NCBI RefSeq assembly: GCF_023507705.1
Contig: NZ_JALBGD010000008.1
Location: 1-64,000, forward strand
Reading direction: 5' to 3'
DNA from: Stappia sp. WLB 29
Lineage (GTDB): Bacteria; Pseudomonadota; Alphaproteobacteria; Rhizobiales; Stappiaceae
DNA length: 64,000 bases
In this document: piece by piece, positions 1 through 64,000 of the stretch
Layout of the letters: the number at the start of each line of letters is the position of its first letter
Numbering within the stretch: the first letter of the stretch is position 1
Made by a program: the position numbers and the translations under genes
Notes under the pieces: model-generated
What the model was told of the DNA's origin: nothing
The model's database searches: none
The model's input: only the letters and a program-made list of their open reading frames with translations

Positions 1-823
1 GAGGGGATGCGAGGGCGTGCCCCTTTCTGGGGGTGACGGGAGAGGGAATGCGGGGTGGTGCCTCCTCCTCGGAGGTCATCCCGGCCGCAGGCGAAGCCGG
101 AGAGCCGGGAGCCATTGGCGCCCTCGGCAGGGGTTAAGCGGGAGGCATCGCCACCTCCTCGGCTGTCACGCCTGCGCAGGCAGGCGTCCAGTATCCGCTG
201 GGGCAGATGGTGGCGCAAAACTGGCCGCCACCGGCGGTTCGGCGGCAGGGCTGAGGCCCGACTTCAACCGTTCGAGTGTACTAGATCCCGGTTTTCGGCT
301 GCGCCGAAACTGGGATGACATCCTGTGGTCGGGGTTTGCGTGGGCGTGCCCTCCGCCGCGGCTCTGGAAGCCAATAGGCCCCGGGTCGCGCTGCGCTTGC
401 CCGGGGTGACGGCAGAGGGGATGCGAGGCCGTGCCCCTTTCCCGGGGTAACTGGAGAGGGGATGCGAGGTCGGGCCACGTCTCGGAGTGACAGCCGAGGG
501 GATGCGGGCGCGCGCCATTTTCTCGGAGTGACAGCCGAGGGGATGCGGGCGCGCGCCATTTTCTCGGAGTGACAGCCGAGGGGATGCGGGGCTGTGCCTC
601 CGTCTCAGGCTGACGTTCAAGCTTCCTACCGACCCAAACTCCTTCCCCCTGACGCTCTCCCAACCTTCTCCTTGTGCGCTTTCACGCCCGTATCGCGATG
701 TTGCCGCGGCAGGTTTGCCTGCAAGCGCAGGCACTTGCGCGACTGATTGACAGATTGTCTGATAATCTGATAATGCCGACCTGTCAGTTATGCAGAGGCT
801 GAAAGCCCAGGGAGTTACGGAAA
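1..823. repeat. Non-coding region with 41-bp tandem repeats and degenerate relatives
   Basis: No credible gene precedes 824; the open frames here translate to Pro/Arg/Ser-rich text typical of repeats. From 487 to about 600 a 41-bp unit recurs with exact 41-bp spacing: its gtgacagccgaggggatgcg motif begins at 487, 528 and 569. Two decayed copies lie just upstream (about 405-486), and related gaggggatgcg motifs occur at 1-60. An inverted-repeat-like tract (cccggttttcggctgcgccgaaactggg) spans 286-313. This looks like an interspersed intergenic repeat family of GC-rich alphaproteobacteria. The last 150 bp (about 670-823) hold the leader of the downstream operon. Confidence 0.7.
751..773 (+). promoter_or_regulatory. 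Candidate operator upstream of the first operon
   Basis: CAGATT (751-756) and AATCTG (764-769) form an inverted repeat with a 7-base spacer. The same stretch contains a direct duplication of TCTGATAA (758-765 and 766-773). It sits about 50 bp before the start codon at 824 in a locally AT-rich pocket. The TTGTCTGATAA-like core resembles sites of GntR/FCD-type regulators, but no such regulator gene is in the window. The assignment as an operator is inference. Confidence 0.35.
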
Positions 824-1723
824 ATGGTCGAGCAACCGGTCGCCACAAAAATCGCCTTCATCGGCCTCGGGCGGATGGGGCTGCCGATGGCGGTCAACCT
901 GGTCTCGGCCGGCTACAACGTGACCGGCTACGACCGCTCGGCAGAGGCCTGCGCCGCCTTCGCCGCCAAGGGCGGAACGGCGGCCGACAGCGCCCGCGCG
1001 GCGGCACGCGGCGCGGAGATCGTCATCACCATGCTGCCGACCTCGGCCATCGTCGCGTCCTGCCTCGTCGGCGAGGAGAACGCGCTGGCGGACGCGGCGC
1101 CGGGCGCGCTGGTGATCGACATGAGCTCGTCGGTGCCCGCCGACACGCTGAAACTCGCCGAGGAGCTGAAGGCGCGCGGTCTCTCGCTGGTCGATGCGCC
1201 GGTCTCCGGCGGCGTCGGCAAGGCCATCGACGGCACGCTGGCGATCATGGTCGGCGGCGAGGCGGGCGATGCGGCCCGCGCCGAGCCGGTGCTGAAGGCG
1301 ATGGGCGAGCGCATCTTCCTCGCCGGCAAGCTGGGCGCCGGCCATGTGATCAAGGTGCTGAACAACTACGTCTCGGCGGCCGGTGCGCTGGCAGCCGTGG
1401 AGGCGCTGATCGTCGGCCGCGAGTTCGGCCTCGACGAGGGCGTGATCACCGACATTCTCAACGCCTCGACGGGGCGCAACAACACGACCGAGAACAAGGT
1501 CAAGAAGTTCATCCTGTCGGGCGCCTTCAACTCCGGCTTCGATCTGGCGCTGATGTCCAAGGATATCGGCATCGCGGCGGGGCTCGCCGGCGATCTCGGC
1601 CTCGACATGAAGCTGCTGGCGCGCACCTCGCAGGAGTGGAACGCGGCGACGGACGAGCTGCCGGCCGGCGCCGACCACACCGAGATCTACCGCTATGTCG
1701 ACGGCGGCGCGCGCCGTGGCTGA
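824..1723 (+). CDS. NAD(P)-dependent beta-hydroxyacid dehydrogenase (3-hydroxyisobutyrate dehydrogenase family)
   Basis: A 299-residue oxidoreductase expected to oxidise a 3-hydroxy acid, or reduce tartronate semialdehyde, with NAD(P). The N-terminal Rossmann motif FIGLGRMGLPM has its glycines at residues 14, 16 and 19. The substrate-binding signature DAPVSGGVGKA follows near residue 125, and the catalytic lysine is K177 in GHVIKVLNNYV. The start is supported by GGAG about 9 bases upstream. It is the first gene of an operon that includes a Liv-type transporter and an aldehyde dehydrogenase, so it probably acts on a carbon compound imported by that system. Family members oxidise hydroxyisobutyrate, glyoxylate-derived and sulfolactate-type substrates. 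The exact substrate cannot be read from sequence. Confidence 0.85.
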   Translation: MVEQPVATKIAFIGLGRMGLPMAVNLVSAGYNVTGYDRSAEACAAFAAKGGTAADSARAAARGAEIVITMLPTSAIVASCLVGEENALADAAPGALVIDMSSSVPADTLKLAEELKARGLSLVDAPVSGGVGKAIDGTLAIMVGGEAGDAARAEPVLKAMGERIFLAGKLGAGHVIKVLNNYVSAAGALAAVEALIVGREFGLDEGVITDILNASTGRNNTTENKVKKFILSGAFNSGFDLALMSKDIGIAAGLAGDLGLDMKLLARTSQEWNAATDELPAGADHTEIYRYVDGGARRG

Positions 1724-2972
1724 CCTGCTCGCCACCCTTGTCGGCCGGTTGCAGGCGGCCTCCGGCGATCCGGAGCTGACCCGGCTGTCGCCGGGCCTCG
1801 CCGTGGCGCTGGCGGTCCGCGCGGGCGGCGCGCGCGCCGTGCTGCGGATCGAGGAGGGTAGGGTGGAGACGACCGGCGCGGACGCGTCCGCCGATATCGA
1901 GATGATCCTCGGCGAGGGCGTGCTGGAGAAGATGCTGCAGGTGCCGCCGCCGCCGCGCCACCAGGGCTTCACGGCGCTGCAGATCGCCAATCCGGACGTG
2001 ACGGTCGAGGGCGATGCGCTGGTCATCGCGCGGGCGCGCGCCGCGCTGGAGCGGCTGTTCGAGATGGCGCTCTCAGCGCCCGAGCTTGCCGCGCCGAGGC
2101 GGACCCGCCGCACCGACGGGATCGCCGGGCGCCGTGTCACGCTCAACTGCGCCGAAGGGCCGCTGGAGATCCACACGGACATTGCCGGGCGCAAGGGCGC
2201 GGTGCCGCTGGTGTTCTTGCACACGGCGGGGGCGGATGCGCGCCAGTTCGAGGCGCAGATGGCCGACAGCGCGCTGGGCGATGCCTACGAGCTGCACGCG
2301 CCGGATATGCCGTTCCACGGGCGCTCAATGCCGCCGCTCGGCTGGGACGGGGCGCCCTACACGCTGACGGCGGAGCGTTATCTCGACTGGGTGAGGGCCT
2401 ATCTGGCGCAGGTCGTCGGCCGGCCGGCGATTCTCGCCGGCTGCTCGATGGGCGCGGCGGTGACGCTGGTCTGCGCGGCGCGCGCGCCGGAGCTGCTGCG
2501 CGGCGTGCTGCCGATCGAGCCGCCCTACCGCTCCAAGGGGCGGATCAACCGCGGCCAGAACGACGTCGGCGTCCATGCCGGCCTGCACAACGGCGCCTTT
2601 GTGCGCGGGCTGATGGCGCCGACCTCGCCGGAAGGCTATCGCCGCCGCGCCGCCTGGATCTACTCGCAAGGGGCGCCCGGCGTCTACCAGGCGGATCTCG
2701 GCTTCTACTCGCTGGAATTCGACGGCGAGGAGATCGCCCCGATGGTGGATGCCGCCCGCCTGCCGGTGGTGCTGCTGTCGGGCGCCTACGACTACTCGGC
2801 GACGCCGGAGGACGGCGCGCGACTCTGCGCCCTGATGCCCGGCGCCCGCCAGATCGTCATGCGCGACCTCGGCCATTTCCCGATGACCGAACATCCCGAC
2901 CTTTTCGCCGGCTACCTGGATCAGGCGCTGGCGCTTCTCGCCGCCGGACCCGGCGCCCCCTCTCACTCGTGA
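1695..2972 (+). CDS. Alpha/beta hydrolase with an N-terminal SCP2-like domain
   Basis: A 425-residue cytosolic protein. Residues 1-125 resemble an SCP2 (sterol carrier) domain, ending in a typical NPDVTVEGDALVIARARAAL stretch. Residues about 135-420 are an alpha/beta hydrolase with oxyanion strand VFLHTAGAD, nucleophile elbow GCSMGAA (S251) and catalytic histidine H394 in LGHFPMTEHPD. The start overlaps the preceding dehydrogenase by 29 bases, implying translational coupling. Next to a CMD-family gene it recalls the PcaD/PcaC pairing (enol-lactone hydrolase plus decarboxylase), but the N-terminal lipid-carrier-like domain is not part of PcaD. Likely role: hydrolysis of an ester, lactone or C-C bond in a hydrophobic or acyl-type intermediate. 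Substrate unknown. Confidence 0.75.
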   Translation: MSTAARAVADLLATLVGRLQAASGDPELTRLSPGLAVALAVRAGGARAVLRIEEGRVETTGADASADIEMILGEGVLEKMLQVPPPPRHQGFTALQIANPDVTVEGDALVIARARAALERLFEMALSAPELAAPRRTRRTDGIAGRRVTLNCAEGPLEIHTDIAGRKGAVPLVFLHTAGADARQFEAQMADSALGDAYELHAPDMPFHGRSMPPLGWDGAPYTLTAERYLDWVRAYLAQVVGRPAILAGCSMGAAVTLVCAARAPELLRGVLPIEPPYRSKGRINRGQNDVGVHAGLHNGAFVRGLMAPTSPEGYRRRAAWIYSQGAPGVYQADLGFYSLEFDGEEIAPMVDAARLPVVLLSGAYDYSATPEDGARLCALMPGARQIVMRDLGHFPMTEHPDLFAGYLDQALALLAAGPGAPSHS

Positions 2973-2991
2973 GCAACTGAAGGAAGCAACG

Positions 2992-3402
2992 ATGACCACC
3001 AAGACCATGCGCCCCGACGGAACGCCGGCCGGCGAGCGCTTCGAGGCCGGCCTCAAGACCCGCCGCGAGGTGCTGGGCGACGACTACGTGAACGCCTCGG
3101 TCAACAAGGCGACCGACTACAACTGGCCGATGCAGCAGCTCGTCACCGAATACTGCTGGGGCGACGTGTGGAACCGCGAGGGCCTCGGCCGCCGCGAGCG
3201 CTCGATCCTCAACCTCGGCATGATCTCGGCGCTCGGCCGCAGCCACGAGCTGCGCCTGCATGTGCGCGGCGCGATCAACAACGGTCTCACCAAGGAAGAG
3301 ATCCGCGAGATCATGCTGCAGGTCGCCATCTATTGCGGCGTTCCGGCGGGCATCGACAGCTTCCGCACGGCCCAGGACGTCTTCGACGAAATGGGCATCT
3401 GA
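2992..3402 (+). CDS. Carboxymuconolactone decarboxylase (CMD/AhpD) family protein
   Basis: A 136-residue small protein with the CMD fold pattern: WNREGLGRRERSILNLGMI, then a central helix with GAINNGLTKEEIREIMLQ, and a C-terminal AIYCGVPAGIDSFR segment. It resembles 4-carboxymuconolactone decarboxylase (PcaC) in length and layout. Only a single cysteine sits at the AhpD-like position, so peroxidase activity is unlikely. It follows the alpha/beta hydrolase by 19 bases with an AAGGAAG ribosome-binding site, so the two probably act in sequence. Many CMD proteins outside the protocatechuate pathway remain uncharacterised. Confidence 0.85.
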   Translation: MTTKTMRPDGTPAGERFEAGLKTRREVLGDDYVNASVNKATDYNWPMQQLVTEYCWGDVWNREGLGRRERSILNLGMISALGRSHELRLHVRGAINNGLTKEEIREIMLQVAIYCGVPAGIDSFRTAQDVFDEMGI

Positions 3403-3456
3403 ACTGCGCAGCGCCCGGAGCGATATCCGGGCAAACACCCCTGGGAGGAACTCAAG

Positions 3457-4686
3457 ATGACCAAAGACACGTCCAAGTCCCCGTTCAGCCTGTCGCGTCG
3501 CCAGGTGTTGGCGGCCGGTGCCGCAACGGCGCTGACCATGCCGTTCTACGCGCGCCGCGGCTTTGCCGCCGACACGATCAATGTCGGCGTGATCCAGCCG
3601 CTGTCGGGCGCTAATGCCCAGTTCGGCATCAACTCGCGCAACGGCATCCAGCTCGTCGCCGACGAGATCAACGCCGCCGGCGGCATCAAGTCGATGGGCG
3701 GAGCCCAGATCAACCTGATCATCTCCGACGCCACGTCCAACCCGACGCAGGCCGCAACCGTGGCGCAGCGCATGATGTCGCAGGACGGCGTGTGCGCGGT
3801 GCTGGGCGCCTTCGCCTCGTCGCTGACGCTGGCGATCTCCGAGGTGACCGAGCGCCGCGGCGTGCCGCTGCTCACCATGTCCTTCTCGGACCAGGTGACG
3901 GGCCGCGGCTTCCGCAACATCTTCCAGGTGGTCTCCAAGGCCTCGGACCTGGGCTCGGCGACGATCACCCACACGCTGGACCTTGCCCGCAAGGCCGGCG
4001 ACGAGATCACCAAGATCGCCATCATGTACGAGGACACCGCCTACGGCACCTCGCAGGCCGGCGGCCTGCGCGCCGCGGCGGAGGCCAACGGCATCGAGGT
4101 GGTGATGGACGAGGCCTATCCGCTGGGCATCACCGACGTGTCGCCGCTGATCAACCAGCTGCGCCGCACCGAGGCCCAGGCCGTGTTCCCGGTCTCGTAC
4201 CTCAACGACAGCCTGCTGATCATCCGCAACATGCGCCAGCAGGGCATCAACCTGCCGACCATCGGCGGCGCGGCCGGCTACATCATCCCGGACTTCCGCA
4301 ACGGCCTCGGGGAACTGGCCGACGACGTGCTGTCGATCTCGCCGGCCGCCTACGACCAGGCGCCGGAGTTCACCGAGCGGTTCCGCGAGCGCTTCGGCTA
4401 CTTCATGGTGCACGAGGCGCAGGAGCACGCGGCGTGCATGGGCGTCCTCGCCTCGGCTCTGGAGAAGGCGGGCAACGCCGATCCGCGCCAGCTGCGCGAC
4501 GTCATCGCCTCGGAGACCTTCGACGAGGGCTGGGCCACCGTCATGTCGGGCGGCAAGATCAAGTTCGACGAGACCGGCCTCAACATCCACGCGGTGCCGA
4601 TGATGGTGCAGTGGCGCGGCGACGAGCTGGTGACCGTCGCCCCGGCGGAATACGCCAAGGCCGACGCCGTCTGGCACAGCCTCTGA
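3457..4686 (+). CDS. ABC transporter substrate-binding protein, branched-chain amino acid type (LivJ/K-like)
   Basis: A 409-residue periplasmic binding protein (Peripla_BP_6). The N-terminus has a Tat-like signal with SRRQVLAAGAATALTMPFY and probable cleavage after RGFA. The mature part begins DTINVGVIQPLSGANAQFG, the characteristic first strand of LivK-type receptors that binds the amino or carboxylate group of the ligand. GGAGG lies 9 bases before the start. A perfect hairpin (4724-4750) separates it from the permease genes, which fits higher expression of the receptor. Family ligands include amino acids, amides, urea and aromatic acids. The enzymes in this operon point to an acid or ester-type ligand rather than leucine. 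Confidence 0.9.
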   Translation: MTKDTSKSPFSLSRRQVLAAGAATALTMPFYARRGFAADTINVGVIQPLSGANAQFGINSRNGIQLVADEINAAGGIKSMGGAQINLIISDATSNPTQAATVAQRMMSQDGVCAVLGAFASSLTLAISEVTERRGVPLLTMSFSDQVTGRGFRNIFQVVSKASDLGSATITHTLDLARKAGDEITKIAIMYEDTAYGTSQAGGLRAAAEANGIEVVMDEAYPLGITDVSPLINQLRRTEAQAVFPVSYLNDSLLIIRNMRQQGINLPTIGGAAGYIIPDFRNGLGELADDVLSISPAAYDQAPEFTERFRERFGYFMVHEAQEHAACMGVLASALEKAGNADPRQLRDVIASETFDEGWATVMSGGKIKFDETGLNIHAVPMMVQWRGDELVTVAPAEYAKADAVWHSL

Positions 4687-4723
4687 TCCCGACATCACGC
4701 CCCCGCTGAGGGGCTGCCAGGCT

Positions 4724-4750
4724 GCCGGGAGGGCCATGAGCCCTCCCGGC
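4724..4750 (+). terminator. Perfect hairpin between binding-protein and permease genes
   Basis: GCCGGGAGGGC (4724-4734) pairs fully with GCCCTCCCGGC (4740-4750) around a 5-base loop. There is no T-run afterwards, so this is more likely a transcript-stabilising or attenuating hairpin than a full terminator. Confidence 0.6.
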
Positions 4751-4768
4751 GAACCTTGTGAGGGGACA

Positions 4769-5659
4769 ATGGAATACCTCATCATCCTGCTACAGACCCT
4801 GCTCGACGGGATCATGATCGGCGGCGTCTACGCGGTGCTGGCGATCGGTCTCAGCCTCGTCTTCGGCGTCATGCACATCGTCAACTTCGCCCATGCGGAA
4901 TTCATGATGATCGGCATGTTCATCGGCTGGGCGTGCTGGCACTTCTTCGGCCTCGACCCGATGCTCGGCGCCTTCATCGCGCTGGCGGTGACCTTCTGCT
5001 TCGGCATGGTGCTGCAGCGCGTGCTGATCCGCCCGGTGCTCGGCGCGCCGCAGGTCGCGCAGATCTTCCTGACCGTCGGCATGCTCTTCGCGCTGGAAAA
5101 CGCCGCGCTGATGATCATGGGCGCGGAATACCGCTCGGTCACGACCCCCTACCAGACCCAGTCGCTGACGCTGTTTTCCTACGGCAGCGAGCGCGTGCTG
5201 GTGGGCATGGACAAGCTCTACGCCTTCCTGATGGCCCTGCTGTCGGGCAGCGCGGTGTGGCTGTTCCTCAACAAGACCCGCTTCGGCGCGGCCATGCGCG
5301 CGACCTCGCAGGACCCGATGGCGGCCAAGCTGATGGGCGTCAACACGGACCTGATGTATGCGGTCGCCTTCGGCCTCGGCGTCGGCACCACCGCCTTCGG
5401 CGGCTCGGTCGTACTGCCCTACATCACCGCCTCGCCGGCGGTCGGCTCGGGCTACGCGGTGCTGATGTTCACGGTGGTCGTGCTCGGCGGCCTCGGCTCG
5501 GTGACCGGGGCGATCATCGGCGGCATCGCCGTCGGCGTCATCCAGTCCTTCTCCGCCCTGTTCATGCCGATCCAGCTGCAGAACCTCGCCCTGTTCGTGG
5601 TGTTCATCCTGGTGCTGGCGCTCCGGCCTGAGGGCATCGTCGCCCGGAGGCGTTCATGA
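4769..5659 (+). CDS. Liv-type ABC transporter permease (LivH family)
   Basis: A 296-residue polytopic inner-membrane permease. It opens MEYLIILLQTLLDGIMIGGV and carries the LivH hallmark GLSLVFGVMHIVNFAHAEFM near residue 30. The late loop GGLGSVTGAIIGGIAVG contacts the ATPase. The chosen ATG has GAGGGGAC just upstream. An in-frame ATG 33 bases earlier lies in the hairpin and would add an unnatural Pro-rich extension. The gene overlaps the next permease by 4 bases (ATGA), as usual for livHMGF order. Confidence 0.9.
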   Translation: MEYLIILLQTLLDGIMIGGVYAVLAIGLSLVFGVMHIVNFAHAEFMMIGMFIGWACWHFFGLDPMLGAFIALAVTFCFGMVLQRVLIRPVLGAPQVAQIFLTVGMLFALENAALMIMGAEYRSVTTPYQTQSLTLFSYGSERVLVGMDKLYAFLMALLSGSAVWLFLNKTRFGAAMRATSQDPMAAKLMGVNTDLMYAVAFGLGVGTTAFGGSVVLPYITASPAVGSGYAVLMFTVVVLGGLGSVTGAIIGGIAVGVIQSFSALFMPIQLQNLALFVVFILVLALRPEGIVARRRS

Positions 5660-6645
5660 CCCGCTCCAACACGCTTTCCATCGCGCTTCCCGCGCTGGTG
5701 GTCCTGGCGCTGATCATTGCCCCGCTCGGGCTCGATCCCTTCGGCTACACGCTGCGCATCCTCTGCCTGATGCTGCTGTTCTGCGCGATGGGCCAGGCCT
5801 GGAACATCGTCGGCGGCCTCGCCAACCAGATCTCGCTCGGCCATGCCGCCTATTTCGGCATCGGCGCCTACAGCTCGACGATCCTGTTCGGCTCGCTCGG
5901 CGTCTCGCCGCTGATCGGCGTGTTCGTCGGCATGTTCCTGGCGGCGATCTTCGCCCTGGTGCTGTCGCTGCCGACGCTGAGGCTCAAGGGCCACTACTTC
6001 GCGCTGGCAACGCTTGCCGCCGGCGAGGTCGCCCGCGTCGTCGCCAACTCCTGGACCAGCCTGACGGGCGGCCCGGTCGGCATCTCGGTGCCCTACCGTC
6101 CCGATGCCGGCTTCTGGGCGCTGCAGTTCCAGACCGTGCTGCCGAACTACTACCTGTTCCTCGGGGCCATGATCCTGGTGTCGCTGGTGTTCTGGCTGGT
6201 CCAGACCTCGGCCTTCGGCTACCGGCTGCGCGCGATCAAGGAGAACGAGACGGCGGCCGAGGTGATCGGCGTCAACACCTACCGGGTGAAGCTGCATGCC
6301 TCGATCCTGTCGGCGGTGCTGACCGCGATGCTCGGCACGCTCTACGCCCAGTTCCAGTTCTTCTTCGATCCCGACACGATCTTCGGCGTGGCGACGATCT
6401 CGGTGAAGATGGCGCTGATCGTGATCCTGGGCGGAGCCGGCCGGCTGTACGGTCCCTGGGTCGGGGCGGCGGTGATCATCCCGCTGGAAGAGATGGCCAA
6501 CTCCTATCTCGGCAACTCCATCGCCGGCCTGTCGCAATTCGCCTACGGCGTGCTGCTGATCGTGGTGATCCTGCTCAACCCGCGCGGCCTGATCTCGCTG
6601 TTCGAGTCCCTGCGCGACCGGCTCAAGGGGAGGCAGCGCGCATGA
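5656..6645 (+). CDS. Liv-type ABC transporter permease (LivM family)
   Basis: A 329-residue membrane protein with about eight to ten hydrophobic segments and the LivM signature GQAWNIVGGLANQISLGHAA near residue 45. The C-terminal part carries the ATPase-coupling loop VILGGAGRLYGPWVGA. It forms the translocation pore with the preceding LivH-type protein. It overlaps its upstream and downstream neighbours by 4 bases each, so the four membrane and ATPase genes are translationally coupled. Substrate is set by the binding protein at 3457-4686. Confidence 0.9.
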   Translation: MTRSNTLSIALPALVVLALIIAPLGLDPFGYTLRILCLMLLFCAMGQAWNIVGGLANQISLGHAAYFGIGAYSSTILFGSLGVSPLIGVFVGMFLAAIFALVLSLPTLRLKGHYFALATLAAGEVARVVANSWTSLTGGPVGISVPYRPDAGFWALQFQTVLPNYYLFLGAMILVSLVFWLVQTSAFGYRLRAIKENETAAEVIGVNTYRVKLHASILSAVLTAMLGTLYAQFQFFFDPDTIFGVATISVKMALIVILGGAGRLYGPWVGAAVIIPLEEMANSYLGNSIAGLSQFAYGVLLIVVILLNPRGLISLFESLRDRLKGRQRA

Positions 6646-7382
6646 GCGGCCATCTTCTGGAAGTGCGGAACGTCACCCGGCGCTTCGGCGGCCTGGTGGC
6701 CAATTCCGACGTCACCTTCACCGTCTCGCCGGGCGAGATCATCGGCCTGATCGGCCCCAACGGCGCGGGCAAGACGACGCTGTTCAACGTGCTGGTGGGC
6801 ATCTATCCGCCGAGCTCGGGCGAGGTGATCTTCGACGGCAAGAGCATCGGCGGCCTGAAACCGCACCAGATCGCCAAGGCCGGGCTGACCAAGACGTTCC
6901 AGAACGTCGCGCTGTTCGGCGAAACCTCCGTGCTCGACAATGTCGTCACCGGCGGGCTGGTCAATCGCAGCCTGACGGATGCGCGCCGCTTTGCGGCCGA
7001 GTGCCTGGAGCGGGTCGGCATCGGCGCCATCGCGCAGAAGAAGGCGGGCGACCTGTCCTTCCCCGAGCGCGCCCGCGTCGAGGTGGCCCGTGCCCTGTGC
7101 ACCTCGCCCAAGCTGCTGCTGCTGGACGAGGTGATGGCGGCGCTGACGCCGGCAGAGATGGAGGAGATCATCGAGCTCGTGCGCTCGCTGCGCGACGAGG
7201 GCATGACCTTCATCGTCGTCGAGCACCACATGAAGGCGGTGATGAAGCTGTGCGAGCGGCTGATCGTGCTGAACTTCGGCGAGATGATCGCCGACGGCAC
7301 GCCGGAGGAGATCGCCGGCAACCGCAAGGTGCTCGACGCCTATCTTGGCGCCAATTTCTCGACGCAAGGGGAGGGCCACTGA
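6642..7382 (+). CDS. Liv-type ABC transporter ATP-binding protein (LivG family)
   Basis: A 246-residue cytoplasmic ATPase. Walker A is GPNGAGKTT (residues 38-46), the Q-loop region is TKTFQNVALF, and Walker B is LLLLDEVMAAL. The switch histidine is in VVEHHMKAV. The ABC signature is atypical: where LivG proteins have LSxGQQ or LSxGE, this one has LSFPERARVEVARAL, lacking the usual glycine. The protein otherwise looks intact, and the divergent signature occurs in some LivG subfamilies. It ends in a TGATG junction with the next ATPase gene. Confidence 0.88.
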   Translation: MSGHLLEVRNVTRRFGGLVANSDVTFTVSPGEIIGLIGPNGAGKTTLFNVLVGIYPPSSGEVIFDGKSIGGLKPHQIAKAGLTKTFQNVALFGETSVLDNVVTGGLVNRSLTDARRFAAECLERVGIGAIAQKKAGDLSFPERARVEVARALCTSPKLLLLDEVMAALTPAEMEEIIELVRSLRDEGMTFIVVEHHMKAVMKLCERLIVLNFGEMIADGTPEEIAGNRKVLDAYLGANFSTQGEGH

Positions 7383-8116
7383 TGCCGGCCTCAGCCAACG
7401 ACAAGGACGTCCTGCTGGACATCGGCGAGCTGACCGCCGGCTACGGCGCCCAGCCGGTCCTGCACGGCATCTCGCTGCATGTGGCGCGCCACGAGTTCGT
7501 TGCCGTGATCGGCGCCAACACCGCCGGCAAGAGCACGCTTTTGCGCGCGATCTCGGGCCTTCTGCCCCAGTGCAAGGGCCGCATCGCCTTCGACGGCAAG
7601 GACCTGACCAAGCTGAAGGCGCACGAGATCGCCGGGCTGGGCATTGCCCATGTCCCGGAGGGGCGCCATGTGTTCCCGGAGATGACGGTCGAGGACAATC
7701 TGCGCATGGGAGCCTATGCGCGTGCCGACCAGGCGGCGACGCAGCAGTCCCTGGAGCGGGTGTTCGAGCTGTTTCCGCGGCTGAAGGAGCGGCGGGCGCA
7801 ATATGCCGGCTCCATGTCCGGCGGCGAGCAGCAGATGGTGGCGGTCGGCCGCGGCATGATGCTGGAGCCCAAGCTCCTCATCCTCGACGAGCCGAGCCTC
7901 GGCCTTGCGCCGCTGGTCGTTGAGGAAATGCATCAGCGCTTCCTCGACATTCACCGCTCCGGCGTTACGGTGCTGCTCGTCGAGCAGAACGTCTCGCTGG
8001 CCCTGCACAGCGCGGAACGCGCCTATGTGATGTCCTCGGGCTCCATCGAGATCGAGGGCTCGGCGCGCGAGCTGCTGCACGACGACCGCATTCGCAAGGC
8101 CTATCTGGGCATCTGA
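7382..8116 (+). CDS. Liv-type ABC transporter ATP-binding protein (LivF family)
   Basis: A 244-residue second ATPase of the transporter. Walker A is GANTAGKST (residues 44-52), with Thr replacing the usual Gly in the fourth position but keeping the essential GKS. The signature is canonical SGGEQQM and Walker B is LLILDEPSLGL, the LivF hallmark. The switch histidine position reads LLVEQNVSLAL, as normal for LivF. The ATG overlaps the stop of livG by one base. It presumably pairs with the LivG-type partner as a heterodimer, supplying the intact signature motif. Confidence 0.9.
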   Translation: MPASANDKDVLLDIGELTAGYGAQPVLHGISLHVARHEFVAVIGANTAGKSTLLRAISGLLPQCKGRIAFDGKDLTKLKAHEIAGLGIAHVPEGRHVFPEMTVEDNLRMGAYARADQAATQQSLERVFELFPRLKERRAQYAGSMSGGEQQMVAVGRGMMLEPKLLILDEPSLGLAPLVVEEMHQRFLDIHRSGVTVLLVEQNVSLALHSAERAYVMSSGSIEIEGSARELLHDDRIRKAYLGI

Positions 8117-8120
8117 CGGC

Positions 8121-8157
8121 GCAAGACCCGATGCTGCGCCTCGGCTCCGGGTCTTGC
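8121..8157 (+). terminator. Intercistronic hairpin between LivF-type gene and aldehyde dehydrogenase
   Basis: GCAAGACCCG (8121-8130) pairs perfectly with CGGGTCTTGC (8148-8157) around a 17-base loop. No T-run follows. It may dampen or process the transcript before the dehydrogenase gene. Confidence 0.45.
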
Positions 8158-8191
8158 ACCCCGCACGGATACGAAGAAAGGACGACCCCGC

Positions 8192-9658
8192 ATGGCTGAG
8201 AATCCCCTCGCCCTGAAGGACCCCGGCCTGCTGAAGACGCAGGCCTATGTGAACGGACGCTGGATCGACGGCGAAAAGACCTTCCCGGTCTACAACCCGG
8301 CGACCGGCGAACTGGTGGCGAACGTGACGGATCTCGGTCCGTCCGACGTCGCCGGCGCGGTCGACGCCGCCCATGCCGCCCAGCCCGCCTGGGCGGCGAA
8401 GACCGGCAAGGAGCGCGCGGCGGTGCTGCGCCGCTGGTTCGACCTGATGGTCGAGAATGCCGACGACCTCGCCACCATCCTCACCGCCGAGATGGGCAAG
8501 CCCTGGCCGGAAGCGCGCGGCGAGATCCTCTACGGCGCCTCGTTCATCGAGTGGTTCGCCGAAGAAGCCAAGCGCATCTACGGCGAGACGATCCCCGGCC
8601 ACCAGGCCGACAAGCGCATCGTCGTCATCCGCCAGCCGGTCGGCGTCGTCGGCTCGATCACGCCGTGGAACTTCCCCAATGCGATGATCGCCCGCAAGGT
8701 GGCGCCGGCGCTGGCCGTCGGCTGTTCCTTCGTCGCCCGTCCGGCCGAGCTGACGCCGCTGTCCGCCATCGCCATGGCGGTGCTGGCCGAGCGCGCCGGG
8801 GTGCCGGCCGGCATCTTCAACGTGCTGCCCTCGTCGGATTCGGCCGGTGTCGGCCAGGAGCTCTGCGCCAATCCGAAGGTCGCCAAGATCACCTTCACCG
8901 GCTCCACCCGCGTCGGGCGGATCCTGATGAAGCAGTGCGCCGACACGATCAAGAAGATGTCGCTGGAACTCGGCGGCAACGCGCCCTTCATCGTCTTCGA
9001 CGACGCGGATGTCGATGCGGCGGTCGAGGGCGCGCTGATCGCCAAGTACCGCAATGGCGGGCAGACCTGCGTCTGCGCCAACCGCATCTACGTCCAGTCC
9101 GGCATCTACGACGCCTTCGCCGCGAAGCTGGCGGAGAAGGTGCGCGGCATGAAGATCGGCAACGGCTTCGAGGAGGGGGTGACCGTCGGTCCCCTGATCA
9201 GCGAAGCGGCGCTGAAGAAGGTCGAGGAGCACGTGTCCGACGCGCTGGCCAAGGGCGCGCGCGTGCTGGAGGGCGGCAAGCGCGCCGAGCTCGGCGGCAC
9301 GTTCTACCGCCCGACGGTGCTCGCCGACGTGACCAGCGACATGGCGGTGGCGCGCGAGGAGACCTTCGGTCCCGTCGCCCCGCTGTTCCGCTTCGAGGAC
9401 GAGGCGGAGGCCGTGGCCATGGCCAACGACACCGAGTTCGGCCTTGCTTCCTACTTCTACAGCAAGGATCTCGCCCGGGTCTGGCGGGTGGCCGAGGCGC
9501 TGGAAAGCGGCATGGTCGGCATCAACACCGGCCTGATCTCCACCGAGGTCGCGCCCTTCGGCGGCATCAAGCAGTCGGGCCTCGGCCGCGAGGGCTCGCG
9601 CCACGGCGTCGAGGACTATCTGGAGCTGAAATACCTGTGCATCGGCGGCATCGGCTGA
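8192..9658 (+). CDS. gabD: NAD(P)-dependent succinate-semialdehyde-type aldehyde dehydrogenase
   Basis: A 488-residue ALDH-superfamily enzyme oxidising an aldehyde to the acid. The GabD-like sequence MSLELGGNAPFIVFDDADVD holds the general base E259. The catalytic cysteine is C293 in NGGQTCVCANRIYV, where the second cysteine two residues on is typical of the GabD group. Cofactor region PWNFPNAMIARKVAPALA is intact, and length is normal for the family. The start has AGAAAGGACGACC upstream. As last gene of the operon it probably finishes the pathway by oxidising a semialdehyde. Glutarate or malonate semialdehyde are alternatives to succinate semialdehyde, so the symbol is by family resemblance. 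Confidence 0.85.
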   Translation: MAENPLALKDPGLLKTQAYVNGRWIDGEKTFPVYNPATGELVANVTDLGPSDVAGAVDAAHAAQPAWAAKTGKERAAVLRRWFDLMVENADDLATILTAEMGKPWPEARGEILYGASFIEWFAEEAKRIYGETIPGHQADKRIVVIRQPVGVVGSITPWNFPNAMIARKVAPALAVGCSFVARPAELTPLSAIAMAVLAERAGVPAGIFNVLPSSDSAGVGQELCANPKVAKITFTGSTRVGRILMKQCADTIKKMSLELGGNAPFIVFDDADVDAAVEGALIAKYRNGGQTCVCANRIYVQSGIYDAFAAKLAEKVRGMKIGNGFEEGVTVGPLISEAALKKVEEHVSDALAKGARVLEGGKRAELGGTFYRPTVLADVTSDMAVAREETFGPVAPLFRFEDEAEAVAMANDTEFGLASYFYSKDLARVWRVAEALESGMVGINTGLISTEVAPFGGIKQSGLGREGSRHGVEDYLELKYLCIGGIG

Positions 9659-9684
9659 GGCCGGAGCGCACGCACGCAACAAGA

Positions 9685-9715
9685 GGGCGGCCCGGCAGAT
9701 GTCGGGCCGCCCTTT
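9685..9715 (+). terminator. Rho-independent terminator of the first operon
   Basis: GGGCGGCCCG (9685-9694) pairs with CGGGCCGCCC (9703-9712) around an 8-base loop, followed by TTT. It lies 26 bases after the aldehyde dehydrogenase stop and between convergent genes. Confidence 0.75.
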
Positions 9716-9748
9716 CGATATCTGCCGTCCGCCCGATGTTGCGGCGCC

Positions 9749-10492
9749 TCAGGAAAAGAGGCGCCAGAAGAAGATGGCGCTCATCACCGTGCCGACCGAG
9801 ATGACGATGGCCCGCACCACCCGCCGGGGCAGGGCCCTGGCCACCGGCGCGCCGGCATAGCCGCCGATGGTGGCGGCGACCATCATCAGCATCGCCTGCG
9901 GCCAGCTGACGAGACCGGCCGCGGCGAAGGTTGCGACCGAAATGGCGGAAAGGACGAAGGAGAGGCCGGTCTTCAGCCCGTTCATGGCGTTGAGATCGCG
10001 CATGCCCCACAGCGAGAACAGCGCCAGCAGGATGATGCCGAGGCCACCATTGAAATAGCCGCCATAGATCGACACGAGGATCGTGCCGACAGGCCCGCCG
10101 GGAGCAAGCCGCCGGCGCTGCGCCCAGCCCTGCAACCGGTCGCCGAAGGCGAAGGCGAGGGTGGCGGCAAGCAGGAGGAAGGGAACGACCGCCGAAAAGC
10201 CGTCGTTGGACGACACCAGCAGCAGCAGCGAGCCGATGAAGCCACCGATCGCGGTGGCAATGACGACCTTGACGAGGAGCGCGCGGTCGAGGGCCGCGAT
10301 TTCCTTTCGGAAGCCGGCGACGCCGCCGAGATAGCCGGGAAGCACGGCGACCGTGCTGGTCGCGTTGGCCGCCACCACCGGCACGCCGGTATAGACCAGC
10401 GCGGGGAAGGTCAGGAACGTGCCGCCTCCCGCGACCGTGTTGAGCATGCCGGCGGCGAACGCGGCCGCCGCCAGCACCATGTAGTCGAGCAT
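9749..10492 (-). CDS. TSUP (TauE/SafE) family membrane permease
   Basis: A 247-residue inner-membrane protein with about eight hydrophobic segments. The N-terminal repeat contains the TSUP signature AAGMLNTVAGGGTFLTFPAL, and the second half repeats a related motif around YGGYFNGGLGIILLALF. Relatives export sulfite, sulfoacetate or other sulfonates; the substrate here is unknown. The ATG at 10492 is preceded by GGAGAG 9 bases upstream, whereas longer starts would add a basic Pro-rich extension. It lies 31 bases downstream of the Rnk-like gene on the same strand and may be co-transcribed with it. Confidence 0.85.
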   Translation of the reverse strand: MLDYMVLAAAAFAAGMLNTVAGGGTFLTFPALVYTGVPVVAANATSTVAVLPGYLGGVAGFRKEIAALDRALLVKVVIATAIGGFIGSLLLLVSSNDGFSAVVPFLLLAATLAFAFGDRLQGWAQRRRLAPGGPVGTILVSIYGGYFNGGLGIILLALFSLWGMRDLNAMNGLKTGLSFVLSAISVATFAAAGLVSWPQAMLMMVAATIGGYAGAPVARALPRRVVRAIVISVGTVMSAIFFWRLFS

Positions 10493-10523
10493 GGATGTTT
10501 TCTCTCCAGATGGGGCCCGGACC

Positions 10524-11090
10524 TCAGGCGGCCGAGGGGCCGGGATCTTCCGGCCCCTTGTAGCCGCCCGCCGCAGAATGGTCTCTACCGGACAGGGCGC
10601 CATGCACCAGTTTCAGCACGGGGCGGCGGCGCGCCGGCTCGGGCATCGCCTGTGCCGCCGCTGCGCCGGCCTCTCCGCTGCCGCCGCCGCCGCTGCGCCG
10701 GGCGGCCTCCGGCTGGAAATGCACCTTCTGCAGCAGGATCCGCTCCTGGCGGCCGGCCGCGTCCGTCAGCACGAATTCCTCGCCCTCCGACAGGCCGAGC
10801 AGGGCCAGCCCCCGCCGGGTGGTGATCGGCAGGAACATGCCCATCGGCATGGACAGGTGGTCGTGCGAGATCACCCGCGTGTCGGGCGTGCGCCCGTCGA
10901 CGCTGTAGGTGATGCGGCTGCTCAGGGTCGCGACCGTCTCCGGCACGTCTTCCCGGAAGACGATGGTCGCTGCCTCGAGCTTGCGCTTGAGGATCGGCAC
11001 GAGAGGGTCCTCGCGGCCGCGGCGGCGGTCGCGCATCACCTCGAGAATGGTGAAGTCCTTGGTGGTCAGGATGCAGGTGTCGATGGACAT
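10524..11090 (-). CDS. Rnk/GreA-like transcription-elongation-factor domain protein
   Basis: A 188-residue cytosolic protein. Residues about 5-135 match the Rnk (nucleoside diphosphate kinase regulator) layout: an N-terminal helical part, then the GreA/GreB C-terminal fold with ATIVFREDVPETVATLSSRI and ITTRRGLALLGLSEGEEF. The C-terminal 50 residues are a low-complexity Gly/Ala/Pro tail of the kind rarely seen in Rnk. ATG at 11090 has GGAG 7 bases upstream. Rnk proteins bind RNA polymerase near the secondary channel. A second, more canonical paralogue lies just upstream, so this copy may be specialised. Confidence 0.75.
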   Translation of the reverse strand: MSIDTCILTTKDFTILEVMRDRRRGREDPLVPILKRKLEAATIVFREDVPETVATLSSRITYSVDGRTPDTRVISHDHLSMPMGMFLPITTRRGLALLGLSEGEEFVLTDAAGRQERILLQKVHFQPEAARRSGGGGSGEAGAAAAQAMPEPARRRPVLKLVHGALSGRDHSAAGGYKGPEDPGPSAA

Positions 11091-11256
11091 CGCAGGTCTC
11101 CAGCGCTCCGTCCGCGGAGCGGCAAAGGTGAAACGGATCGGAGTCCCCCTGGCCGCTTTCGGTAGCGGCACAGGGGTTAGGATCCTGCGATGAGACACCC
11201 TCCGAAAATCGCCAGCCGGTCGCGCGGCTTCGGCTCTTGGGTCGACGCGGTGGCGG

Positions 11257-11688
11257 TCATGCGGGGCGCGCGTCGGCCTCGGCCGGGACGGGAAGCTCGA
11301 CGCTCTCCACGGTCAGCCGGTGGGTGTGCCCGTCCAGCGCGGTCCAGTCGATGGACTGGCCGGCGGACAGGCCGATCAGGGCGGCGCCGATCGGGGTGAG
11401 GACGGAGATCTTGCCCTCGGCGATGTTGGCTTCGCCCGGGAAGACCAGCGTCACGGTGCGGTCCTCGCCGGCATCGGTGGTGAAGCGCAGCCGCGATCCC
11501 ATGCGCACGACGTCGGCGGAAATGCGCCGGTCGTCGACGATGCGGGCGCGGTCGAGCTCGCTCGCCAGCTGCTCCGCGACAGCGGGATTGCGGGTGGAAA
11601 TGGAGTCGGCAAGCCCGGACAGCCGCTCGTGGTCCGAGCGGGTGAGGGTGATGGCGGGCTTGCGCTTCTTCTGGGTGGCTGGAGCCAT
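11257..11688 (-). CDS. rnk: Nucleoside diphosphate kinase regulator Rnk-like protein
   Basis: A 143-residue protein aligning over its length with Rnk: LTRSDHERLSGLADSI at the N-terminus, ELDRARIVDDRRISADVVRM in the middle, and the GreA/GreB C-terminal fold with SVLTPIGAALIGLSAGQSID. The start at 11688 has AAGG 9 bases upstream; two upstream ATGs are possible but less well placed. Family knowledge: Rnk competes with GreA/GreB/DksA for RNA polymerase. It precedes the other Rnk-like gene by 166 bases on the same strand, and the two look like an old duplication. Confidence 0.8.
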   Translation of the reverse strand: MAPATQKKRKPAITLTRSDHERLSGLADSISTRNPAVAEQLASELDRARIVDDRRISADVVRMGSRLRFTTDAGEDRTVTLVFPGEANIAEGKISVLTPIGAALIGLSAGQSIDWTALDGHTHRLTVESVELPVPAEADARPA

Positions 11689-11952
11689 TCTCGGCATCCT
11701 TGCAATGTTGTAAGGCCGCCGACGCACGAGCGCGCGCGTCGGGCGGTCAAGGTTCGTGTTGGGAAGTTGTTCGCCGCCTGTGTGGCCCGCTGTCTGCCCG
11801 CAAGGGGACGAGCCGGCCTATGCCCCGCGGCCGGGGCGCGACGCGACCTAGCCGGGGGTCAGTGTCCCGCGATGGGGCACACCCTGAAAACGGAAAGCAG
11901 GCGCGGAGCGGTCGTGTACATCCCCTGAAGGTCGGTGCTTGCGGGGCGAAAG

Positions 11953-12075
11953 TCAAGTCGTGGCTTTTGCGGCGGGGTCTTTCCCGTCGTCAATAATCTT
12001 GTCTTCATCCTCGCCCGTAGCGATACGCATGATCTCGACGACGTCGCCGATCACTTCAGCGGGGCGCTTCTGTCC
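11953..12075 (-). pseudogene. Probable remnant of a small conserved protein, in frame after a stop
   Basis: Directly after the TAA of the small gene at 12076-12270 the same reading frame continues for 40 codons with protein-like text, GQKRPAEVIGDVVEIMRI then ATGEDEDKIIDDGKDPAAKATT, ending in TGA. The RPAEVIG...RIATGE...KDPAA pattern resembles small basic proteins of rhizobia whose DPAA is normally followed by a Gly/Lys/Arg-rich tail; that tail is absent. No ATG with a ribosome-binding site is seen; GTG at 12054 is the only plausible start. It may be a truncated gene or a stop-interrupted end of its upstream neighbour. Confidence 0.35.
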
Positions 12076-12270
12076 TTAGGTCCGGTCGGAATTTTCAATC
12101 ACTTCGCGAACTTCGTCGTCGGTCTCGGATACGGCGATCTTCTGGCCGTTCAGTAGCACCAGAGTGGTGCATTCTGCGAATGAATCGTATTGAAATGTCG
12201 TGATCTTGTCGATCACCACATTAACCGGATCACCGCTGGCATTCTCCGTGAATCTGTGCGTCTTCGGCAT
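12076..12270 (-). CDS. Small conserved hypothetical protein (FlbD-like pattern)
   Basis: A 64-residue acidic protein from ATG 12270, with CGGGG 7 bases upstream. Its core TTLVLLNGQKIAVSETDDEV has the strand-LNGQK-V-ET-EV pattern of FlbD-type small proteins, but the match is too short to assign a function and no flagellar gene is nearby. Base composition is visibly less GC-rich than the neighbours (codons such as aat, aca, att), which suggests transfer or weak selection. A longer start at 12339 or 12300 is possible. The frame continues beyond the stop into a second protein-like stretch. Confidence 0.5.
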   Translation of the reverse strand: MPKTHRFTENASGDPVNVVIDKITTFQYDSFAECTTLVLLNGQKIAVSETDDEVREVIENSDRT

Positions 12271-12907
12271 GTTGGACCCCGATTGCTTTCCGTTAAGCAT
12301 ATAGGAAAACGCGGCGATGTTCGATGGGATGCCGATCAAATTTCAAACTGAGACACTACCCTTTTACGACCCGGCGACGGCGGGCACGGATTCGCCCACT
12401 GGAGGGAGCACGCCTACCGCTCCGCCGCGCCCGGAGATCACCTGACGCAGCGTCCGGTTGTGCCCGCGAACAGGCTCGCGACAGGAGATTGACTCCGGCG
12501 GGCGAAACCGCTCTCATTCGAGACGACAGAGGTTCCGGACATGTCCGGATGAAAAGGGAACACGGTGAGGCGTACCCAACAGGGACCGAAACCGTGGCTG
12601 CCCCCGCAACTGTGAACGGAGAGTGGACGCTCGAAGGCCACTGACCCCGCCGCGACAGGCAGGGTTGGGAAGGCGAATGTCCGCGACGACCCGTGAGCCA
12701 GGAGACCTGCCCCTGTCGGTCACCCGACCTTCGATACGGGGTGTGTCGAGGCGCGGCTTTCCGTTGAGGTGACACCCGAAAACCGCCTGCGCCCGCAGGC
12801 CGCTTCCTTGCGTCTTCGCGCGGGGGGCGCGCCCGCGTTCGCCGGCTCGTGCCGTATCGCGACGGAGCGCCGAGGGGCGTTTCGGCGCACGTCAGGGGTG
12901 TGTCCGG
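12271..12907. other. Intergenic region carrying the B12 riboswitch leader
   Basis: 637 bases between the minus-strand small gene and btuB. 12271-12360 is AT-richer and should hold the promoter of the small gene. 12524-12718 is the cobalamin riboswitch. 12719-12907 is the expression-platform region down to the btuB start. It contains the short inverted elements cacccg (12721-12726) and cggggtg (12737-12743), but no clear T-run terminator. No additional gene is supported. Confidence 0.6.
12524..12718 (+). ncRNA. Cobalamin (AdoCbl) riboswitch
   Basis: A full B12-element. Closing stem P1 is CGACAG (12524-12529) with CTGTCG (12713-12718). The core contains GGAACACGGTG, then CCGTGGCTGCCCCCGCAACTGT, GGCCACTGA and TTGGGAAGGCG. 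The diagnostic B12 box gagccaggagacctgcc spans 12695-12711. It precedes the B12 receptor gene btuB, as expected. By family knowledge, adenosylcobalamin binding lowers expression of the downstream uptake genes. Confidence 0.96.
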
Positions 12908-14890
12908 ATGAGTTCGATTTTGCGTGGCGCCTTGCGCGCCGGGCCGGTGGCTGCCGTGGTTGGGGCCGGAATGGGGGCGGCGGTGATCGCCGTGCCGGGC
13001 GAGACCTGCGCGCAAGGCTTCGAAGAGGAGCCGACGCAGCTCCGCCGCATCGTCGTGTCGGCCGGGCGCACGCCGGTCGCCGCCGAGGCGGTGGGCCGCG
13101 CCCATACGGTGATCACGGGCGAGGAACTGGAGACGACGCAGCAGCGCTATGTCGCCGACGCGCTGCGCAAGGTGCCGGGCCTTGCCGTCTCGCGCACCGG
13201 CGGCAATGGCGGCATGACGCAGATCCGCATCCGCGGCTCGGAAGCCAACCACGTGCTGGTGCTGATCGACGGCGTCGAGGTGGCGGCGACCTCCAGCGGC
13301 GAGTTCGATTTCGGCGGATTGCAGGTCGCAGACATCGAGCGGATCGAGGTGCTGCGCGGCCCGCAAAGCGCCATCTACGGCTCCAATGCCAGCTCCGGCG
13401 TCATCGCCATCACCACCAAGGGCGGCATCCGCAACGACCTGGAAATCACCGGCCGGACCGAGACGGGCACCGACAGGACGGTGGCCGGCCATGTCGGCGT
13501 GCGCGGCGGCGGCGAGAGGTACGACATCGCGGTCTCCGGCGCCTGGCGCCAGAACGAAGGCTTCAACATCTCGCAGTTCGGCTCGGAAAAGGACGGCGAC
13601 CGCAACGCCACGCTGAACGGCCGTTTCAACTGGGACATCACCGACGCCCTGAGCCTCGATCTCAGCGCCCGCTATGTCGACCGCAAGTCGGACACGGACG
13701 ACCAGGACTCCGCCTGGCCGCCGACCCCGACCGAAGGCCTCGTCGTCGACACGCCCGGCCACAACGCGACGAAGGAGTTCTACACCGGCGTCGGGCTGTC
13801 CTGGTCGCTGTTCGACGACCGCCTGGTGCAGAAGGCGCGCGCCGAATATACCGGCCTGGAGCGCCGCGGCCTCAACTCCGGCAGCCTGAACGGCAACGAC
13901 GACCGCCGCCTGCACCTGAGCTATCAGGCGACGGTGAGCGCGGCGACACCGGACTTCCTCGATGCCGAGCACAGCCTGACCGGCGCCATCGAATGGGAGC
14001 GCGAGCACTACAAGAACGCCTTTCCTGCCTTCGATCCCTCGCAGATCCCCGGCAAGCAGCGCGACCTGACCAGCTATGTCGCCGAGTATCGCGGCGCGTT
14101 CCTCGACGCCCTGTTCTTCAGTGCAGGCCTGCGCTACGACCGCAACGACCAGTTCAAGGACACGCTGACCTACAGCGCCAGCGCCGCCTATCAGCTGCAC
14201 GAGACGGGCACGCGGTTCCACGCTTCCATCGGCACGGGCGTCACCAACCCGACCTTTTTCGAGCAGTTCGGCTTCATTCCGGCAAGCTTCTCCGGCAATC
14301 CGAACCTCAGGCCGGAAAAGAACTTCGCCTGGGACATCGGCATCGAGCAACGGTTCTGGGACGGGCGGGCGGTCACTGATGTGACCTATTTCAACGAGCG
14401 TCTGGAAGACGAGATCTGGACGCCCTTTGTGCCGGGCGTCGGCTCCTCGCCGGCCAACATGGCGGGCACCAGCCGGCGCCGGGGCATCGAGGTGTCGCTC
14501 GGTGTCGAGCTGCTGGCCGACCTCCACGCCAAGGGCACCTACACCTATCTCGATGCGACCGAGCCGAGCGGCCTGCAGGAGGTGCGCCGTCCCAAGCATT
14601 CGGCCTCGCTCAGCCTGACCTATGCCTTCCATGACGGGCGGGGCAACCTCTTCCTCGACACGATCTTCAACGGCCGGATGAAGGACAGCGAGTTCATCAG
14701 CGCAACGCCGCAGACGCGGGTGACGCTGTCCGAGTATGTCCTCGTCAATGCCGGCGCCGACTACAAGGTCTCGGACAATTTCACGGTCTATGGCCGTGTC
14801 GAGAACCTGCTCGATCAGCGTTACCAGGAAGTCTACAGCTACAACGCACAAGGACTGGCCGCCTATGCGGGCATCAAGGCAAGCTTCTGA
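12908..14890 (+). CDS. btuB: TonB-dependent outer-membrane vitamin B12 receptor BtuB
   Basis: A 660-residue outer-membrane beta-barrel. A signal peptide occupies about residues 1-37. It is followed by a TonB-box-like RRIVVSAGRTPV and the plug domain with DALRKVPGLAVSRTGGNG and VEVLRGPQSAIYGSNASSG. The C-terminus ends YAGIKASF with the terminal aromatic residue typical of barrels. Length is close to BtuB of Gammaproteobacteria. The upstream riboswitch and the downstream BtuF/C/D genes make cobalamin the confident substrate. Its last 26 bases overlap the next gene. Confidence 0.94.
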   Translation: MSSILRGALRAGPVAAVVGAGMGAAVIAVPGETCAQGFEEEPTQLRRIVVSAGRTPVAAEAVGRAHTVITGEELETTQQRYVADALRKVPGLAVSRTGGNGGMTQIRIRGSEANHVLVLIDGVEVAATSSGEFDFGGLQVADIERIEVLRGPQSAIYGSNASSGVIAITTKGGIRNDLEITGRTETGTDRTVAGHVGVRGGGERYDIAVSGAWRQNEGFNISQFGSEKDGDRNATLNGRFNWDITDALSLDLSARYVDRKSDTDDQDSAWPPTPTEGLVVDTPGHNATKEFYTGVGLSWSLFDDRLVQKARAEYTGLERRGLNSGSLNGNDDRRLHLSYQATVSAATPDFLDAEHSLTGAIEWEREHYKNAFPAFDPSQIPGKQRDLTSYVAEYRGAFLDALFFSAGLRYDRNDQFKDTLTYSASAAYQLHETGTRFHASIGTGVTNPTFFEQFGFIPASFSGNPNLRPEKNFAWDIGIEQRFWDGRAVTDVTYFNERLEDEIWTPFVPGVGSSPANMAGTSRRRGIEVSLGVELLADLHAKGTYTYLDATEPSGLQEVRRPKHSASLSLTYAFHDGRGNLFLDTIFNGRMKDSEFISATPQTRVTLSEYVLVNAGADYKVSDNFTVYGRVENLLDQRYQEVYSYNAQGLAAYAGIKASF

Positions 14891-15767
14891 CCCAAGAGGC
14901 AGGGCAGCGGGGGTATTCCTCGCCGTCCTGCTGGCGCTGGCGGGTCCGGCTCCCGCCGCTCTCGCGGCAGGCGAGGCGCCCCGGCGGGTGGTGTCGATGA
15001 ACCTGTGCACCGACCAGATCGCCATGCTGGTGGCAGCGCCCGGCCAGCTCGTCTCGGTGTCCTATCTGGCGGCGAGGCCCGACGCCTCCCTGATGAGCGC
15101 GCAGGCGGCCGGGCTGACGATCAATCACGGGCTGGCGGAGGAGATCCTGCGCCTCGACCCGGACCTGGTGATTTCGGGCACCTATACGCGGCGGGCGACG
15201 GTCAACATGCTGCGGCGCCTGGGGCGCCGGGTGGAGGAATTCGCCCCGGCGAACGGCTTTGCCGACATTCGCGAAAACGTCCGCCGGATGGGCGAGCTGC
15301 TCGGGCGCGAGGGGCAGGCCGCGCGGCTGATCGCCGCCTTCGATGCCGAGGCTGCCGCCCTTGCCGCCGCACCGCCGGGCGAAGGGGCGCCGGTGCTCGG
15401 CTCCTTCGGCGCCAACAGCTACACCACCGGCGGCGGCACGCTGGAAAACGAGATCGTCGGCGCGGCGGGCCTGCGCCATCTCGGCGAGGAACTGGCCATC
15501 GAAGGCATGGCGCGGCTGCCGCTGGAGGCCTTGGTGCTGGCCGACCCGGACTATGTGCTGCTGTGGGAGCGCTCGCTCGACGATCCTTCGCGCGCGGCGG
15601 ACATCCTGCGCCATCCGGTGCTGGATGCGCGCTTCGGCGGCGAGCGGCGGGTTTCCGCCGACAGCCGCGCCTGGATCTGCGGCACGCCGCTGACGCTGGA
15701 GGCGGTGGCGAAGCTGCGCACTGATGCCGGCGGCGGGACCTCATCGCTGCGGGAGACGAACCGGTGA
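14865..15767 (+). CDS. btuF: Periplasmic cobalamin-binding protein BtuF
   Basis: A 300-residue class III periplasmic binding protein. The start ATG at 14865 lies inside the end of btuB, with AAGGA about 10 bases upstream. It gives a clean signal peptide (AAGVFLAVLLALAGPAPAAL). The mature protein begins RRVVSMNLCTDQIAMLVAAP, and the second lobe follows after a long helix near residues 130-160. It delivers B12 from BtuB to BtuCD. Overlap with btuB (26 bases) and btuC (4 bases) indicates a single coupled operon under the riboswitch. Confidence 0.9.
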   Translation: MRASRQASDPRGRAAGVFLAVLLALAGPAPAALAAGEAPRRVVSMNLCTDQIAMLVAAPGQLVSVSYLAARPDASLMSAQAAGLTINHGLAEEILRLDPDLVISGTYTRRATVNMLRRLGRRVEEFAPANGFADIRENVRRMGELLGREGQAARLIAAFDAEAAALAAAPPGEGAPVLGSFGANSYTTGGGTLENEIVGAAGLRHLGEELAIEGMARLPLEALVLADPDYVLLWERSLDDPSRAADILRHPVLDARFGGERRVSADSRAWICGTPLTLEAVAKLRTDAGGGTSSLRETNR

Positions 15768-16762
15768 CCGCGGACCGGCGCTATCCGCTGCTGCTGGCCG
15801 GCCTCGGCCTGCTGGCCGCGCTGCTGTTCCTCGCCTCGCTCGGGATCGGCCAGGTGTGGATCGATCCGCTGACGCTCGTCGCAGCGTTCCGCGACACGCA
15901 AAGCGCCGAAGCGCTGATCCTCGCCGAGATCCGCCTGCCGCGCGCGCTGCTGGGCGCGGGTATCGGCGCGATCCTCGGCCTGTCGGGGGCGGTGCTGCAG
16001 GGCTTCCTGCGCAATCCACTGGCTGAGCCGGGCCTGCTCGGCATTTCCGCGAGTGCTTCGCTCGGCGCGGTGATCGCCATCTATGCCGGGCTGACGGCGC
16101 TGCACCCTTACGCGCTGCCGCTCTGCGCGCTGGCCGGCGCGCTGGTCGCGGTGACGCTGGTGCAGATGCTGGTGGGGCGCTCCGGCGACATCCTCGTCAT
16201 CATCCTCGCCGGCGTCGCCCTGTCCTCGCTCGCCGGAGCGCTGACCTCGCTGGCGCTGAACCTGGCGCCGAGCCCCTTCGCGGCGCTGGAAATCGTCTTC
16301 TGGATGCTGGGCTCGCTGACCGACCGCAGCCTCGTCCATGTCGGACTGGCGCTCCCCTTCATCCTGGTCGGCGGCGTCATGCTGGCGCTGACGGGGCGGG
16401 CGCTCGATGCGCTGGCGCTCGGGCCCGATGTTGCCCGCAGCCTCGGCGTCAATCTCGACCGCACGCGGGTGCTGGCGGTGGTGGGAACCGCCATCGGCGT
16501 CGGCGGGGCGACGGCGGTGAGCGGTGCCATCGGCTTCGTCGGGCTGATCGTGCCGCATCTGCTGCGCCCGCTCGTCGGCCACCGGCCCTCGCGCCTGCTG
16601 CCGGCAAGCGCGCTGGGCGGGGCGGCCTTCCTGCTGGCCGCCGATATCGCGGTGCGGGTGGTGATGCCCGAGCGGGACCTGAAGCTCGGCGTCGTCACCG
16701 CCATTCTCGGTGCGCCGTTCTTCCTCTGGCTGCTGGTGAGCCTTCGCAGGAGGACGGCATGA
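15764..16762 (+). CDS. btuC: FecCD-family cobalamin ABC permease BtuC
   Basis: A 332-residue inner-membrane permease with about ten transmembrane helices. It starts at GTG 15764, overlapping btuF by 4 bases. Family hallmarks are RLPRALLGAGIGAILGLSGA near residue 48, LAEPGLLGISASASLGAVI, and the cytoplasmic coupling segment GAIGFVGLIVPHLLRPLVG near residue 250. It forms the homodimeric pore of the vitamin B12 importer with BtuD. Confidence 0.93.
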   Translation: MTADRRYPLLLAGLGLLAALLFLASLGIGQVWIDPLTLVAAFRDTQSAEALILAEIRLPRALLGAGIGAILGLSGAVLQGFLRNPLAEPGLLGISASASLGAVIAIYAGLTALHPYALPLCALAGALVAVTLVQMLVGRSGDILVIILAGVALSSLAGALTSLALNLAPSPFAALEIVFWMLGSLTDRSLVHVGLALPFILVGGVMLALTGRALDALALGPDVARSLGVNLDRTRVLAVVGTAIGVGGATAVSGAIGFVGLIVPHLLRPLVGHRPSRLLPASALGGAAFLLAADIAVRVVMPERDLKLGVVTAILGAPFFLWLLVSLRRRTA

Positions 16763-17556
16763 TCCGTCTCGACTGCGAGAGCGTCGCCGTGCGCCGGGGC
16801 GCGCGCGAGACCCTGCGGGGGGTCTCGTTTTCCTGCGAGCGGCCGCAGCTGGTCGGCGTGATCGGCCCGAACGGGGCCGGCAAGTCGACCCTGATGCGGG
16901 CGATGACCGGATTGCAGCCCCATGCGGGCAGCCTCCGCTGGCAGGGGCGGGAACTCGCCGCGATGCCGCCGGGCGAACGGGCCCGGCTGATCGCCTACAT
17001 GCCGCAGGAGCGGACGGTCCACTGGCCGATGGACTGCATCGAGGTGGTGCTGCTGGGGCGCCTGCCGCATCGCGGCGGGTTCGGCGGGGCGTCCGCCGAC
17101 GACCTGCGCCAGGCCCGCGAGGCGATGGAGCGGATGGACGTCATCGGCTTTGCCCGCCGGCCCTTCGACACGCTGTCGGGCGGCGAACAGGCGCGGGTGC
17201 TGATCGCCCGCATGCTGGCGCAGGCCCCGCATGCCTGCATCGCCGACGAGCCGGTGAACGGCCTCGACCCGGCGCACCAGATCGCCCTGATGCAGGTGCT
17301 GGCAGAGCTGGTGGCCGAGGGGCGCCCGGTCTTCGTGTCGCTGCACGACCTGACGCTGGCGAGCCGGTGGTGCGACCGGCTGCTGCTGCTCGACCGCGGG
17401 TGCCTCGTCGCCGACGGGGCGCCGGGCGAGGTGCTGAACGCCGAGCGCCTTGCCGGCGTCTACGGCATCCGCGCCGAACATATCGACATCGGGGGGCGGC
17501 CGTCCGTCGTCCCCAGCGACCTGATTGCCGGGGAGGACCACGTCGAGCCTCATTGA
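16759..17556 (+). CDS. btuD: Cobalamin ABC transporter ATP-binding protein BtuD
   Basis: A 265-residue ATPase of the FecE/BtuD group. Walker A is GPNGAGKST (about residues 36-44), the signature is LSGGEQARV, and Walker B is ACIADEPVNGLDP, with alanine at one hydrophobic position. The switch histidine is in VSLHDLTLA. It overlaps btuC by 4 bases and is the last gene of the riboswitch-controlled operon. The 20-base gap to the convergent transporter gene shows no terminator hairpin. Confidence 0.93.
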   Translation: MIRLDCESVAVRRGARETLRGVSFSCERPQLVGVIGPNGAGKSTLMRAMTGLQPHAGSLRWQGRELAAMPPGERARLIAYMPQERTVHWPMDCIEVVLLGRLPHRGGFGGASADDLRQAREAMERMDVIGFARRPFDTLSGGEQARVLIARMLAQAPHACIADEPVNGLDPAHQIALMQVLAELVAEGRPVFVSLHDLTLASRWCDRLLLLDRGCLVADGAPGEVLNAERLAGVYGIRAEHIDIGGRPSVVPSDLIAGEDHVEPH

Positions 17557-17576
17557 CATTCTCGCCGAGATCGCGG

Positions 17577-19373
17577 CTAGAACTCCCGGACCATGTGACC
17601 CTCGCCGACCGGATACATGCGCGAGGGCGGGCGGGCCCAGTCGAGCGCGCGCACCGGGCTCTTCAGCTCGTCGGTGAGCAGCCCGCCGCGCTGGCGCTTG
17701 TCGGCGGGATCGGGCACCGGAACGGCTTCGATAAGCTTCTTCGTGTAGGGGTGCTGCGGGTTGCGCAGCACCGCGTCGCGCGGGCCGATCTCGACGATCT
17801 CTCCGAGCAGCATGACGGCGATGCGGTGGCTGACCCGCTCGACCACGGCGATGTCGTGGCTGATGAAGAGATAGGCAAGGCCGAGCTCCCGCTGCAGGTC
17901 GAGCATCAGGTTGATCACCTGCGCCTTGATCGAGGCGTCGAGCGCGGAGACGGACTCGTCCGCCACGATCATCTTCGGCTCGAGCGCGAGGCTGCGGGCG
18001 ATGCAGATGCGCTGGCGCTGGCCGCCGGAGAACTCGTGCGGGAAGCGCAGGGCGTGCTCCTCCTTCAGCCCGACGAGGCGCAGCAGCTCGTTGACCCGGT
18101 CGGGGATCGCCTCGTCGGCCATCAGCTTGTGCACGCGGATCGGTTCGGCGATGGCCGAGCCGACCGCTTGGCGCGGGTTGAGCGAGCCGTAGGGGTCCTG
18201 GAAGATCATCTGCAGCCGCTGGCGGGCAAGGCGCAGCTCGCCGTGGCTTGCGGCCATCAGGTCCTTGCCCTCGAACAGGATTTCGCCGCCGGCCGGCTGC
18301 ACCAGCCGCAGGATCGAGCGGCCCGTCGTCGACTTGCCGCAGCCCGATTCCCCGACGAGGGCCAGCGTCTCGCCGGCGGAAAGCGTCAGCGACACGTCCT
18401 CGACCGCATGGACATTGCCGACCGGCCGGTTGAGCAGCCCGCCGCGCACGGAAAACCGCGTCGTCAGGTTGCGCACTTCCAGGAGCGGCGCGCCGCGCAG
18501 GTCCGGCTCGTTGTCGGGCTCGGGCCCGGCGCCGGTGTCGTCGAGCTTGGGGAAGCGGCGCGGCGTCTTCGTGTCGCCGAGCCCGCCGAGGCGGGGGACG
18601 GCGCCGAGCAGCATCTTGGTGTAGGGGTGCTCGGGCGCGGCGAAGAGCCGGTCGACGGGGGCTTCCTCCACCTTGTCGCCGCGCAGCATGACGACGACCC
18701 GGTCGGAGATTTCGGCGACGACGCCCATGTCGTGGGTGATGAACATCACCGCCATGCCGATCTCGCTCTGCAGCTCGCGGATGAGCTGGAGGATCTGCGC
18801 CTGGATGGTGACGTCGAGGGCGGTGGTCGGCTCGTCGGCGATGAGGAGCTTCGGCTGGCAGGCGAGCGCCATGGCGATCATCGCCCGCTGGCGCATGCCG
18901 CCGGAGAAGGAATGCGGATACTCGCCGATGCGCCGCCTGGCGTCGGGGATGCGCACCAGGTCGAACAGGCGCAGCACCTCGGCTTCGGCCTGGGCCTGGC
19001 TCATGCCGCGATGGCGATACAGCACCTCGGCGATCTGGAAGCCGATCTTCAGCACCGGGTTGAGGCTGGTCATCGGCTCCTGGAAGATCATGCCGATCTC
19101 GCCGCCGCGCACGTCGCGCATCGCCTCCTCGTCGAGCGCGAGCAGGTCGCGGCCGGACAGGCGGACCGAGCCCTCGATGCGGCTCGAGCCTTCCTGCAGC
19201 AGCCGCATGATCGACAGCGCGGTGACCGACTTGCCGGAGCCGGACTCGCCGACGATGGCGACGGTTTCGCCGGTGTCGATGGTGAAGCCGAGATCGCGCA
19301 CCACCGGCACGAAGGCGCCGTCGGTGCGGAAGGACGTGGTGAGGCCTTCGACCTTGAGAACGGGCTCGGTCAT
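17577..19373 (-). CDS. Peptide/opine-type ABC transporter, fused dual ATPase (DppD-DppF type)
   Basis: A 598-residue protein with two complete ABC domains. The first has Walker A GESGSGKS (residues 42-49), signature FSGGMRQR and Walker [14 protein letters not shown]. The second has Walker [10 protein letters not shown] (K347), signature FSGGQRQR and Walker [14 protein letters not shown], in which Ser replaces the usual Pro after DE. Each ABC domain has the C-terminal oligopeptide-transport extension ([26 protein letters not shown]). Last gene of the dipeptide-type operon, overlapping the permease gene upstream by 4 bases. Energises import of the amino or peptide-like substrate. Confidence 0.92.
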
Positions 19374-20284
19374 TGTTCCCCCTTCAGTCGCGGGTCGACC
19401 GCATCGCGCAGGCCGTCGCCCAAAAGGTTGAGAGAGAAGACGACGACGAGGATCGCCAGCGAGGGAAAGAGGGCCAGCCAGAAGCTGTCGAGAATGTTCT
19501 CGAAGCCCTCGCGGATCATGCCGCCCCAGGTGGCCGTCGGCGGATTGACGCCGAGGCCGATGAAGGCGAGCGACGCCTCGACGCGGATGGCGGTGGCCAG
19601 CCACAGCGAGCCCATCACCAGCACTTCCGGCGCGATGTTCGGCAGGATGTGGCGGAACATCAGCCGCATATGCGAGTAGCCGAGCGCGTGGCCCGCCTCG
19701 ATGAACTCGCGGTTCTTGACCGCGATCGTCGGCGCCCGGGCGATGCGCGCAAAGGGCGGGATCGCGGTGAGCGCGATGGCTATGACGAGGTTGGCGACCG
19801 ACGGGCCGAGCATGGCGACGACGATCAGGCCGAGGATCAGCGAGGGAAAGGCCAGCAGCACGTCCATCACCTGCATGGTGATCAGGTCCGTGCGGCCGCC
19901 GAAATAGCCGGCGACCATGCCGATCAAGGTGCCGATGATCATTGCCGAGCCGATGGCCAGCAGGCCGATGGTCAGCGAGATGCGCGCGCCCCACAGGATG
20001 CGCGAGAGCGTGTCGCGGCCGTAATAGTCGGTGCCGAACCAATGCGCGTCCGACGGCGGCTTGAGGCGGAACAGGATGTTCTGCTGCAAGGGATCGTAAG
20101 GGGCGATCACCGGCGCCAGGATCGCCAGAAGGGCGACGATCAGGAACACGGCAAGGCCGACCCACGAGGTCTTGTTGGCGTTGAACGCCCGGAACAGGCC
20201 GGACACCACGGTCGCCAGGGCGAGGCGGTAATAGGTCATGCGCGACGGGCGGCGGCCGGTCGCGGCGCTCGACTGGGTCGTCAT
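19370..20284 (-). CDS. Peptide/opine-type ABC permease (DppC family)
   Basis: A 304-residue membrane permease with about six helices. The N-terminal region includes the OppC_N segment and the DppC hallmark [19 protein letters not shown]. The EAA loop is [20 protein letters not shown]. It starts at ATG 20284, overlapping the DppB-type gene by 4 bases, and pairs with it as a heterodimeric channel. Confidence 0.9.
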
Positions 20285-21222
20285 GAGTATTTGATCCTCG
20301 GGTCGATCAGGCCGTAGGTCAGGTCGGTGATCAGGTTCACCAGCACGACGATCAGCGTGTAGATGACCATCATGCCCTGCAGCATCGTGTAGTCGCGCTG
20401 GTTGAGCGCGCCGACGATCAGCTTGCCGAGACCCGGGCGGTTGAAGACGATCTCGGTCAGCACCGAATTGCCGATGAGGATGCCGAGATAGAGGCCGACG
20501 ACGGTCACCACCGGGATCAGGGCGTTGCGCAGGCAATGCCGCCAGACGATGATCGCGAAGGCGAGGCCCTTGGCCCTGGCCGTGCGCACATAGTCCTGGT
20601 TCAGCACCTCCAGCATCGCCGAGCGGGTGACGCGGGTGATGTAGGCGGCCATGATCAGGCCGAGATTGATCGCCGGCAGGGCGAGATCCCGCATCCGGTC
20701 GGCAAGGCCGCTGCCCTGGCCCGAGCTGATCACCGGGAACCAGCGCAGGTGGATCGAGAAGAACAAGAGCAGCAGCACCGCCGAGACGAAGGCCGGGAAC
20801 GACAGGCCGAGCAGCGAGCCGATGCGGGCGAGATAGTCCGGCAGCTTGTTGCGGCGCACCGCCGACCACACGCCGATGGGCACGCCGACGACGATGCCGA
20901 GGATCAGCGAGGCGACGGTGAGTTCGATGGTCGCGGGAAGGACCTTGAGGATTTCCTCGATCACCGGCCGGCCCGAGACCAGGGAGACGCCCCAGTCGCC
21001 CACCACGACGCCGCCCAGAAAGACGAAATACTGCTGGTAGAGCGGGACATCGAGGCCGAGGCGGACGCGCAGGGCCTCCAGCGCCGACTGGCTGGCCTGG
21101 TCGCCCAGGATCGCCATGGCGGGATCGCCCGGCAGCACGCGGACGATGAAGAAGACGATGGTCAGCACGGCGAAAAGCGTGATCGCCGCGAAACCAAGCC
21201 GCTTGAGAACGAATGCGGTCAT
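20281..21222 (-). CDS. Peptide/opine-type ABC permease (DppB family)
   Basis: A 313-residue membrane permease. It opens [20 protein letters not shown] with the DppB-type N-terminus and [17 protein letters not shown]. The EAA loop is [23 protein letters not shown] 21222 is preferred over one 24 bases upstream because it matches the family start and has GGAGG about 11 bases before it. A perfect hairpin (21298-21322) lies between it and the binding-protein gene. Confidence 0.9.
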
Positions 21223-21297
21223 GTAAGGCGAGCCTCCGTCGCCCACAGGCAGGGAAGCGCTTGCGCGCGCCCGCCGTGGCGGATGAGATCGCCTCCG

Positions 21298-21322
21298 CCG
21301 CCGGGCAAGATGCGCCCGGCGG
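21298..21322 (-). terminator. Perfect hairpin between binding-protein and permease genes (dipeptide-type operon)
   Basis: CCGCCGGGC (21298-21306) and GCCCGGCGG (21314-21322) form a 9-bp stem with a 7-base loop in the 162-base gap after the binding-protein gene. No T-run follows on the minus strand. Probably a partial terminator or mRNA stabiliser. Confidence 0.5.
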
Positions 21323-21384
21323 AAGAAGCGTCGTCACTTGCCGGACCGGCCTTGCGGCCCTCCGGTGCGGAGCTTACGCGCTTC

Positions 21385-22926
21385 TCACTGCGAGAAGGAC
21401 GCGGCTTCGGTGACGGGCGGGCTGAGGTTCAGCGAGCCCTTCACCTCGACGCCGAGGTCGAGCGTGTCCTTCCAGGCCCACAGCTGCATGCTCTGCACGA
21501 TCGGCACGACGCAGACCTCGGCCATGATCTTGCGCTGGGCCTCGGCCCAGTATTCGAGCTGCTTCTGCAGATCGCCTTCCACACGAGCCGCCTCGATCTC
21601 CGCATCGGCGACGGAGCAATGCGAGAAGTTGGCGACGGCCGTCGGCGTGCCGACGATCGCATCCGAGTGATAGAACTGCGAGAGATAGACGTCCGCGACG
21701 GGGAAGCGGGCGGCCGCGTAATGGGTCACCTGGCTCATGTCCTTGCGGATCTGCTCGTGGAACGTCGCGTGCTCGACGGTCTCGATCTCCAGGTTGATGC
21801 TCGCCTCGCGCAGCAGGGCCTGGATCGCCTCCATGGTGGTCAGCATGCCCGGCAGCGTGGTGTGGATCGCCTTGATCGTCACGCCGTCCGGATGCCCGGC
21901 CTCAGCGAGCAGGGCCTTGGCCTTCTCCACCGAATACTCGTAGGTCGGCACGTCGGCGGTGAAACCGAGATTGCCCTCCGGAACCGGCGAGATCGCCGCA
22001 AGCGTCACGTCCGGGCCCTTGAACTGGACCATGGCGTCGCGGCTGATCGCATGGGCGACGGCCTGACGCACGCGCAGATCGTCGAGCGGCGGCATCTTCA
22101 TGTTGAGGTGGATGACCGACATCTCGCCCGGCGTCATCACCGAAACGACGGTGCCCGGCACCTCCTTGATGCGCTCGACCCAGGTCTGTTCCTGCTTGCC
22201 GTAGATCATGTCGACCTCGCCGGACTGGAAGGCGAGATCACGCGAAGAGTCGGACGGGATGTAGCGGTAGAAGATCTCCTTGATCTTCGGCTCGCCGCGG
22301 AAATACTCCGGATTGGCGACCAGCTTCACATATTGCTGCGGCTGGTATTCGGCGAACATGAAGGGGCCGGTGCCGATGGGGGTGCGCTGATACTCGTCGC
22401 CGAGCGCCTCGACCGCGTCCTTGCAGACGATGTTGCCGCCATGATAGGGCACCAACAGGCCGAGCAGGCTCGGGATCTTGTTCTTGAGCTTGATGGTGAC
22501 TTCCAGCGGGCCGGTCGCCTCGACGCTGTCGAAGGCCGTGTAGTCCTTGGCGAAGGCGGAGATGTCCGCATTGGCCGAGCGCGTCAGCGAATAGACCACG
22601 TCCTCCGCGTCGATCTTGCCGTAGTCGCCGTGGCACTCCACGTCGTCGCGCAAGGAGAAGACCCAGGTCAGGCCGTCATCGGACGTGGTCCAGCTGCTGG
22701 CGATGTCCGGCTCGATGAATTCCGGGCTCGCCTCGCCCGGCTTGATCCGCACCAGACCGTTGAACATCCAGTGAAGGAGGCCCTTGTCGGGGGTGGAGGT
22801 CGCCACATGCGGGTCGAGCTTGCCAGCATCCGCGCTCGCCATACCCACGTTCAGGGTCGTGCCGGCGGCATAGGCCTGTCCTGTCGCCAGCAAGGCTGCA
22901 AGTGCAATTCCCAGTCCGGTTTTCAT
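21385..22926 (-). CDS. Peptide/opine-type ABC substrate-binding protein (SBP_bac_5)
   Basis: A 513-residue periplasmic receptor with signal peptide MKTGLGIALAALLATGQAYA. The mature start TTLNVGMASADAGKLDPHVA is typical of DppA/OppA-type proteins. The body has the family pattern EYQRTPIGTGPFMFAEYQPQ followed by a hinge region. The ligand pocket cannot be read by eye. The neighbouring oxidoreductases suggest an N-substituted amino acid or opine rather than a simple peptide. Confidence 0.9.
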   Translation of the reverse strand: MKTGLGIALAALLATGQAYAAGTTLNVGMASADAGKLDPHVATSTPDKGLLHWMFNGLVRIKPGEASPEFIEPDIASSWTTSDDGLTWVFSLRDDVECHGDYGKIDAEDVVYSLTRSANADISAFAKDYTAFDSVEATGPLEVTIKLKNKIPSLLGLLVPYHGGNIVCKDAVEALGDEYQRTPIGTGPFMFAEYQPQQYVKLVANPEYFRGEPKIKEIFYRYIPSDSSRDLAFQSGEVDMIYGKQEQTWVERIKEVPGTVVSVMTPGEMSVIHLNMKMPPLDDLRVRQAVAHAISRDAMVQFKGPDVTLAAISPVPEGNLGFTADVPTYEYSVEKAKALLAEAGHPDGVTIKAIHTTLPGMLTTMEAIQALLREASINLEIETVEHATFHEQIRKDMSQVTHYAAARFPVADVYLSQFYHSDAIVGTPTAVANFSHCSVADAEIEAARVEGDLQKQLEYWAEAQRKIMAEVCVVPIVQSMQLWAWKDTLDLGVEVKGSLNLSPPVTEAASFSQ

Positions 22927-22989
22927 GGTCCTGTCCTCTGGTCGATGTTTTTGTTTGTATCGTTTTGTCTATGGGGCCCTTTTATTGTT

Positions 22990-23010
22990 CACGCTGCTCC
23001 TCACAGCGTG
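22990..23010. terminator. Hairpin overlapping the SDR stop codon
   Basis: CACGCTG (22990-22996) pairs with CAGCGTG (23004-23010) around a 7-base loop that contains the SDR stop. TTTT follows on the plus strand only, so for the operon itself it is more likely a processing or stabilising hairpin before the binding-protein gene. Confidence 0.4.
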
Positions 23011-23714
23011 TTTTCAAGCCGGCAGTTTACCAGCATTTCCGCCATGGCTGCCGTGTTCGGCAGGGCCAGCGCCAGGGCGGTGATCTCGGCGAAATCGTCG
23101 GGATGGATCATCTCCTCCCGCGAGATCTTGGTGACCCCGTCGGTCAGATCCGTTGCGACGAAACTCGGGCAGATGGCGGTGGCGCGAACGCCGTGGTCCC
23201 AGCCGATGCGCCGGGTGCCGTGGGTCAGCGCCATCAGGGCGTGCTTGGTCATGTTATAGGCAACGTTCTCGTTGCGCACGCGTTTGCCCGAGAGCGAGGC
23301 GACATTGATCACCCGGCCGCTGCCGGCGGCCTTCAGATGCGGCAGGCAGGCCCGCGTCAGGAACAGCGGGCCCTTGACGTTGATCGTCCACAGCGCGTCG
23401 AGATCCTCCTCCTCGCCGCTTTCGATGGAGAAACTGTTGGAGGTACCGGCATTGTTGACGAGCCCGTCGAGCCGGCCGAAGCGCGCGAGCGTCGCCGCCA
23501 GCCACGCGCCGTGCGAGGCGCGGTCGCCCGCATCGTAGCGGGCGCAGAGGAACCGGTCGCCCGGCGCATCGCCCAGGAGCCCGGCGAGCGCATCCGGGTT
23601 CCGCGCGCCGGCGCTGACGCTGTAGCCCTTGTCGAGCAGCTTGCGGGTGATCGCCAGCCCGATGCCCCGGCTGGCGCCGGACACCATGACCACGCGGCCT
23701 TCGGGATTGAGCAT
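23001..23714 (-). CDS. Short-chain dehydrogenase/reductase (classical SDR)
   Basis: A 237-residue NAD(P)-dependent oxidoreductase. Cofactor motif GASRGIG lies near residue 13, the structural motif is NNAGTS, the catalytic serine region is VINVASLSG, and the active site is YNMTK. Start ATG 23714 has GGAG 8 bases upstream. It sits between the FAD oxidase and the binding-protein gene of the dipeptide-type operon. It could reduce or oxidise a carbonyl released when the imported amine is oxidised. Substrate unknown. Confidence 0.87.
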   Translation of the reverse strand: MLNPEGRVVMVSGASRGIGLAITRKLLDKGYSVSAGARNPDALAGLLGDAPGDRFLCARYDAGDRASHGAWLAATLARFGRLDGLVNNAGTSNSFSIESGEEEDLDALWTINVKGPLFLTRACLPHLKAAGSGRVINVASLSGKRVRNENVAYNMTKHALMALTHGTRRIGWDHGVRATAICPSFVATDLTDGVTKISREEMIHPDDFAEITALALALPNTAAMAEMLVNCRLENTL

Positions 23715-23727
23715 GGGCTGGTCTCCT

Positions 23728-24906
23728 CTATCCGTGCAGGGTGAGCGGCGCGTCGGGGCCGGTTTGCGCGGCAAAGCGGCCGTAGCGGAAGGCGGACACG
23801 TCGTGGCCGGGATCGCGCCCGAGCGCGATGCGGCCGGCGATGGGGCCGGTGACCGGGCCGATGCCGAAGCCGTGGCCGGAAAAGCCGGCGGCGACGACCG
23901 CATTGTCGAGGCCGGGCAGCCGGTCGATCACCGGCAAGGCATCCGGGGTGAGGTCGAGCGCGCCGGCCCAGCACTCGGCCAGCTCCACATCGGCAAAGCC
24001 CGGCAGCACCTCGGCGACCTTGGCGATGGTCTCGCCAATGGCGCGCATGCGCGGGCGGATGGTGGGGCGCCCGCCCGTCTCGACGATCTCGCCGGCCCAA
24101 TCCTCCATGCCGCTGGTGACGCGCATGCGCCCGTCGTTCTCCTGGCGCGCCGCCATGTTGGCATTGGCGACGCCGAGCACGGGGGCGAGCAGGGGCGGGC
24201 AGGGGGTGCTGCGCAGCACGGTGACCATCGGCCGGCGCAGGGGAATGCCGTGGCCGAGCGGGGCGAGCAGCTCGTTGACGAGGAAGCCGGCGGCGATCAG
24301 CACCGTGCCGGGGCTCAGGGTGCGGCGGTCGGTGACGACGCGCACGATGCGTCCGCCTTGCGCCTCCAGCCGCAGGACGCGCTCGCCGAAGGCAAGGCGC
24401 GCGCCGAGCGCCTCGGCGCGGGTGCCATAGGCGGTGACGGTCGCAAGCGGGTCGGCATGGCCGTCGGAGGGGCAGAAGGAGGCGGCGAGCACCCGGTCCG
24501 ACAGGGCCGGGGCGATCTCGCGCACGCTGGAAAGGTCCGGCAGGAAGGAAAGCTGCAGGCCGGCCCGGGTCTGGTCCTCGACCAGCGCGCGGATCGTGGC
24601 GACTTCCGCATCCGTGCGGGCAAGGCGCAGGTTGCCGGAGCGGCGATAGCCGGTCGGCGCGCCGAGATGTTCGTGAAGATCCTGCCAGAGTTCGACGGCG
24701 GCGAGCGCCAGCGGCAGCTCCGCCGGATGGCGGCCGGACTGGCGCACGCCGGCCAGCGTCCAGCCCGAGGCCATGGCGGCGGGGCCGTAGGTGTCGATCA
24801 CTTCCACACTCGCGCCCGCCCCGGCGATTTCGAGCGCTGCCGCGGTGCCGGTGATACCGGCGCCGATGACGAGCACGTCGGGCGTGGCGAGGGCGGGATG
24901 GTTCAT
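23728..24906 (-). CDS. FAD-dependent amine/amino-acid oxidoreductase (DadA family), smaller
   Basis: A 392-residue DAO-fold flavoenzyme. The FAD-binding motif is DVLVIGAGITGTAAALEIAG (residues about 10-29). The C-terminal FAD contact is GFSGHGFGIGPVTGPIAGRI. It resembles sarcosine-oxidase beta and opine-oxidase B subunits. It overlaps the second, larger flavoprotein gene by 4 bases, so they may form a two-subunit enzyme or act consecutively. Proposed reaction: oxidative cleavage of a secondary amine; the substrate is inferred only from the transporter beside it. Confidence 0.85.
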   Translation of the reverse strand: MNHPALATPDVLVIGAGITGTAAALEIAGAGASVEVIDTYGPAAMASGWTLAGVRQSGRHPAELPLALAAVELWQDLHEHLGAPTGYRRSGNLRLARTDAEVATIRALVEDQTRAGLQLSFLPDLSSVREIAPALSDRVLAASFCPSDGHADPLATVTAYGTRAEALGARLAFGERVLRLEAQGGRIVRVVTDRRTLSPGTVLIAAGFLVNELLAPLGHGIPLRRPMVTVLRSTPCPPLLAPVLGVANANMAARQENDGRMRVTSGMEDWAGEIVETGGRPTIRPRMRAIGETIAKVAEVLPGFADVELAECWAGALDLTPDALPVIDRLPGLDNAVVAAGFSGHGFGIGPVTGPIAGRIALGRDPGHDVSAFRYGRFAAQTGPDAPLTLHG

Positions 24907-26204
24907 GCGGCCGCCTTCGATTTTTTGCCGAAACGGGTGTAGGCGAAGGGCTTCGTGTCGACCAGGGGCGTGTCGCCCTCGATCTGCTGGACCACCAGGC
25001 GGGCAACGCCGGGGCCGATGCCGAAGCCGTGGCCGGACAGGCCCGTGGCGACGACGAGGCCGGACCAGCCGGCCGGCTCGTCGACGACGGGGATCTCGTC
25101 CGGCATGACGTCGATCAACCCGCCCCAGGTCTCGGCGATCTCGACGCCGTCGAGGCGCGGATGCAGGGTCTTGGCCGAGGCGAGCACATTGGCGAGGAGG
25201 CGCGCGTCGGGCACCGGATCCATCACCCGCACCTGTTCGAACGGGGTGACCTCGTCGGCCTGCCAGCGATGGCGGCCGAGCGGGCCGAAGAAATCGCCGC
25301 TGAGGCGGATCTTCATGATGTGCCAGCGGTTCGCCAGCACGGGCAGGAAATCGAGGAAATGGCGGAAGGCGGCCGGCACCAGCTGGAACTCCGCCGCACC
25401 GGAGCGGGCGATGGTGTAGCCGCCGTCGGCGCGCCGGCGCAGCGAGGCCCTGGTCGCGCCGACCGCGCCGGCGACGACTTCCGGGCCGGGCGTCGTGCGC
25501 ATGACCGAGGATTTCACCGCCAGCTGCGGCAGCGACAGGCCGAGATTTTCAAGGAAGGTGCGCGACCACACGCCGCCGGCCAGAACCACGCTCTGGCAGG
25601 CGATCTCGCCATGCTCGGTGACGACGGAGCGGACCTTGCCGCCGGCGCGCTCGATCGTGCGGACCGCGCAGCCCTCGATGATCGTGGCGCCGAGACGCGC
25701 GGCATAGCGGGCCATCGCCGGGACGGCGAGGGAGGGCTCGGCGGTGGCGTCGGACGGGGTGTGCAGGGCGCCGGCGAACTGGCGGTCGTTGCGCTTGAGC
25801 AGGTCGTCGGTCTGCTGCGGGCTCAGAAGCACGGAGCCGTGGTTGAAGCCGGCATTGTCGCGCAGCCAGACTTGGTGCTTTTCCAGCTCTTTCTCGTCGG
25901 CGGCGAGATAGGTGGTGCCGCGAATGCCGTAGCCGATGTCCTCGCCGAGGCGCGGGGCGAGGTCGCGCCACATGGCGGCGCTCTCGATCATCAGTTGGAG
26001 TTCGCGGTTGTCGCGGCCGGCCTTGCGGATCCAGCCCCAGTTGCGCGAGGACTGTTCGCCGGCGATGCGGCCCTTCTCGCACAGGACGACGGGAATGCCC
26101 TCTTCGGCGAGGAAGAGGGCGGTGCAGACACCGACGATGCCTCCGCCGATGACCACGACCTGCGTGCTTGCCGGAACCTGCCGGTGATCGTCTGCCGCGC
26201 TCAC
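24903..26204 (-). CDS. FAD-dependent amine/amino-acid oxidoreductase (DadA family), larger
   Basis: A 433-residue flavoenzyme. The dinucleotide motif is VVVIGGGIVGVCTALFLAEE (residues about 16-35), followed by SSRNWGWIRKAGRD, the pattern around the flavin of DadA/opine-oxidase proteins. The C-terminus has GLSGHGFGIGPGVARLVVQQ. First gene of the operon, divergent from the LysR gene with a 92-base control region. Paired flavoproteins with a peptide/opine ABC system recall octopine and nopaline catabolism, but the small iron-sulfur subunit of opine oxidase was not seen. Confidence 0.85.
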   Translation of the reverse strand: MSAADDHRQVPASTQVVVIGGGIVGVCTALFLAEEGIPVVLCEKGRIAGEQSSRNWGWIRKAGRDNRELQLMIESAAMWRDLAPRLGEDIGYGIRGTTYLAADEKELEKHQVWLRDNAGFNHGSVLLSPQQTDDLLKRNDRQFAGALHTPSDATAEPSLAVPAMARYAARLGATIIEGCAVRTIERAGGKVRSVVTEHGEIACQSVVLAGGVWSRTFLENLGLSLPQLAVKSSVMRTTPGPEVVAGAVGATRASLRRRADGGYTIARSGAAEFQLVPAAFRHFLDFLPVLANRWHIMKIRLSGDFFGPLGRHRWQADEVTPFEQVRVMDPVPDARLLANVLASAKTLHPRLDGVEIAETWGGLIDVMPDEIPVVDEPAGWSGLVVATGLSGHGFGIGPGVARLVVQQIEGDTPLVDTKPFAYTRFGKKSKAAA

Positions 26205-26218
26205 GTCGCCCCTCCAGA

Positions 26219-26235
26219 CTGACTGCTATTGTCAG
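26219..26235. promoter_or_regulatory. Inverted repeat in the LysR/oxidase divergent promoter region
   Basis: CTGAC (26219-26223), a 7-base spacer, then GTCAG (26231-26235), located 15 bases upstream of the larger flavoprotein start and about 60 bases from the LysR start. Symmetry and location suit a regulator-binding site; the identity of the binder is inferred. Confidence 0.4.
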
Positions 26236-26296
26236 AGTGCGAAGGTGCCGAGTATAAGGCAAATACCGTTTCCTTTCACGATTATGCGGAATTGTT

Positions 26297-27202
26297 ATGG
26301 TCTCTTCGATTTCGCAGCGTTCCCTGGAAGCTTTCCGCTGCGTCATGCGCGCGGGAACGGTCTCCGCCGCCGCCGACGAGATGGCGATCTCGCAGCCGGC
26401 CGTCAGCCGCCTGATCCGCGATCTGGAGGAGCGGCTGCAGCTGCCGTTGTTCAGCCGCAGGGGCGGGCGGGTCGTCGCCACCCGCGAGGCGCACGAGCTG
26501 TGGACGGAGGTGGAGCGCAGCTTCGTCGGCCTCGGCCAGATCGAGCGCGCCGCGACGCAGATCCGCCAGGGGTACCGGGCGACGCTGACCATCGCCGCGG
26601 CCCCGGCCATCGCCCAGTCGGCGCTGCCCGGCGTGATCGCGATGCTGTCGCAGGAGCGGCCCGAATTCCGCGCCGAGTTCCTGTCGATGACGACGCTGCC
26701 GGTGGTGCGGCAGGTGGCGCTGCGCCAGTGCCAGGTGGGCTTCGGCATCCCCACGCGCCACAAGCACGAGGTGGATGTGGTGGGCAGCGGCTCCGTGCCG
26801 TTCCGCTTCATCGGCCCGCCCGGCCATCCGCTCGGGACGCGCGACATCGTGCGCGAGGAGGACCTTGCCGGCGTCGACTTCGTCGGCTTCGTGGACTCCA
26901 CCATGTCGGGCCGCGCCTTCGACCGGGTGTTCGCCAAGATGCGCCGGCCGCCGGTGCAGAAGATGAAGTCCTACCTGTCGCATATCGTCTCGGCGCTGGT
27001 GATGCGGGGGCTGGGCGTCGGCATCGTCGATGCGTTCACCGCGCGCGATCATATGCGCATGGGCGGGGTGATGCGGCCGGTCGAGATCCCCGACCGTTTC
27101 GAATACTCGATCATCAAGCCGCACGGCGACAAGCTGAGCCCGGAGGCGCTGGCGCTGGTCGACGGGTTCGAGCGCTACGTGCGCGACTATCAGGACGACT
27201 GA
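26297..27202 (+). CDS. LysR-family transcriptional regulator of the opine-type operon
   Basis: A 301-residue LTTR. The N-terminal winged helix has AGTVSAAADEMAISQPAVSR and LIRDLEERLQLPLFSRRGGR (about residues 18-60), and the rest is a substrate-sensing periplasmic-binding-like domain. It is transcribed divergently from the flavoprotein-SDR-ABC operon, the usual arrangement for a LysR activator of adjacent catabolic genes. NocR/OccR-type opine regulators are LTTRs of the same kind. Its final codons are part of an imperfect 32-bp direct repeat continuing past the stop. Confidence 0.9.
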   Translation: MVSSISQRSLEAFRCVMRAGTVSAAADEMAISQPAVSRLIRDLEERLQLPLFSRRGGRVVATREAHELWTEVERSFVGLGQIERAATQIRQGYRATLTIAAAPAIAQSALPGVIAMLSQERPEFRAEFLSMTTLPVVRQVALRQCQVGFGIPTRHKHEVDVVGSGSVPFRFIGPPGHPLGTRDIVREEDLAGVDFVGFVDSTMSGRAFDRVFAKMRRPPVQKMKSYLSHIVSALVMRGLGVGIVDAFTARDHMRMGGVMRPVEIPDRFEYSIIKPHGDKLSPEALALVDGFERYVRDYQDD

Positions 27203-27251
27203 CGCGGCTCGGCCCGCGCCATCAACATGACTGACGCGGCTCGGCCGCGCC
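27197..27251. repeat. 32-bp imperfect direct repeat at the end of the LysR gene
   Basis: GACTGACGCGGCTCGGCC begins at 27197 and again at 27229; the second copy lacks one C further on. The first copy contains the LysR stop codon. A shorter relative (GAGTGACGCCG) follows near 27260. It looks like a local tandem duplication. Confidence 0.55.
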
Positions 27252-27314
27252 GGGCAGGACGAGTGACGCCGAAAACGAAAACGGCCGCACCCGGAGGGCG
27301 CGACCGTCTCCAAT

Positions 27315-27334
27315 CCGGTCTTGGGAGAGACCGG
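27315..27334. terminator. Terminator hairpin between convergent LysR and binding-protein genes
   Basis: CCGGTCT (27315-27321) pairs with AGACCGG (27328-27334) around a 6-base loop in the gap between two convergent genes. It directly follows the binding-protein stop on the minus strand. T-runs are short, so strength is uncertain. Confidence 0.5.
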
Positions 27335-27347
27335 TTGACCGGGGGGC

Positions 27348-28598
27348 CTATTTCATGCCGAGCTGCACGCGCAGCGTCTCGGCCAGGTCCTTGATCGTCG
27401 CCTCCGCGTCGGCGCCTTCCGTTACGTCCACCAGCGCGGCGGCGATCAGGTCGGTGACCGCGACGCCCTCGGCGCCGGGAAAGGCGTACCAGGGGCCGGC
27501 ATGCTGGGCGATCTGGGTGTGGGCGACGAGCGCGTTCGGGTCCTTCTCGTAGAAGGCGCCGAGATACTCCTTGTCCTCGACCACGATGGAGTTGGCCGGA
27601 GCGTAGCCGGTGTTCTCCACGATGATCTTCTGACCCTCGGGGCCGGTGACGAAGGCAATGTACTCCCACGCCGCCTTCTGCTTGGCCTCGTCCCTGGTCA
27701 GCATGACGATGCCCGAGCCGCCGGTCGGGAAGTAGACGGAGGCCTCGTCGTCGGTGCCCAGCGGCAGCGGCTTGACGGTGAGCTCGAAGGCATCGCCCGC
27801 GCCCTGCTCGAAGCGGGTCTGCAGCGAGGAGCTCTCGAACATGATGCCGAGCGTGCCGGCCGGCAGGGCCTGGCGGGCGTCGCTGTCGGCGTAGGACTTC
27901 ATGCCCGCTTCCTTGGCGAAGCGCTGGTAGAGGCGCGCGGCCTCGATGCCGGCCTCGCTGTCGAAGGTGATGTCGGTCTCGTCCTCGTTCATCGGACGCC
28001 CGCCATAGGCGCCGAGCAGCGACTGGTAGCGCCAGTCGTGACGGTCGATCCACACGCCGTCGATCGTGTCGCCGAGCGCGTTGATCCTGGCGGCGAGTTC
28101 GATCACCCCGTCGAAGGTGGTCGGGAAGTCGTCCATGGACCCGCCGGCCTGCTCGACGAGCTTCGGGTTCACATACATGACCAGCGTCGAGGCGGAGGTC
28201 GCCAGCGCATGCTGCTGGCCCTTGAAGCTGCCGAGCGACAGCAGCGCCGGGGTGTAGCCCTGCTCGGCCGGATCGTCGCCGAGGAAGCCGTCGAGCGGTT
28301 GGGTCAGGCCGCGATCCTGCAGGATGCGCCAGCGGTTGAGGCCGACATAGGCAACGTCCGGCGCGGTGCCGGCGACCGCCTCGCGCAGCAGGCGCTGCAC
28401 GCCTTCCGGATAGCCCTCGGCCGGGCCGTCCAGGGTGACCTTGATCTCGGGATGCTTGGCCATGAAGGCCTCGGCAAGCGCCTTCTGCGTATCGGCCCAG
28501 ATGGTCGGGATCGCATAGTGCACGCGGATCTCGGTCTCCTGGGCGGTGGCGCTGCCGGCGACGAGCGCGAAAGCCGCGGCGAATAGGGCACGTCTCAT
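27348..28598 (-). CDS. CUT1-type sugar ABC substrate-binding protein
   Basis: A 416-residue extracellular solute-binding protein (SBP_bac_1). Signal peptide MRRALFAAAFALVAGSATAQ; the mature protein opens TEIRVHYAIPTIWADTQKAL. The central GTAPDVAYVGLNRW segment and the LGIMFESSSLQT and WEYIAFVTGPEGQ stretches are typical of UgpB/MalE-like receptors. The start has AGGAG 8 bases upstream. It is the last gene of the transporter operon rather than the first, and a hairpin follows it. Ligand likely a sugar, polyol or glycerol phosphodiester. Confidence 0.88.
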   Translation of the reverse strand: MRRALFAAAFALVAGSATAQETEIRVHYAIPTIWADTQKALAEAFMAKHPEIKVTLDGPAEGYPEGVQRLLREAVAGTAPDVAYVGLNRWRILQDRGLTQPLDGFLGDDPAEQGYTPALLSLGSFKGQQHALATSASTLVMYVNPKLVEQAGGSMDDFPTTFDGVIELAARINALGDTIDGVWIDRHDWRYQSLLGAYGGRPMNEDETDITFDSEAGIEAARLYQRFAKEAGMKSYADSDARQALPAGTLGIMFESSSLQTRFEQGAGDAFELTVKPLPLGTDDEASVYFPTGGSGIVMLTRDEAKQKAAWEYIAFVTGPEGQKIIVENTGYAPANSIVVEDKEYLGAFYEKDPNALVAHTQIAQHAGPWYAFPGAEGVAVTDLIAAALVDVTEGADAEATIKDLAETLRVQLGMK

Positions 28599-28668
28599 GC
28601 TTGACACTCCTGGTTGACGTTTCTCGGCGCGCGGTTTGTCCCGCGTCTGTGGTTGTCGGGTACCCGCT

Positions 28669-29493
28669 TCACTTGAGCCCGCTTGCGGCGAGGCCTTGCG
28701 TGAACTTGCGCTGCGCCAGCAGGAACGCGATGACCAGCGGCGCGGTGATGATGAGAGCCGCGGCCATGAGCGGGCCGACATCGTCGCCCGACTCCTCGTC
28801 GCGGAAGTAGAGAATGCCGCGCGGGGGCGTGGCGAGCTGCGGATCGGTGGTGGCGATCAGCGGCCAGAACAGGTCGTTCCAGTGCGCCGTCACCGAGAAG
28901 ATCGCAAAGGCGGTCGCCGCCGGCAGCACCAAGGGGAAGGTGATGCGCCAGACGATGGCCGTCTCGCTCAATCCGTCGACGCGCGCCGCCTCGAACAGCT
29001 CCGCCGGGAGCTGCGAAATCGCCTGGCGGAACAGGAAGATGCCGAAGGCGGTCGGGATGAACGGCAGGATCAGCGCCCAGTAGGTGTTGAGGATGCCGGC
29101 CTGGGCGAAGCCGAGGAAGATCGGGATCGCGGTGACGTGGAACGGCACCAGCAGGCCGGCGAGGACCAGGCCGAAGACCAGCGCGCGGGCCCGGAAGGTC
29201 CGCTGCGCCAGCGCATAGGCGCAAGGCACGGCGAAGAGCAGCTGGAAGACCAGGATGCCGACCACCACGACAAGCCCGTTCCACAGGAACAGCGGCACGT
29301 CGGTGCTGGTCAGCGCCACGACGAAATTGCGCCATTCCAGCCGCGAGGGCAGAAGCGAGATCTCGGTGCTGAAGATCTCGTCGCGCGGCTTCACCGACAG
29401 CGACAGCATCCAGACGAAGGGCAGGAGGATCGCGGCGGCTCCGACGAGCAGCAGCGTTGTGGAAACGGCACGGCCGAGAAACTTGCGGATCAT
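28669..29493 (-). CDS. CUT1-type sugar ABC permease (MalG/UgpE family)
   Basis: A 274-residue permease with about six helices and the EAA loop AELFEAARVDGLSETAIVWR. It opens MIRKFLGRAVSTTLLLVGAA with a short cytoplasmic N-terminus as in UgpE. It overlaps the upstream permease gene by 4 bases. It pairs with that protein as the membrane channel. Confidence 0.9.
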   Translation of the reverse strand: MIRKFLGRAVSTTLLLVGAAAILLPFVWMLSLSVKPRDEIFSTEISLLPSRLEWRNFVVALTSTDVPLFLWNGLVVVVGILVFQLLFAVPCAYALAQRTFRARALVFGLVLAGLLVPFHVTAIPIFLGFAQAGILNTYWALILPFIPTAFGIFLFRQAISQLPAELFEAARVDGLSETAIVWRITFPLVLPAATAFAIFSVTAHWNDLFWPLIATTDPQLATPPRGILYFRDEESGDDVGPLMAAALIITAPLVIAFLLAQRKFTQGLAASGLK

Positions 29494-30392
29494 CTGTAGT
29501 GCACCTTCTTCTCGACGATGCGGATCTGCGCGAAGGTCAGGATCAGCAGGAAGGCGAAGAAGACCATCGTGATGGCGCTGGCATAGCCCGCCTTGAAGTA
29601 GACGAAGCCTTCCCGGTAGAGCGCGTAGACCAGCGTGTCGGAGGCGAAGGCCGGGCCGCCGCGCGTCAGCGTGGCGACGGTCTCGAACACCCGGAAGGCG
29701 TTGGTCGCGGTCACCACCAGCACGAAGAGGGTGGTCGGCCCGAGCATCGGCCAGGTGACGGTCCAGAAGCGCGACCAGCCGCCGCCCGCCCCGTCGACCT
29801 CGGCCGCGTCGTAGAGCTCCGGCGGAATGGCGACGAGGCCGGCCAGGAACAGCACCATGTTGTAGCCGACGGTCTGCCAGATGCCGATCACCGCCAGCGT
29901 GTAGAGCACCAGCCCCCGGTCGCTGAGCCAGTTGCGCGGCTCGCCGCCGAGGGCCGCGAGCACGTGGTTGACCACGCCGAGCGAGGGATGCAGCACCATC
30001 TGCCAGGCGACCGACATGGCGACCAGCGTCGCGGCGACGGGCAGGAAGTAGACGGCGCGCAGCGCATGGGCGAGACCCGGCGCCCAGCCGGTCATCCGGT
30101 GCAGGCCGAGCGCGACCAGCAGGCCGAGCGCGACGGAGGCCGGAATGACGATGGCCACGTAGAGCAGGGTGTTGGTGATGGCCCGCTGGCCCAGCGTCGA
30201 GCCGAGCAGGCGCTGGTAGTTCTCCAGTCCCGTCCAGTTCAGCGTGGTGGCGCCGAACTGGTAGTCGGTGAAGGAGAGCAGGGCGACGATGGCGACGGGC
30301 AGGAAGATGAACAGCACCATGGCCAGCGTCGCGGGACCTGCGAGCCAGAGCGTGGTCAGTGCCTCGCGGCGGGCAATCGACAGGCGCCTCAT
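29490..30392 (-). CDS. CUT1-type sugar ABC permease (MalF/UgpA family)
   Basis: A 300-residue permease with six predicted helices. The first hydrophobic segment is ATLAMVLFIFLPVAIVALLS. The EAA loop is PELYDAAEVDGAGGGWSRFW. UgpA-like length (no long MalF periplasmic loop). Overlaps both neighbours by 4 bases, so ATPase, permease and permease are coupled. Confidence 0.9.
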   Translation of the reverse strand: MRRLSIARREALTTLWLAGPATLAMVLFIFLPVAIVALLSFTDYQFGATTLNWTGLENYQRLLGSTLGQRAITNTLLYVAIVIPASVALGLLVALGLHRMTGWAPGLAHALRAVYFLPVAATLVAMSVAWQMVLHPSLGVVNHVLAALGGEPRNWLSDRGLVLYTLAVIGIWQTVGYNMVLFLAGLVAIPPELYDAAEVDGAGGGWSRFWTVTWPMLGPTTLFVLVVTATNAFRVFETVATLTRGGPAFASDTLVYALYREGFVYFKAGYASAITMVFFAFLLILTFAQIRIVEKKVHYR

Positions 30393-31480
30393 GCCGCTTC
30401 TCCGATGCGCTGGCCGGACGCGGCGTCGAAGACATGCACCTGCGCCGGGTCGAAGCCGAGCCGCACGGCGCTGCCGGGGGCGGGAATGGCGTAGTTGCCC
30501 GGCGCGATGGCGCGAAGCTCCGCGCCGCTCTCCGCCCGCAGGGCCAGCACCACTTCCGAGCCGAGATATTCCGCCGTCTCGAGCCGGGCCTCGACCGTGC
30601 CGGCGGCGGCCGGGCTGATATGCTCGGGCCGCAGCGCGATCACCGCCGAGCCGGCCGCCGGGTGCAGGCCGGCCGGCGCGCTGCCGGGCTCGAAGAAGTT
30701 GATGGCATTGGTGCCGATGAAGCCGGCGACCTCGCGCGAGGCGGGGCGCTCGTAAAGGTCCTGCGGGGTGCCGGCCTGGGCGACCCGCCCGCCGATCATC
30801 ACGACGATCTGGTCGGCCATCGCCATGGCCTCGGACTGGTCGTGGGTGACATAGACGAAGGGCCGGCCGGTGCGCTTGTGCAGGGCGACGAGCTCGGAGC
30901 GCATCTTCACGCGCAGCCTTGCGTCGAGATTGGACAGCGGTTCGTCGAGCAGGAACAGGACGGGATCGCGCACCAATGCGCGGCCGAGCGCGACGCGCTG
31001 CTTCTGGCCGCCGGACAGCTGCGCCGGCTTGCGGTGCAGCAGCTGCTCCAGGCCGAGCATTTCCGCGACCTCGCCGACGGCGCGGCGGATCTTCGCGCGC
31101 GCCTCGCCGCTGCCGGGCGCGAAGCGGCCGACGACGGGCATGCGGCCGAGCGTCGTCAGGTGGCGCATGGCCAGCGGCAGGGCGATGTTCTGCTCCACGC
31201 TCAGATGCGGGTAGAGCGCATAGGACTGGAACACCATCGCGACATTGCGTTCATGGGCGGTGCGGTCGGCCACATTCGTGCCGTTCAGCAGCACGGCGCC
31301 CTCGTTCGGCCGGTCGAGCCCGGCCATGATGCGCAAGGTGGTCGACTTGCCGCAGCCGGACGCGCCCAGCAGCGCGGTGAAGCTGCCGGAGGGAATGGAG
31401 ACGTCGACGCGGTCGAGGACGGTCTGCGGTCCGAACCGGCGCGTGACGCCCTGCAGTTCCAGTGTCGGGGTGGTGCTCAT
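30389..31480 (-). CDS. CUT1-type sugar ABC ATPase (UgpC/MalK family)
   Basis: A 363-residue ATPase. Walker A is GASGCGKST (about residues 39-47), where Ala replaces the usual Pro of MalK proteins; the signature is LSGGQKQR and Walker B is [13 protein letters not shown]. The C-terminal regulatory OB-type domain (residues about 240-363) includes VIALRPEHISP. It is the first gene of the transporter unit. A TGTAA-N6-TTACA palindrome lies 14 bases upstream of its ATG, so the unit may be transcribed from its own controlled promoter. Confidence 0.92.
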   Translation of the reverse strand: MSTTPTLELQGVTRRFGPQTVLDRVDVSIPSGSFTALLGASGCGKSTTLRIMAGLDRPNEGAVLLNGTNVADRTAHERNVAMVFQSYALYPHLSVEQNIALPLAMRHLTTLGRMPVVGRFAPGSGEARAKIRRAVGEVAEMLGLEQLLHRKPAQLSGGQKQRVALGRALVRDPVLFLLDEPLSNLDARLRVKMRSELVALHKRTGRPFVYVTHDQSEAMAMADQIVVMIGGRVAQAGTPQDLYERPASREVAGFIGTNAINFFEPGSAPAGLHPAAGSAVIALRPEHISPAAAGTVEARLETAEYLGSEVVLALRAESGAELRAIAPGNYAIPAPGSAVRLGFDPAQVHVFDAASGQRIGEAA

Positions 31481-31493
31481 CGTGTGCCAGCCT

Positions 31494-31509
31494 TGTAAGC
31501 TTTCTTACA
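31494..31509. promoter_or_regulatory. DeoR-type operator candidate upstream of the transporter operon
   Basis: The 16-bp palindrome TGTAAGCTTTCTTACA, with the same TGTAA-N6-TTACA structure as the site at 32187-32202 beside the deoR-family gene. It lies 14 bases before the ATPase start. A degenerate copy (TGTAA at 31526-31530, then TGACG) sits 32 bp away, about three helical turns. Confidence 0.65.
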
Positions 31510-31533
31510 TTGTGAGGGGCATGCGTGTAATTT

Positions 31534-32166
31534 TTATGACGAGATCGCCATCGCCATCACGTGCCCGCAAAGCCGCTCGACCGCGTCCTCCGGATCGCTC
31601 GCCATTTCCAGGCCCTCGACCGCCGGCGCGCCGAGCAGACCGAGGACGGGCTTGGAGAAATGCAGGCCGTAGGCGATCTCCGACAGGGTGCCGTAGGACC
31701 CGCCGACGGCGACCAGCACGGCCGACGACTTGGCGATGATCATGTTGCGGCCCTCACTGAGGCCGGTGGCGATGGGGATGGCGATATGGTCGTTGGCGCA
31801 GCGCCAGTCGTGGTCCGGCAGCATGCCGATGGTGAGGCCGCCGGCGCCGCGGCAACCCTTGGCTGCAGCCTCCATGACGCCGCTCTTGCCGCCGCAGATC
31901 ATCGTCAGGCCGAGGGCGCCGAGCGCCCGGCCCACGGCCTCCGCCCCGGCATATTGCTCGGGCGTTGCCGCGCGCGGTCCGATGACGCCGACGGGCACGC
32001 GGCGGGCGCCGCCCGTCGCACCGATGGCGGCCAGCGCCTCGCGGGCGGACACGGCGCGGGCATCGGCGGGAAGCGCGCAGGCCTGCCAGCGCCAGTTCCA
32101 CGCATCGAGGCGGCCCTGCTCGCTGTGGACGGTGTCATCAGACAGAAAATAACGCGTGTTACCCAT
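31534..32166 (-). CDS. LOG-family (SLOG/DprA-like Rossmann) protein
   Basis: A 210-residue protein of the LOG superfamily. The nucleotide-fold motif CGGKSGVMEAAAKGC lies near residue 92 and VGGSYGTLSEIAYGL near residue 154; the latter corresponds to the PGGxGTxxE motif of cytokinin-activating phosphoribohydrolases with Val for Pro and Ser-Tyr inserted as in TIGR00725-like proteins. An N-terminal extension of about 45 residues (RLDAWNWRWQA) precedes the fold. GGAG lies 7 bases upstream. It shares the DeoR-site promoter region and precedes the sugar-transporter genes. Possible role: hydrolysis or sensing of a nucleotide-like ligand. Function unproven. Confidence 0.75.
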   Translation of the reverse strand: MGNTRYFLSDDTVHSEQGRLDAWNWRWQACALPADARAVSAREALAAIGATGGARRVPVGVIGPRAATPEQYAGAEAVGRALGALGLTMICGGKSGVMEAAAKGCRGAGGLTIGMLPDHDWRCANDHIAIPIATGLSEGRNMIIAKSSAVLVAVGGSYGTLSEIAYGLHFSKPVLGLLGAPAVEGLEMASDPEDAVERLCGHVMAMAISS

Positions 32167-32186
32167 TGGCCGGCTCCGATCGTTGA

Positions 32187-32202
32187 TGTAAACTTTTTTA
32201 CA
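32187..32202. promoter_or_regulatory. DeoR-type operator candidate in the divergent promoter
   Basis: The 16-bp palindrome TGTAAACTTTTTTACA, extendable to ATGTAA/TTACAT. It lies between the LOG gene start (21 bases away) and the deoR-family start (27 bases away). It matches the site at 31494-31509, which suggests autoregulation plus control of the transporter. Confidence 0.7.
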
Positions 32203-32228
32203 TTCAAACAGCGGAGTACGACAAGACC

Positions 32229-32975
32229 ATGAATCGAGTCGAGCCCTTGTCGGCCTTCAGCCCCCGCCAGCGCGAGATCCTGGCGCTCACCGAGCGCAAC
32301 GGGTTCGTCACCATCGAGAGCCTTGCCGAGGAGTTCGGCGTGTCGGCGCAGACGATCCGGCGCGACATCATCGCGCTGGCCGATGCCGGCCGCTTGCAGC
32401 GCTTCCACGGCGGGGCCGGCGTCACCGGCCAGGCCGAGACGCTGCGGCTCGACCACGGGCAGAAGGAACAGCTCTCCGTCGAGGACAAGCTGCGGGTCGC
32501 GCAGGCGGCCGCGGCCTGCGTGCCCGACGGGGCGAGCCTCTTCCTCGATGTCGGAACGACGGTGGAGATGGCGGCCAAGGCGCTCAATGCCCGGCCGGGT
32601 TTCCGCGTCTTCACCAACAGCATGCGCGCGGCGCTCGCCTTCGATCCCTCGCGCCACGACGTCAACGTGATCGGCCGGCGGGTGGCCGGGCGCGACGGCT
32701 CGCTGGTCGGCGAGGAGACGATGCTGGCGCTGCAGGGGCTGCGGCTCGACTATGCGCTGATCGGCTGCTCGGCGGTGGATGCCGAGGGGCGGGTGATGGA
32801 TTTCGATCTGTCGAAGATCGCCGTGAAGAAGGTGGCGATGCAGGCGGCGGGCAAGTCGCTGCTGCTGGCGACGCCGAGCAAGTTCGGCCGCTCGGCGCTC
32901 TCCACCATCGCCATGCTGTCGGATTTCGAGCAGGTTATCGACGGCAGCCGGGACCTGGCGGCGCAGGCCGGCTGA
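32229..32975 (+). CDS. DeoR-family transcriptional repressor
   Basis: A 248-residue regulator. The N-terminal helix-turn-helix has the DeoR fingerprint TIESLAEEFGVSAQTIRRDI and then GRLQRFHGGAG (residues about 25-62). The C-terminal DeoRC domain, related to sugar-phosphate isomerases, includes SLFLDVGTTVEMAAKAL and DYALIGCSAVDAEGRV. GlpR-like in length. Family effectors are usually phosphorylated sugars or polyols. Divergent from the LOG-transporter cluster and flanked by the TGTAA-N6-TTACA palindrome, so it most likely represses that cluster and itself. Confidence 0.9.
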   Translation: MNRVEPLSAFSPRQREILALTERNGFVTIESLAEEFGVSAQTIRRDIIALADAGRLQRFHGGAGVTGQAETLRLDHGQKEQLSVEDKLRVAQAAAACVPDGASLFLDVGTTVEMAAKALNARPGFRVFTNSMRAALAFDPSRHDVNVIGRRVAGRDGSLVGEETMLALQGLRLDYALIGCSAVDAEGRVMDFDLSKIAVKKVAMQAAGKSLLLATPSKFGRSALSTIAMLSDFEQVIDGSRDLAAQAG

Positions 32976-32993
32976 GCCTTGTCGGCGGGTATG

Positions 32994-33018
32994 TCCGGCC
33001 CGCGAAAGGCGGGCCGGA
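32994..33018. terminator. Bidirectional terminator hairpin
   Basis: TCCGGCCCGC (32994-33003) pairs perfectly with GCGGGCCGGA (33009-33018) around a 5-base loop, between the convergent deoR-family and dabA genes. T-runs are weak on both sides. Confidence 0.6.
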
Positions 33019-33027
33019 GCTTGCCTG

Positions 33028-35427
33028 TCATGCTGCTTCCTGAAGCGGCGATGTCACGGTTTCAAAGGCAAGGCCGGGCCGGTAGCGGGCCGAGACCTTT
33101 CCGTCTTCCAGCAGCAGCAGGTGCATCCAGCCGTTGTCGAAGAGGGCGCGCAGCCCCTCGTGCCGGGCAAGGATGTCGTGCACTGCCTCGCGCGGGGCCT
33201 CCACCAGCACCGACAGCCGCAGCGGCTCGTGCATCAGCCGCGCGCCGTCGCTGACCGCCTGCCAGGGCAGGCCGGCGCGCAGCCGCCCGCCATTGCCCTC
33301 GACGACGCCGATGCCGCCGACCACGTTGTGCAGCAGCTTGTTGCCGCCGCCGAAGAGCTCGGGCGCGACGGTCGAGCCGTAATATTGCAGCGAGATCCAG
33401 CTCGCCACGACCACCGGCGCGGTGAGGATCAGCTCCAGCACCTGCATGCCCTCGTCCGCCCGCCAGTCGTAGGAATGCAGGAAGGCCCGCCCGCCGAGAT
33501 CCGCCCCGGCGGTGACGCCGCGCGGGGCGGCGATGAAGGCGGAGCAGCCGGCAAGCCCCCATTCGGGCCGGGTCTCGGCCCAGTTGCGCGCCCGCAAGGC
33601 CAGCCGGTCGTGGCTGGCGCCCGGCAACCGGGCGGCCCGCTCGATCCGGGCGAGCCGTCCCGCCTGGGCGAGCTTCTCCTGCGCGAAGGCGAGATCCGCC
33701 GCATGCGCCTCCGACGGCACGTCCTTCGCAAAGAGCGTCACCTCGTCGGTGGTGGTGTCGTGCAGGCCGGCGACGAAGAGCGTGTCGGCGGCGATGGGCA
33801 GGCCCCTCTCGGCAAGGCCGGTGCGGGTCTCGGGATCGTTGAGAAGCTGCGCCAGCAGCCGCGCCGAGACCTCGCCGGTGTGGCCGCCGCAGGCGCCGCA
33901 GTGGTAGGCACTTTCCTGCGGATTGTTGGCGGTGCTGGCGCCGTGCCCGAGCAGGAGCACCAGCCGGGCATGGCCCTGCGTCATCGACATCGCCTTGAGC
34001 ACGGTTGCCGCCGTCTCGGCCTTTTGCCGGGCGGTGAGCGCCGGGTCGAGCCGCGGCGCGCAGCCGTGGTGGTCGTGATGATGCGCGGGCGCCAGCGACA
34101 GCGCATCGCGTACCAGCTTTGCCGCATAGAGCGGGCCGGCCGCCTCCACGAAGGCGAAGGAGGAGACGGCGGCCTGCCGGAACCGGTTCCACGCCCGCCG
34201 CGCCCGCGCCTTGATCCGCCCGGCGGTCTCCGCCTGCGGCTCCAGCTGGGCGGTGGAGGTCATGCCCGGCGTCAGCAGCACGGGAAGATGCGCCTCGCTT
34301 TCCACCGAGCCGTGCGGATGGTGGGCGACCGGCAAGCCGAAGAAGCCGGCAAAGCCGAGCGTGCTGATTCCGGCATCCTGACTTTCCAGCGCCCGCCGGA
34401 ACACTTCCGAGCGCACGTCGATGCAGAAGGCCGCCTGCAGGGCCGGCCGTTCGGTTTCTGCATGTTTCTCCGGCGCGTGAAGGCGGGCGGCAAGCCGCCG
34501 CTGGAAGGACCGCTCGGCCGCCTCCTGCAGGATGGCATCGGCAATCTGGTCGGCGGTGGCGCCGGGCGCCTCGCCATGGGCGGCGAGCACGCCCTGCCAC
34601 TCCTCTTTCACGGCGTCGCCGAAGGTCAGGAACAGCGCCTCCTCGAAGACCAGCCGGATGGCGAGAAGGTCCGTCAGCGTGGCGTCGGTGCTCCCCGCAA
34701 GCTCTGCCTGCCAGAGCAGGTAGCGGGCGTGCTGGGCCCAGCCGCCGAGATCGACCAGCAGCCGGTGGTAGAGGCTTTCGGCCGCAGCGCCCGTCACGCC
34801 GAGCGAGGTTGATGCGCGCAGGATCGCCCGCTCCGGCGTGTCCGGGCAGGCGGCGGCATGCCGGCAGAAGCCGGCAAGGCCGGCAAGCTCCGGTGTCAGG
34901 TCATGCTGCGCCCACTCCCGCCAGGCGGCGAAGGCGGAGCGGCCGGGCGCCGGCGTCCACAGCGCCTGGCCCCGGTCGAAATGGCCGGCGGCCCACAGTC
35001 CGGTGGTGCGGGCGACGATCTCCGGCCAGTCGGTGCCGGTGGCGCGGGCGGCAAGATCGGCGAGCGTCGGCAGCGGCGAGGGGGCGGCTGCGGGCTGCGC
35101 AAGCCGGGCCCGCAAGCTCTCGATGTCTGCCGGCTTGTCGGCGAAGGGCGCGGCATCGAGCGCGTCCTGCAGGTCCTGATCGGAGATCTCGCCAGAGGCC
35201 AGCGCATCGGCCTGCAGGCGCCGCGCCGGCACGATGTCGCTGCCGGCGACCCGTGCGAGGCGCGCGGCGGCGGTGCCCATGTCCTCGCCGGTCTGGCCGA
35301 GGAATGGGTTGACGGCGACAGTCGCATCCAGCGGGAAGGCCGGAGGCACCCGCCGGGCGGCCCGGTCGGCGGCCTGGAGAAGAGCGGTCACCTGCGGCGT
35401 GGCAAGAGAAGTCGGAGGCGTGAGCAT
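33028..35427 (-). CDS. dabA: DabA, catalytic subunit of the inorganic-carbon (DAB) pump (UPF0753/DUF2309)
   Basis: A 799-residue cytosolic or peripheral protein. The zinc site of DabA is recognisable: C335 and D337 in FCIDVRSE, H495 in LLGHGAS and C510 in AYHCGACGG. The spacing (C-x-D, then H to C 15 residues apart) matches the characterised Halothiobacillus protein. Known role: a beta-carbonic-anhydrase-like site that makes bicarbonate vectorially, energised by the DabB cation channel. Next to the DabB-type gene with a 29-base gap, on the same strand. Supports CO2 hydration and retention, probably for growth at low CO2. Confidence 0.93.
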   Translation of the reverse strand: MLTPPTSLATPQVTALLQAADRAARRVPPAFPLDATVAVNPFLGQTGEDMGTAAARLARVAGSDIVPARRLQADALASGEISDQDLQDALDAAPFADKPADIESLRARLAQPAAAPSPLPTLADLAARATGTDWPEIVARTTGLWAAGHFDRGQALWTPAPGRSAFAAWREWAQHDLTPELAGLAGFCRHAAACPDTPERAILRASTSLGVTGAAAESLYHRLLVDLGGWAQHARYLLWQAELAGSTDATLTDLLAIRLVFEEALFLTFGDAVKEEWQGVLAAHGEAPGATADQIADAILQEAAERSFQRRLAARLHAPEKHAETERPALQAAFCIDVRSEVFRRALESQDAGISTLGFAGFFGLPVAHHPHGSVESEAHLPVLLTPGMTSTAQLEPQAETAGRIKARARRAWNRFRQAAVSSFAFVEAAGPLYAAKLVRDALSLAPAHHHDHHGCAPRLDPALTARQKAETAATVLKAMSMTQGHARLVLLLGHGASTANNPQESAYHCGACGGHTGEVSARLLAQLLNDPETRTGLAERGLPIAADTLFVAGLHDTTTDEVTLFAKDVPSEAHAADLAFAQEKLAQAGRLARIERAARLPGASHDRLALRARNWAETRPEWGLAGCSAFIAAPRGVTAGADLGGRAFLHSYDWRADEGMQVLELILTAPVVVASWISLQYYGSTVAPELFGGGNKLLHNVVGGIGVVEGNGGRLRAGLPWQAVSDGARLMHEPLRLSVLVEAPREAVHDILARHEGLRALFDNGWMHLLLLEDGKVSARYRPGLAFETVTSPLQEAA

Positions 35428-35456
35428 CTCGGGATCTTTCTGCGGATCGGAACGGA

Positions 35457-37022
35457 TCAATTGGACGAGGGGAGCCGGAAGCCGCCGATCAGGCGGTCGA
35501 GCGTTGCATTGACGTAGAAGCCGTTGGCGAAGTGGACCCGCAGACCCGCCGTCGCCGGATGATGCGCCCAGTGCGGGAACAGCGCCTGCGCGATGGCGAC
35601 ACCGCCGAAGGATGCGAGCGCCAGGGCGATCAGCGCCCATTCCAGCGGGCCGGCCTGCGGCGGGGCGGGCAGCGCGCCGCCCGCCACCAGTCCGGCCAGC
35701 ACGTGGAAGCCGAAATAGCCGATGGCGGCGGCGACCGAGGCTGTCGCGGTCTTGCGGGTGAGGGCGGCGGGGGCGGCATCGGCCAGACCCTGCGCCACCA
35801 GATAGGCGACGCCGAAGATCAGGATCGCGCCGAGCGCCAGCGCCTGGGCCGACTTCTCCAGCGGCAGCAGCGAGAAGGCGCCGGCGACAGCCGCGTAAAG
35901 AGCGAGGGCGAGCAGGAAGGCGCGCGTCACCGCGGCGATGCCGGGCGCGGCGACGGGACCCGGCCGCCGCGTCGCCTCTACCGCGCGCACCGCCGTGCCG
36001 GAGGAGAGGAAGGCGTGCGCCTTGTAGAGCGAGTGGGCGACGATGTGCAGCAGGGCGAGCGGCCACAGGCCGAGGCCGCATTGCAGCAGCATGAAGCCCA
36101 TCTGCGCCACCGTCGACCAGGCGAGCGCCGTCTTCACCGCGCTCTGGGTCAGCATGACCAGCGCGCCGAACAGGGCCGAGAAGCCGCCGAGCATGACCAG
36201 CAGCGTCATCGCCGCAGGGCTTGCCTGCACCGGCTCGGCAAGGCGGATGAGCAGCAGACCGCCGGCATTGATGATGCCCGCATGCAGCAGCGCCGAGACC
36301 GGGGTCGGGGCCTCCATCACCTCCGTGAGCCAGCCGTGCAGGGGAAAGGCCGCCGTCTTCAGCAGCGCGGCAAGGACGACCAGCAGCACGGCGATGTCGG
36401 CGGCAAGCGGCATGTCGCCGCCCCGGGCGGCCTCACTGATGCCGGCGAGCGACACCGTGCCGAAGGCGGCCCAGAAGCCGAGGGCGGCAAGCAGCAGCGC
36501 GGCGTCGCCGGCGGTCCAGGCGAGGGTGAACTTCGCCGCCGCCCGCCGGGCCTGCGGCCGCTCGCGGTAGAACAGCAGCAGCTGCCGCAGCAGCGCGCCG
36601 ACGAGGATGAAGCTGAGGATCAGGACCGGCAGGGTGGCGGCCTGCACCAGCACCAGGACGGCGGCGATGGCGGCGAGCAGCAGGCCGTGGAAGGCGCCCT
36701 CCCGCGCCTCGCCGTCGAGATAGCTGCGCGAGAAGCGCACGACCACCCAGCCGACAAAGGCGACCAGGACCGACATGACCGCCGACACCGTGTCGAGAGC
36801 AAGCGCCAGGGCGAGGGGGCCAGAGTCGTTGCTGGTGCCGATGCCGAGCGTTGCCGGCCCGCCAAGCGCCAGCTGGAGCGCGCCGGCAAGGGCGAGAGCG
36901 AGGGACAGCAGCGCGGCGCCCTCCGCCAGTGTCGGCAATGCGCCCGGTCGGCGGCCGGGATGAGCCAGGGCGAAGGCGGCAAGGATCAGGAGCGGCAGGG
37001 GCGCGAGCGCTGTGGGGAACAT
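35457..37022 (-). CDS. dabB: DabB, NuoL-like membrane subunit of the inorganic-carbon pump
   Basis: A 521-residue polytopic protein of the proton-conducting membrane transporter family (NuoL/MrpA related). Characteristic segments are LLKTAAFPLHGWLTEVMEAP and LHAGIINAGGLLLIRL, containing the conserved lysine and histidine of the proton path, and LLHIVAHSLYKAHAFLSSG. The start ATG 37022 has GGAG 7 bases upstream. Always paired with DabA in known systems; couples cation flux to CO2 hydration. No complex I or Mrp genes accompany it, which supports the DAB assignment. Confidence 0.92.
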   Translation of the reverse strand: MFPTALAPLPLLILAAFALAHPGRRPGALPTLAEGAALLSLALALAGALQLALGGPATLGIGTSNDSGPLALALALDTVSAVMSVLVAFVGWVVVRFSRSYLDGEAREGAFHGLLLAAIAAVLVLVQAATLPVLILSFILVGALLRQLLLFYRERPQARRAAAKFTLAWTAGDAALLLAALGFWAAFGTVSLAGISEAARGGDMPLAADIAVLLVVLAALLKTAAFPLHGWLTEVMEAPTPVSALLHAGIINAGGLLLIRLAEPVQASPAAMTLLVMLGGFSALFGALVMLTQSAVKTALAWSTVAQMGFMLLQCGLGLWPLALLHIVAHSLYKAHAFLSSGTAVRAVEATRRPGPVAAPGIAAVTRAFLLALALYAAVAGAFSLLPLEKSAQALALGAILIFGVAYLVAQGLADAAPAALTRKTATASVAAAIGYFGFHVLAGLVAGGALPAPPQAGPLEWALIALALASFGGVAIAQALFPHWAHHPATAGLRVHFANGFYVNATLDRLIGGFRLPSSN

Positions 37023-37107
37023 GTGGGATCTCCGCAAGTGAAGTGCGCGCCGGAGATACCGCTTGCCACTATTCAAGAAAATTACATATTTAAGCGGAAA
37101 TCATTCT

Positions 37108-37119
37108 GTTCAATGGAAC
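37108..37119. promoter_or_regulatory. Palindrome in the dabBA/LysR divergent promoter
   Basis: GTTCAATGGAAC (GTTC-N4-GAAC) lies 19 bases before the LysR start, in an AT-rich pocket (37070-37125) between the divergent genes. Plausible LysR or RNA polymerase contact site; binder inferred. Confidence 0.35.
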
Positions 37120-37137
37120 GATCCATAGGAGAGGCCG

Positions 37138-38052
37138 ATGCCGCCGCTCAATCTCCATCACCTCCGGTTGTTCAGCGCCGTCGCCGAGGACGGGACGCTG
37201 ACCGGCGCCGCGCGCCGGCTCAACCTGTCGGCTTCCGCCCTGTCGGCGCAGGTGAAGACGCTGGAGGGGGCGCTGGGCCACGATCTCTTCGAGCGGCGCG
37301 GGCGCGGCCTGGTGCTGACCGAGGCGGGGCGCATCGCCCTCGACCATGCGCAGGCGATCTTCCGCACGGCCGAGGACCTGTCGGCGACGCTGAAGGGCGG
37401 CGGGCAGAAGCCGCGCGCCCTGCGCGTCGGGGCGCTGAGCACCCTGTCGCGCAACCTGCAGATCCAGTTCCTGATGCCGGTGATCGGCAAGCCGGACGTC
37501 GATGTGGTGGTGCGCTCGGGCAGCCAGAAGGAACTGCTGGCCGGGCTGGAATCGCTGGCGCTGGACGTGGTGCTGACCAATGTGGCACCGGCGCGCGACG
37601 AGGCCCGCCGCTATCTCGTCCACCGCATCGCCGAGCAGGCGGCGAGCCTGATCGGCACGCCGGAGCGGGCCGGGCAGGGGCGTTCGCTGGTGGATCTGCT
37701 GGCGCGCGAGCCCCTGGTGCTGCCGACCCGCGAAACGGCGATCCGCGCCGGTTTCGACGTGCTGGCCGCCCGGCTCGGCGTCGTGCCGCGCATCGCCGCG
37801 GAGGTCGACGACATGACGATGATCCGCCTGCTGGCGCGCGAGGATGCGGGGCTTGCCGTCATTCCGCCGATCGTCGTGCGGGACGAACTGGCGAACGGCG
37901 TGCTGGTGGAGGCCGGCCCGCTGCCCGGCATCACAGAGGTCTTCCTGGCGGTGACGGTGGAGCGGCGCTTTCCCAATCCGCTGCTGGCGGACCTCCTGTT
38001 CCGTACGCCCGAGGGGGTGCCGGCAAACTCCGGGGACGGGGCGGGGACATGA
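37138..38052 (+). CDS. LysR-family regulator divergent from dabBA
   Basis: A 304-residue LTTR with an N-terminal helix-turn-helix (GTLTGAARRLNLSASALSAQ, residues about 21-40) and a typical effector domain (VGALSTLSRNLQIQFLMPVI). The N-terminal LNLHHLRLFSAVAEDG pattern is NhaR/CbbR-like. Divergent orientation and a 115-base shared control region imply that it regulates the DAB operon. LTTRs such as CbbR and CcmR control carbon uptake elsewhere, so a CO2- or metabolite-responsive role is a reasonable inference. Confidence 0.88.
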   Translation: MPPLNLHHLRLFSAVAEDGTLTGAARRLNLSASALSAQVKTLEGALGHDLFERRGRGLVLTEAGRIALDHAQAIFRTAEDLSATLKGGGQKPRALRVGALSTLSRNLQIQFLMPVIGKPDVDVVVRSGSQKELLAGLESLALDVVLTNVAPARDEARRYLVHRIAEQAASLIGTPERAGQGRSLVDLLAREPLVLPTRETAIRAGFDVLAARLGVVPRIAAEVDDMTMIRLLAREDAGLAVIPPIVVRDELANGVLVEAGPLPGITEVFLAVTVERRFPNPLLADLLFRTPEGVPANSGDGAGT

Positions 38053-38061
38053 TCGGCATGC

Positions 38062-38136
38062 AAACGCGCTAAACGCGAAAGACAATCCTTTCAAACGCGC
38101 GTGAGTTGAAATGTCTGCACGCGTTTTAGGCAGACA
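38062..38136. promoter_or_regulatory. AAACGCG repeat array and inverted repeat upstream of the Lrp gene
   Basis: AAACGCG occurs at 38062-38068, 38071-38077 and 38093-38099, and its complement CGCGTTT at 38120-38126. TGTCTG (38112-38117) and CAGACA (38131-38136) form an inverted repeat around the last copy. The cluster lies 10-85 bases after the DAB-linked LysR stop and 119-193 bases before the Lrp start. Possible binding array; regulator unknown. Confidence 0.4.
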
Positions 38137-38254
38137 CTGCCTACCCGCTTTTTTCGACGGCTTCGAAGTTTAGAAGGCTCATTCTCCGCTGGACTTGGAT
38201 TTTCATTTTTGTAGGATGAATATCCTAACAAAAATTCCAGAGGTAGAACGAACG

Positions 38255-38731
38255 ATGCAAATTGATGAGTTCGATAGGAAAATACTTTCTGTAATTCAAG
38301 ATGATGCTAGCCTATCCATAGCTCAGGTTTCTGAGAAGGTAGGTCTCTCGACAACGCCATGTTGGCGTCGCCTCCAGAAGCTCGAGCGAGAGGGGTATAT
38401 CGACGGCCGCGTAACGCTTTTGAATCAAAGCAGGATCGGCCTCGAGCTCACGGTTTTCGTGATGATACGGACCAGCCAGCACAACACAGCCTGGCTGGAG
38501 AAGTTCAACAGCGTCGTGAGTCTATTCCCGGAAATCGTGGAAGTGAACCGACTGGCGGGCGAGTATGACTATCTCTTGAAGGTAATCACCAAGAGCAATT
38601 CGTCCTACGACGCCTTCTACAAGAAGTTCATCAATCTCATCGAGCTCAATGATGTCACATCCTGTTTCTCAATGGAACAAATCAAGCGAAGTACCCGACT
38701 ACCACTCGACGCTGTCGATGGCGGACGCTGA
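38255..38731 (+). CDS. Lrp/AsnC-family transcriptional regulator
   Basis: A 158-residue regulator. The N-terminal helix-turn-helix is SLSIAQVSEKVGLSTTPCWR (about residues 20-39), followed by a RAM/ligand-sensing domain with NRLAGEYDYLLKVI. AGAGG lies about 10 bases before ATG 38255; an earlier ATG at 38216 would add 13 residues. Its first 200 bases use AT-rich codons (aaa, ata, cta, tct), unlike the genes on either side. The next gene begins inside it. As first gene of the thiazoline/cysteine-type cluster it probably senses an amino acid and controls the operon. Confidence 0.88.
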   Translation: MQIDEFDRKILSVIQDDASLSIAQVSEKVGLSTTPCWRRLQKLEREGYIDGRVTLLNQSRIGLELTVFVMIRTSQHNTAWLEKFNSVVSLFPEIVEVNRLAGEYDYLLKVITKSNSSYDAFYKKFINLIELNDVTSCFSMEQIKRSTRLPLDAVDGGR

Positions 38732-40457
38732 CGCGCGCATCGCGCGGATCCGCGCCGGCGTCATCGGCGAGGGCCGGGCGATCGAAACCCCCTTCGGCGT
38801 GCGGCCTCTCGTCTATGCGGACTATGTTGCCTCCGGGCGCGGACTGTCCTTCATCGAGGACCTGATCCGCGACCGCATCCTCCCCGACTACGGCAACACC
38901 CACACGGAAACCTCCTATACCGGCCGCCAGACGACGGTGCTGCGCGAGGCCGCCCGCGAGACCATCCGCAAGGCGGTCGGCGCAGACCAGCGCCATGCGG
39001 TGATCTTCACCGGCTCCGGCGCCACCTCGGCCGTCAACAAGCTGGTGCGCGCCCTGCAATTGCAGGGCCGCCTGCCGCGGCGGGCCTCTGTCGCCGAGAC
39101 GCCTCAGAGCGAGCTGCCGGTGGTCTTCGTCGGCCCCTACGAGCACCATTCCAACGACCTGCCGTGGCGCGAGACCGGCGCCCGCATCCGCCGCATTCCG
39201 CTGAACGCGGCCGGCGGCATCTGCCTCGACACGCTGGCGCGCGAACTCGCCGCCGTCGGCGAGGGCGTGCCGCGCTTCGGCGTGTTCTCGGCCGCCTCCA
39301 ACGTCACCGGCGTCAAGAGCGACGTGCGGGCGATTGCGAAGCTCCTGCATGCCCATGGCGCCCTGTTCTTCTGCGACTATGCGGCCGGCGCCCCCTACAT
39401 GCCGATCTGCATTGGCGAGACGGCGGAAGGGGCGGGCGATCACATCGACGCGCTGTTCCTGTCGCCGCACAAGTTCGTCGGCGGGCCGGGCGCGTCCGGC
39501 CTGCTGATCTGCGACAAGGCGCTGTTCGAGGGCATCGAGCCGACCGCCACCGGCGGCGGCACGGTCAGCTACGTGACCGCGGAAGGACATTGCTACGTCT
39601 CCAGCGTCGAGCGGCGCGAGGAAGCGGGCACGCCCAACATCGTCGGCGACATCAAGGCGGGCCTGGCGCTGGAGCTGAAGGACTGCGTCGGCGCGCACGA
39701 GATCGAGCGCCGCGAGGCGGCGATGGTGGCGCGGGCCATGCGCAACTGGGCGCAGGACCCGAATATCGAGCTGCTGGGGCCGCTCGACGCCGAGCGCATC
39801 GGCGTCTTCGCGCTGAACATCCGCAGCGGCTCCAAGAAGCTGCATTACGGTCTCGTCGTCGCGCTGCTGAACGACCTGTTCGGCATCCAGGCGCGCGGCG
39901 GCTGCTCCTGCGCCGGGCCTTACGGCCATGCGCTGCTGGGAATCGGCGACGACGATGCGCTGCGCCACCAGCAGGAGGTGCGCGGCGGGCAGAGCGTGCT
40001 GCGGCCGGGCTGGGTGCGGCTCGGGTTCAACTACTTCTTCGACGAGCGCACCACCGACTACATCATCGAGGCGGTGCGCTTCGTCGCAGCCCACGGTGCG
40101 GCCTTCATGTCGCTCTACAAGGTCAACCCGCAGTCCGGCGTGTGGGCGATGAGCGGGGCCGTGCGTCCCAAGGCGCGGCCTGCAACGCTGCTCGAGGCGC
40201 TTGCCCCCGATGCCGCGCTGCAGCAAACTGGCGAGGCGAACGTGCCGGACTTCGACACGTGTCTTGAAACGGCGCGGCGGCTGGCCGCCGAGCAGGAAGC
40301 GGCGCTTGCCGGCCTTGCCGGGGATCCCTGCGGCGATTGCGGCGAGGACGACAGCCTGCGCTGGTTCTGGCGGCCCGAGGAACTGCCGCTTCTCCACAGC
40401 CAGTTGATCGCCGGGGCGAGAACTTCTATCCACAAACCCCCGTCCCGGGCCTCTTGA
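38649..40457 (+). CDS. Class V aminotransferase-fold enzyme, cysteine-desulfurase-like
   Basis: A PLP enzyme of 602 residues if started at 38649 (83-base overlap with the Lrp gene) or 579 if started at 38718; neither start has a strong ribosome-binding site. The PLP lysine is K275 in SPHKFVGGPG. RGGCSCAGPYG (C419, C421) aligns with the RTGHHCA active-site loop of SufS/CsdA, so the catalytic cysteine of cysteine desulfurases appears retained at C421. The C-terminal 100 residues are extra relative to SufS and include a CGDCG motif before DDSLRWFWRPEE. Likely removes sulfur or an amino group from a cysteine-like substrate. Confidence 0.82.
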   Translation: MMSHPVSQWNKSSEVPDYHSTLSMADADARIARIRAGVIGEGRAIETPFGVRPLVYADYVASGRGLSFIEDLIRDRILPDYGNTHTETSYTGRQTTVLREAARETIRKAVGADQRHAVIFTGSGATSAVNKLVRALQLQGRLPRRASVAETPQSELPVVFVGPYEHHSNDLPWRETGARIRRIPLNAAGGICLDTLARELAAVGEGVPRFGVFSAASNVTGVKSDVRAIAKLLHAHGALFFCDYAAGAPYMPICIGETAEGAGDHIDALFLSPHKFVGGPGASGLLICDKALFEGIEPTATGGGTVSYVTAEGHCYVSSVERREEAGTPNIVGDIKAGLALELKDCVGAHEIERREAAMVARAMRNWAQDPNIELLGPLDAERIGVFALNIRSGSKKLHYGLVVALLNDLFGIQARGGCSCAGPYGHALLGIGDDDALRHQQEVRGGQSVLRPGWVRLGFNYFFDERTTDYIIEAVRFVAAHGAAFMSLYKVNPQSGVWAMSGAVRPKARPATLLEALAPDAALQQTGEANVPDFDTCLETARRLAAEQEAALAGLAGDPCGDCGEDDSLRWFWRPEELPLLHSQLIAGARTSIHKPPSRAS

Positions 40458-40470
40458 GAACGGACCGCCC

Positions 40471-41769
40471 ATGTTTTCCAGCAAGCAGATCTCGGCATCC
40501 CTTTGGGCGGACACCGCCCCGCCGCGACAGGCGGCACCGGCCGTCGCCGGCCGCATCGAGACCGATGTGGCGGTCATCGGCGGGGGATTCTCGGGCCTTT
40601 CCACGGCGCTGCATCTGGCAAGGGCCGGGCACCGGGCAATGGTGCTGGAAGGCATGGAGGTCGGCTTCGGCGGATCGGGCCGCAACAACGGCCAGGTGAT
40701 CCCGACCATGACGGCGGCCGAGCCGGACGCGATCGAGACGCGATTCGGCGAGGCCGGCGAGCGGTTCGTCGCCCTGGTGCGCGACAGCGCCTCCTACCTG
40801 TTCGACACCGTCCGCGAGGAAGGGATCGACTGCGAGGCGGAGCAGACGGGCTGGTTCCAGCCCGCGCACCGGGAAAGCCGGCTGAAGCTGAGCCGGGCCC
40901 GCGTCGAGGCCTGGGCGAAGCGCGGCGCGCCGGCCCGCCTGGTGGAGGCGGCCGAATGCGCCGAGCTGCTCGGCTCGGATCGCTGGTTCGGCGGCATGTA
41001 CAACCCGACCGGAGGCCATATCAACCCGCTGGCGCTGGCGCGCGGCCTGGCAAGCGCCTGCGAGGCCAAGGGCGTTGCGATCCACGAGAAGAGCCCCGTC
41101 GAGGCGGTGGAACGGCGCGAGGGCCGCTGGCACCTGCGCACCCCGTCCGGCGAGGTCGTCGCCCGCTCCGTGATGCTGGCCAGCAACGCCTATACGGGCT
41201 TCCTGTCCTCGCAGCTGGCGCCGAAGGTGGCACGCTCCGTCGTGCCGGTCCTGTCCTGGCAGATGGCGACGCGTCCGCTCACCGAGGCGCAGCGCGAGGT
41301 GGTCGTGCCGGGCCGCCAGGCCGTCTCCGACACCCATGGCGACCTGCATTTCTTCCGCTACGACAGGCGGAACCGCCTGGTGACCGGCGGCGCGCTGGCA
41401 CTCGGTCACAACGGCCCGGACCGGCTGCGCGAGATCGTCGGCCGCCGGCTGCAGACGGCCTTCCCGGTGCTCGGAAAGCCGGAATTCGACTTCGTGTGGA
41501 ACGGCTATATCGGCATGACCGAGGACCGGTTCCCCTTCATCTGCCAGCTCGGCCCCGACTTCTGGTGCTGGGCCGGCTGCAACGGCCGCGGTGTCGCCCT
41601 TTCGGTGTCGCTCGGCCGGGAATTCGCAGCGGCGATCGCCGGCACTCCGGTCTCGCAGCTCGCCCTGCCTATGTCCGATCCCAAGCCAATCCCCCTGCAC
41701 GGTCTGGTCAAGACCTTCGCCCCGCCGGTGATGCTTCAGCTGTACCGGTGGCGCGACGGCCGCGACTGA
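40471..41769 (+). CDS. FAD-dependent amino-acid/amine oxidoreductase (DadA/PuuB-like)
   Basis: A 432-residue flavoenzyme. FAD motif VAVIGGGFSGLSTALHLARA lies near residue 33, followed by GFGGSGRNNGQVIPT, which is typical of gamma-glutamylputrescine- and sarcosine-type oxidases. The C-terminus has NGYIGMTEDRFPFICQLGPD and CNGRGVALSVSLG. It lies 13 bases after the class V gene and 35 before the first ATC-hydrolase-like gene. Expected to oxidise a C-N bond of an amino compound brought in by the Liv-type system. Exact substrate unknown. Confidence 0.85.
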   Translation: MFSSKQISASLWADTAPPRQAAPAVAGRIETDVAVIGGGFSGLSTALHLARAGHRAMVLEGMEVGFGGSGRNNGQVIPTMTAAEPDAIETRFGEAGERFVALVRDSASYLFDTVREEGIDCEAEQTGWFQPAHRESRLKLSRARVEAWAKRGAPARLVEAAECAELLGSDRWFGGMYNPTGGHINPLALARGLASACEAKGVAIHEKSPVEAVERREGRWHLRTPSGEVVARSVMLASNAYTGFLSSQLAPKVARSVVPVLSWQMATRPLTEAQREVVVPGRQAVSDTHGDLHFFRYDRRNRLVTGGALALGHNGPDRLREIVGRRLQTAFPVLGKPEFDFVWNGYIGMTEDRFPFICQLGPDFWCWAGCNGRGVALSVSLGREFAAAIAGTPVSQLALPMSDPKPIPLHGLVKTFAPPVMLQLYRWRDGRD

Positions 41770-41804
41770 CCCAAGCAACGACAAGCAAAAGGACGATGCC
41801 CCAT

Positions 41805-42314
41805 ATGACCCAGGAAACCACCACCGAGCCGGTCGTCACGCTCGACATGCTGAAGGCGGCCTTCGCCATGCGCGCCAAGGCCTATGCGCATATGTTCGAC
41901 GTCCTGCGCGAGGCCTATGGCGCCGACCGCGCCGTCGAGCTGATCGCCGAATCCACCCGTCGTCTGGGCAAGGACATGGGCAAGAAGTTCGCGCATCTGG
42001 GCCCGGACGACCTGCCGGGCCTGAAGGACGCCTTCATCGGCGGCATCCCGTGTTCCGACCAGATGTTTGCGCCCGAGATCAAGAAGTGCGACGACGAGAG
42101 TCTGGAAATCCAGTTCCACCGCTGTCCGCTGAAGGACACGTGGACGGAGCAGGGCCGCAACGAGGAAGATCTCGAGCTGCTCTGCAAGGCCGCCGGCGCC
42201 ATCGACGGCGGCCTGTTTACCGAGGCCGGGTTTACCTTCAAGGGAGAAACCTGGACAAAGGGCAAGACCGGTTGCTGCCTGCTGCGGGTGGAGCCGGGCG
42301 CGAACGCAGGCTGA
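41805..42314 (+). CDS. 2-aminothiazoline-4-carboxylate (ATC) hydrolase family protein, first copy
   Basis: A 169-residue cytosolic protein resembling the L-2-amino-thiazoline-4-carboxylic acid hydrolase family (PF14196 type). It has the family layout: helical N-terminus with RAKAYAHMFDVLREAYGADR, the central IQFHRCPLKDTWTEQG, a second cysteine in LLCKAAGAIDGG, and the terminal KGKTGCCLLRVEP, where most relatives have CDFRF. ATG 41805 is preferred over 41796 because AAAGGA is then about 11 bases away. ATC hydrolase opens ATC to N-carbamoyl-cysteine in Pseudomonas. The family is broad, so this reaction is a hypothesis. Confidence 0.7.
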   Translation: MTQETTTEPVVTLDMLKAAFAMRAKAYAHMFDVLREAYGADRAVELIAESTRRLGKDMGKKFAHLGPDDLPGLKDAFIGGIPCSDQMFAPEIKKCDDESLEIQFHRCPLKDTWTEQGRNEEDLELLCKAAGAIDGGLFTEAGFTFKGETWTKGKTGCCLLRVEPGANAG

Positions 42315-42394
42315 GCTGACTGTCATCCCGGCTGCGGGGTGACCCCATCAAACAACAAACCAAAAGCTCTTCCAGAATACAGGAGAAGATCACT

Positions 42395-43519
42395 ATGACG
42401 ATGTCTCGCAGGACCACCATCGGGTTGCTCGCCGGCGCCGCCGGCATGCTCGCCGTGCCGTTCGGTGCGATGGCCGAGGGGCCGGTTTATCTCGGCTACC
42501 AGCTGCCGCTGACCGGCAACACGGCGCAGTACGGCCAGGACTTCAAGACCGCCGCGGAGATCGCCCTCAAGGACTTCAACGCCTCCGGCAAGATCAAGGT
42601 GCCGGTGGAGATCATCTTCGAGGACTCCCGCTCCGACGCGAAGGAAGGCGTTGCCATCGCCCGCAAGTTCGTCGACGACGACCGCATCGTCGCGGCGCTC
42701 GGCGACTTCACCTCCACCGTGTCGATGGCCGCTGCCCAGGTCTACAAGCGCGCCGAGATGGCCCAGCTGAGCCAGACCGCATCCCATCCGGACTTCGCCA
42801 AGATCTCCGAATGGCAGTTCCGTAACATCACCACGCAGGCCCAGGAAGGCGTCTACAACGCCGACTGGATGAACGAGCAGGGCCTGAAGAAGATCGCGGT
42901 CATCGCCGAGCAGACCGACTGGGGCCAGTCGGTGGTCAAGGACTTCGCCGAAAAGGTCGAGGCCAATGGCGGCGAGGTGGTCTTCACCGAGTTCTTCAAC
43001 CGCGGCCTGCCGGACTTCCGCTCGATCATCACCAAGATCGAGCGCGCCAAGCCGGACGCGATCTACACGGGCTTCTTCTATGAGGACGGCGCCCAGTTCC
43101 TCAAGCAGATGCAGCAGCTGAACATCGACATTCCGGTCTATTCGACCTCCGCCGCGTACAACCAGAAGCTCGTCGAGCTCGCCGGTCCGGCCGCCGAAGG
43201 CCTGTTCCTGACGGTCACCTTCCTGCCCAACAGCGAGACCGATCACGTCAAGAAGTTCGTCGACGAGTGGAAGGCCGCCCGCGGCGGCGCCGAGCCCGGC
43301 CAGTTCCCGGCCCAGGCCTACGACGCGGTGAACATCATGCTCGAGGCCGTCGCCCGCGCCTATCCGGACGTCTCGCGCCAGAACGTCCGCGACGAGCTGG
43401 CCAAGACCAAGGACTTCCCGGGCGTCACCGGCGTCACCTCCTTCGACGAGAACGGCGAGGCCCTGAAGCAGCTCACCAAGGCAACGGTGACCGGCGGCCA
43501 GTTCGTCCCGCTCAAGTAA
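42395..43519 (+). CDS. Liv-type ABC substrate-binding protein (second system)
   Basis: A 374-residue periplasmic receptor (Peripla_BP_6). The signal sequence is MTMSRRTTIGLLAGAAGMLA with probable cleavage after AMA. The mature part opens GPVYLGYQLPLTGNTAQYGQ, the ligand-binding start of Liv receptors. AGGAG lies 9 bases upstream. A 15-bp perfect hairpin (43529-43563) separates it from the permease genes. Located between the ATC-hydrolase-like genes, so the ligand is likely the substrate of that enzyme set. Confidence 0.9.
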   Translation: MTMSRRTTIGLLAGAAGMLAVPFGAMAEGPVYLGYQLPLTGNTAQYGQDFKTAAEIALKDFNASGKIKVPVEIIFEDSRSDAKEGVAIARKFVDDDRIVAALGDFTSTVSMAAAQVYKRAEMAQLSQTASHPDFAKISEWQFRNITTQAQEGVYNADWMNEQGLKKIAVIAEQTDWGQSVVKDFAEKVEANGGEVVFTEFFNRGLPDFRSIITKIERAKPDAIYTGFFYEDGAQFLKQMQQLNIDIPVYSTSAAYNQKLVELAGPAAEGLFLTVTFLPNSETDHVKKFVDEWKAARGGAEPGQFPAQAYDAVNIMLEAVARAYPDVSRQNVRDELAKTKDFPGVTGVTSFDENGEALKQLTKATVTGGQFVPLK

Positions 43520-43528
43520 CGCCGCGTT

Positions 43529-43563
43529 CCCCGCTCCCCGGACGCAAGGTCCGGGGAGCGGGG
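43529..43563 (+). terminator. 15-bp perfect hairpin between binding-protein and permease genes (second Liv system)
   Basis: CCCCGCTCCCCGGAC (43529-43543) pairs fully with GTCCGGGGAGCGGGG (43549-43563) around a 5-base loop. No T-run follows. Probably limits read-through or protects the 3-prime end of the receptor message. Confidence 0.65.
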
Positions 43564-43688
43564 CCGCAGCCGGGCTCCGCAGGCTTGTGCGTATCGAGGA
43601 CCTGCCGCCGCCATGACCCGGTTCCCGGGGGGCGGGGACGGCTCCCGTTACGCCTGGTTCCCGTGTTCCCAGGTCAGGACAGACTCCC

Positions 43689-44603
43689 GTGATCGATCCC
43701 TATTACCTGCAACAGCTGACGATCGGCATATCGCTCGGCATGGTCTATGCCCTGATGGCCATCGGTTTCACGCTGATCTTCGGCGTTCTCAACGTCGTCA
43801 ACTTCGCCCATGGCGAGGTCTACACGATCGGCGCCTTCGCCGGCATCATGGCGATCGCCGCCTTCGGCCCGCCCTTCCTCGTCATCGTCTTCATTGTCCT
43901 GGCGGTCGGTGCGCTGGCGGGCTTCAGCCTGGAAAGGGTGGCGTTCAGGCCATTCCGAAGATTCTCGGACGAAGCCTCGCTGAAATCGCGGGCCATGCGC
44001 GAGGCGACGCTGATGTCCTCGCTGGCCATGTCGATCATCGCCCGCGAGGCCATGGAGTTGCTGTTCGGCTCCGAGTTCCAGACCATCGACATCGGCTACC
44101 TGATCAACAAGCCGATCTCGCTCGGTCCGGTCACCATCGTCAACGGCGACATCATCATCTTCGTCGTCTCGGTGCTGATGCTGGGCGGGCTGCAGTGGCT
44201 GCTGAAATACAGCGCCATCGGCCTGTCGATCCGCGCGGTGTCGAACAATCCGCTGGGCGCGAAATATGTCGGCATCAACACCGACCGCACCATCGTGCTG
44301 ACCTTCGTCATCGGCTCGATGATGGGCGCGCTCGCCGGCATTCTCGTCGGCCTCTACTACGGTGCGGTGTTCCCCTCGATGGGCTTCATCCCGGGCGTCA
44401 AGGCGTTCGTCGCCATGGTCATGGGCGGGTTGAGTTCGATTCCGGGCGCCGTCATCGCGGCGCTGGTGCTGGGCGTGGCGGAAAGCCTGTCGACGACCTT
44501 CGTGTCGTCGGTCTGGGCCGACATGGTCGCGTATCTCTTCCTCATCGTCACCTTGGTGTTCTTCCCGCAGGGGCTCTTCGGAGCGAGGAGGGAACGTGTC
44601 TAA
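43689..44603 (+). CDS. Liv-type ABC permease (LivH family, second system)
   Basis: A 304-residue membrane permease starting at GTG 43689 with AGGA about 9 bases upstream. Signature GFTLIFGVLNVVNFAHGEVY lies near residue 25. The coupling loop is MVMGGLSSIPGAVIAALVLG. Overlaps the next permease gene by 8 bases. Confidence 0.9.
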   Translation: MIDPYYLQQLTIGISLGMVYALMAIGFTLIFGVLNVVNFAHGEVYTIGAFAGIMAIAAFGPPFLVIVFIVLAVGALAGFSLERVAFRPFRRFSDEASLKSRAMREATLMSSLAMSIIAREAMELLFGSEFQTIDIGYLINKPISLGPVTIVNGDIIIFVVSVLMLGGLQWLLKYSAIGLSIRAVSNNPLGAKYVGINTDRTIVLTFVIGSMMGALAGILVGLYYGAVFPSMGFIPGVKAFVAMVMGGLSSIPGAVIAALVLGVAESLSTTFVSSVWADMVAYLFLIVTLVFFPQGLFGARRERV

Positions 44604-45606
44604 GGACTTTATTCAGTCGGCGGGCCTCAAGCTCGCCATCCTGGCGGTGCTCTTCGTCGCCCTTCCGCTCCTCCTGGTGTCCCTGGACAAGGGCTACATC
44701 TACCAGGTGGTCATGCTGGCCCTGATCTTCTCGCTGCTGGCCGTGTCGCTGCAGCTGGTCACGGGCATTGCCGGTCTGCTGCATCTGGGCCATGCCGCCT
44801 TCTACGGCGTCGGCGCCTATATCGCGGCGCTGGCCGGGGCCGATTACGGCATCGGTTTCACCCTCGGCCTGCCGCTGGCGGGCCTCGGCGCGGCGGCCAT
44901 CGCCTTCGTCGTCGCGCTGCCGACCATGCGTCTCGTCAGCATCTACTTCGCCGTCGCCACGCTCGGCATCGGCCAGATGATCTTCCTCGTCCTGCAGAAC
45001 TGGGTCGAGGTGACGAAGGGGCCGAACGGCGTCAGCCTGTTCTCCGGGATCGACCTGTTCGGCTATACCGTCGACAGCGAACTGGGCATCTACTTCGTGG
45101 TGGCGACCATCGTCTGCATCTCGATCTGGGTCATTCACCGGCTGAGCCATTCCTATTACGGCAATGCCCTGCGCAGCCTGCGCGAAGACGACCAGTGCGC
45201 CGATGCGATGGGCATCAACACGGTCCGGCTGAAGATCGAGTCCTTCATGATCTCGTCCTTCTTCGCCGGCATCGCAGGCGCCTTGTGGGCCTACACCACG
45301 GGCTACATCTCGCCGGTGGACTTCGACTTCGCGGAATCGATCCTGATCCTCGCCATGGTCGTGGTCGGCGGGCTGGGCAGCATTCCCGGCGCCATCATCG
45401 GCGCCCTGCTCCTGATCCTGCTGCCCGAGGCCCTGCGCGGGGTGGGCGACATGCGCAACATCATCGTCGGCTTCGTGCTGTTCTTCTCGATCCTGTTCCT
45501 GCCCAAGGGACTGTTCGGAGAGGTGCCCTCGCTCAACTTCATCCGCCGTCAGTTCGGCTCCGCCTGGCAGGACAATCCCGACAAGCAGAAGGTGGGCTGG
45601 AAATGA
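44596..45606 (+). CDS. Liv-type ABC permease (LivM family, second system)
   Basis: A 336-residue permease starting at GTG 44596. Signature LVTGIAGLLHLGHAAFYGVG lies near residue 55. The coupling loop VVVGGLGSIPGAIIGALLLI is near residue 260. Overlaps the LivG-type gene by 4 bases. Confidence 0.9.
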   Translation: MSKDFIQSAGLKLAILAVLFVALPLLLVSLDKGYIYQVVMLALIFSLLAVSLQLVTGIAGLLHLGHAAFYGVGAYIAALAGADYGIGFTLGLPLAGLGAAAIAFVVALPTMRLVSIYFAVATLGIGQMIFLVLQNWVEVTKGPNGVSLFSGIDLFGYTVDSELGIYFVVATIVCISIWVIHRLSHSYYGNALRSLREDDQCADAMGINTVRLKIESFMISSFFAGIAGALWAYTTGYISPVDFDFAESILILAMVVVGGLGSIPGAIIGALLLILLPEALRGVGDMRNIIVGFVLFFSILFLPKGLFGEVPSLNFIRRQFGSAWQDNPDKQKVGWK

Positions 45607-46358
45607 CCGCCATGCTCGAGGTGGACAACGTGTCCCGGCGCTTCGGCGGCCTCATGGCTGTCGACAGCGTCACCACCACCGTCGGAGAGCGGGAACTCGT
45701 CGGCCTGATCGGCCCGAACGGCGCCGGCAAGACGACGCTGTTCAACCTGATCTCCGGCTTCACCCCGGTCTCGTCGGGCGAGATCCGCTATCGCGGCGAG
45801 AAGATCAGCGGCCTCAAGCCGTCGGTCATCGCGTCGAAGGGCATCTCGCGCACGTTCCAGAACCTGCGCGTCTTCCCGAACATGACGGTGTTCGACAACG
45901 TCTCCGTCGGCGCGGTCGGGGCTATCGGCCAGACGCCCTGGCAGGCGATCGTCGGCGGATCGAACCGCGCGCAGCAGATCTCCGAACGGAGCTGGGAGGC
46001 GCTGGAGAAGGTCCAGCTCACCCGCTATGCCAACGATCTTGCGGCGAACCTTGCCTATGGCAAACGCAAGTATCTGGAAATCGCCCGCGCGCTGGCGATG
46101 AACCCGGACCTGCTGATCCTTGACGAACCGGCCGCGGGACTGAACGATTCCGAGACGGCGGAGCTGGCCTCCTTCATCAAGGACCTGCATTCCAGCGGGA
46201 TCACCGTCATGCTCGTCGAGCACGACATGGGCCTCGTGATGAGCATTTGCGAGCGCATCGTCGTGCTGGCGTCGGGCAAGAAGATCGCCGATGCGGAACC
46301 GTCGGTCGTCCGGCAGAACCGCGAGGTGCTGGAAGCCTATCTGGGGGTGGACGAGTGA
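45603..46358 (+). CDS. Liv-type ABC ATPase (LivG family, second system)
   Basis: A 251-residue ATPase. Walker A is GPNGAGKTT (about residues 39-47), Walker B is LLILDEPAAGLND, and the switch histidine is in LVEHDMGLV. The signature region reads LAYGKRKYLEIARAL, the usual LivG variant of the ABC signature. Overlaps the following LivF-type gene by 4 bases (GTGA). Confidence 0.9.
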   Translation: MTAMLEVDNVSRRFGGLMAVDSVTTTVGERELVGLIGPNGAGKTTLFNLISGFTPVSSGEIRYRGEKISGLKPSVIASKGISRTFQNLRVFPNMTVFDNVSVGAVGAIGQTPWQAIVGGSNRAQQISERSWEALEKVQLTRYANDLAANLAYGKRKYLEIARALAMNPDLLILDEPAAGLNDSETAELASFIKDLHSSGITVMLVEHDMGLVMSICERIVVLASGKKIADAEPSVVRQNREVLEAYLGVDE

Positions 46359-47065
46359 ACGTTCTCGAAATCGCAAACCTGTCCCTGCGGATCGGCGTCC
46401 AGGACATCCTGCACGACATCAGCCTGGACGTCGCCGAGAAGGGCATCTACGCCATTCTCGGCGCCAACGGTGTCGGCAAGACCAGCCTGATGCGCTGCAT
46501 CTCCGGCATCTACCACCCGACCGGCGGCGAGATCCGCTACGAGGGCAAGAACATCGTCGGCCTGAAGAGCCACCAGATCGTCGATCTCGGCATTCTCCAG
46601 GCCCCCGAAGGGCGGCAGATCTTCTCCAACATGAGCGTGCTGGAGAACCTGACCATCGGCGGCGGGCCGCTGAAGACGGCGGAGCTCGACCGGGTGCTCG
46701 GGCTGTTCCCGAAGCTGAAGGAACGGCTCAAGCAGGGCGCCGGCTCCCTGTCGGGCGGCGAGCAACAGATGCTGTGCATCGGCCGCGCCCTGATGCGCCG
46801 GCCCAAGGTGCTGCTGCTCGACGAGCCCTCGCTCGGCCTTGCGCCGATGCTGGTGCGCTTCATCTTCGACCTGGTCGAGGAGATCCGCGCGCAGGGCTAC
46901 TCGATCCTGATCGTCGAGCAGAACGCCAAGGCGGCGCTGCGCATCGCCGACCGGGCCGCCGTTATCGAGGGCGGCAAGATCGTCATGGAAGGCTCCGCCA
47001 AGGAGCTGGCCAGTGACAGCCGCGTCGCCGACGCCTATCTGGGAGGGCATGTCGCGGCGCATTGA
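46355..47065 (+). CDS. Liv-type ABC ATPase (LivF family, second system)
   Basis: A 236-residue ATPase starting at GTG 46355 within the end of the LivG-type gene. Walker A is GANGVGKTS (about residues 35-43), the signature is LSGGEQQM and Walker B is VLLLDEPSLGL. The last 40 residues (ADRAAVIEGGKIVMEGSA) are standard LivF. It completes a full HMGF set directly upstream of the second ATC-hydrolase-like gene. Confidence 0.9.
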   Translation: MNVLEIANLSLRIGVQDILHDISLDVAEKGIYAILGANGVGKTSLMRCISGIYHPTGGEIRYEGKNIVGLKSHQIVDLGILQAPEGRQIFSNMSVLENLTIGGGPLKTAELDRVLGLFPKLKERLKQGAGSLSGGEQQMLCIGRALMRRPKVLLLDEPSLGLAPMLVRFIFDLVEEIRAQGYSILIVEQNAKAALRIADRAAVIEGGKIVMEGSAKELASDSRVADAYLGGHVAAH

Positions 47066-47105
47066 GCCGCGGCATCGGGCACGACACAGGAAAGAGGGAC
47101 CCACG

Positions 47106-47576
47106 ATGACGCTGCCGATGATCGAGAAACGCCGGATCGAGGCCGCGGTCCTCAAGCACGTCTTCGATGTGCTGGTGGAGCGGCACGGGCGCGAGGAAGC
47201 GGAAAAGGTGATCGGCGAGGCCGTCTCCAACTCCGCCATCGCGCAGGGCAAGGAGTTCCGGGAAAAGGAGCCGCAGGAGCCCGACCTCGAGAACTTCGCC
47301 GACCTGCTGCCGCTGTGGCAGATGGACGACGCGCTGCAGATCGAGGTGCTGGAGAAGGGGCCGGACCGGCTCGACTTCAACGTCAAGCGCTGCCGCTATT
47401 CCGAGGTCTACAAGGAGATGGGGCTCGGCGATATCGGCCACCTGCTCTCCTGCAACCGCGATGGCGACTTCTGCATCGGCTACAATCCGCGGATGGAGCT
47501 GACGCGCACCCAGACGATCATGAAGGGCGCGTCCCATTGCGACTTCCGCTACCGGCTGAAGCCGGCGGCCGAATAA
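47106..47576 (+). CDS. 2-aminothiazoline-4-carboxylate (ATC) hydrolase family protein, second copy
   Basis: A 156-residue protein with the same family layout as the copy at 41805-42314 but low overall identity. The N-terminal helix has FDVLVERHGREEAEKVIGEA. The cysteine-bearing core is KRCRYSEVYKEMG, followed by LLSCNRDGDFCIGYNP and the canonical C-terminal GASHCDFRYRLKP. GAGGG lies 8 bases upstream. The two copies bracket the transporter and may form a heteromer or act on different ring substrates. No separate N-carbamoyl-cysteine amidohydrolase gene was seen in the cluster. Confidence 0.7.
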   Translation: MTLPMIEKRRIEAAVLKHVFDVLVERHGREEAEKVIGEAVSNSAIAQGKEFREKEPQEPDLENFADLLPLWQMDDALQIEVLEKGPDRLDFNVKRCRYSEVYKEMGLGDIGHLLSCNRDGDFCIGYNPRMELTRTQTIMKGASHCDFRYRLKPAAE

Positions 47577-47603
47577 GCCTCGTCGCTTTCCCGTTTCAAA
47601 ATG

Positions 47604-47638
47604 ACGGCGCGGCCTTCACGGTCCGCGCCGTTTTCTTT
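47604..47638 (+). terminator. Rho-independent terminator of the Lrp-Liv-ATC operon
   Basis: ACGGCGCGG (47604-47612) pairs with CCGCGCCGT (47623-47631) around a 10-base loop, followed by TTTCTTTC. It lies 27 bases after the second ATC-hydrolase-like gene and overlaps the 3-prime end of the convergent EamA gene. Confidence 0.75.
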
Positions 47639-48539
47639 CGGTGAAGACGAGGCCGATGCCGCAGGCCGCGATCAGCGCCGCGCCGACCAGCGTCAGCGGG
47701 CGCGGCGGCAGGTCGAACAGCACCAGATCGAACAGGGCGGCCCAGATCACCGCCGAGTAGCGGGTGGCGGCGACCATGGTCGAATGACGGGCCCGCGTCG
47801 CCGAGGCGATCAGGAGATTGCTGAGAATATAGAAGACGATCATCGCCGCGATGATGCCCGTCTCGCCCGCGACCAGCGGCCGCCAGTCGCCGATGACCCC
47901 CATGGCAAGCGCCAGGATCAGCGTCGCGATGCTGGCCGTGAACGACAGTTCGAGGCTCGGCACGCTCGAGGCCCGCCGGCTCGTCAGCATGTCGCGCGCG
48001 ACGTAGAAGGCGGCAGAGCCGACGGCGGAGAGCGCCCCTTCCATGCTGCCGGCCAGCGCCGGGCCGGTGGCGATCAACGCACCGGAAAACGCCAGCAGCA
48101 GCAGGATGCGTCCGCGCGGCGACAGGGGCTCGCCGGCCAGCAGCCAGTTCATCGCCATCACCCCGATGGGAATGGTCATCATGACCGTGGCGACGAAGCT
48201 GAGCGGGGCGAGGGTGAGCGCGTGCATCAACCCGGCCGTAGCGATGGCCTCGAGCGCGGCGCGCGCCAGCACCACGCGCGGCGGCCAGCGCAGGCCGCGC
48301 CGGATCATCAGCGGCAGCAGGATGAAGATCGTGCCGACCGCCCGCAGCAGGATCAGCTGGCTGGTCGGCATCACCGCCAGCAGCTTGACGCAGGCATTGT
48401 TGATGTTGCCGGCCCCCGTCGCCAGCAACCCCTCGATCAGCGGCCGCCGCTCACTGAGCGTGGGCGGCGGCGGGCCGTGATCGGGTGCGGGCTGGCCGGA
48501 ACTGGGCTTGCCGGGCAATCGGCCTGCGTCTGAGGGCAT
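47616..48539 (-). CDS. EamA/DMT-family metabolite exporter
   Basis: A 307-residue membrane protein with about ten hydrophobic segments in two EamA repeats (GLMHALTLAPLSFVATVMMT in the first, ATRYSAVIWAALFDLVLFDL in the second). The N-terminal 30 residues are Pro-rich and cytoplasmic. Substrate unknown. It lies just downstream of dgoA on the same strand (29-base gap) and could be part of that operon. Confidence 0.8.
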   Translation of the reverse strand: MPSDAGRLPGKPSSGQPAPDHGPPPPTLSERRPLIEGLLATGAGNINNACVKLLAVMPTSQLILLRAVGTIFILLPLMIRRGLRWPPRVVLARAALEAIATAGLMHALTLAPLSFVATVMMTIPIGVMAMNWLLAGEPLSPRGRILLLLAFSGALIATGPALAGSMEGALSAVGSAAFYVARDMLTSRRASSVPSLELSFTASIATLILALAMGVIGDWRPLVAGETGIIAAMIVFYILSNLLIASATRARHSTMVAATRYSAVIWAALFDLVLFDLPPRPLTLVGAALIAACGIGLVFTERKRRGP

Positions 48540-48568
48540 GGCGGTGAGGGTCCCGAAGGGAGGAGCGG

Positions 48569-49201
48569 TCAGTTTCCGGGAAAGGCCTTGCGGGCGGCAG
48601 CAATGAGGCCTTGTGCCTTGTCCGCAAGCTGGTCGAGGGAGATGCCCGGCCGGTAGAGAGAGGAGCCGAGGCCGAAGCCGCTGGCGCCGGCCTGGCACCA
48701 GGGCGCCATCGTCGTGGTGTCGATGCCGCCGACGGGAAGCAGCAGCGCCTCTTTCGGCATGACGCTGCGCCAGGCCTTGAGCGCGCGCGGCTCCATCGCC
48801 TCGGCCGGGAAGAGCTTCAGCGCGTCCGCCCCCTGGCGCAGCGCGGCGAAGGCCTCGGACGGGGTGGCGACGCCCGGAAGCGTCGCGAGCCCGCTCGCCT
48901 GCGCCTCAGCCACCACGTCGGGAGCGTAGTTCGGCGCGACCATCAGCCGGCCGCCGACATCGGCGAGCCGGCGGCACTGGTTCGGCTCGAGCACCGTTCC
49001 TGCGCCGATCAGCGCCCGCCCGCCGTGGGACTTCGCCAGCTTGTCGATGCTGGCGAAGGGATCGGGCGAGTTGAGCGGCACCTCGATGATGCGGAAGCCG
49101 GCCTCGAAGAGGACGTCGGCGACATCGGTGATTTCCGCCGGGGTGACGCCGCGCAGGATGGCAATGAGCGGGCAGGCGGCAAGCGCTTCGCGCAAGGTCA
49201 T
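48569..49201 (-). CDS. dgoA: 2-dehydro-3-deoxy-6-phosphogalactonate aldolase
   Basis: A 210-residue class I aldolase of the KDPG/KDPGal family. It cleaves 2-keto-3-deoxy-6-phosphogalactonate to pyruvate and glyceraldehyde 3-phosphate. The Schiff-base lysine is in ADALKLFPAEAMEP, and the catalytic glutamate is in IIEVPLNSPDP, where PLN is the DgoA rather than Eda pattern. It overlaps the kinase gene by 4 bases. Final step of the De Ley-Doudoroff route encoded at this locus. Confidence 0.93.
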   Translation of the reverse strand: MTLREALAACPLIAILRGVTPAEITDVADVLFEAGFRIIEVPLNSPDPFASIDKLAKSHGGRALIGAGTVLEPNQCRRLADVGGRLMVAPNYAPDVVAEAQASGLATLPGVATPSEAFAALRQGADALKLFPAEAMEPRALKAWRSVMPKEALLLPVGGIDTTTMAPWCQAGASGFGLGSSLYRPGISLDQLADKAQGLIAAARKAFPGN

Positions 49202-50145
49202 GTCAGGTCTCCCATGGCCGCGGCGAGGATCTGCCGGGCACCGTCGATCGCGGCATGGTCGCTCCCCTCAACGACATCCAGCCCGAAATGGCGGGCGACG
49301 ACGGCATAGCGGCGGTTGAGCCCGTCATTGCCGACGATGCCGATGCGCTCGCCGCTGGCGAAGAAGCCGCAATTGCGGGCCTGGCGGAACTCCTGCGCGA
49401 TCAGGAGCCCGGAGACGTAGTCGCGAATTTCGCCAGGGGCAAGCTTGCCGGCGAGCATGCCGGTACGCGCGGCAAAGACCAGCGAGAGCATGGCATCGCC
49501 CTCTGCGCCTTCCGGCGAGCCGTCTTCGATGCCGCGCTCGAAGGCGGCCATGTCTTCCCCGGCATGTTCCGAGCCGGCGGCGCGGGCAATGAACGAATGC
49601 TGCGTCAAAAGGGCGAAGAACTCGCCGGTGACGAAGGTGCGAAAGCCCGAGATCCGTCCGCCGGCAACGCGGGCCCACTTGCTGTGAGTACCGGGCAGGA
49701 CGAGCGTTGCGTCCTTTTCCAGGCCGAAGCCGACGATCTGGGTCTCCTCGCCGCGCATCACATCGGGGAAGGGCGCGCGGGCCGGATCGTTGATGCCGGC
49801 GAGCAGGATGGCGCGCGAGCCGTTGGAAAGGGTGCGCGTGACCGTACCCCGCGCAAGGTCTTCGAGCGAGCACGGGCAGGGGACATAGGGCACCTCGATC
49901 CAGCCGTTGCGGCTGGTGACCATGCCGACCAGCACGATGTCGAGCGCTCCTTCCGCCTCCAGCCAGGGCGCGAGCAGGGCAAGCAGCCGGGTCTCGAACG
50001 CATGCTTTTCCACAAACTGGATGCCGTCGCCCGTCTCGATGCGGTCGCGCTGCGTGCCGTCGGCGGCGAGCAGCACCGCGCGGAAGGAGGTGGTGCCCCA
50101 GTCGACCACGACATGCGGCGCATTGAGGGCGGAGGGGGAGGGCAT
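49198..50145 (-). CDS. dgoK: 2-dehydro-3-deoxygalactonokinase
   Basis: A 315-residue sugar-acid kinase phosphorylating 2-keto-3-deoxygalactonate. The N-terminal phosphate motif is VVDWGTTSFRAVLL (about residues 12-25), followed by VGMVTSRNGWIEVPYVPCPC and LVLPGTHSKWARV, all DgoK signatures. ATG 50145 has AAAGGA 7 bases upstream; an earlier ATG at 50187 is less likely. Divergent from the DHDPS-like gene with a 114-base shared promoter. Confidence 0.93.
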   Translation of the reverse strand: MPSPSALNAPHVVVDWGTTSFRAVLLAADGTQRDRIETGDGIQFVEKHAFETRLLALLAPWLEAEGALDIVLVGMVTSRNGWIEVPYVPCPCSLEDLARGTVTRTLSNGSRAILLAGINDPARAPFPDVMRGEETQIVGFGLEKDATLVLPGTHSKWARVAGGRISGFRTFVTGEFFALLTQHSFIARAAGSEHAGEDMAAFERGIEDGSPEGAEGDAMLSLVFAARTGMLAGKLAPGEIRDYVSGLLIAQEFRQARNCGFFASGERIGIVGNDGLNRRYAVVARHFGLDVVEGSDHAAIDGARQILAAAMGDLT

Positions 50146-50259
50146 GAATCGGTCCTTTCGGGGAGCGGCGGTGGGTCGAGCATTCATGCTTGTCTTAGCC
50201 GGAGAAACAAGATAGTGTCAATTTATGAAACATAGTCTCACATATTGGACATAGACGAC
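50146..50259. promoter_or_regulatory. Divergent promoter region of the galactonate locus
   Basis: The AT-rich tract 50205-50255 separates dgoKA from the plus-strand operon. ACATA recurs at 50230-50234, 50240-50244 and 50249-50253, close to helical phasing and immediately before the plus-strand start. An IclR-type regulator encoded in the plus operon is the most obvious binder. Promoter elements cannot be assigned securely. Confidence 0.4.
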
Positions 50260-51183
50260 ATGACTGATCTCGCCGGCATCCTTCCGGTTCTCCCGACGCC
50301 CTTCACGCAAGACGGAAAGGTGGATCTTCCGGCGATGCGCCGCCTGGTCCGCTTCGCGCTCGATTGCGGTGTGGACGGCGTCGTCTTCCCGGGTTTCGCC
50401 AGCGAGGTGGAGCAACTGGAAGCGGGCGAGCGGGCCGAGCTGCTGGCGCTGGTGGCGCAGGAGGCCGGCGGCAAGGTGCCGGTGGTCGCCGGCGCCAGCG
50501 CACCGAGCGCCGCGGACGTGATCGTCCATGGCCGCGTGGCGGCCTCCGTCGGCGTCACCTGGCTGATGATCCAGCCGCCGGTCGCCATCGGCCGCGAAGC
50601 GGCGGCGGTGACGGCGTTCATGAGCGAGGTGGCGGCCGGCCTGCCGGAGGCGCGTATCGTGCTGCAGAACGCCCCGGCGCCGCGCGGCTCCGACATTGCG
50701 CCGCAGACCCTGGTCGAGGTGGCGCGTGCCGTGCCGCAGATCGCCTATGTCAAGGAAGAGACCCTGCCGGCGGGACCGGCGATCAGCCATCTGCTCGCCC
50801 ATCGGCCGCAGACGCTGGCCGGCGTCATCGGCGGCGGCGGGGCGCGCTACATTCTCGACGAATATGCGCGCGGGGCCTGCGCGGCCATGCCCGCCATCGA
50901 GATTGCCGACGAGCATGTCGCGCTCGACCGGGCCTGGCGGGCCGGGCGCATCGCCGAGGCGCGGGAGATCTATGTGCGGACCCTGCCGCTGCTGACGCTG
51001 CAGGCCGTCTACCGGATGCGCCTGACCAAGCATGTGATGATCCGCCGCGGCGTGCTGGAGAACACCGTGGTGCGCGCACCCACGCCGGAGCTCGACGGCC
51101 CGGCGAGCGCGGATATAGATGCCAACCTTGCGGCGCTCGGCATCGGCGCGCCGCAGGCGGCTGTCGCCGGGGGCGCCCGATGA
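50260..51183 (+). CDS. Dihydrodipicolinate synthase/N-acetylneuraminate lyase family protein lacking the catalytic Tyr
   Basis: A 307-residue (beta/alpha)8 barrel. The Schiff-base lysine is present (K165 in AYVKEE), but the family tyrosine of YNxP is Q136 in VLQNAPAPRG. Opening segment GILPVLPTPFTQDGKVDLPA is normal. ATG 50260 was chosen; a TTG 15 bases upstream is possible and no clear ribosome-binding site is visible, so a leaderless message is conceivable. Family members include aldolases and dehydratases for 2-keto-3-deoxy sugar acids. Loss of the tyrosine suggests changed chemistry. Confidence 0.8.
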   Translation: MTDLAGILPVLPTPFTQDGKVDLPAMRRLVRFALDCGVDGVVFPGFASEVEQLEAGERAELLALVAQEAGGKVPVVAGASAPSAADVIVHGRVAASVGVTWLMIQPPVAIGREAAAVTAFMSEVAAGLPEARIVLQNAPAPRGSDIAPQTLVEVARAVPQIAYVKEETLPAGPAISHLLAHRPQTLAGVIGGGGARYILDEYARGACAAMPAIEIADEHVALDRAWRAGRIAEAREIYVRTLPLLTLQAVYRMRLTKHVMIRRGVLENTVVRAPTPELDGPASADIDANLAALGIGAPQAAVAGGAR

Positions 51184-52349
51184 GCGACGCTGTCCGCAGC
51201 ATCGAGGTCTTCACGCTGACGCAGACGCGGGACAAGCCCTATCTCGGCGCGGCCCGCAAGGGCGAGGAGCCGAATGCGCGCGGCTATCTGGTGCGCAAGG
51301 GCAACCGCACCGTCTATCCGACCTTCGACCGCAGCGTGCTCTTGCGCATCGAGACCCGCGATGGTGTTGTCGGCTGGGGCGAGACCTACGGCCTCGTCGC
51401 GCCCGGCGCCGTTGCCGAGATCGTCAAGGACCTGCTCGCCGACTTTACCATCGGCCGCGATCCGACGGGCCCCTCGGCCATTTACGACGACCTCTACGAC
51501 CTGATGCGGGTGCGCGGCTATACCGGCGGCTTCTATGTCGACGCGCTGGCCGCCATCGACATCGCCCTGTGGGACATTGCCGGGCAGATCGCCGGCAAGC
51601 CGGTGGCGGAGCTTCTGGGCGGCGACCGCTCGAAGACCATCCCCGCCTATGTCTCGGGCCTGCCCGAGGCGACCCGCAAGGCCCGCGCCGAGCTCGCCTT
51701 GTCCTGGCAGGCGCGCGGGTTCGATGCGTTCAAGTTCGCAACGCCGGTCGCCGACGACGGGCCGGCGGCGGAGATGGAGTCCTTGCGCGCGGCGCTGGGC
51801 CCCGATGCGCGGATCGCCGCCGACATGCACTGGAACCAGACGGCCGACGAGGCGCTGGCCCTGATCGAGACGATGAAGCCGCACGGGCTGTGGTTCGCCG
51901 AGGCGCCGGTCTACACCGAGGACATCTCCGGTCTGGAGCGGGTCACGAACGGTACGGACGTGCCGATCGCCGTCGGCGAGGAATGGCGCACGGTCTGGGA
52001 CATGCGCCACCGGGTGGAGCGCTGCCGCATCGCCATCGTCCAGCCGGAGATGGGCCACAAGGGCATCACCAACTTCACCCGCATCGGCGCGCTGGCGGCG
52101 GAGCGGGGCATCGAGGTGATCCCGCACGCGACCATCGGCGCGGGCATCTTCCTGGCCGCCAGCCTGCAGGCGAGCGCATCGCTGCCGACGCTCACCGGCC
52201 ACGAGTTCCAGCATTCGATCTTCGAACCTAACCGGCGCCTCCTTGCAGGTGACATGGACTGCGCGGACGGCGTCTACCGCCTCCCGACCGGTCCAGGTCT
52301 AGGGGTGCGCCCGTCGGAGGAAGCGCTGCGCCTGATGCAGCGGATATAA
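51180..52349 (+). CDS. dgoD: Enolase-superfamily sugar-acid dehydratase, DgoD-like
   Basis: A 389-residue mandelate racemase/muconate lactonising-type enzyme. Metal ligands D215, E241 and E267 (in AADMHWNQ, WFAEAPVYTED and AVGEEWRT) have the 26-residue spacings of D-galactonate dehydratase. H217 next to D215 and H316 in IPHATIGAG match its two catalytic histidines. It dehydrates an aldonate, most likely galactonate, to the 2-keto-3-deoxy acid consumed by DgoK. Overlaps the preceding gene by 4 bases. Other sugar acids remain possible. Confidence 0.85.
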   Translation: MSDAVRSIEVFTLTQTRDKPYLGAARKGEEPNARGYLVRKGNRTVYPTFDRSVLLRIETRDGVVGWGETYGLVAPGAVAEIVKDLLADFTIGRDPTGPSAIYDDLYDLMRVRGYTGGFYVDALAAIDIALWDIAGQIAGKPVAELLGGDRSKTIPAYVSGLPEATRKARAELALSWQARGFDAFKFATPVADDGPAAEMESLRAALGPDARIAADMHWNQTADEALALIETMKPHGLWFAEAPVYTEDISGLERVTNGTDVPIAVGEEWRTVWDMRHRVERCRIAIVQPEMGHKGITNFTRIGALAAERGIEVIPHATIGAGIFLAASLQASASLPTLTGHEFQHSIFEPNRRLLAGDMDCADGVYRLPTGPGLGVRPSEEALRLMQRI

Positions 52350-52370
52350 AAGCCAAGTGGAGGAAACGCG

Positions 52371-53648
52371 ATGACCACGACTTTCGGACGGTTCGTCAGG
52401 ACCGCGACCGCAGCTGCCATGCTCTCGGCGACGATGCTGTCGCCGGCGCTGGCCGACACGACCCTCAAGTTCGTCTCCTGGCAGGTGGACGATGCCGGCA
52501 CCGGCGACTGGTGGAAGGCCGCCATCGCCGCCTTCGAGGAAGCCAATCCGGGCGTGAAGGTGGAGTTCACCAAGGTCGAGCGTGCGGCCTATGCCGACAC
52601 GATGACGACCCTGTTCGCCGGCGGCCAGCCGCCGCATATCGTCCACCTCGCCTCGTTCGAGTTCCAGTCCTTCGCCGAGAACGGCTGGATGGAGAACCTC
52701 GGCCCCTGGCTCGACAAGGACGGCATCGACATGACCGGCTGGGCCGGCCAGGGCAAGTGCATGTGGAACGGCGAGACCGCCTGCATCATGATGAACTACT
52801 TCGGCTTCATCATGGCGTACAACAAGGCGATCCTGGAGAAGGAAGGCCTGTCGGTCCCCACCACCTATGCCGAGTTCCTCGAGGTCGCCCGCAAGACCAC
52901 CAAGGACTTCAACGGCGACGGCATCACCGACCAGTACGGCACCGGCCACGAGACCAAGGGCGGCGCCGGCCAGTATCTGACCGAGATGCTGAGCTACATC
53001 CTCGACGCCGGCGCCTACTGGACCGACAAGGACGGCAACATCACCATCGACACGCCCGAGATGGTCGAGGGCCTGACCCGCTGGAAGACCGTCGTCAAGG
53101 AAGGTCTCACCCCCATCGACCTGTCCGCCGGCGACATCCGCAAGCTCTTCGCCGACGGCAAGATGGCCCTGCGGCTGGACGGCCCCTGGCTCTACGGCAT
53201 CATGCAGAAGGGTGCGGCGTCCGCCGACACGGCGGTCGCCGAGCCGGCCTTCAGCCCGCCGGTGGGCGGCTCGTCCAACGTGCTCGGCATGGCGAGCGAG
53301 ATTTCGGACGAGGAAAAGGCGCTGGTGTGGGACTTCATCAAGCTGGTGATGTCGCCCGAGTGGCAGCGCAAATACGCCACCATCGGCAAGAACACCCCGC
53401 CGAGCCCGGCGGCCGACGTCTCCGGCGTCGAGCAGGAGGTGCCGCACTTCCCGCTGCTGATCAAGACGATGATGGCGGCCTCCGATGCCGGCGTCGACCG
53501 CATCCCGACGGGCCTTGAGATCCAGTACAACGAGTTCGGCAAGATGGTGCAGGAAGAGGTCCAGCGCATGCTGATCGAGGATCTCGATCCGGCCGAGGTG
53601 GTCAAGGTCATGCAGGAGCGGGCCGAGACCATCAAGAACGGCGGCTGA
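52371..53648 (+). CDS. CUT1-type sugar ABC substrate-binding protein (galactonate locus)
   Basis: A 425-residue extracellular sugar-binding protein. A signal peptide (TATAAAMLSATMLSPALA) precedes the mature start TTLKFVSWQVDDAGTGDWWK. The segment PPHIVHLASFEFQSFAENG and the acidic surface strands are typical of SBP_bac_1 receptors. GGAGG lies about 9 bases upstream. A hairpin (53662-53686) follows. Expected to bind the galactose-type sugar, its lactone or acid handled by this locus. Confidence 0.9.
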   Translation: MTTTFGRFVRTATAAAMLSATMLSPALADTTLKFVSWQVDDAGTGDWWKAAIAAFEEANPGVKVEFTKVERAAYADTMTTLFAGGQPPHIVHLASFEFQSFAENGWMENLGPWLDKDGIDMTGWAGQGKCMWNGETACIMMNYFGFIMAYNKAILEKEGLSVPTTYAEFLEVARKTTKDFNGDGITDQYGTGHETKGGAGQYLTEMLSYILDAGAYWTDKDGNITIDTPEMVEGLTRWKTVVKEGLTPIDLSAGDIRKLFADGKMALRLDGPWLYGIMQKGAASADTAVAEPAFSPPVGGSSNVLGMASEISDEEKALVWDFIKLVMSPEWQRKYATIGKNTPPSPAADVSGVEQEVPHFPLLIKTMMAASDAGVDRIPTGLEIQYNEFGKMVQEEVQRMLIEDLDPAEVVKVMQERAETIKNGG

Positions 53649-53661
53649 CCGCCTATCCGCA

Positions 53662-53695
53662 GCCGGCCCCTTTCGCAGGGGCCGGCTTGTCTTTT
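53662..53695 (+). terminator. Hairpin with T-rich tail after the sugar-binding-protein gene
   Basis: GCCGGCCCC (53662-53670) pairs with GGGGCCGGC (53678-53686) around a 7-base loop, followed by TTGTCTTTTT. This is a near-complete intrinsic terminator inside the operon, so the permease genes may be expressed at a lower level than the receptor. Confidence 0.7.
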
Positions 53696-53737
53696 TCGTT
53701 CCTGCGCCGCGGCGCTGCGCCCGCGGCAGGAGGTTGC

Positions 53738-54646
53738 ATGTCCCGAGTCCGGCTCTTCGATCTGGCCAGGCCGAGCCGTCAGCATCTGCTGGGCTACATT
53801 CTGCTCACCCCCGCGGTGCTGCTGGTCGGCCTGATCATCGTCTATCCCCTGATCATCTCGATCGACCTGTCGCTGCAGGCGGTCAAGCTGCCGCGCATCG
53901 GCGCCCCGCGCGCGCCCTTCACCACGGCCAATTACGAGCGGCTGTTCGCCTCCAGCGAATTCTGGATGGCGTGCTGGGTGACGCTGAAGCTCGTCGTCGT
54001 CGTCACGGCCGGCAGCCTGATCACCGGCGTCTCGACCGCGCTTCTGGTCAACAACCGGTTCCGCGGACGCACGCTCGCGCGCCTTGCCATGGCGCTGCCC
54101 TGGGCGGTGCCGGAAGTGATCGCGGTGGTGATCTTCGCCTGGATCTTCGACAGTTCCTTCGGGCTGATGAGCTGGCTGCTGGTCACGCTCGGCCTCTCCG
54201 ACGGCATGGTCGCCTGGGTGTCGACGCCGGGCGCCGCCTTCTGGGCGGTGGCGATCACCATGATCTGGAAAGGCTACCCCTTCGTCTCGATCATGACGCT
54301 GGCCGGCCTGCAGTCGATCCCGACCGACTTCTACAATGCCGCCAAGGTCGACGGCGCCAACGTCTTCCAGCGCTTCCGCTGGATCACGCTGCCGCTCCTG
54401 ATGCCGGTGCTCGGCGTCACCCTGGTGCTGGTCATCCTGTGGGTGTTCCGCGACTTCTCGATCATCAAGGTGCTGACCGAGGGCGGGCCGCTGAAGTCGA
54501 CCCAGACCCTGTCGATCATGACCTACGACCAGGCCTTCGGCTTCTTCAACTTCGGCTATGCCTCGGCGGTGGGTGTCGTCACGCTGGTCATCTGCGTCGT
54601 CGCGAGCCTGTTGCTGCTCGGCCGCCAGACCCGCGCCATGTATTGA
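53738..54646 (+). CDS. CUT1-type sugar ABC permease (MalF/UgpA family)
   Basis: A 302-residue permease with six helices. The first hydrophobic segment is GYILLTPAVLLVGLIIVYPL. The EAA loop is TDFYNAAKVDGANVFQRFRW. ATG 53738 has AGGAGG 5 bases upstream, so the frame opening 51 bases earlier is not used. Partner of the following permease. Confidence 0.9.
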   Translation: MSRVRLFDLARPSRQHLLGYILLTPAVLLVGLIIVYPLIISIDLSLQAVKLPRIGAPRAPFTTANYERLFASSEFWMACWVTLKLVVVVTAGSLITGVSTALLVNNRFRGRTLARLAMALPWAVPEVIAVVIFAWIFDSSFGLMSWLLVTLGLSDGMVAWVSTPGAAFWAVAITMIWKGYPFVSIMTLAGLQSIPTDFYNAAKVDGANVFQRFRWITLPLLMPVLGVTLVLVILWVFRDFSIIKVLTEGGPLKSTQTLSIMTYDQAFGFFNFGYASAVGVVTLVICVVASLLLLGRQTRAMY

Positions 54647-54659
54647 GAAAGGGGATCCC

Positions 54660-55490
54660 ATGAACCGCACACCCCTGCAAAGCCTGGCGCTCTACGGCAC
54701 CGTCGTCCTGCTCGCCGCGCTGATCCTGTTTCCGGTCTACTGGCTGCTGGTGACCGCCGTCTCCACCTCGGCGGACCTGTCGCAGCTGCCGCCCAGCTTC
54801 TGGCCGGACGAGGCCCAGTGGGGCACCTTCGCCAAGGTCTGGGAGGAGCGGCCGATCCCGCTCTGGCTGCTCAACTCGATGCTGGCGGCCATCGGCTCGG
54901 TCACCCTGTCGATGGTGGTCTCGGTGCTGGCGGGCTACGCCCTGTCGCGCTTTACGATCCGCGGCGGCCATTCGCTCGGCCTGTTCATCCTGACGGCGAA
55001 GATGCTGCCGGCGACCCTCTTGGTGATCCCGCTCTTCTCGATCTTCCGCAACTTCGGGATGATCGGCAGCCTGTGGACGCTGGTGCTGGCGCATTCGACG
55101 CTGATCATTCCCTTCACCACCTGGATGCTGAAGGGCTATTTCGACACGATCCCGCGCGAGCTGGAACAGGCGGCGATGGTCGACGGCTGCTCGCCGATGG
55201 GCGCGATGGTGCGGGTCGTGCTGCCCGTCGCCACCCCCGGACTGGCGGCGACCTCGCTCTATGCCTTCGTGCTGAGCTGGGCCGACTACGCCTATGCGCG
55301 GACCTTCCTCGTCAATGCACCCGACAGCTGGACCGCCAATCTCGGCATCACGACGATGCGCGGCGAATACAGCACCGACTGGAACGAGATTTCGGCCGCG
55401 GCCGTCTTCGTCGCCGTTCCGATCATCGTCATCTACCTGTTCCTTGAGCGCTACCTGGTCGGCGGACTGACCGCGGGCGCGGAGAAGTAA
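54660..55490 (+). CDS. CUT1-type sugar ABC permease (MalG family)
   Basis: A 276-residue permease. Opening MNRTPLQSLALYGTVVLLAA leads into the first helix; the EAA loop is RELEQAAMVDGCSPMGAMVR, where the usual acidic pair is preserved. AAGGGG lies 6 bases upstream. Four bases separate it from the ATPase gene. Confidence 0.9.
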   Translation: MNRTPLQSLALYGTVVLLAALILFPVYWLLVTAVSTSADLSQLPPSFWPDEAQWGTFAKVWEERPIPLWLLNSMLAAIGSVTLSMVVSVLAGYALSRFTIRGGHSLGLFILTAKMLPATLLVIPLFSIFRNFGMIGSLWTLVLAHSTLIIPFTTWMLKGYFDTIPRELEQAAMVDGCSPMGAMVRVVLPVATPGLAATSLYAFVLSWADYAYARTFLVNAPDSWTANLGITTMRGEYSTDWNEISAAAVFVAVPIIVIYLFLERYLVGGLTAGAEK

Positions 55491-55493
55491 TCC

Positions 55494-56600
55494 ATGGCCA
55501 ATATCTCCATTCGAAACGTCCACAAGAGCTACGGCGCGCACGAGGTGCTGAAGCCGTTCTCGCTCGAGATCGCGGACGGCGAATTCATCGTGCTGGTCGG
55601 CCCGTCCGGCTGCGGCAAGTCGACCATGCTCAAGATCCTGGCGGGCCTCGAGCCGGCGACCGGCGGCGACATCCATCTCGGCGAGCGGGAGGTCACCGAC
55701 CTTGCTCCCGGCGACCGCGACATCGCCATGGTGTTCCAGAACTACGCGCTCTATCCGCACCTGACCGTGCGCGAGAACATCGGCTTCGGGCTGAAGATGC
55801 GCGGCACGCCCAAGGCCGAGATCGAGCGCCGGGTGCTGGAGGCCGCGCGCATCCTGGAGGTGGAGAAGTATCTCGACCGCCGGCCGAAGGACCTGTCCGG
55901 CGGCCAGCGCCAGCGCGTCGCGCTGGGCCGCGCCATCGTGCGCCAGCCGCAGGCCTTCCTGATGGACGAGCCGCTGTCCAATCTCGACGCCAAGCTGCGC
56001 GTCCACATGCGCGCCGAGATCGGCGCGCTGCACAAGCGTCTCGGCGTCACCACGGTCTATGTCACCCACGACCAGATCGAGGCGATGACCATGGCCGACC
56101 GGGTGGTGATCATGCGCGACGGCGAAATCCAGCAGATCGCCGATCCCGACACGCTGTTCCAGCGGCCCGACAACCTCTTCGTCGCCGGCTTCATCGGCTC
56201 GCCGGGCATGAACTTCCTCTCCGCCGACGTGGAGCGCTCCGCCGGCGGGGCGGCGATCACCCTGTTCGGCAACCGGATCGCCGTCGACGAGGCGCGGCTC
56301 GCCGGCGCCTCGACCGTCATCGCCGGCATCCGGCCGGAGCATTTCCACCTCGGCGAGGGCCCCGCGACCTTCACAGTCCGTCCCAGCCTCGTCGAAAGCC
56401 TCGGCTCGGAGAAATACGTCTATTTCGACGGCGGGGCGCATATGGTCTCGGCCGGCGAGAGCGAGGACGACACGTCCAAGGGCCTGATCGCTCGTCTCGC
56501 CCATTCCGGCCCGATGGCGGAGGGGCAGGATCTCGTCCTGTCCTTCGACCCGGCCGAACTGCATCTCTTCGATGCGGTGAGCGAAAAGGCGCTGCGCTGA
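55494..56600 (+). CDS. CUT1-type sugar ABC ATPase (UgpC/MalK family)
   Basis: A 368-residue ATPase with Walker [10 protein letters not shown] (about residues 36-44), signature LSGGQRQR and Walker [14 protein letters not shown]. The C-terminal regulatory domain includes [15 protein letters not shown]. Its stop overlaps the next start by one base (TGATG), linking the transporter to the sugar-converting enzymes. Confidence 0.92.
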
Positions 56601-57589
56601 TGCTGGTTCTCGTCACGGGAAGCTCGGGCCGCGTCGGTCGGGCGGCGGTTGCGGCGCTGCGCGCCGCCGGACACCGGGTGCGCGGCTTCGACCTGCGCGC
56701 GTCCAATCTGAACCAATCAGGCTCCGATCTCGACGAGGTGGTCGGCAGCTTCGATGATGCCGAGGCCTGCGCCCGCGCGGTTGCAGGCGTCGAGGCGGTG
56801 CTGCATCTGGGCGCCTTCATGTCCTGGGTGCCGGCGGAGCGCACGGCGATGTTCCGCGCCAATGTCGAGGGAACCAGGGTGCTGCTCGATGCGGCGGCGC
56901 AAGCCGGCGTACGCCGTTTCGTCTTCGCCAGCTCCGGCGAGGTCTATCCGGAGAATGCGCCGCTGTTCCTGCCCGTCACCGAGGAGCATCCGCTGCGGGC
57001 GAACAGCCCCTATGGCCTCACCAAGCTGCTGGGCGAGGATCTCGTCTCCTTCCACCAGCGCATCGGCAGTTTCGAGACGGTGATCCTGCGCTTCTCGCAT
57101 ACGCAGGATGCCAGCGAACTGCTCGATCCCGACAGCTTCTTCTCCGGCCCGCGCTTCTTCCTGCGCCCGCGCATCCGCCAGCAGGAGCGCATGGGCAATA
57201 CCGCTGTCGCCGAACTGCTGCGCGCGGCCGATCCCGGACGGCCCGCCCATGTGCTGGCCCGAAATGCCGCCGGCAAACCGTTCCGGATGCACATCACCGA
57301 CACCAGGGATATGGTGAAGGGCGTGCTGCTGGCGCTGGAATCGGACCGGGCTGCCGGGGGGATCTTCAATCTGGGGGCGAGCGACCCCGTCGATTTCGAG
57401 CGGCTGCTGCCGGCCATGTCCGAAATCACGGGATTGCCCGTCGTCACCGTTGACCTGCCCGGCGCCGGCGTCGATTACCAGACCTCGAACGCAAGGATAC
57501 GCGAGACGCTGGGGTTCGAGCCGGAATGGACGATCGATCGGATGTTGCAGGAGGCGGCGCGGACATGGCGGACGCGAGCACAGGCCTGA
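56600..57589 (+). CDS. NAD-dependent epimerase/dehydratase (extended SDR)
   Basis: A 329-residue extended SDR. The cofactor motif is VTGSSGRVGRAAVAAL at the N-terminus, the serine region is FVFASSGEVYPENAP, and the active site is YGLTK. The C-terminal domain includes FNLGASDPVDFERLLPAM. It could epimerise, dehydrate or oxidise a sugar; uronate dehydrogenases belong to the same superfamily but are shorter. In the galactonate locus it may feed an alternative sugar into the pathway. Overlaps the IclR-SMP-30 gene by 25 bases. Confidence 0.82.
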   Translation: MLVLVTGSSGRVGRAAVAALRAAGHRVRGFDLRASNLNQSGSDLDEVVGSFDDAEACARAVAGVEAVLHLGAFMSWVPAERTAMFRANVEGTRVLLDAAAQAGVRRFVFASSGEVYPENAPLFLPVTEEHPLRANSPYGLTKLLGEDLVSFHQRIGSFETVILRFSHTQDASELLDPDSFFSGPRFFLRPRIRQQERMGNTAVAELLRAADPGRPAHVLARNAAGKPFRMHITDTRDMVKGVLLALESDRAAGGIFNLGASDPVDFERLLPAMSEITGLPVVTVDLPGAGVDYQTSNARIRETLGFEPEWTIDRMLQEAARTWRTRAQA

Positions 57590-59295
57590 GCCAGTCCCGC
57601 AAGGACGTCCCCTCCGGCACGGCGGCGCTCGCCAAGGGCCTGACGCTGCTCGACATGGTGGCCGATGCGGAGACGCCCTTGCGCTTCGCCGACCTGCTGC
57701 GCCAGTCCGGCCTGCCCAAGCCGACCTTCGCGCGCATCCTGCGCACGCTGATCGCCTTCGGCCTCGTGCGCCAGAACGAGGAGCGCGGCACCTATGTCAT
57801 CGGGCCGCGCTTCCTGGAGCTGTCGCACCGGGTGTGGGACACGTTCGACCTGCCGACCGCCGCCGCGCCCGAGCTGGAGCGCCTGTCGGCCGAGCTCGGC
57901 GAGACGGTGGCGCTGTGCCGTCTCGACGGCGACCAGGTGCAGTATCTCGACGAGCGTTCGGGCGACGGTCTCGGCGTCCGGGTCGACACCGGCCGGCGCG
58001 TGCCGTTGCATTGCACCGCCGCCGGCAAGGTGCTGGTCGCCTTCCAGGAGCCGGGCTTCGCCCGCGCGCTGCTCGAGCGCCTTCACCTCGACCGCTATAC
58101 CCCGCGCACCATCACCACGCTGGAGGCCTTGCAGGCCGACCTGACGCTGACCCGCGCGCGCGGATACTCGGTCTCCTACGAGGAGCACCTGAACGGCGTG
58201 AACTCCGTCGCCGTCGCCATCGCCGGCAAGGACGGTACGCCCATCGGCGCGCTGGTCGCGCTGGGCCCGTCGTCCCGGCTGGACACGTCGCATATCCACC
58301 CGGTCGGACGCGAGCTGATCGCCGCCGCCCGCAGGATCACGGGCGCTGCCGGCGCCATCGCCATCAGTTCCCGCCCGCGTCCGCGCACCAGCCAGTCGCA
58401 GACGCCGGCCGATCTCGCCTGCGTCCTGCCCTGGGGCGCGCAGCTCGGCGAGGCCCCGGTCTGGGACCCGGTCGCCCGCAGTCTTTACTGGGTCGATATC
58501 CTGCACCCGGCGGTCTACCGCTTCGATCCGTCGAGCGGGCTCAACGAGACCTGCGAGACCGGCAAGCTGGTGAGCGCAGTGATGCCCTGCGCCGACGGCT
58601 CGCTGGCGGTGGCGACACAGGACGGCATCGAGTTCCTGGACTTCGCCTCCGGCACGTTGCGGCCGCTGGTCGACCCGGAAGCGGGCATCCCCGAGAACCG
58701 TCTGAACGACGCCAAGGTCGGCCCCGGCGGGGCGATCTGGGTCGGCTCCATGCGGCTCGACGCCAGCAAGCCGAGCGGCGCGCTCTACCGGGTTTCCGCC
58801 GACGGCACGGTGACGCGCAAGGAAAGCGGCATCTCGGTCAGCAACGGCATGGCCTGGAGCCCGGACAACCGGATCTTCTACTTCGTCGATACGGTGCCGG
58901 GCCTGATCTACGCCTACGATTTCGAACCCGGCAAGGGCGTCCTCGGCAACCGCCGGGTGCTTGCGCGCATTCCGGAAGGCGAGGGGCGCCCGGACGGCAT
59001 CGCCGTCGACAGCGAGGGCGGCGTGTGGTGCGCGATCTGGGACGGCTGGCGGGTCAACCGCTACCTGCCCGACGGGCGCCACGAGCGCAGCATCGAGCTT
59101 CCCGTTCCCCGGCCGACCAGCGTCGCCTTCGGCGGCGCGGACCTGGCGACGCTCTACATCACCAGCGCCCGCACGCGCCTGCCGGCCTCGACCCTGTCCG
59201 AGGCGCCGCTGTCCGGCGGCCTCTTCGCCTGCACCCCCGGCCTTTCCGGCGTGCCGATCACCCTGTTCGACCGCAAGGGCCGGGACGCTGCATGA
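57565..59295 (+). CDS. IclR-type regulator fused to an SMP-30/gluconolactonase domain
   Basis: A 576-residue two-part protein. Residues about 17-270 are a full IclR regulator: helix-turn-helix LRFADLLRQSGLPKPTFARI then an effector domain with RVPLHCTAAGKVLVAF and RARGYSVSYEEHLNGVNSVA. Residues about 280-576 are an SMP-30 beta-propeller lactonase with metal ligands E296 (LGEAPVWD), N427 (SNGMAWSPDN) and D477 (RPDGIAVD), plus the RLNDAKVGPGG motif. Spacing matches characterised SMP-30 proteins. Start 57565 has GGAGG 10 bases upstream; no stop or frameshift divides the halves. Likely lactonase and lactone- or acid-sensing regulator in one chain. Confidence 0.88.
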   Translation: MADASTGLSQSRKDVPSGTAALAKGLTLLDMVADAETPLRFADLLRQSGLPKPTFARILRTLIAFGLVRQNEERGTYVIGPRFLELSHRVWDTFDLPTAAAPELERLSAELGETVALCRLDGDQVQYLDERSGDGLGVRVDTGRRVPLHCTAAGKVLVAFQEPGFARALLERLHLDRYTPRTITTLEALQADLTLTRARGYSVSYEEHLNGVNSVAVAIAGKDGTPIGALVALGPSSRLDTSHIHPVGRELIAAARRITGAAGAIAISSRPRPRTSQSQTPADLACVLPWGAQLGEAPVWDPVARSLYWVDILHPAVYRFDPSSGLNETCETGKLVSAVMPCADGSLAVATQDGIEFLDFASGTLRPLVDPEAGIPENRLNDAKVGPGGAIWVGSMRLDASKPSGALYRVSADGTVTRKESGISVSNGMAWSPDNRIFYFVDTVPGLIYAYDFEPGKGVLGNRRVLARIPEGEGRPDGIAVDSEGGVWCAIWDGWRVNRYLPDGRHERSIELPVPRPTSVAFGGADLATLYITSARTRLPASTLSEAPLSGGLFACTPGLSGVPITLFDRKGRDAA

Positions 59296-60059
59296 GCCCG
59301 CTCGAGACGATCTTCGGACTTCAGGGCCGTGTTGCGCTGGTCACCGGCTCGAGCCGGGGCATTGGCGCTGCCATCGCCGCCGGGCTTGCCGGAGCGGGGG
59401 CCACGGTCGTCGTGCACGGCCAGAGCCTGGAAGCGACCGCAGGAACCGTTGCCGCCATCGAGGCGAGCGGCGGAACGGCGCTCGCCCTTGCCGCGGACCT
59501 TGCCGAGCGCGGCGCGGGCCGCCGCCTGGTGGAGGAGGTGGAGGCCCGGCTCGGGCATCTCGACATCCTCGTCGTCAATGCCTCGGCGCAGGTCAATGCC
59601 GAGCTCGCCGATCTCACCGAGGAGGACTTCGACCTGCAGGTGGCGGTCAACCTGCGCTCGACGGTGGAGATGCTGCAGGCCGGCCTGCCGCGCATGGCCG
59701 CACGCGGCTGGGGCCGGGTCGTCAGCATCGGCTCGATCAACCAGCTGCGGCCCAAGGCCATCGTCACCGCCTATGCCGCCACCAAGGCCGCGCAGCACAA
59801 TCTGATCCAGAGCCAGGCGCGCGACTATGCCCGCCATGGCGTGCTGCTCAACACGCTGGCACCGGGGCTCGTCGACACCGACCGCAATGCGGGGCGCAAG
59901 GCGGCGGATCCGCAGGGCTGGGACGACTATGTCCGCACGCTCAACTGGATGGGGCGGGCCGGGCAGGCCGACGAGATGGTCGGCGCGGCGATCTTCCTTG
60001 CCTCCGATGCCTGCAGCTTCATGACCGGCGAGAGCATCGTCCTGTCCGGCGGCTACTGA
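59292..60059 (+). CDS. Short-chain dehydrogenase, probable sugar dehydrogenase
   Basis: A 255-residue classical SDR. Cofactor motif TGSSRGIGAAIAAGLAG lies near residue 19, NASAQVN replaces NNAG, the serine region is VVSIGSINQLRP, and the active site is YAATK. C-terminal ASDACSFMTGESIVLSGGY is standard. It overlaps the IclR-SMP-30 gene by 4 bases. Beside a lactonase and galactonate enzymes it best fits the first oxidation step (aldose to aldonolactone), but this is context-based inference. Confidence 0.82.
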   Translation: MSPLETIFGLQGRVALVTGSSRGIGAAIAAGLAGAGATVVVHGQSLEATAGTVAAIEASGGTALALAADLAERGAGRRLVEEVEARLGHLDILVVNASAQVNAELADLTEEDFDLQVAVNLRSTVEMLQAGLPRMAARGWGRVVSIGSINQLRPKAIVTAYAATKAAQHNLIQSQARDYARHGVLLNTLAPGLVDTDRNAGRKAADPQGWDDYVRTLNWMGRAGQADEMVGAAIFLASDACSFMTGESIVLSGGY

Positions 60060-60068
60060 GCGGTCCGG

Positions 60069-60428
60069 TCAGGGCTTGTAGAAGATCAGCCCGGCGCCGG
60101 CGACGATCAGCGTGAAGCCGGCCAGATGCGTCCAGCGCAGCGGCTCGCCCAGAAACCAGATCGAGAACACGGCGAAGACGCTGAGCGTGATGACCTCCTG
60201 GATGGTCTTCAGCTCGGCGGCGCTGAAATAGCCGTGGCCGATGCGGTTCGCCGGGACCTGCAGCACATATTCGAAGAACGCGATGCCCCAGCTCGCCAGG
60301 ATGACGACGAGAAGCGGCGAGCTCTTGAACTTCAGATGCCCGTACCAGGCGAAGGTCATGAAGATGTTGGAGGCGAGCAGCAGGCCGATCGTGGCGAAGG
60401 GCACGTAGGAAAGATTGGCAAACGGCAT
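60069..60428 (-). CDS. DUF486 (DMT-like) small membrane protein
   Basis: A 119-residue protein with four hydrophobic segments. Family pattern: FATIGLLLASNIFMTFAWYG, then LLVVILASWGIAFFEYVLQV and GYFSAAELKTIQEVITLSVF. Length and layout match DUF486 proteins, which resemble small multidrug-resistance transporters but have no settled function. Convergent with the SDR gene, 9 bases between stops; no terminator is visible. Confidence 0.85.
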   Translation of the reverse strand: MPFANLSYVPFATIGLLLASNIFMTFAWYGHLKFKSSPLLVVILASWGIAFFEYVLQVPANRIGHGYFSAAELKTIQEVITLSVFAVFSIWFLGEPLRWTHLAGFTLIVAGAGLIFYKP

Positions 60429-60729
60429 CGGAGGATCCACCGCCAGCGCAAGGACACGCCTGCCGGACGGCGCGGTCGCCCGGTGCGGCATCGATCCGGA
60501 CAGTCCGGCTCGGTCGCGTTTCCCGCGTCGAGAGCAGGGAAACGGACCGATTCGACGGCAGGAAGATAGCGCCGTTTGCCGCGCGCGGAAGAGGCAAGCG
60601 TATCTCCGCCCGAGGGAAACACTTAACCCGCGGATGCGGCGGGCGTTATTCTCGACCGGCGGGCGAATTGCGGCTAAGAGTGTGTCCGTCCGTTGACCCG
60701 TTTCTGCAAGGCAGTTGAAGGAGTTGCGC
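60429..60729. other. Divergent intergenic region, no gene seen
   Basis: About 300 bases between the DUF486 gene and the IclR gene. It should hold the promoters of both. A TTGACC element occurs at 60693-60698 but no convincing -10 partner follows. Translated frames across it give basic, low-complexity text. Confidence 0.5.
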
Positions 60730-61533
60730 TTGGGTGCCGAGGCAACGTCGAAGCCGCGAACGCCGCGCGGCGTCCAGTCCGTCGAGACCGGCGGCGCAAT
60801 CCTGATGGCATTGGCGCAGGCCGGCGGGCCGCTGAAGCTGAAGGACCTTGCCGAGACGCTCGGCATGGCGCCTGCGCAGCTGCACCCCTATCTCGTCAGC
60901 TTCCGCAACATCAACATGGTCGAGCAGACCGAGACCGGCCAGTACCAGCTCGGCCCCTTCGCGCTGTGGCTCGGCCTCACGCGGCTGCGCAACCAGAACG
61001 CCTATCGCGAGACGTTGCGCCGGGTCCCGGCGCTGGCCGAGGAACTGGGCCTGATGGTGGCGGTCAGCGTCTGGGGCCTGCACGGCCCGACCATCGTCTA
61101 TATCGAGGAGACGGCGGCGCGCATCCACTCCAACGTGGCGGTCGGCGGCACGTTCATGCTGACGATGACGGCGACGGGCAAGATCTTCGCCGCCTTCCTG
61201 CCGAAGTCGACGACGGAGCCGCTCGCCCGCGCCGAGCTGCAGGGCGTCGAGCCCTCGCTCTACGGCGTCCCGATGGTGGACGAGGCGACGTTCCGCAAGG
61301 AAGTCGCCTCCGCTTGCGAGAAGGGCTACTCGATCACCCGGGACGCGCCGATCCCCGGCGTCAGCGCCATCGCGGCGCCGGTGTTCGATCACACCGGCAT
61401 CATCCAGCTTTCCGTTACGGTGATCGGCCCGACCAACTTCATCGATCTCGCCGAGGACGGGCCCTGCCTCAAGCGGCTGATCGAGTTCACGAAGGACCTG
61501 TCGCGCGATCTCGGCCACGTCCCGCCCGCCTGA
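60730..61533 (+). CDS. IclR-family transcriptional regulator
   Basis: A 267-residue regulator with a helix-turn-helix (LKLKDLAETLGMAPAQLHPY, about residues 35-54) and an IclR effector domain containing GGTFMLTMTATGKIFAAFLP and GYSITRDAPIPGVSAIAAPV. Best start is TTG 60730, which has AAGGAG 6 bases upstream; TTG 60715 and 60724 are worse placed and no ATG fits. Its last 47 bases overlap the convergent EamA gene. It likely controls the EamA and FAD-dehydrogenase genes, inferred from position. Confidence 0.85.
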   Translation: MGAEATSKPRTPRGVQSVETGGAILMALAQAGGPLKLKDLAETLGMAPAQLHPYLVSFRNINMVEQTETGQYQLGPFALWLGLTRLRNQNAYRETLRRVPALAEELGLMVAVSVWGLHGPTIVYIEETAARIHSNVAVGGTFMLTMTATGKIFAAFLPKSTTEPLARAELQGVEPSLYGVPMVDEATFRKEVASACEKGYSITRDAPIPGVSAIAAPVFDHTGIIQLSVTVIGPTNFIDLAEDGPCLKRLIEFTKDLSRDLGHVPPA

Positions 61534-62449
61534 TCAGCGCGCCGGCAATGTCGAGCGAAAGCACGAGGCCGCTGGCCGCGATGGCGACGCCGGCAAGCTG
61601 CAACGCGCTCGGCCACTGACCGGCGATCGGAATGGCCAGCAGCACGGCCAGCGGCGGGATCATCGCCGGGAAGAGGCCGGCAAGCCCGGAGCCGAGGCGG
61701 CCGATGGCCGCCGCATAGAGGATGATCGCCAGGCTGCCGCCGAGCACGCCCTGGTAGAAGCCCTGTTCCAGCCACTTGGCGACCGGCAGCGCTGCCGGCT
61801 CGAAGAACAGCAGATAGGCGGGCAGCAGCACGAGGGTGGTCGTTGCCGAGGCCGCGCCGATGGCCTCGACCGCCGGAAGGCGCCAGCGGCCGATGAGATA
61901 GGTGAACAGGCCCCAAAGCGTCCCCGACCCGACGAAGCACAGGTCGCCGACCAGCGTCGCGGTGTCGGCCGACTTGGAGGGCGCATTGTCGGCGGCGATG
62001 GCCAGCAGCCCGCAGATCAGCACGGCCATGCCGATCTTGCGGTTGAGGCTCATCTTCTGGCCGTCGAGGACCAGCGGCAGCAGGTTGGCGACGATGATCG
62101 TCATGCCCGGCGAGATGACCACCGCATGCGCCAGCGGCGCGATGCCGAAACCGGTGTTGAACAGGAAGGCGAAGGGCGGGCCGATGGCGATGGTGAGCAG
62201 CGCCAGCCGGGGCAGGGTGAGGGCGCCCGTACGGGAGCGGCGCAGCAGCATCAGAGGGACGAGAAGCAGCGCGGCGACGCCATAGCGCAGGATGGCGAGG
62301 TCGGCGCTGGAGAAGCCGTCCGACCGGCCGATATCGACGCCGATATTGTAGAAGGCCCAGGCGATGGAGGCCGAAAGTCCGAGCAGGACACCCGGAAGCA
62401 GGCGGCCCGGTTGTCCCGGGCCGCCCGTGTCCGTTGCGATGGGGGGCAT
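61487..62449 (-). CDS. EamA/DMT-family transporter
   Basis: A 320-residue membrane protein with about ten helices in two EamA repeats (LGLSASIAWAFYNIGVDIGR in the first; FVGSGTLWGLFTYLIGRWRL in the second). The C-terminus is basic. It starts two bases after the FAD-dehydrogenase stop, so the two genes form an operon. Its 3-prime end overlaps the convergent IclR gene by 47 bases. Substrate unknown. Confidence 0.85.
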   Translation of the reverse strand: MPPIATDTGGPGQPGRLLPGVLLGLSASIAWAFYNIGVDIGRSDGFSSADLAILRYGVAALLLVPLMLLRRSRTGALTLPRLALLTIAIGPPFAFLFNTGFGIAPLAHAVVISPGMTIIVANLLPLVLDGQKMSLNRKIGMAVLICGLLAIAADNAPSKSADTATLVGDLCFVGSGTLWGLFTYLIGRWRLPAVEAIGAASATTTLVLLPAYLLFFEPAALPVAKWLEQGFYQGVLGGSLAIILYAAAIGRLGSGLAGLFPAMIPPLAVLLAIPIAGQWPSALQLAGVAIAASGLVLSLDIAGALIRRAGRGRDRATGPS

Positions 62450-62451
62450 GG

Positions 62452-64000
62452 TCAGTCGTTGGCCCCGGCCATGTGGCGTGCGGCGATGTAGCCGAAGGTG
62501 ATTGCCGGGCCGAGGGTGATGCCGCCGCCCGGATAGTTGCCGCCCATGATGCTGAGCGCATCGTTGCCGGCGGCATAGAGCCCGGCGATCGGCCGGCCTG
62601 CCTCGTCCAGCACGCGGGCATTCCCGTCGGTCTTGAGGCCGGCGAAGGTGCCGAGATCCCCGATCACCAGCTTGACCGCGTAGAACGGGCCGTTCTCCAC
62701 AGGCGCGACGCAGGGGTTGGGCTGGTGCTCGGGATCGCCGAGCGAGCGGTTGTAGGAGGTCGAGCCCTTGTGGAACTCCGGATCCTCGCCCTTGCGCGCA
62801 TGCTCGTTGAAGGTGGCGACGGTCCGCTCCAGCTGCGCCCCGTCCGCGCCGATCTTCTCCGCCAACTCGCGCAGGCTCTTGCCCTCGAACAGGTAGCCGG
62901 AGCGGATCAGGCCGCGATAGGGCACCGGCGCCGGCTTGACGAAGCCGAGGCCGTATTTGCGCAGCGTCTTGTGGTCGGCGATGAAATAGGCGCAGATCTC
63001 GCCGCTCTCGGCCTCGCAGGCCTTGCGCATCGCCTGGCAGAAGTCGTGGTAGGAATCGGCCTCATTGACGAAGCGCTTGCCCGACCGGGTCACCGCGATG
63101 ACGCCGGGCTTGGAGCGGTCGACGAAATGCGGGAAGACGCCGAGCGTGCCGTCGCGGCGCGGGGGACGCGACACCGGCACCCAGGCCGCGTTGTTTGGCA
63201 GGTCGTCCTTGATGGCGGCACCCACTGCCGAGCCGAGGCGCAGGCCGTCGCCGGTGTTGCCGGGAGGCGCCGGCGACACGTGCTCGTGGCCGGACGGCGA
63301 ATGCGGGAACAGCTCCTTGCGGCGCACCGCGTCCTGCGGGAAGCCGCCGGCCGCCAGCACCACGCCCTTGCGCGCGGTGACTTCCACCGGGCCTTCCGCG
63401 GTGTCGACGATGGCGCCGGTGACGATGCCGCGCTCGTCGCGCAGCAGCTCGCGCACGCCGGCACGGGTCCAGATCGGCACGTTCATGTCGAAGCAGGACT
63501 TGGCGAGCCGCGCAACCAGCGCATTGCCGTTGACCAGGCGCATCGGCCGGCCGTGGAAGGCCATGTCCTTGAGGAACTTGAGGAACAGCTTGGCGACATA
63601 GAAGGCCGAGATCGGCGACTTGGTGACACGGAAGAAGTGCAGCAGCTCCTTGCCCGAGCCGATCATCATGCCGAGGAAGGTGATCTCGGCGAGCGGCGGC
63701 CGTAGACGGCGGATCTCCTTGCCGAGCTCCCGCCCGTCGAAGGGGCGGGCGACGATGGAGCGTCCGCCCGGCATGCCGCCCGGTGCGTCGGGATGGTAGT
63801 CGGCGAAAGTCGGGCCGAGGTCGAACTGCAGCGAGGTCTTCTCCTCGAAGAACTCGACCGCCTTGGGACCGGCTTCCAGGAAGGCGTCGACACGGGCCGG
63901 ATCGAAGAATGCCCCGGTCTCGTGCTGGAGGTAGGTGCGGGCCTTCTCGGGCGAATCCTCGACGCCGGCGCGCTTGGCCGGACCGTTGCACGGGACCCAC
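62452..64000 (-). CDS. FAD-dependent dehydrogenase (FRD/KstD-like), N-terminus beyond the window
   Basis: The frame is open from the stop at 62452 to the window edge, giving 516 visible residues; the N-terminal FAD-binding start is cut off. Visible parts include KGVVLAAGGFPQDAVRR, PFYAVKLVIGDLGTFAGLKT and the C-terminal FAD contact GNDALSIMGGNYPGGGITLG then GPAITFGYIAARHM. This is the pattern of flavocytochrome-c/3-ketosteroid-dehydrogenase-like proteins that reduce or desaturate enoates or ring ketones. Operonic with the EamA gene. Apparent internal starts such as 63774 are not real N-termini. Confidence 0.85.
   Translation of the reverse strand, partial: WVPCNGPAKRAGVEDSPEKARTYLQHETGAFFDPARVDAFLEAGPKAVEFFEEKTSLQFDLGPTFADYHPDAPGGMPGGRSIVARPFDGRELGKEIRRLRPPLAEITFLGMMIGSGKELLHFFRVTKSPISAFYVAKLFLKFLKDMAFHGRPMRLVNGNALVARLAKSCFDMNVPIWTRAGVRELLRDERGIVTGAIVDTAEGPVEVTARKGVVLAAGGFPQDAVRRKELFPHSPSGHEHVSPAPPGNTGDGLRLGSAVGAAIKDDLPNNAAWVPVSRPPRRDGTLGVFPHFVDRSKPGVIAVTRSGKRFVNEADSYHDFCQAMRKACEAESGEICAYFIADHKTLRKYGLGFVKPAPVPYRGLIRSGYLFEGKSLRELAEKIGADGAQLERTVATFNEHARKGEDPEFHKGSTSYNRSLGDPEHQPNPCVAPVENGPFYAVKLVIGDLGTFAGLKTDGNARVLDEAGRPIAGLYAAGNDALSIMGGNYPGGGITLGPAITFGYIAARHMAGAND

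Follow-up and report, generated by a model that had tools for sequence, protein, structure and literature searches.

Cysteine reacts with aldehydes to form thioproline, its adduct with formaldehyde, and related thiazolidines. For rat tissue, conversion of thiazolidine-4-carboxylate (T4C) via thiazoline-4-carboxylate and N-formylcysteine to cysteine and formate is outlined in PMC2645137. In the parts of the sources consulted, bacterial oxidation of thioproline and thiazolidines is ascribed to enzymes of proline metabolism that accept a proline analogue. A further route to cysteine is the Pseudomonas pathway starting from 2-aminothiazoline-4-carboxylate (ATC), which comprises ATC racemase, ATC hydrolase and carbamoyl-cysteine amidohydrolase (outlined in PMC10821248). 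From the genome of Stappia sp. WLB 29, an operon can be deduced that combines two members of the ATC hydrolase family with a flavoprotein oxidase, a class V PLP enzyme and a Liv-type importer, and we lean towards reading it as a catabolic system for thiazolidine-4-carboxylate-type compounds, i.e., cyclic cysteine-aldehyde adducts. The enzyme families are known, their combination appears new, and the pathway looks undescribed; no description of such a cluster was found in the titles and opening abstract text of the literature searched on the pathway and its parts.

Layout and gene products of the operon

In the window, i.e., the whole stretch of 64,000 nucleotides analyzed, ten co-directional genes, each an open frame, occupy positions 38255-47576 of the plus strand (Table 1), in line with a preliminary description of an Lrp-headed run with two PF14196 proteins and a full Liv system. 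Neighboring genes overlap by up to 14 bases (Lrp/class V) or are separated by at most 169 (binding protein/LivH), and an upstream ATG at 38649 is a further option for the start of the class V gene. A search of the operon revealed no promoter-like site, and its terminator matches did not exceed chance level. The ten-gene set is not a chance assembly, as it recurs completely, at 93-99% identity per gene, in two congeneric genomes and is also complete at one Hoeflea and one Stappia locus (L069, L070). The Lrp gene is kept as operon head in G146, G173, L069, L070, and L071.

Table 1. Genes of the operon, with family assignments of their products.
Feature	Position	Strand	Family evidence
Lrp/AsnC-family regulator	38255..38731	+	PF13412, PF13404, PF01037 above cut-off
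Class V PLP enzyme, probable L-cysteine desulfurase, C-terminal extension	38718..40457	+	PF00266 (Aminotran_5), 145.7 bits
DAO-family flavoprotein oxidase, proposed thiazolidine-4-carboxylate oxidase	40471..41769	+	PF01266, 223.8 bits
ATC1, distant PF14196 protein	41796..42314	+	PF14196, 49.8 bits
Liv-type periplasmic binding protein	42395..43519	+	PF13458, 212.2 bits
LivH-type permease	43689..44603	+	PF02653
LivM-type permease	44596..45606	+	PF02653
LivG-type ATPase	45603..46358	+	PF00005, PF12399
LivF-type ATPase	46355..47065	+	PF00005
ATC2, PF14196 ring-opening hydrolase, proposed thiazoline hydrolase	47106..47576	+	PF14196, 135.9 bits

Alignment with the genome's own SufS confirms that the class V enzyme keeps the SufS-type cysteine, as previously claimed, together with Lys, His, Asp, and the Arg near the Cys. 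All of the positions that we take to be catalytic in SufS (Cys, PLP Lys, His, and substrate Arg) are thus found, whereas the Gln beside the PLP Asp is not kept and a second Arg falls into a gapped, ambiguous stretch. The enzyme is regarded as a probable L-cysteine desulfurase. Next to a shorter class V relative lies a protein that scores 561.4 bits against the persulfide dioxygenase Blh model, close to its cut-off of 625.

The oxidase had been called DadA-like, which holds at the level of the DAO family, but its nearest NCBIfam model is L-pipecolate oxidase AmaA (263.7 bits; next model 122.3), with lower scores for the sarcosine and glycine oxidase models. AmaA is the best model for all four tested orthologs of the flavoprotein as well (5/5 including that of the window). 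AmaA acts on a cyclic amino acid, oxidizing the carbon distal to the carboxylate. Because of this closeness to L-pipecolate oxidase, it is more likely that the flavoprotein would convert a saturated ring (thiazolidine) to thiazoline ahead of ring opening, which reverses the order of steps assumed in the preliminary description.

ATC1 and ATC2 both surpass the PF14196 cut-off of 28.1 bits and are the only matches to this family reported in the whole genome. They have a three-Cys pattern in common, and their profiles align with 93.5% probability over 105 columns. Near-invariant in ATC2 are C96, C116, R118, D119, C145, D146, and R148, each conserved in at least 97% of a set of 82 sequences that combines carbamoylase-linked and oxidase-linked ones. 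These two groups differ mildly at eight positions, which give no hint of the substrate. ATC2 is proposed as a candidate thiazoline ring-opening hydrolase. Profile searches with ATC2 and ATC1 against solved structures gave no match at E up to 1, and single-sequence matches of ATC2 to ion channels (E 0.21-0.28) were regarded as chance. The transport genes represent a complete HAAT (Liv-type) importer, with PF13458, two PF02653, and two PF00005 proteins in one run; the nearest solved chain of the binding protein is 3hut_A (300.7 bits).

Gene neighborhoods of ATC2 relatives

At least 591 ATC2 loci were confirmed, and the locus counts out of 80 and 60 refer to the best 80 of these, which are mutually related and were picked by likeness to ATC2 proteins. 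A DAO flavoprotein is encoded at 60 of these best 80 loci. An M20 N-acyl amidohydrolase accompanies it in 49 of the 60, while none was seen in the remaining 20 loci. Canonical carbamoylase was found at six of the 80 loci, never together with the flavoprotein. With M20 so frequent and carbamoylase absent (0/60) at the oxidase loci, ATC, one of the compounds named in the preliminary description, is probably not what is degraded. The cysteine-consuming partner varies between class V enzyme (24 of the 60 oxidase loci) and L-cysteine desulfhydrase Cds1 (11), with no locus holding both. What the neighborhood check suggested earlier has added is the M20 partner, the class V/Cds1 swap, and the finding that the carbamoylase version stands apart. 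The importer at the 60 oxidase loci is of the Dpp type in 43, corresponds to the Liv set of the window in 13 and is neither in four; hence, the Liv transporter described before as dedicated is complete but exchangeable. ATC1 was found at 13 of the 80 loci, always with the window-type Liv set.

For a control centered on the class V enzyme, 20 loci were taken, mostly the top-scoring ones, from 37 matches outside the window's genome. ATC2 is present in five of them, each time with the flavoprotein, while the other 15 loci do not encode a flavoprotein reaching 45% identity. Among further neighbors common to the 60 oxidase loci, no new recognizable enzyme was seen across distant genera, the unassigned clusters being judged by eye only. 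Most of these clusters resemble shadows of known genes on the opposite strand, and some are shared within one genus group. Locus L133 was dropped as an oxidase locus, since the flavoprotein encoded there corresponds to the one at L044, a protein of a different Pfam type; in the tree and the ATC2 residue comparison, L133 is still placed among the oxidase rows.

The same enzymes are found in several arrangements on named plasmid records, which counts for a thiazolidine pathway. Plasmids of Sagittula and Pseudosulfitobacter encode Dpp importer, class V enzyme, flavoprotein, ATC2, and M20, and an Azospirillum plasmid M20, flavoprotein, ATC1, Liv, and ATC2. A second Azospirillum version adds Rid and a cysteine-synthase-like protein, and the latter is also encoded on an Agrobacterium plasmid along with flavoprotein, ATC2, and M20. 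Rid fits an elimination that releases an enamine. The cysteine-synthase-like proteins come close to the Cds1 model (Agrobacterium 561.7 and Azospirillum 535.4 bits, cut-off 600), and Cds1 stands in the place of the class V enzyme in these sister operons.

Proposed thiazolidine degradation and alternative explanations

A thiazolidine-4-carboxylate-type compound would enter via the Liv system and be oxidized by the flavoprotein at the ring N-C2 bond to thiazoline-4-carboxylate. Addition of water by ATC2 would then open the ring to an N-acylcysteine (N-formylcysteine if C2 bears only H), from which an M20 N-acyl amidohydrolase, in the window's genome necessarily a copy elsewhere, would free L-cysteine. 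The class V enzyme would finally remove the sulfur, giving alanine and sulfane sulfur. Lrp would act as local regulator, and ATC1 may have a part as well. Gene context supports the earlier idea of import, ring opening, and desulfuration of a cysteine-derived heterocycle, and the rat-tissue thioproline route, beginning with proline oxidase, counts for this scheme as it is the chemistry proposed here (as far as outlined in PMC2645137).

Several observations count against this explanation. The operon of the window and its nearest relatives (L069, L070, L071) contain no M20 gene, L071 also lacks the class V gene, and neither class V enzyme nor Cds1 is encoded nearby at 25 of the 60 oxidase loci. 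Among the best 80 loci, five combine ATC2 with a cytochrome P450 set but lack the oxidase, and nine others (L085, L131, L132, L133, L135, L136, L138, L141, and L147) show no oxidase, carbamoylase or P450 as far as seen, L133 lying outside the P450 scan. Of 16 fetched loci of ATC1 relatives, none has ATC2 and one encodes a flavoprotein (47%). Besides, flavoprotein and class V enzyme score far under the curated cut-offs of named models. Concerning M20, two homologs are encoded outside the operon, with 62 and 45% identity to the Sagittula protein, the better match resembling a general paralog. Of 13 genomes searched, four show no ATC2 match yet have M20 proteins at 59-63%, and in three genomes the M20 of the operon is joined by another one at 55-57%; for these reasons, the idea of the M20 gene at C23:271802 as a displaced operon gene was dropped.

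Ordinary ATC catabolism, with imported ATC opened by ATC2 to carbamoyl-cysteine, a carbamoylase encoded elsewhere releasing cysteine and the class V enzyme desulfurating it, would agree with the similarity of ATC2 to carbamoylase-adjacent ATC proteins (50-51% identity to those of Pantoea, Aminobacter, and Sinorhizobium, and 54-59% to those of L125 and five Pseudomonas loci). A carbamoyl-cysteine amidohydrolase gene is indeed missing from the operon, as stated earlier, but not its family from the genome, where the best homolog (G000:C23:22876) is 47% identical to the Pantoea protein. However, this reading leaves the flavin oxidase without a role and conflicts with both the M20 partnership and the mutual exclusion of oxidase and carbamoylase, so that it appears quite improbable. 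The absence of carbamoylase more plausibly points to a substrate of a different class, passing through an N-acyl rather than an N-carbamoyl intermediate. Such an intermediate could also arise from other cysteine-derived compounds, for instance a sulfur ring that has six members or carries several substituents, or an N-alkyl cysteine derivative dealkylated by the flavoprotein. The prevalent Dpp-type importers would suit a larger substrate, and further amine oxidases belong to the DAO family, but a thiazoline-opening family would be left without its natural ring and the uniform preference of the five tested flavoproteins for the L-pipecolate oxidase model would not be accounted for, making this variant unlikely as well.

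Class V enzymes and thiazoline oxidation are employed in biosynthesis, too. Formation of a thiazoline or thiazole from cysteine with the class V enzyme as sulfur donor is nevertheless very hard to reconcile with importers, Lrp, M20 hydrolases, and the cysteine desulfhydrase of sister operons, all of which indicate breakdown. Plain uptake of branched-chain amino acids beside unrelated neighbors is scarcely credible: the transporter is of the Liv-type sequence family, but all leucine-type NCBIfam cut-offs are far out of reach (LivK 136.7/477, LivH 194.7/379, LivM 201/366, LivG 252.9/362, and LivF 218/441 bits). Moreover, other genera keep the Liv set together with the enzymes, and a different importer takes its place in further operons.

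Significance and comparison with known systems

If thiazolidines are the substrates, the operons provide a candidate importer, oxidase, thiazoline hydrolase, and N-acylcysteine hydrolase for the entire route. A function could then be assigned to many ATC-hydrolase-family genes, ATC2 relatives occurring in at least 591 places, and cysteine-aldehyde adducts would become a source of sulfur that can be tested for the sea and for soils. It is conceivable, though put forward tentatively, that many marine and plant-associated Alphaproteobacteria possess a dedicated modular salvage of cysteine trapped in thiazolidines by aldehydes, which would link the recycling of aldehyde damage with nutrition by sulfur and nitrogen. 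Its parts would be exchangeable, with Liv or Dpp for import, flavoprotein or P450 for oxidation, and desulfurase or desulfhydrase for the final step on cysteine.

With the Pseudomonas ATC pathway, as far as outlined in PMC10821248, the system shares the PF14196 hydrolase family, the same conserved residues and cysteine as end, and a Liv-type importer also adjoins the ATC genes in Pantoea and two of five Pseudomonas loci. In contrast, the oxidase loci add a flavin oxidase, M20 replaces carbamoylase in 49 of the 60 relatives, and a desulfurating PLP enzyme is encoded at 35 of them. The flavoprotein, despite AmaA being its best model, stays far below that model's cut-off (NF050086, 600) and has another gene context. 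The class V enzyme resembles SufS at the Cys and PLP-Lys positions but is longer at the C terminus and reaches 139.5 bits (140.3 in the genome search) against the SufS model TIGR01979 (cut-off 475.1), compared with 600.4 bits for the genome's own SufS. Cds1 belongs to the PALP family and converts cysteine to H2S and pyruvate (as outlined in PMC8389258), whereas alanine and sulfane sulfur are proposed as products of the class V enzyme. Closest in chemistry is the oxidation of thioproline in mitochondria and Escherichia coli, with the proposed sequence thiazolidine, thiazoline, N-formylcysteine, and cysteine (outlined in PMC2645137 and PMC9814826). While the oxidants there are proline oxidase/dehydrogenase or ProC working on a proline analogue, the operon would encode a dedicated importer, oxidase, and ring-opening enzyme together.

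Composition and surroundings of the operon

Reading frames and Pfam matches bear out the ten-gene run in the order given by the preliminary description, i.e. an Lrp regulator, a SufS-like class V PLP enzyme, a DAO-family flavoprotein, ATC1, five Liv transporter genes and ATC2, with ATC1 and ATC2 belonging to the ATC-hydrolase family PF14196. At a cut-off of 28.1 bits, ATC2 matches this family strongly (135.9 bits) and ATC1 more weakly (49.8 bits), and a genome-wide search reported no third member. All ten genes are kept at 93–99% identity in two genomes of the same genus, and Hoeflea and Stappia are the closest named relatives among the matches listed. The operon is real and conserved, and most likely represents an undescribed catabolic pathway made of known enzyme families; a description of such a pathway was not found in the accessible excerpts of open-licence literature.

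Features of the operon and its flanks in the window
Feature	Position	Strand	Remark
DabA-type inorganic carbon transporter gene, adjoining a proton-antiporter-family gene	33028–37076	minus	
LysR regulator	37138–38052	plus	beside the DabA/antiporter pair
Ten-gene operon	38255–47576	plus	
Binding protein of the Liv transporter	42395–43519	plus	closest solved structure 3hut_A (300.7 bits), listed as putative branched-chain amino acid transporter
KDPG/KHG aldolase, 2-keto-3-deoxygalactonokinase and DHDPS-family genes	48569–51183	minus (aldolase, kinase); plus (DHDPS family)	probably a sugar-acid breakdown cluster

The ligand bound in 3hut_A, if the entry has one, could point to the substrate of the binding protein.

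Class V enzyme and ATC1 beyond the operon

In an alignment with SufS from the same genome, the class V enzyme shares the catalytic Cys, Lys, His and Asp positions as well as a single Arg position, confirming the previously noted SufS-type cysteine, and lacks the SufS Gln beside the PLP Asp. Its score is well under the SufS cut-off and, because the genome possesses its own full-scoring SufS elsewhere (600.4 bits), iron-sulfur assembly is not its likely role. Of 249 genomes from the order, 38 gave a class V match, a count that takes in the genome of the window itself. Among the regions fetched for 20 of the other 37 genomes, mostly the best-scoring ones, five contain ATC2, all together with the flavoprotein; the remaining 15 show no flavoprotein at ≥45% identity and, in one case, an M20 N-acyl amidohydrolase (57%). 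An Lrp gene lies at most about 2 kb from the class V gene in 12 of the 20 loci (counted by eye). In Aminobacter, the gene next to a shorter class V relative encodes a protein close to the model for the persulfide dioxygenase Blh, and a second locus, L064, bears a 67% homolog of this Blh-like protein, in line with release of sulfane sulfur. At the loci L037 and L064, a divergent Lrp gene stands beside the pair of short class V relative and homolog of the Blh persulfide-dioxygenase part, possibly forming a small unit for cysteine-sulfur disposal.

Across the class, 17 of 385 genomes, among them the window's own, gave an ATC1 match. The 16 other loci were retrieved with at most 20 kb of sequence each; none contains ATC2, hence ATC1 is not bound to the proposed pathway. 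A flavoprotein (47%) and an M20 (53%) were found in one locus each and distant Liv genes in five.

Neighborhoods and phylogeny of ATC2

An ATC2 alignment search of named genomes gave at least 591 confirmed places, the best 80 of which were kept, and neighbors were assigned by tblastn against our own reference set with identity thresholds; 63 loci span at least 19 kb and absences are uncertain in the other 17. Within these best 80 of at least 591 loci, the DAO flavoprotein occurs in 60, not counting L133, whose flavoprotein is of another type. These 60 loci encode M20 in 49 cases, the class V enzyme in 24, the L-cysteine desulfhydrase Cds1 in 11, neither of the latter two in 25 and both in none, an overlap-free pattern with a chance of 0.0018 if independent, ignoring shared descent. 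A Dpp importer set plus VOC gene is present in 43, the same Liv set plus ATC1 in 13 and neither importer in four. Apart from L121, and with L133 left out, flavoprotein and ATC2 share one strand (59/60). The carbamoyl-cysteine amidohydrolase family (carbamoylase) is found in six of the 80, never together with the flavoprotein, and 14 have neither, five of them with a P450 set and one being L133.

Each of the five P450 loci (L077, L122, L123, L124, and L128) combines a P450 gene with a glyoxalase-like gene and distant Liv genes, which in L122, close to a contig end, are represented by LivF alone. Four also have a cysteine-synthase-like gene (not L123), and no DAO flavoprotein was assigned in any of the five; the P450 may replace the oxidase. 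Pfam checks covered the P450 in L124 and the glyoxalase-like and cysteine-synthase-like proteins in L122.

Sagittula and Pseudosulfitobacter plasmids carry Dpp importer, class V, flavoprotein, ATC2 and M20 aminoacylase genes, with Lrp and VOC divergent. One Azospirillum plasmid has M20, flavoprotein, ATC1, Liv and ATC2, another Lrp, Rid, a cysteine-synthase-family protein, ATC1, Liv, ATC2, M20 and flavoprotein; in Agrobacterium, the cysteine-synthase-family protein is encoded last in the run. The cysteine-synthase-family proteins of Agrobacterium and Azospirillum reach 561.7 and 535.4 bits, respectively, against the Cds1 model (cut-off 600). Pantoea, Aminobacter and Sinorhizobium represent another version, in which a carbamoylase-family hydrolase (model-checked for Pantoea and Sinorhizobium) is encoded directly after the ATC protein, each with a LysR-type gene nearby and, in Pantoea, also a Liv importer. 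Paroceanicella and Azospirillum sp. B510 fit neither set, as their ATC2 adjoins neither flavoprotein nor carbamoylase. Martelella shows Lrp, a racemase-family gene, Liv, ATC2 and a flavoprotein of another type. An Asp/Glu racemase-family gene lies near the head of the ATC2 operons L044 (Martelella mediterranea plasmid), L133 and L126 and may encode an enzyme that racemizes the cyclic amino acid, in the way of the ATC racemase stated for Pseudomonas in the available part of PMC10821248.

On a tree built from 85 PF14196 proteins, two changes account for the nine carbamoylase-linked rows and eight for the 60 oxidase-linked rows, fewer than with shuffled labels (8.7 and 21.8, respectively), so the partner sets track the tree in part, its support being uneven and several long branches meeting. 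These 60 rows differ from those of the census by including the window, three plasmid rows and L133 and omitting five truncated rows; one oxidase-linked Azospirillum row adjoins the carbamoylase group. C96, C116, R118, D119, C145, D146, and R148 of ATC2 are near-invariant (≥97% of 82 sequences), which is in keeping with a single mode of ring opening that serves two types of thiazoline.

Proposed route and known systems

The best model for the flavoprotein, and for all four orthologs tested, is L-pipecolate oxidase. This enzyme attacks the carbon away from the carboxylate, and a flavoprotein acting likewise would produce a thiazoline from a thiazolidine. With an amino group at ring C2, as in 2-aminothiazoline-4-carboxylate (ATC), ring opening would yield carbamoyl-cysteine and then require the carbamoylase. 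With hydrogen or carbon at C2, the natural precursor would be the saturated thiazolidine, the C2=N bond of which the oxidase would have to form before ring opening; the latter would give an N-acylcysteine, to be cleaved by an aminoacylase, and cysteine would finally be consumed by the class V enzyme or Cds1. No mixing of the carbamoylase set with the oxidase/aminoacylase set was seen in the best 80 of at least 591 ATC2 loci. The earlier idea that a cysteine-derived heterocycle is imported and degraded is broadly right; its details need correcting, with oxidation probably coming before, not after, ring opening and the substrate probably not being ATC. The operon M20 gene is missing in the window's genus and closest relatives, and M20 homologs elsewhere in the genome may stand in, but the better of these also has equivalents where the genome gave no match to ATC2.

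Cds1 converts cysteine to H2S and pyruvate, as stated in the accessible part of PMC8389258. Formation of N-formylcysteine from thiazolidine-4-carboxylate is also stated for bacteria and mitochondria (PMC9814826, in part). The order of oxidation, hydrolysis and deacylation proposed for the operon is the same as in rat tissue, where, according to the available text of PMC2645137, thiazolidine-4-carboxylate is converted via thiazoline-4-carboxylate and N-formylcysteine to cysteine and formate.
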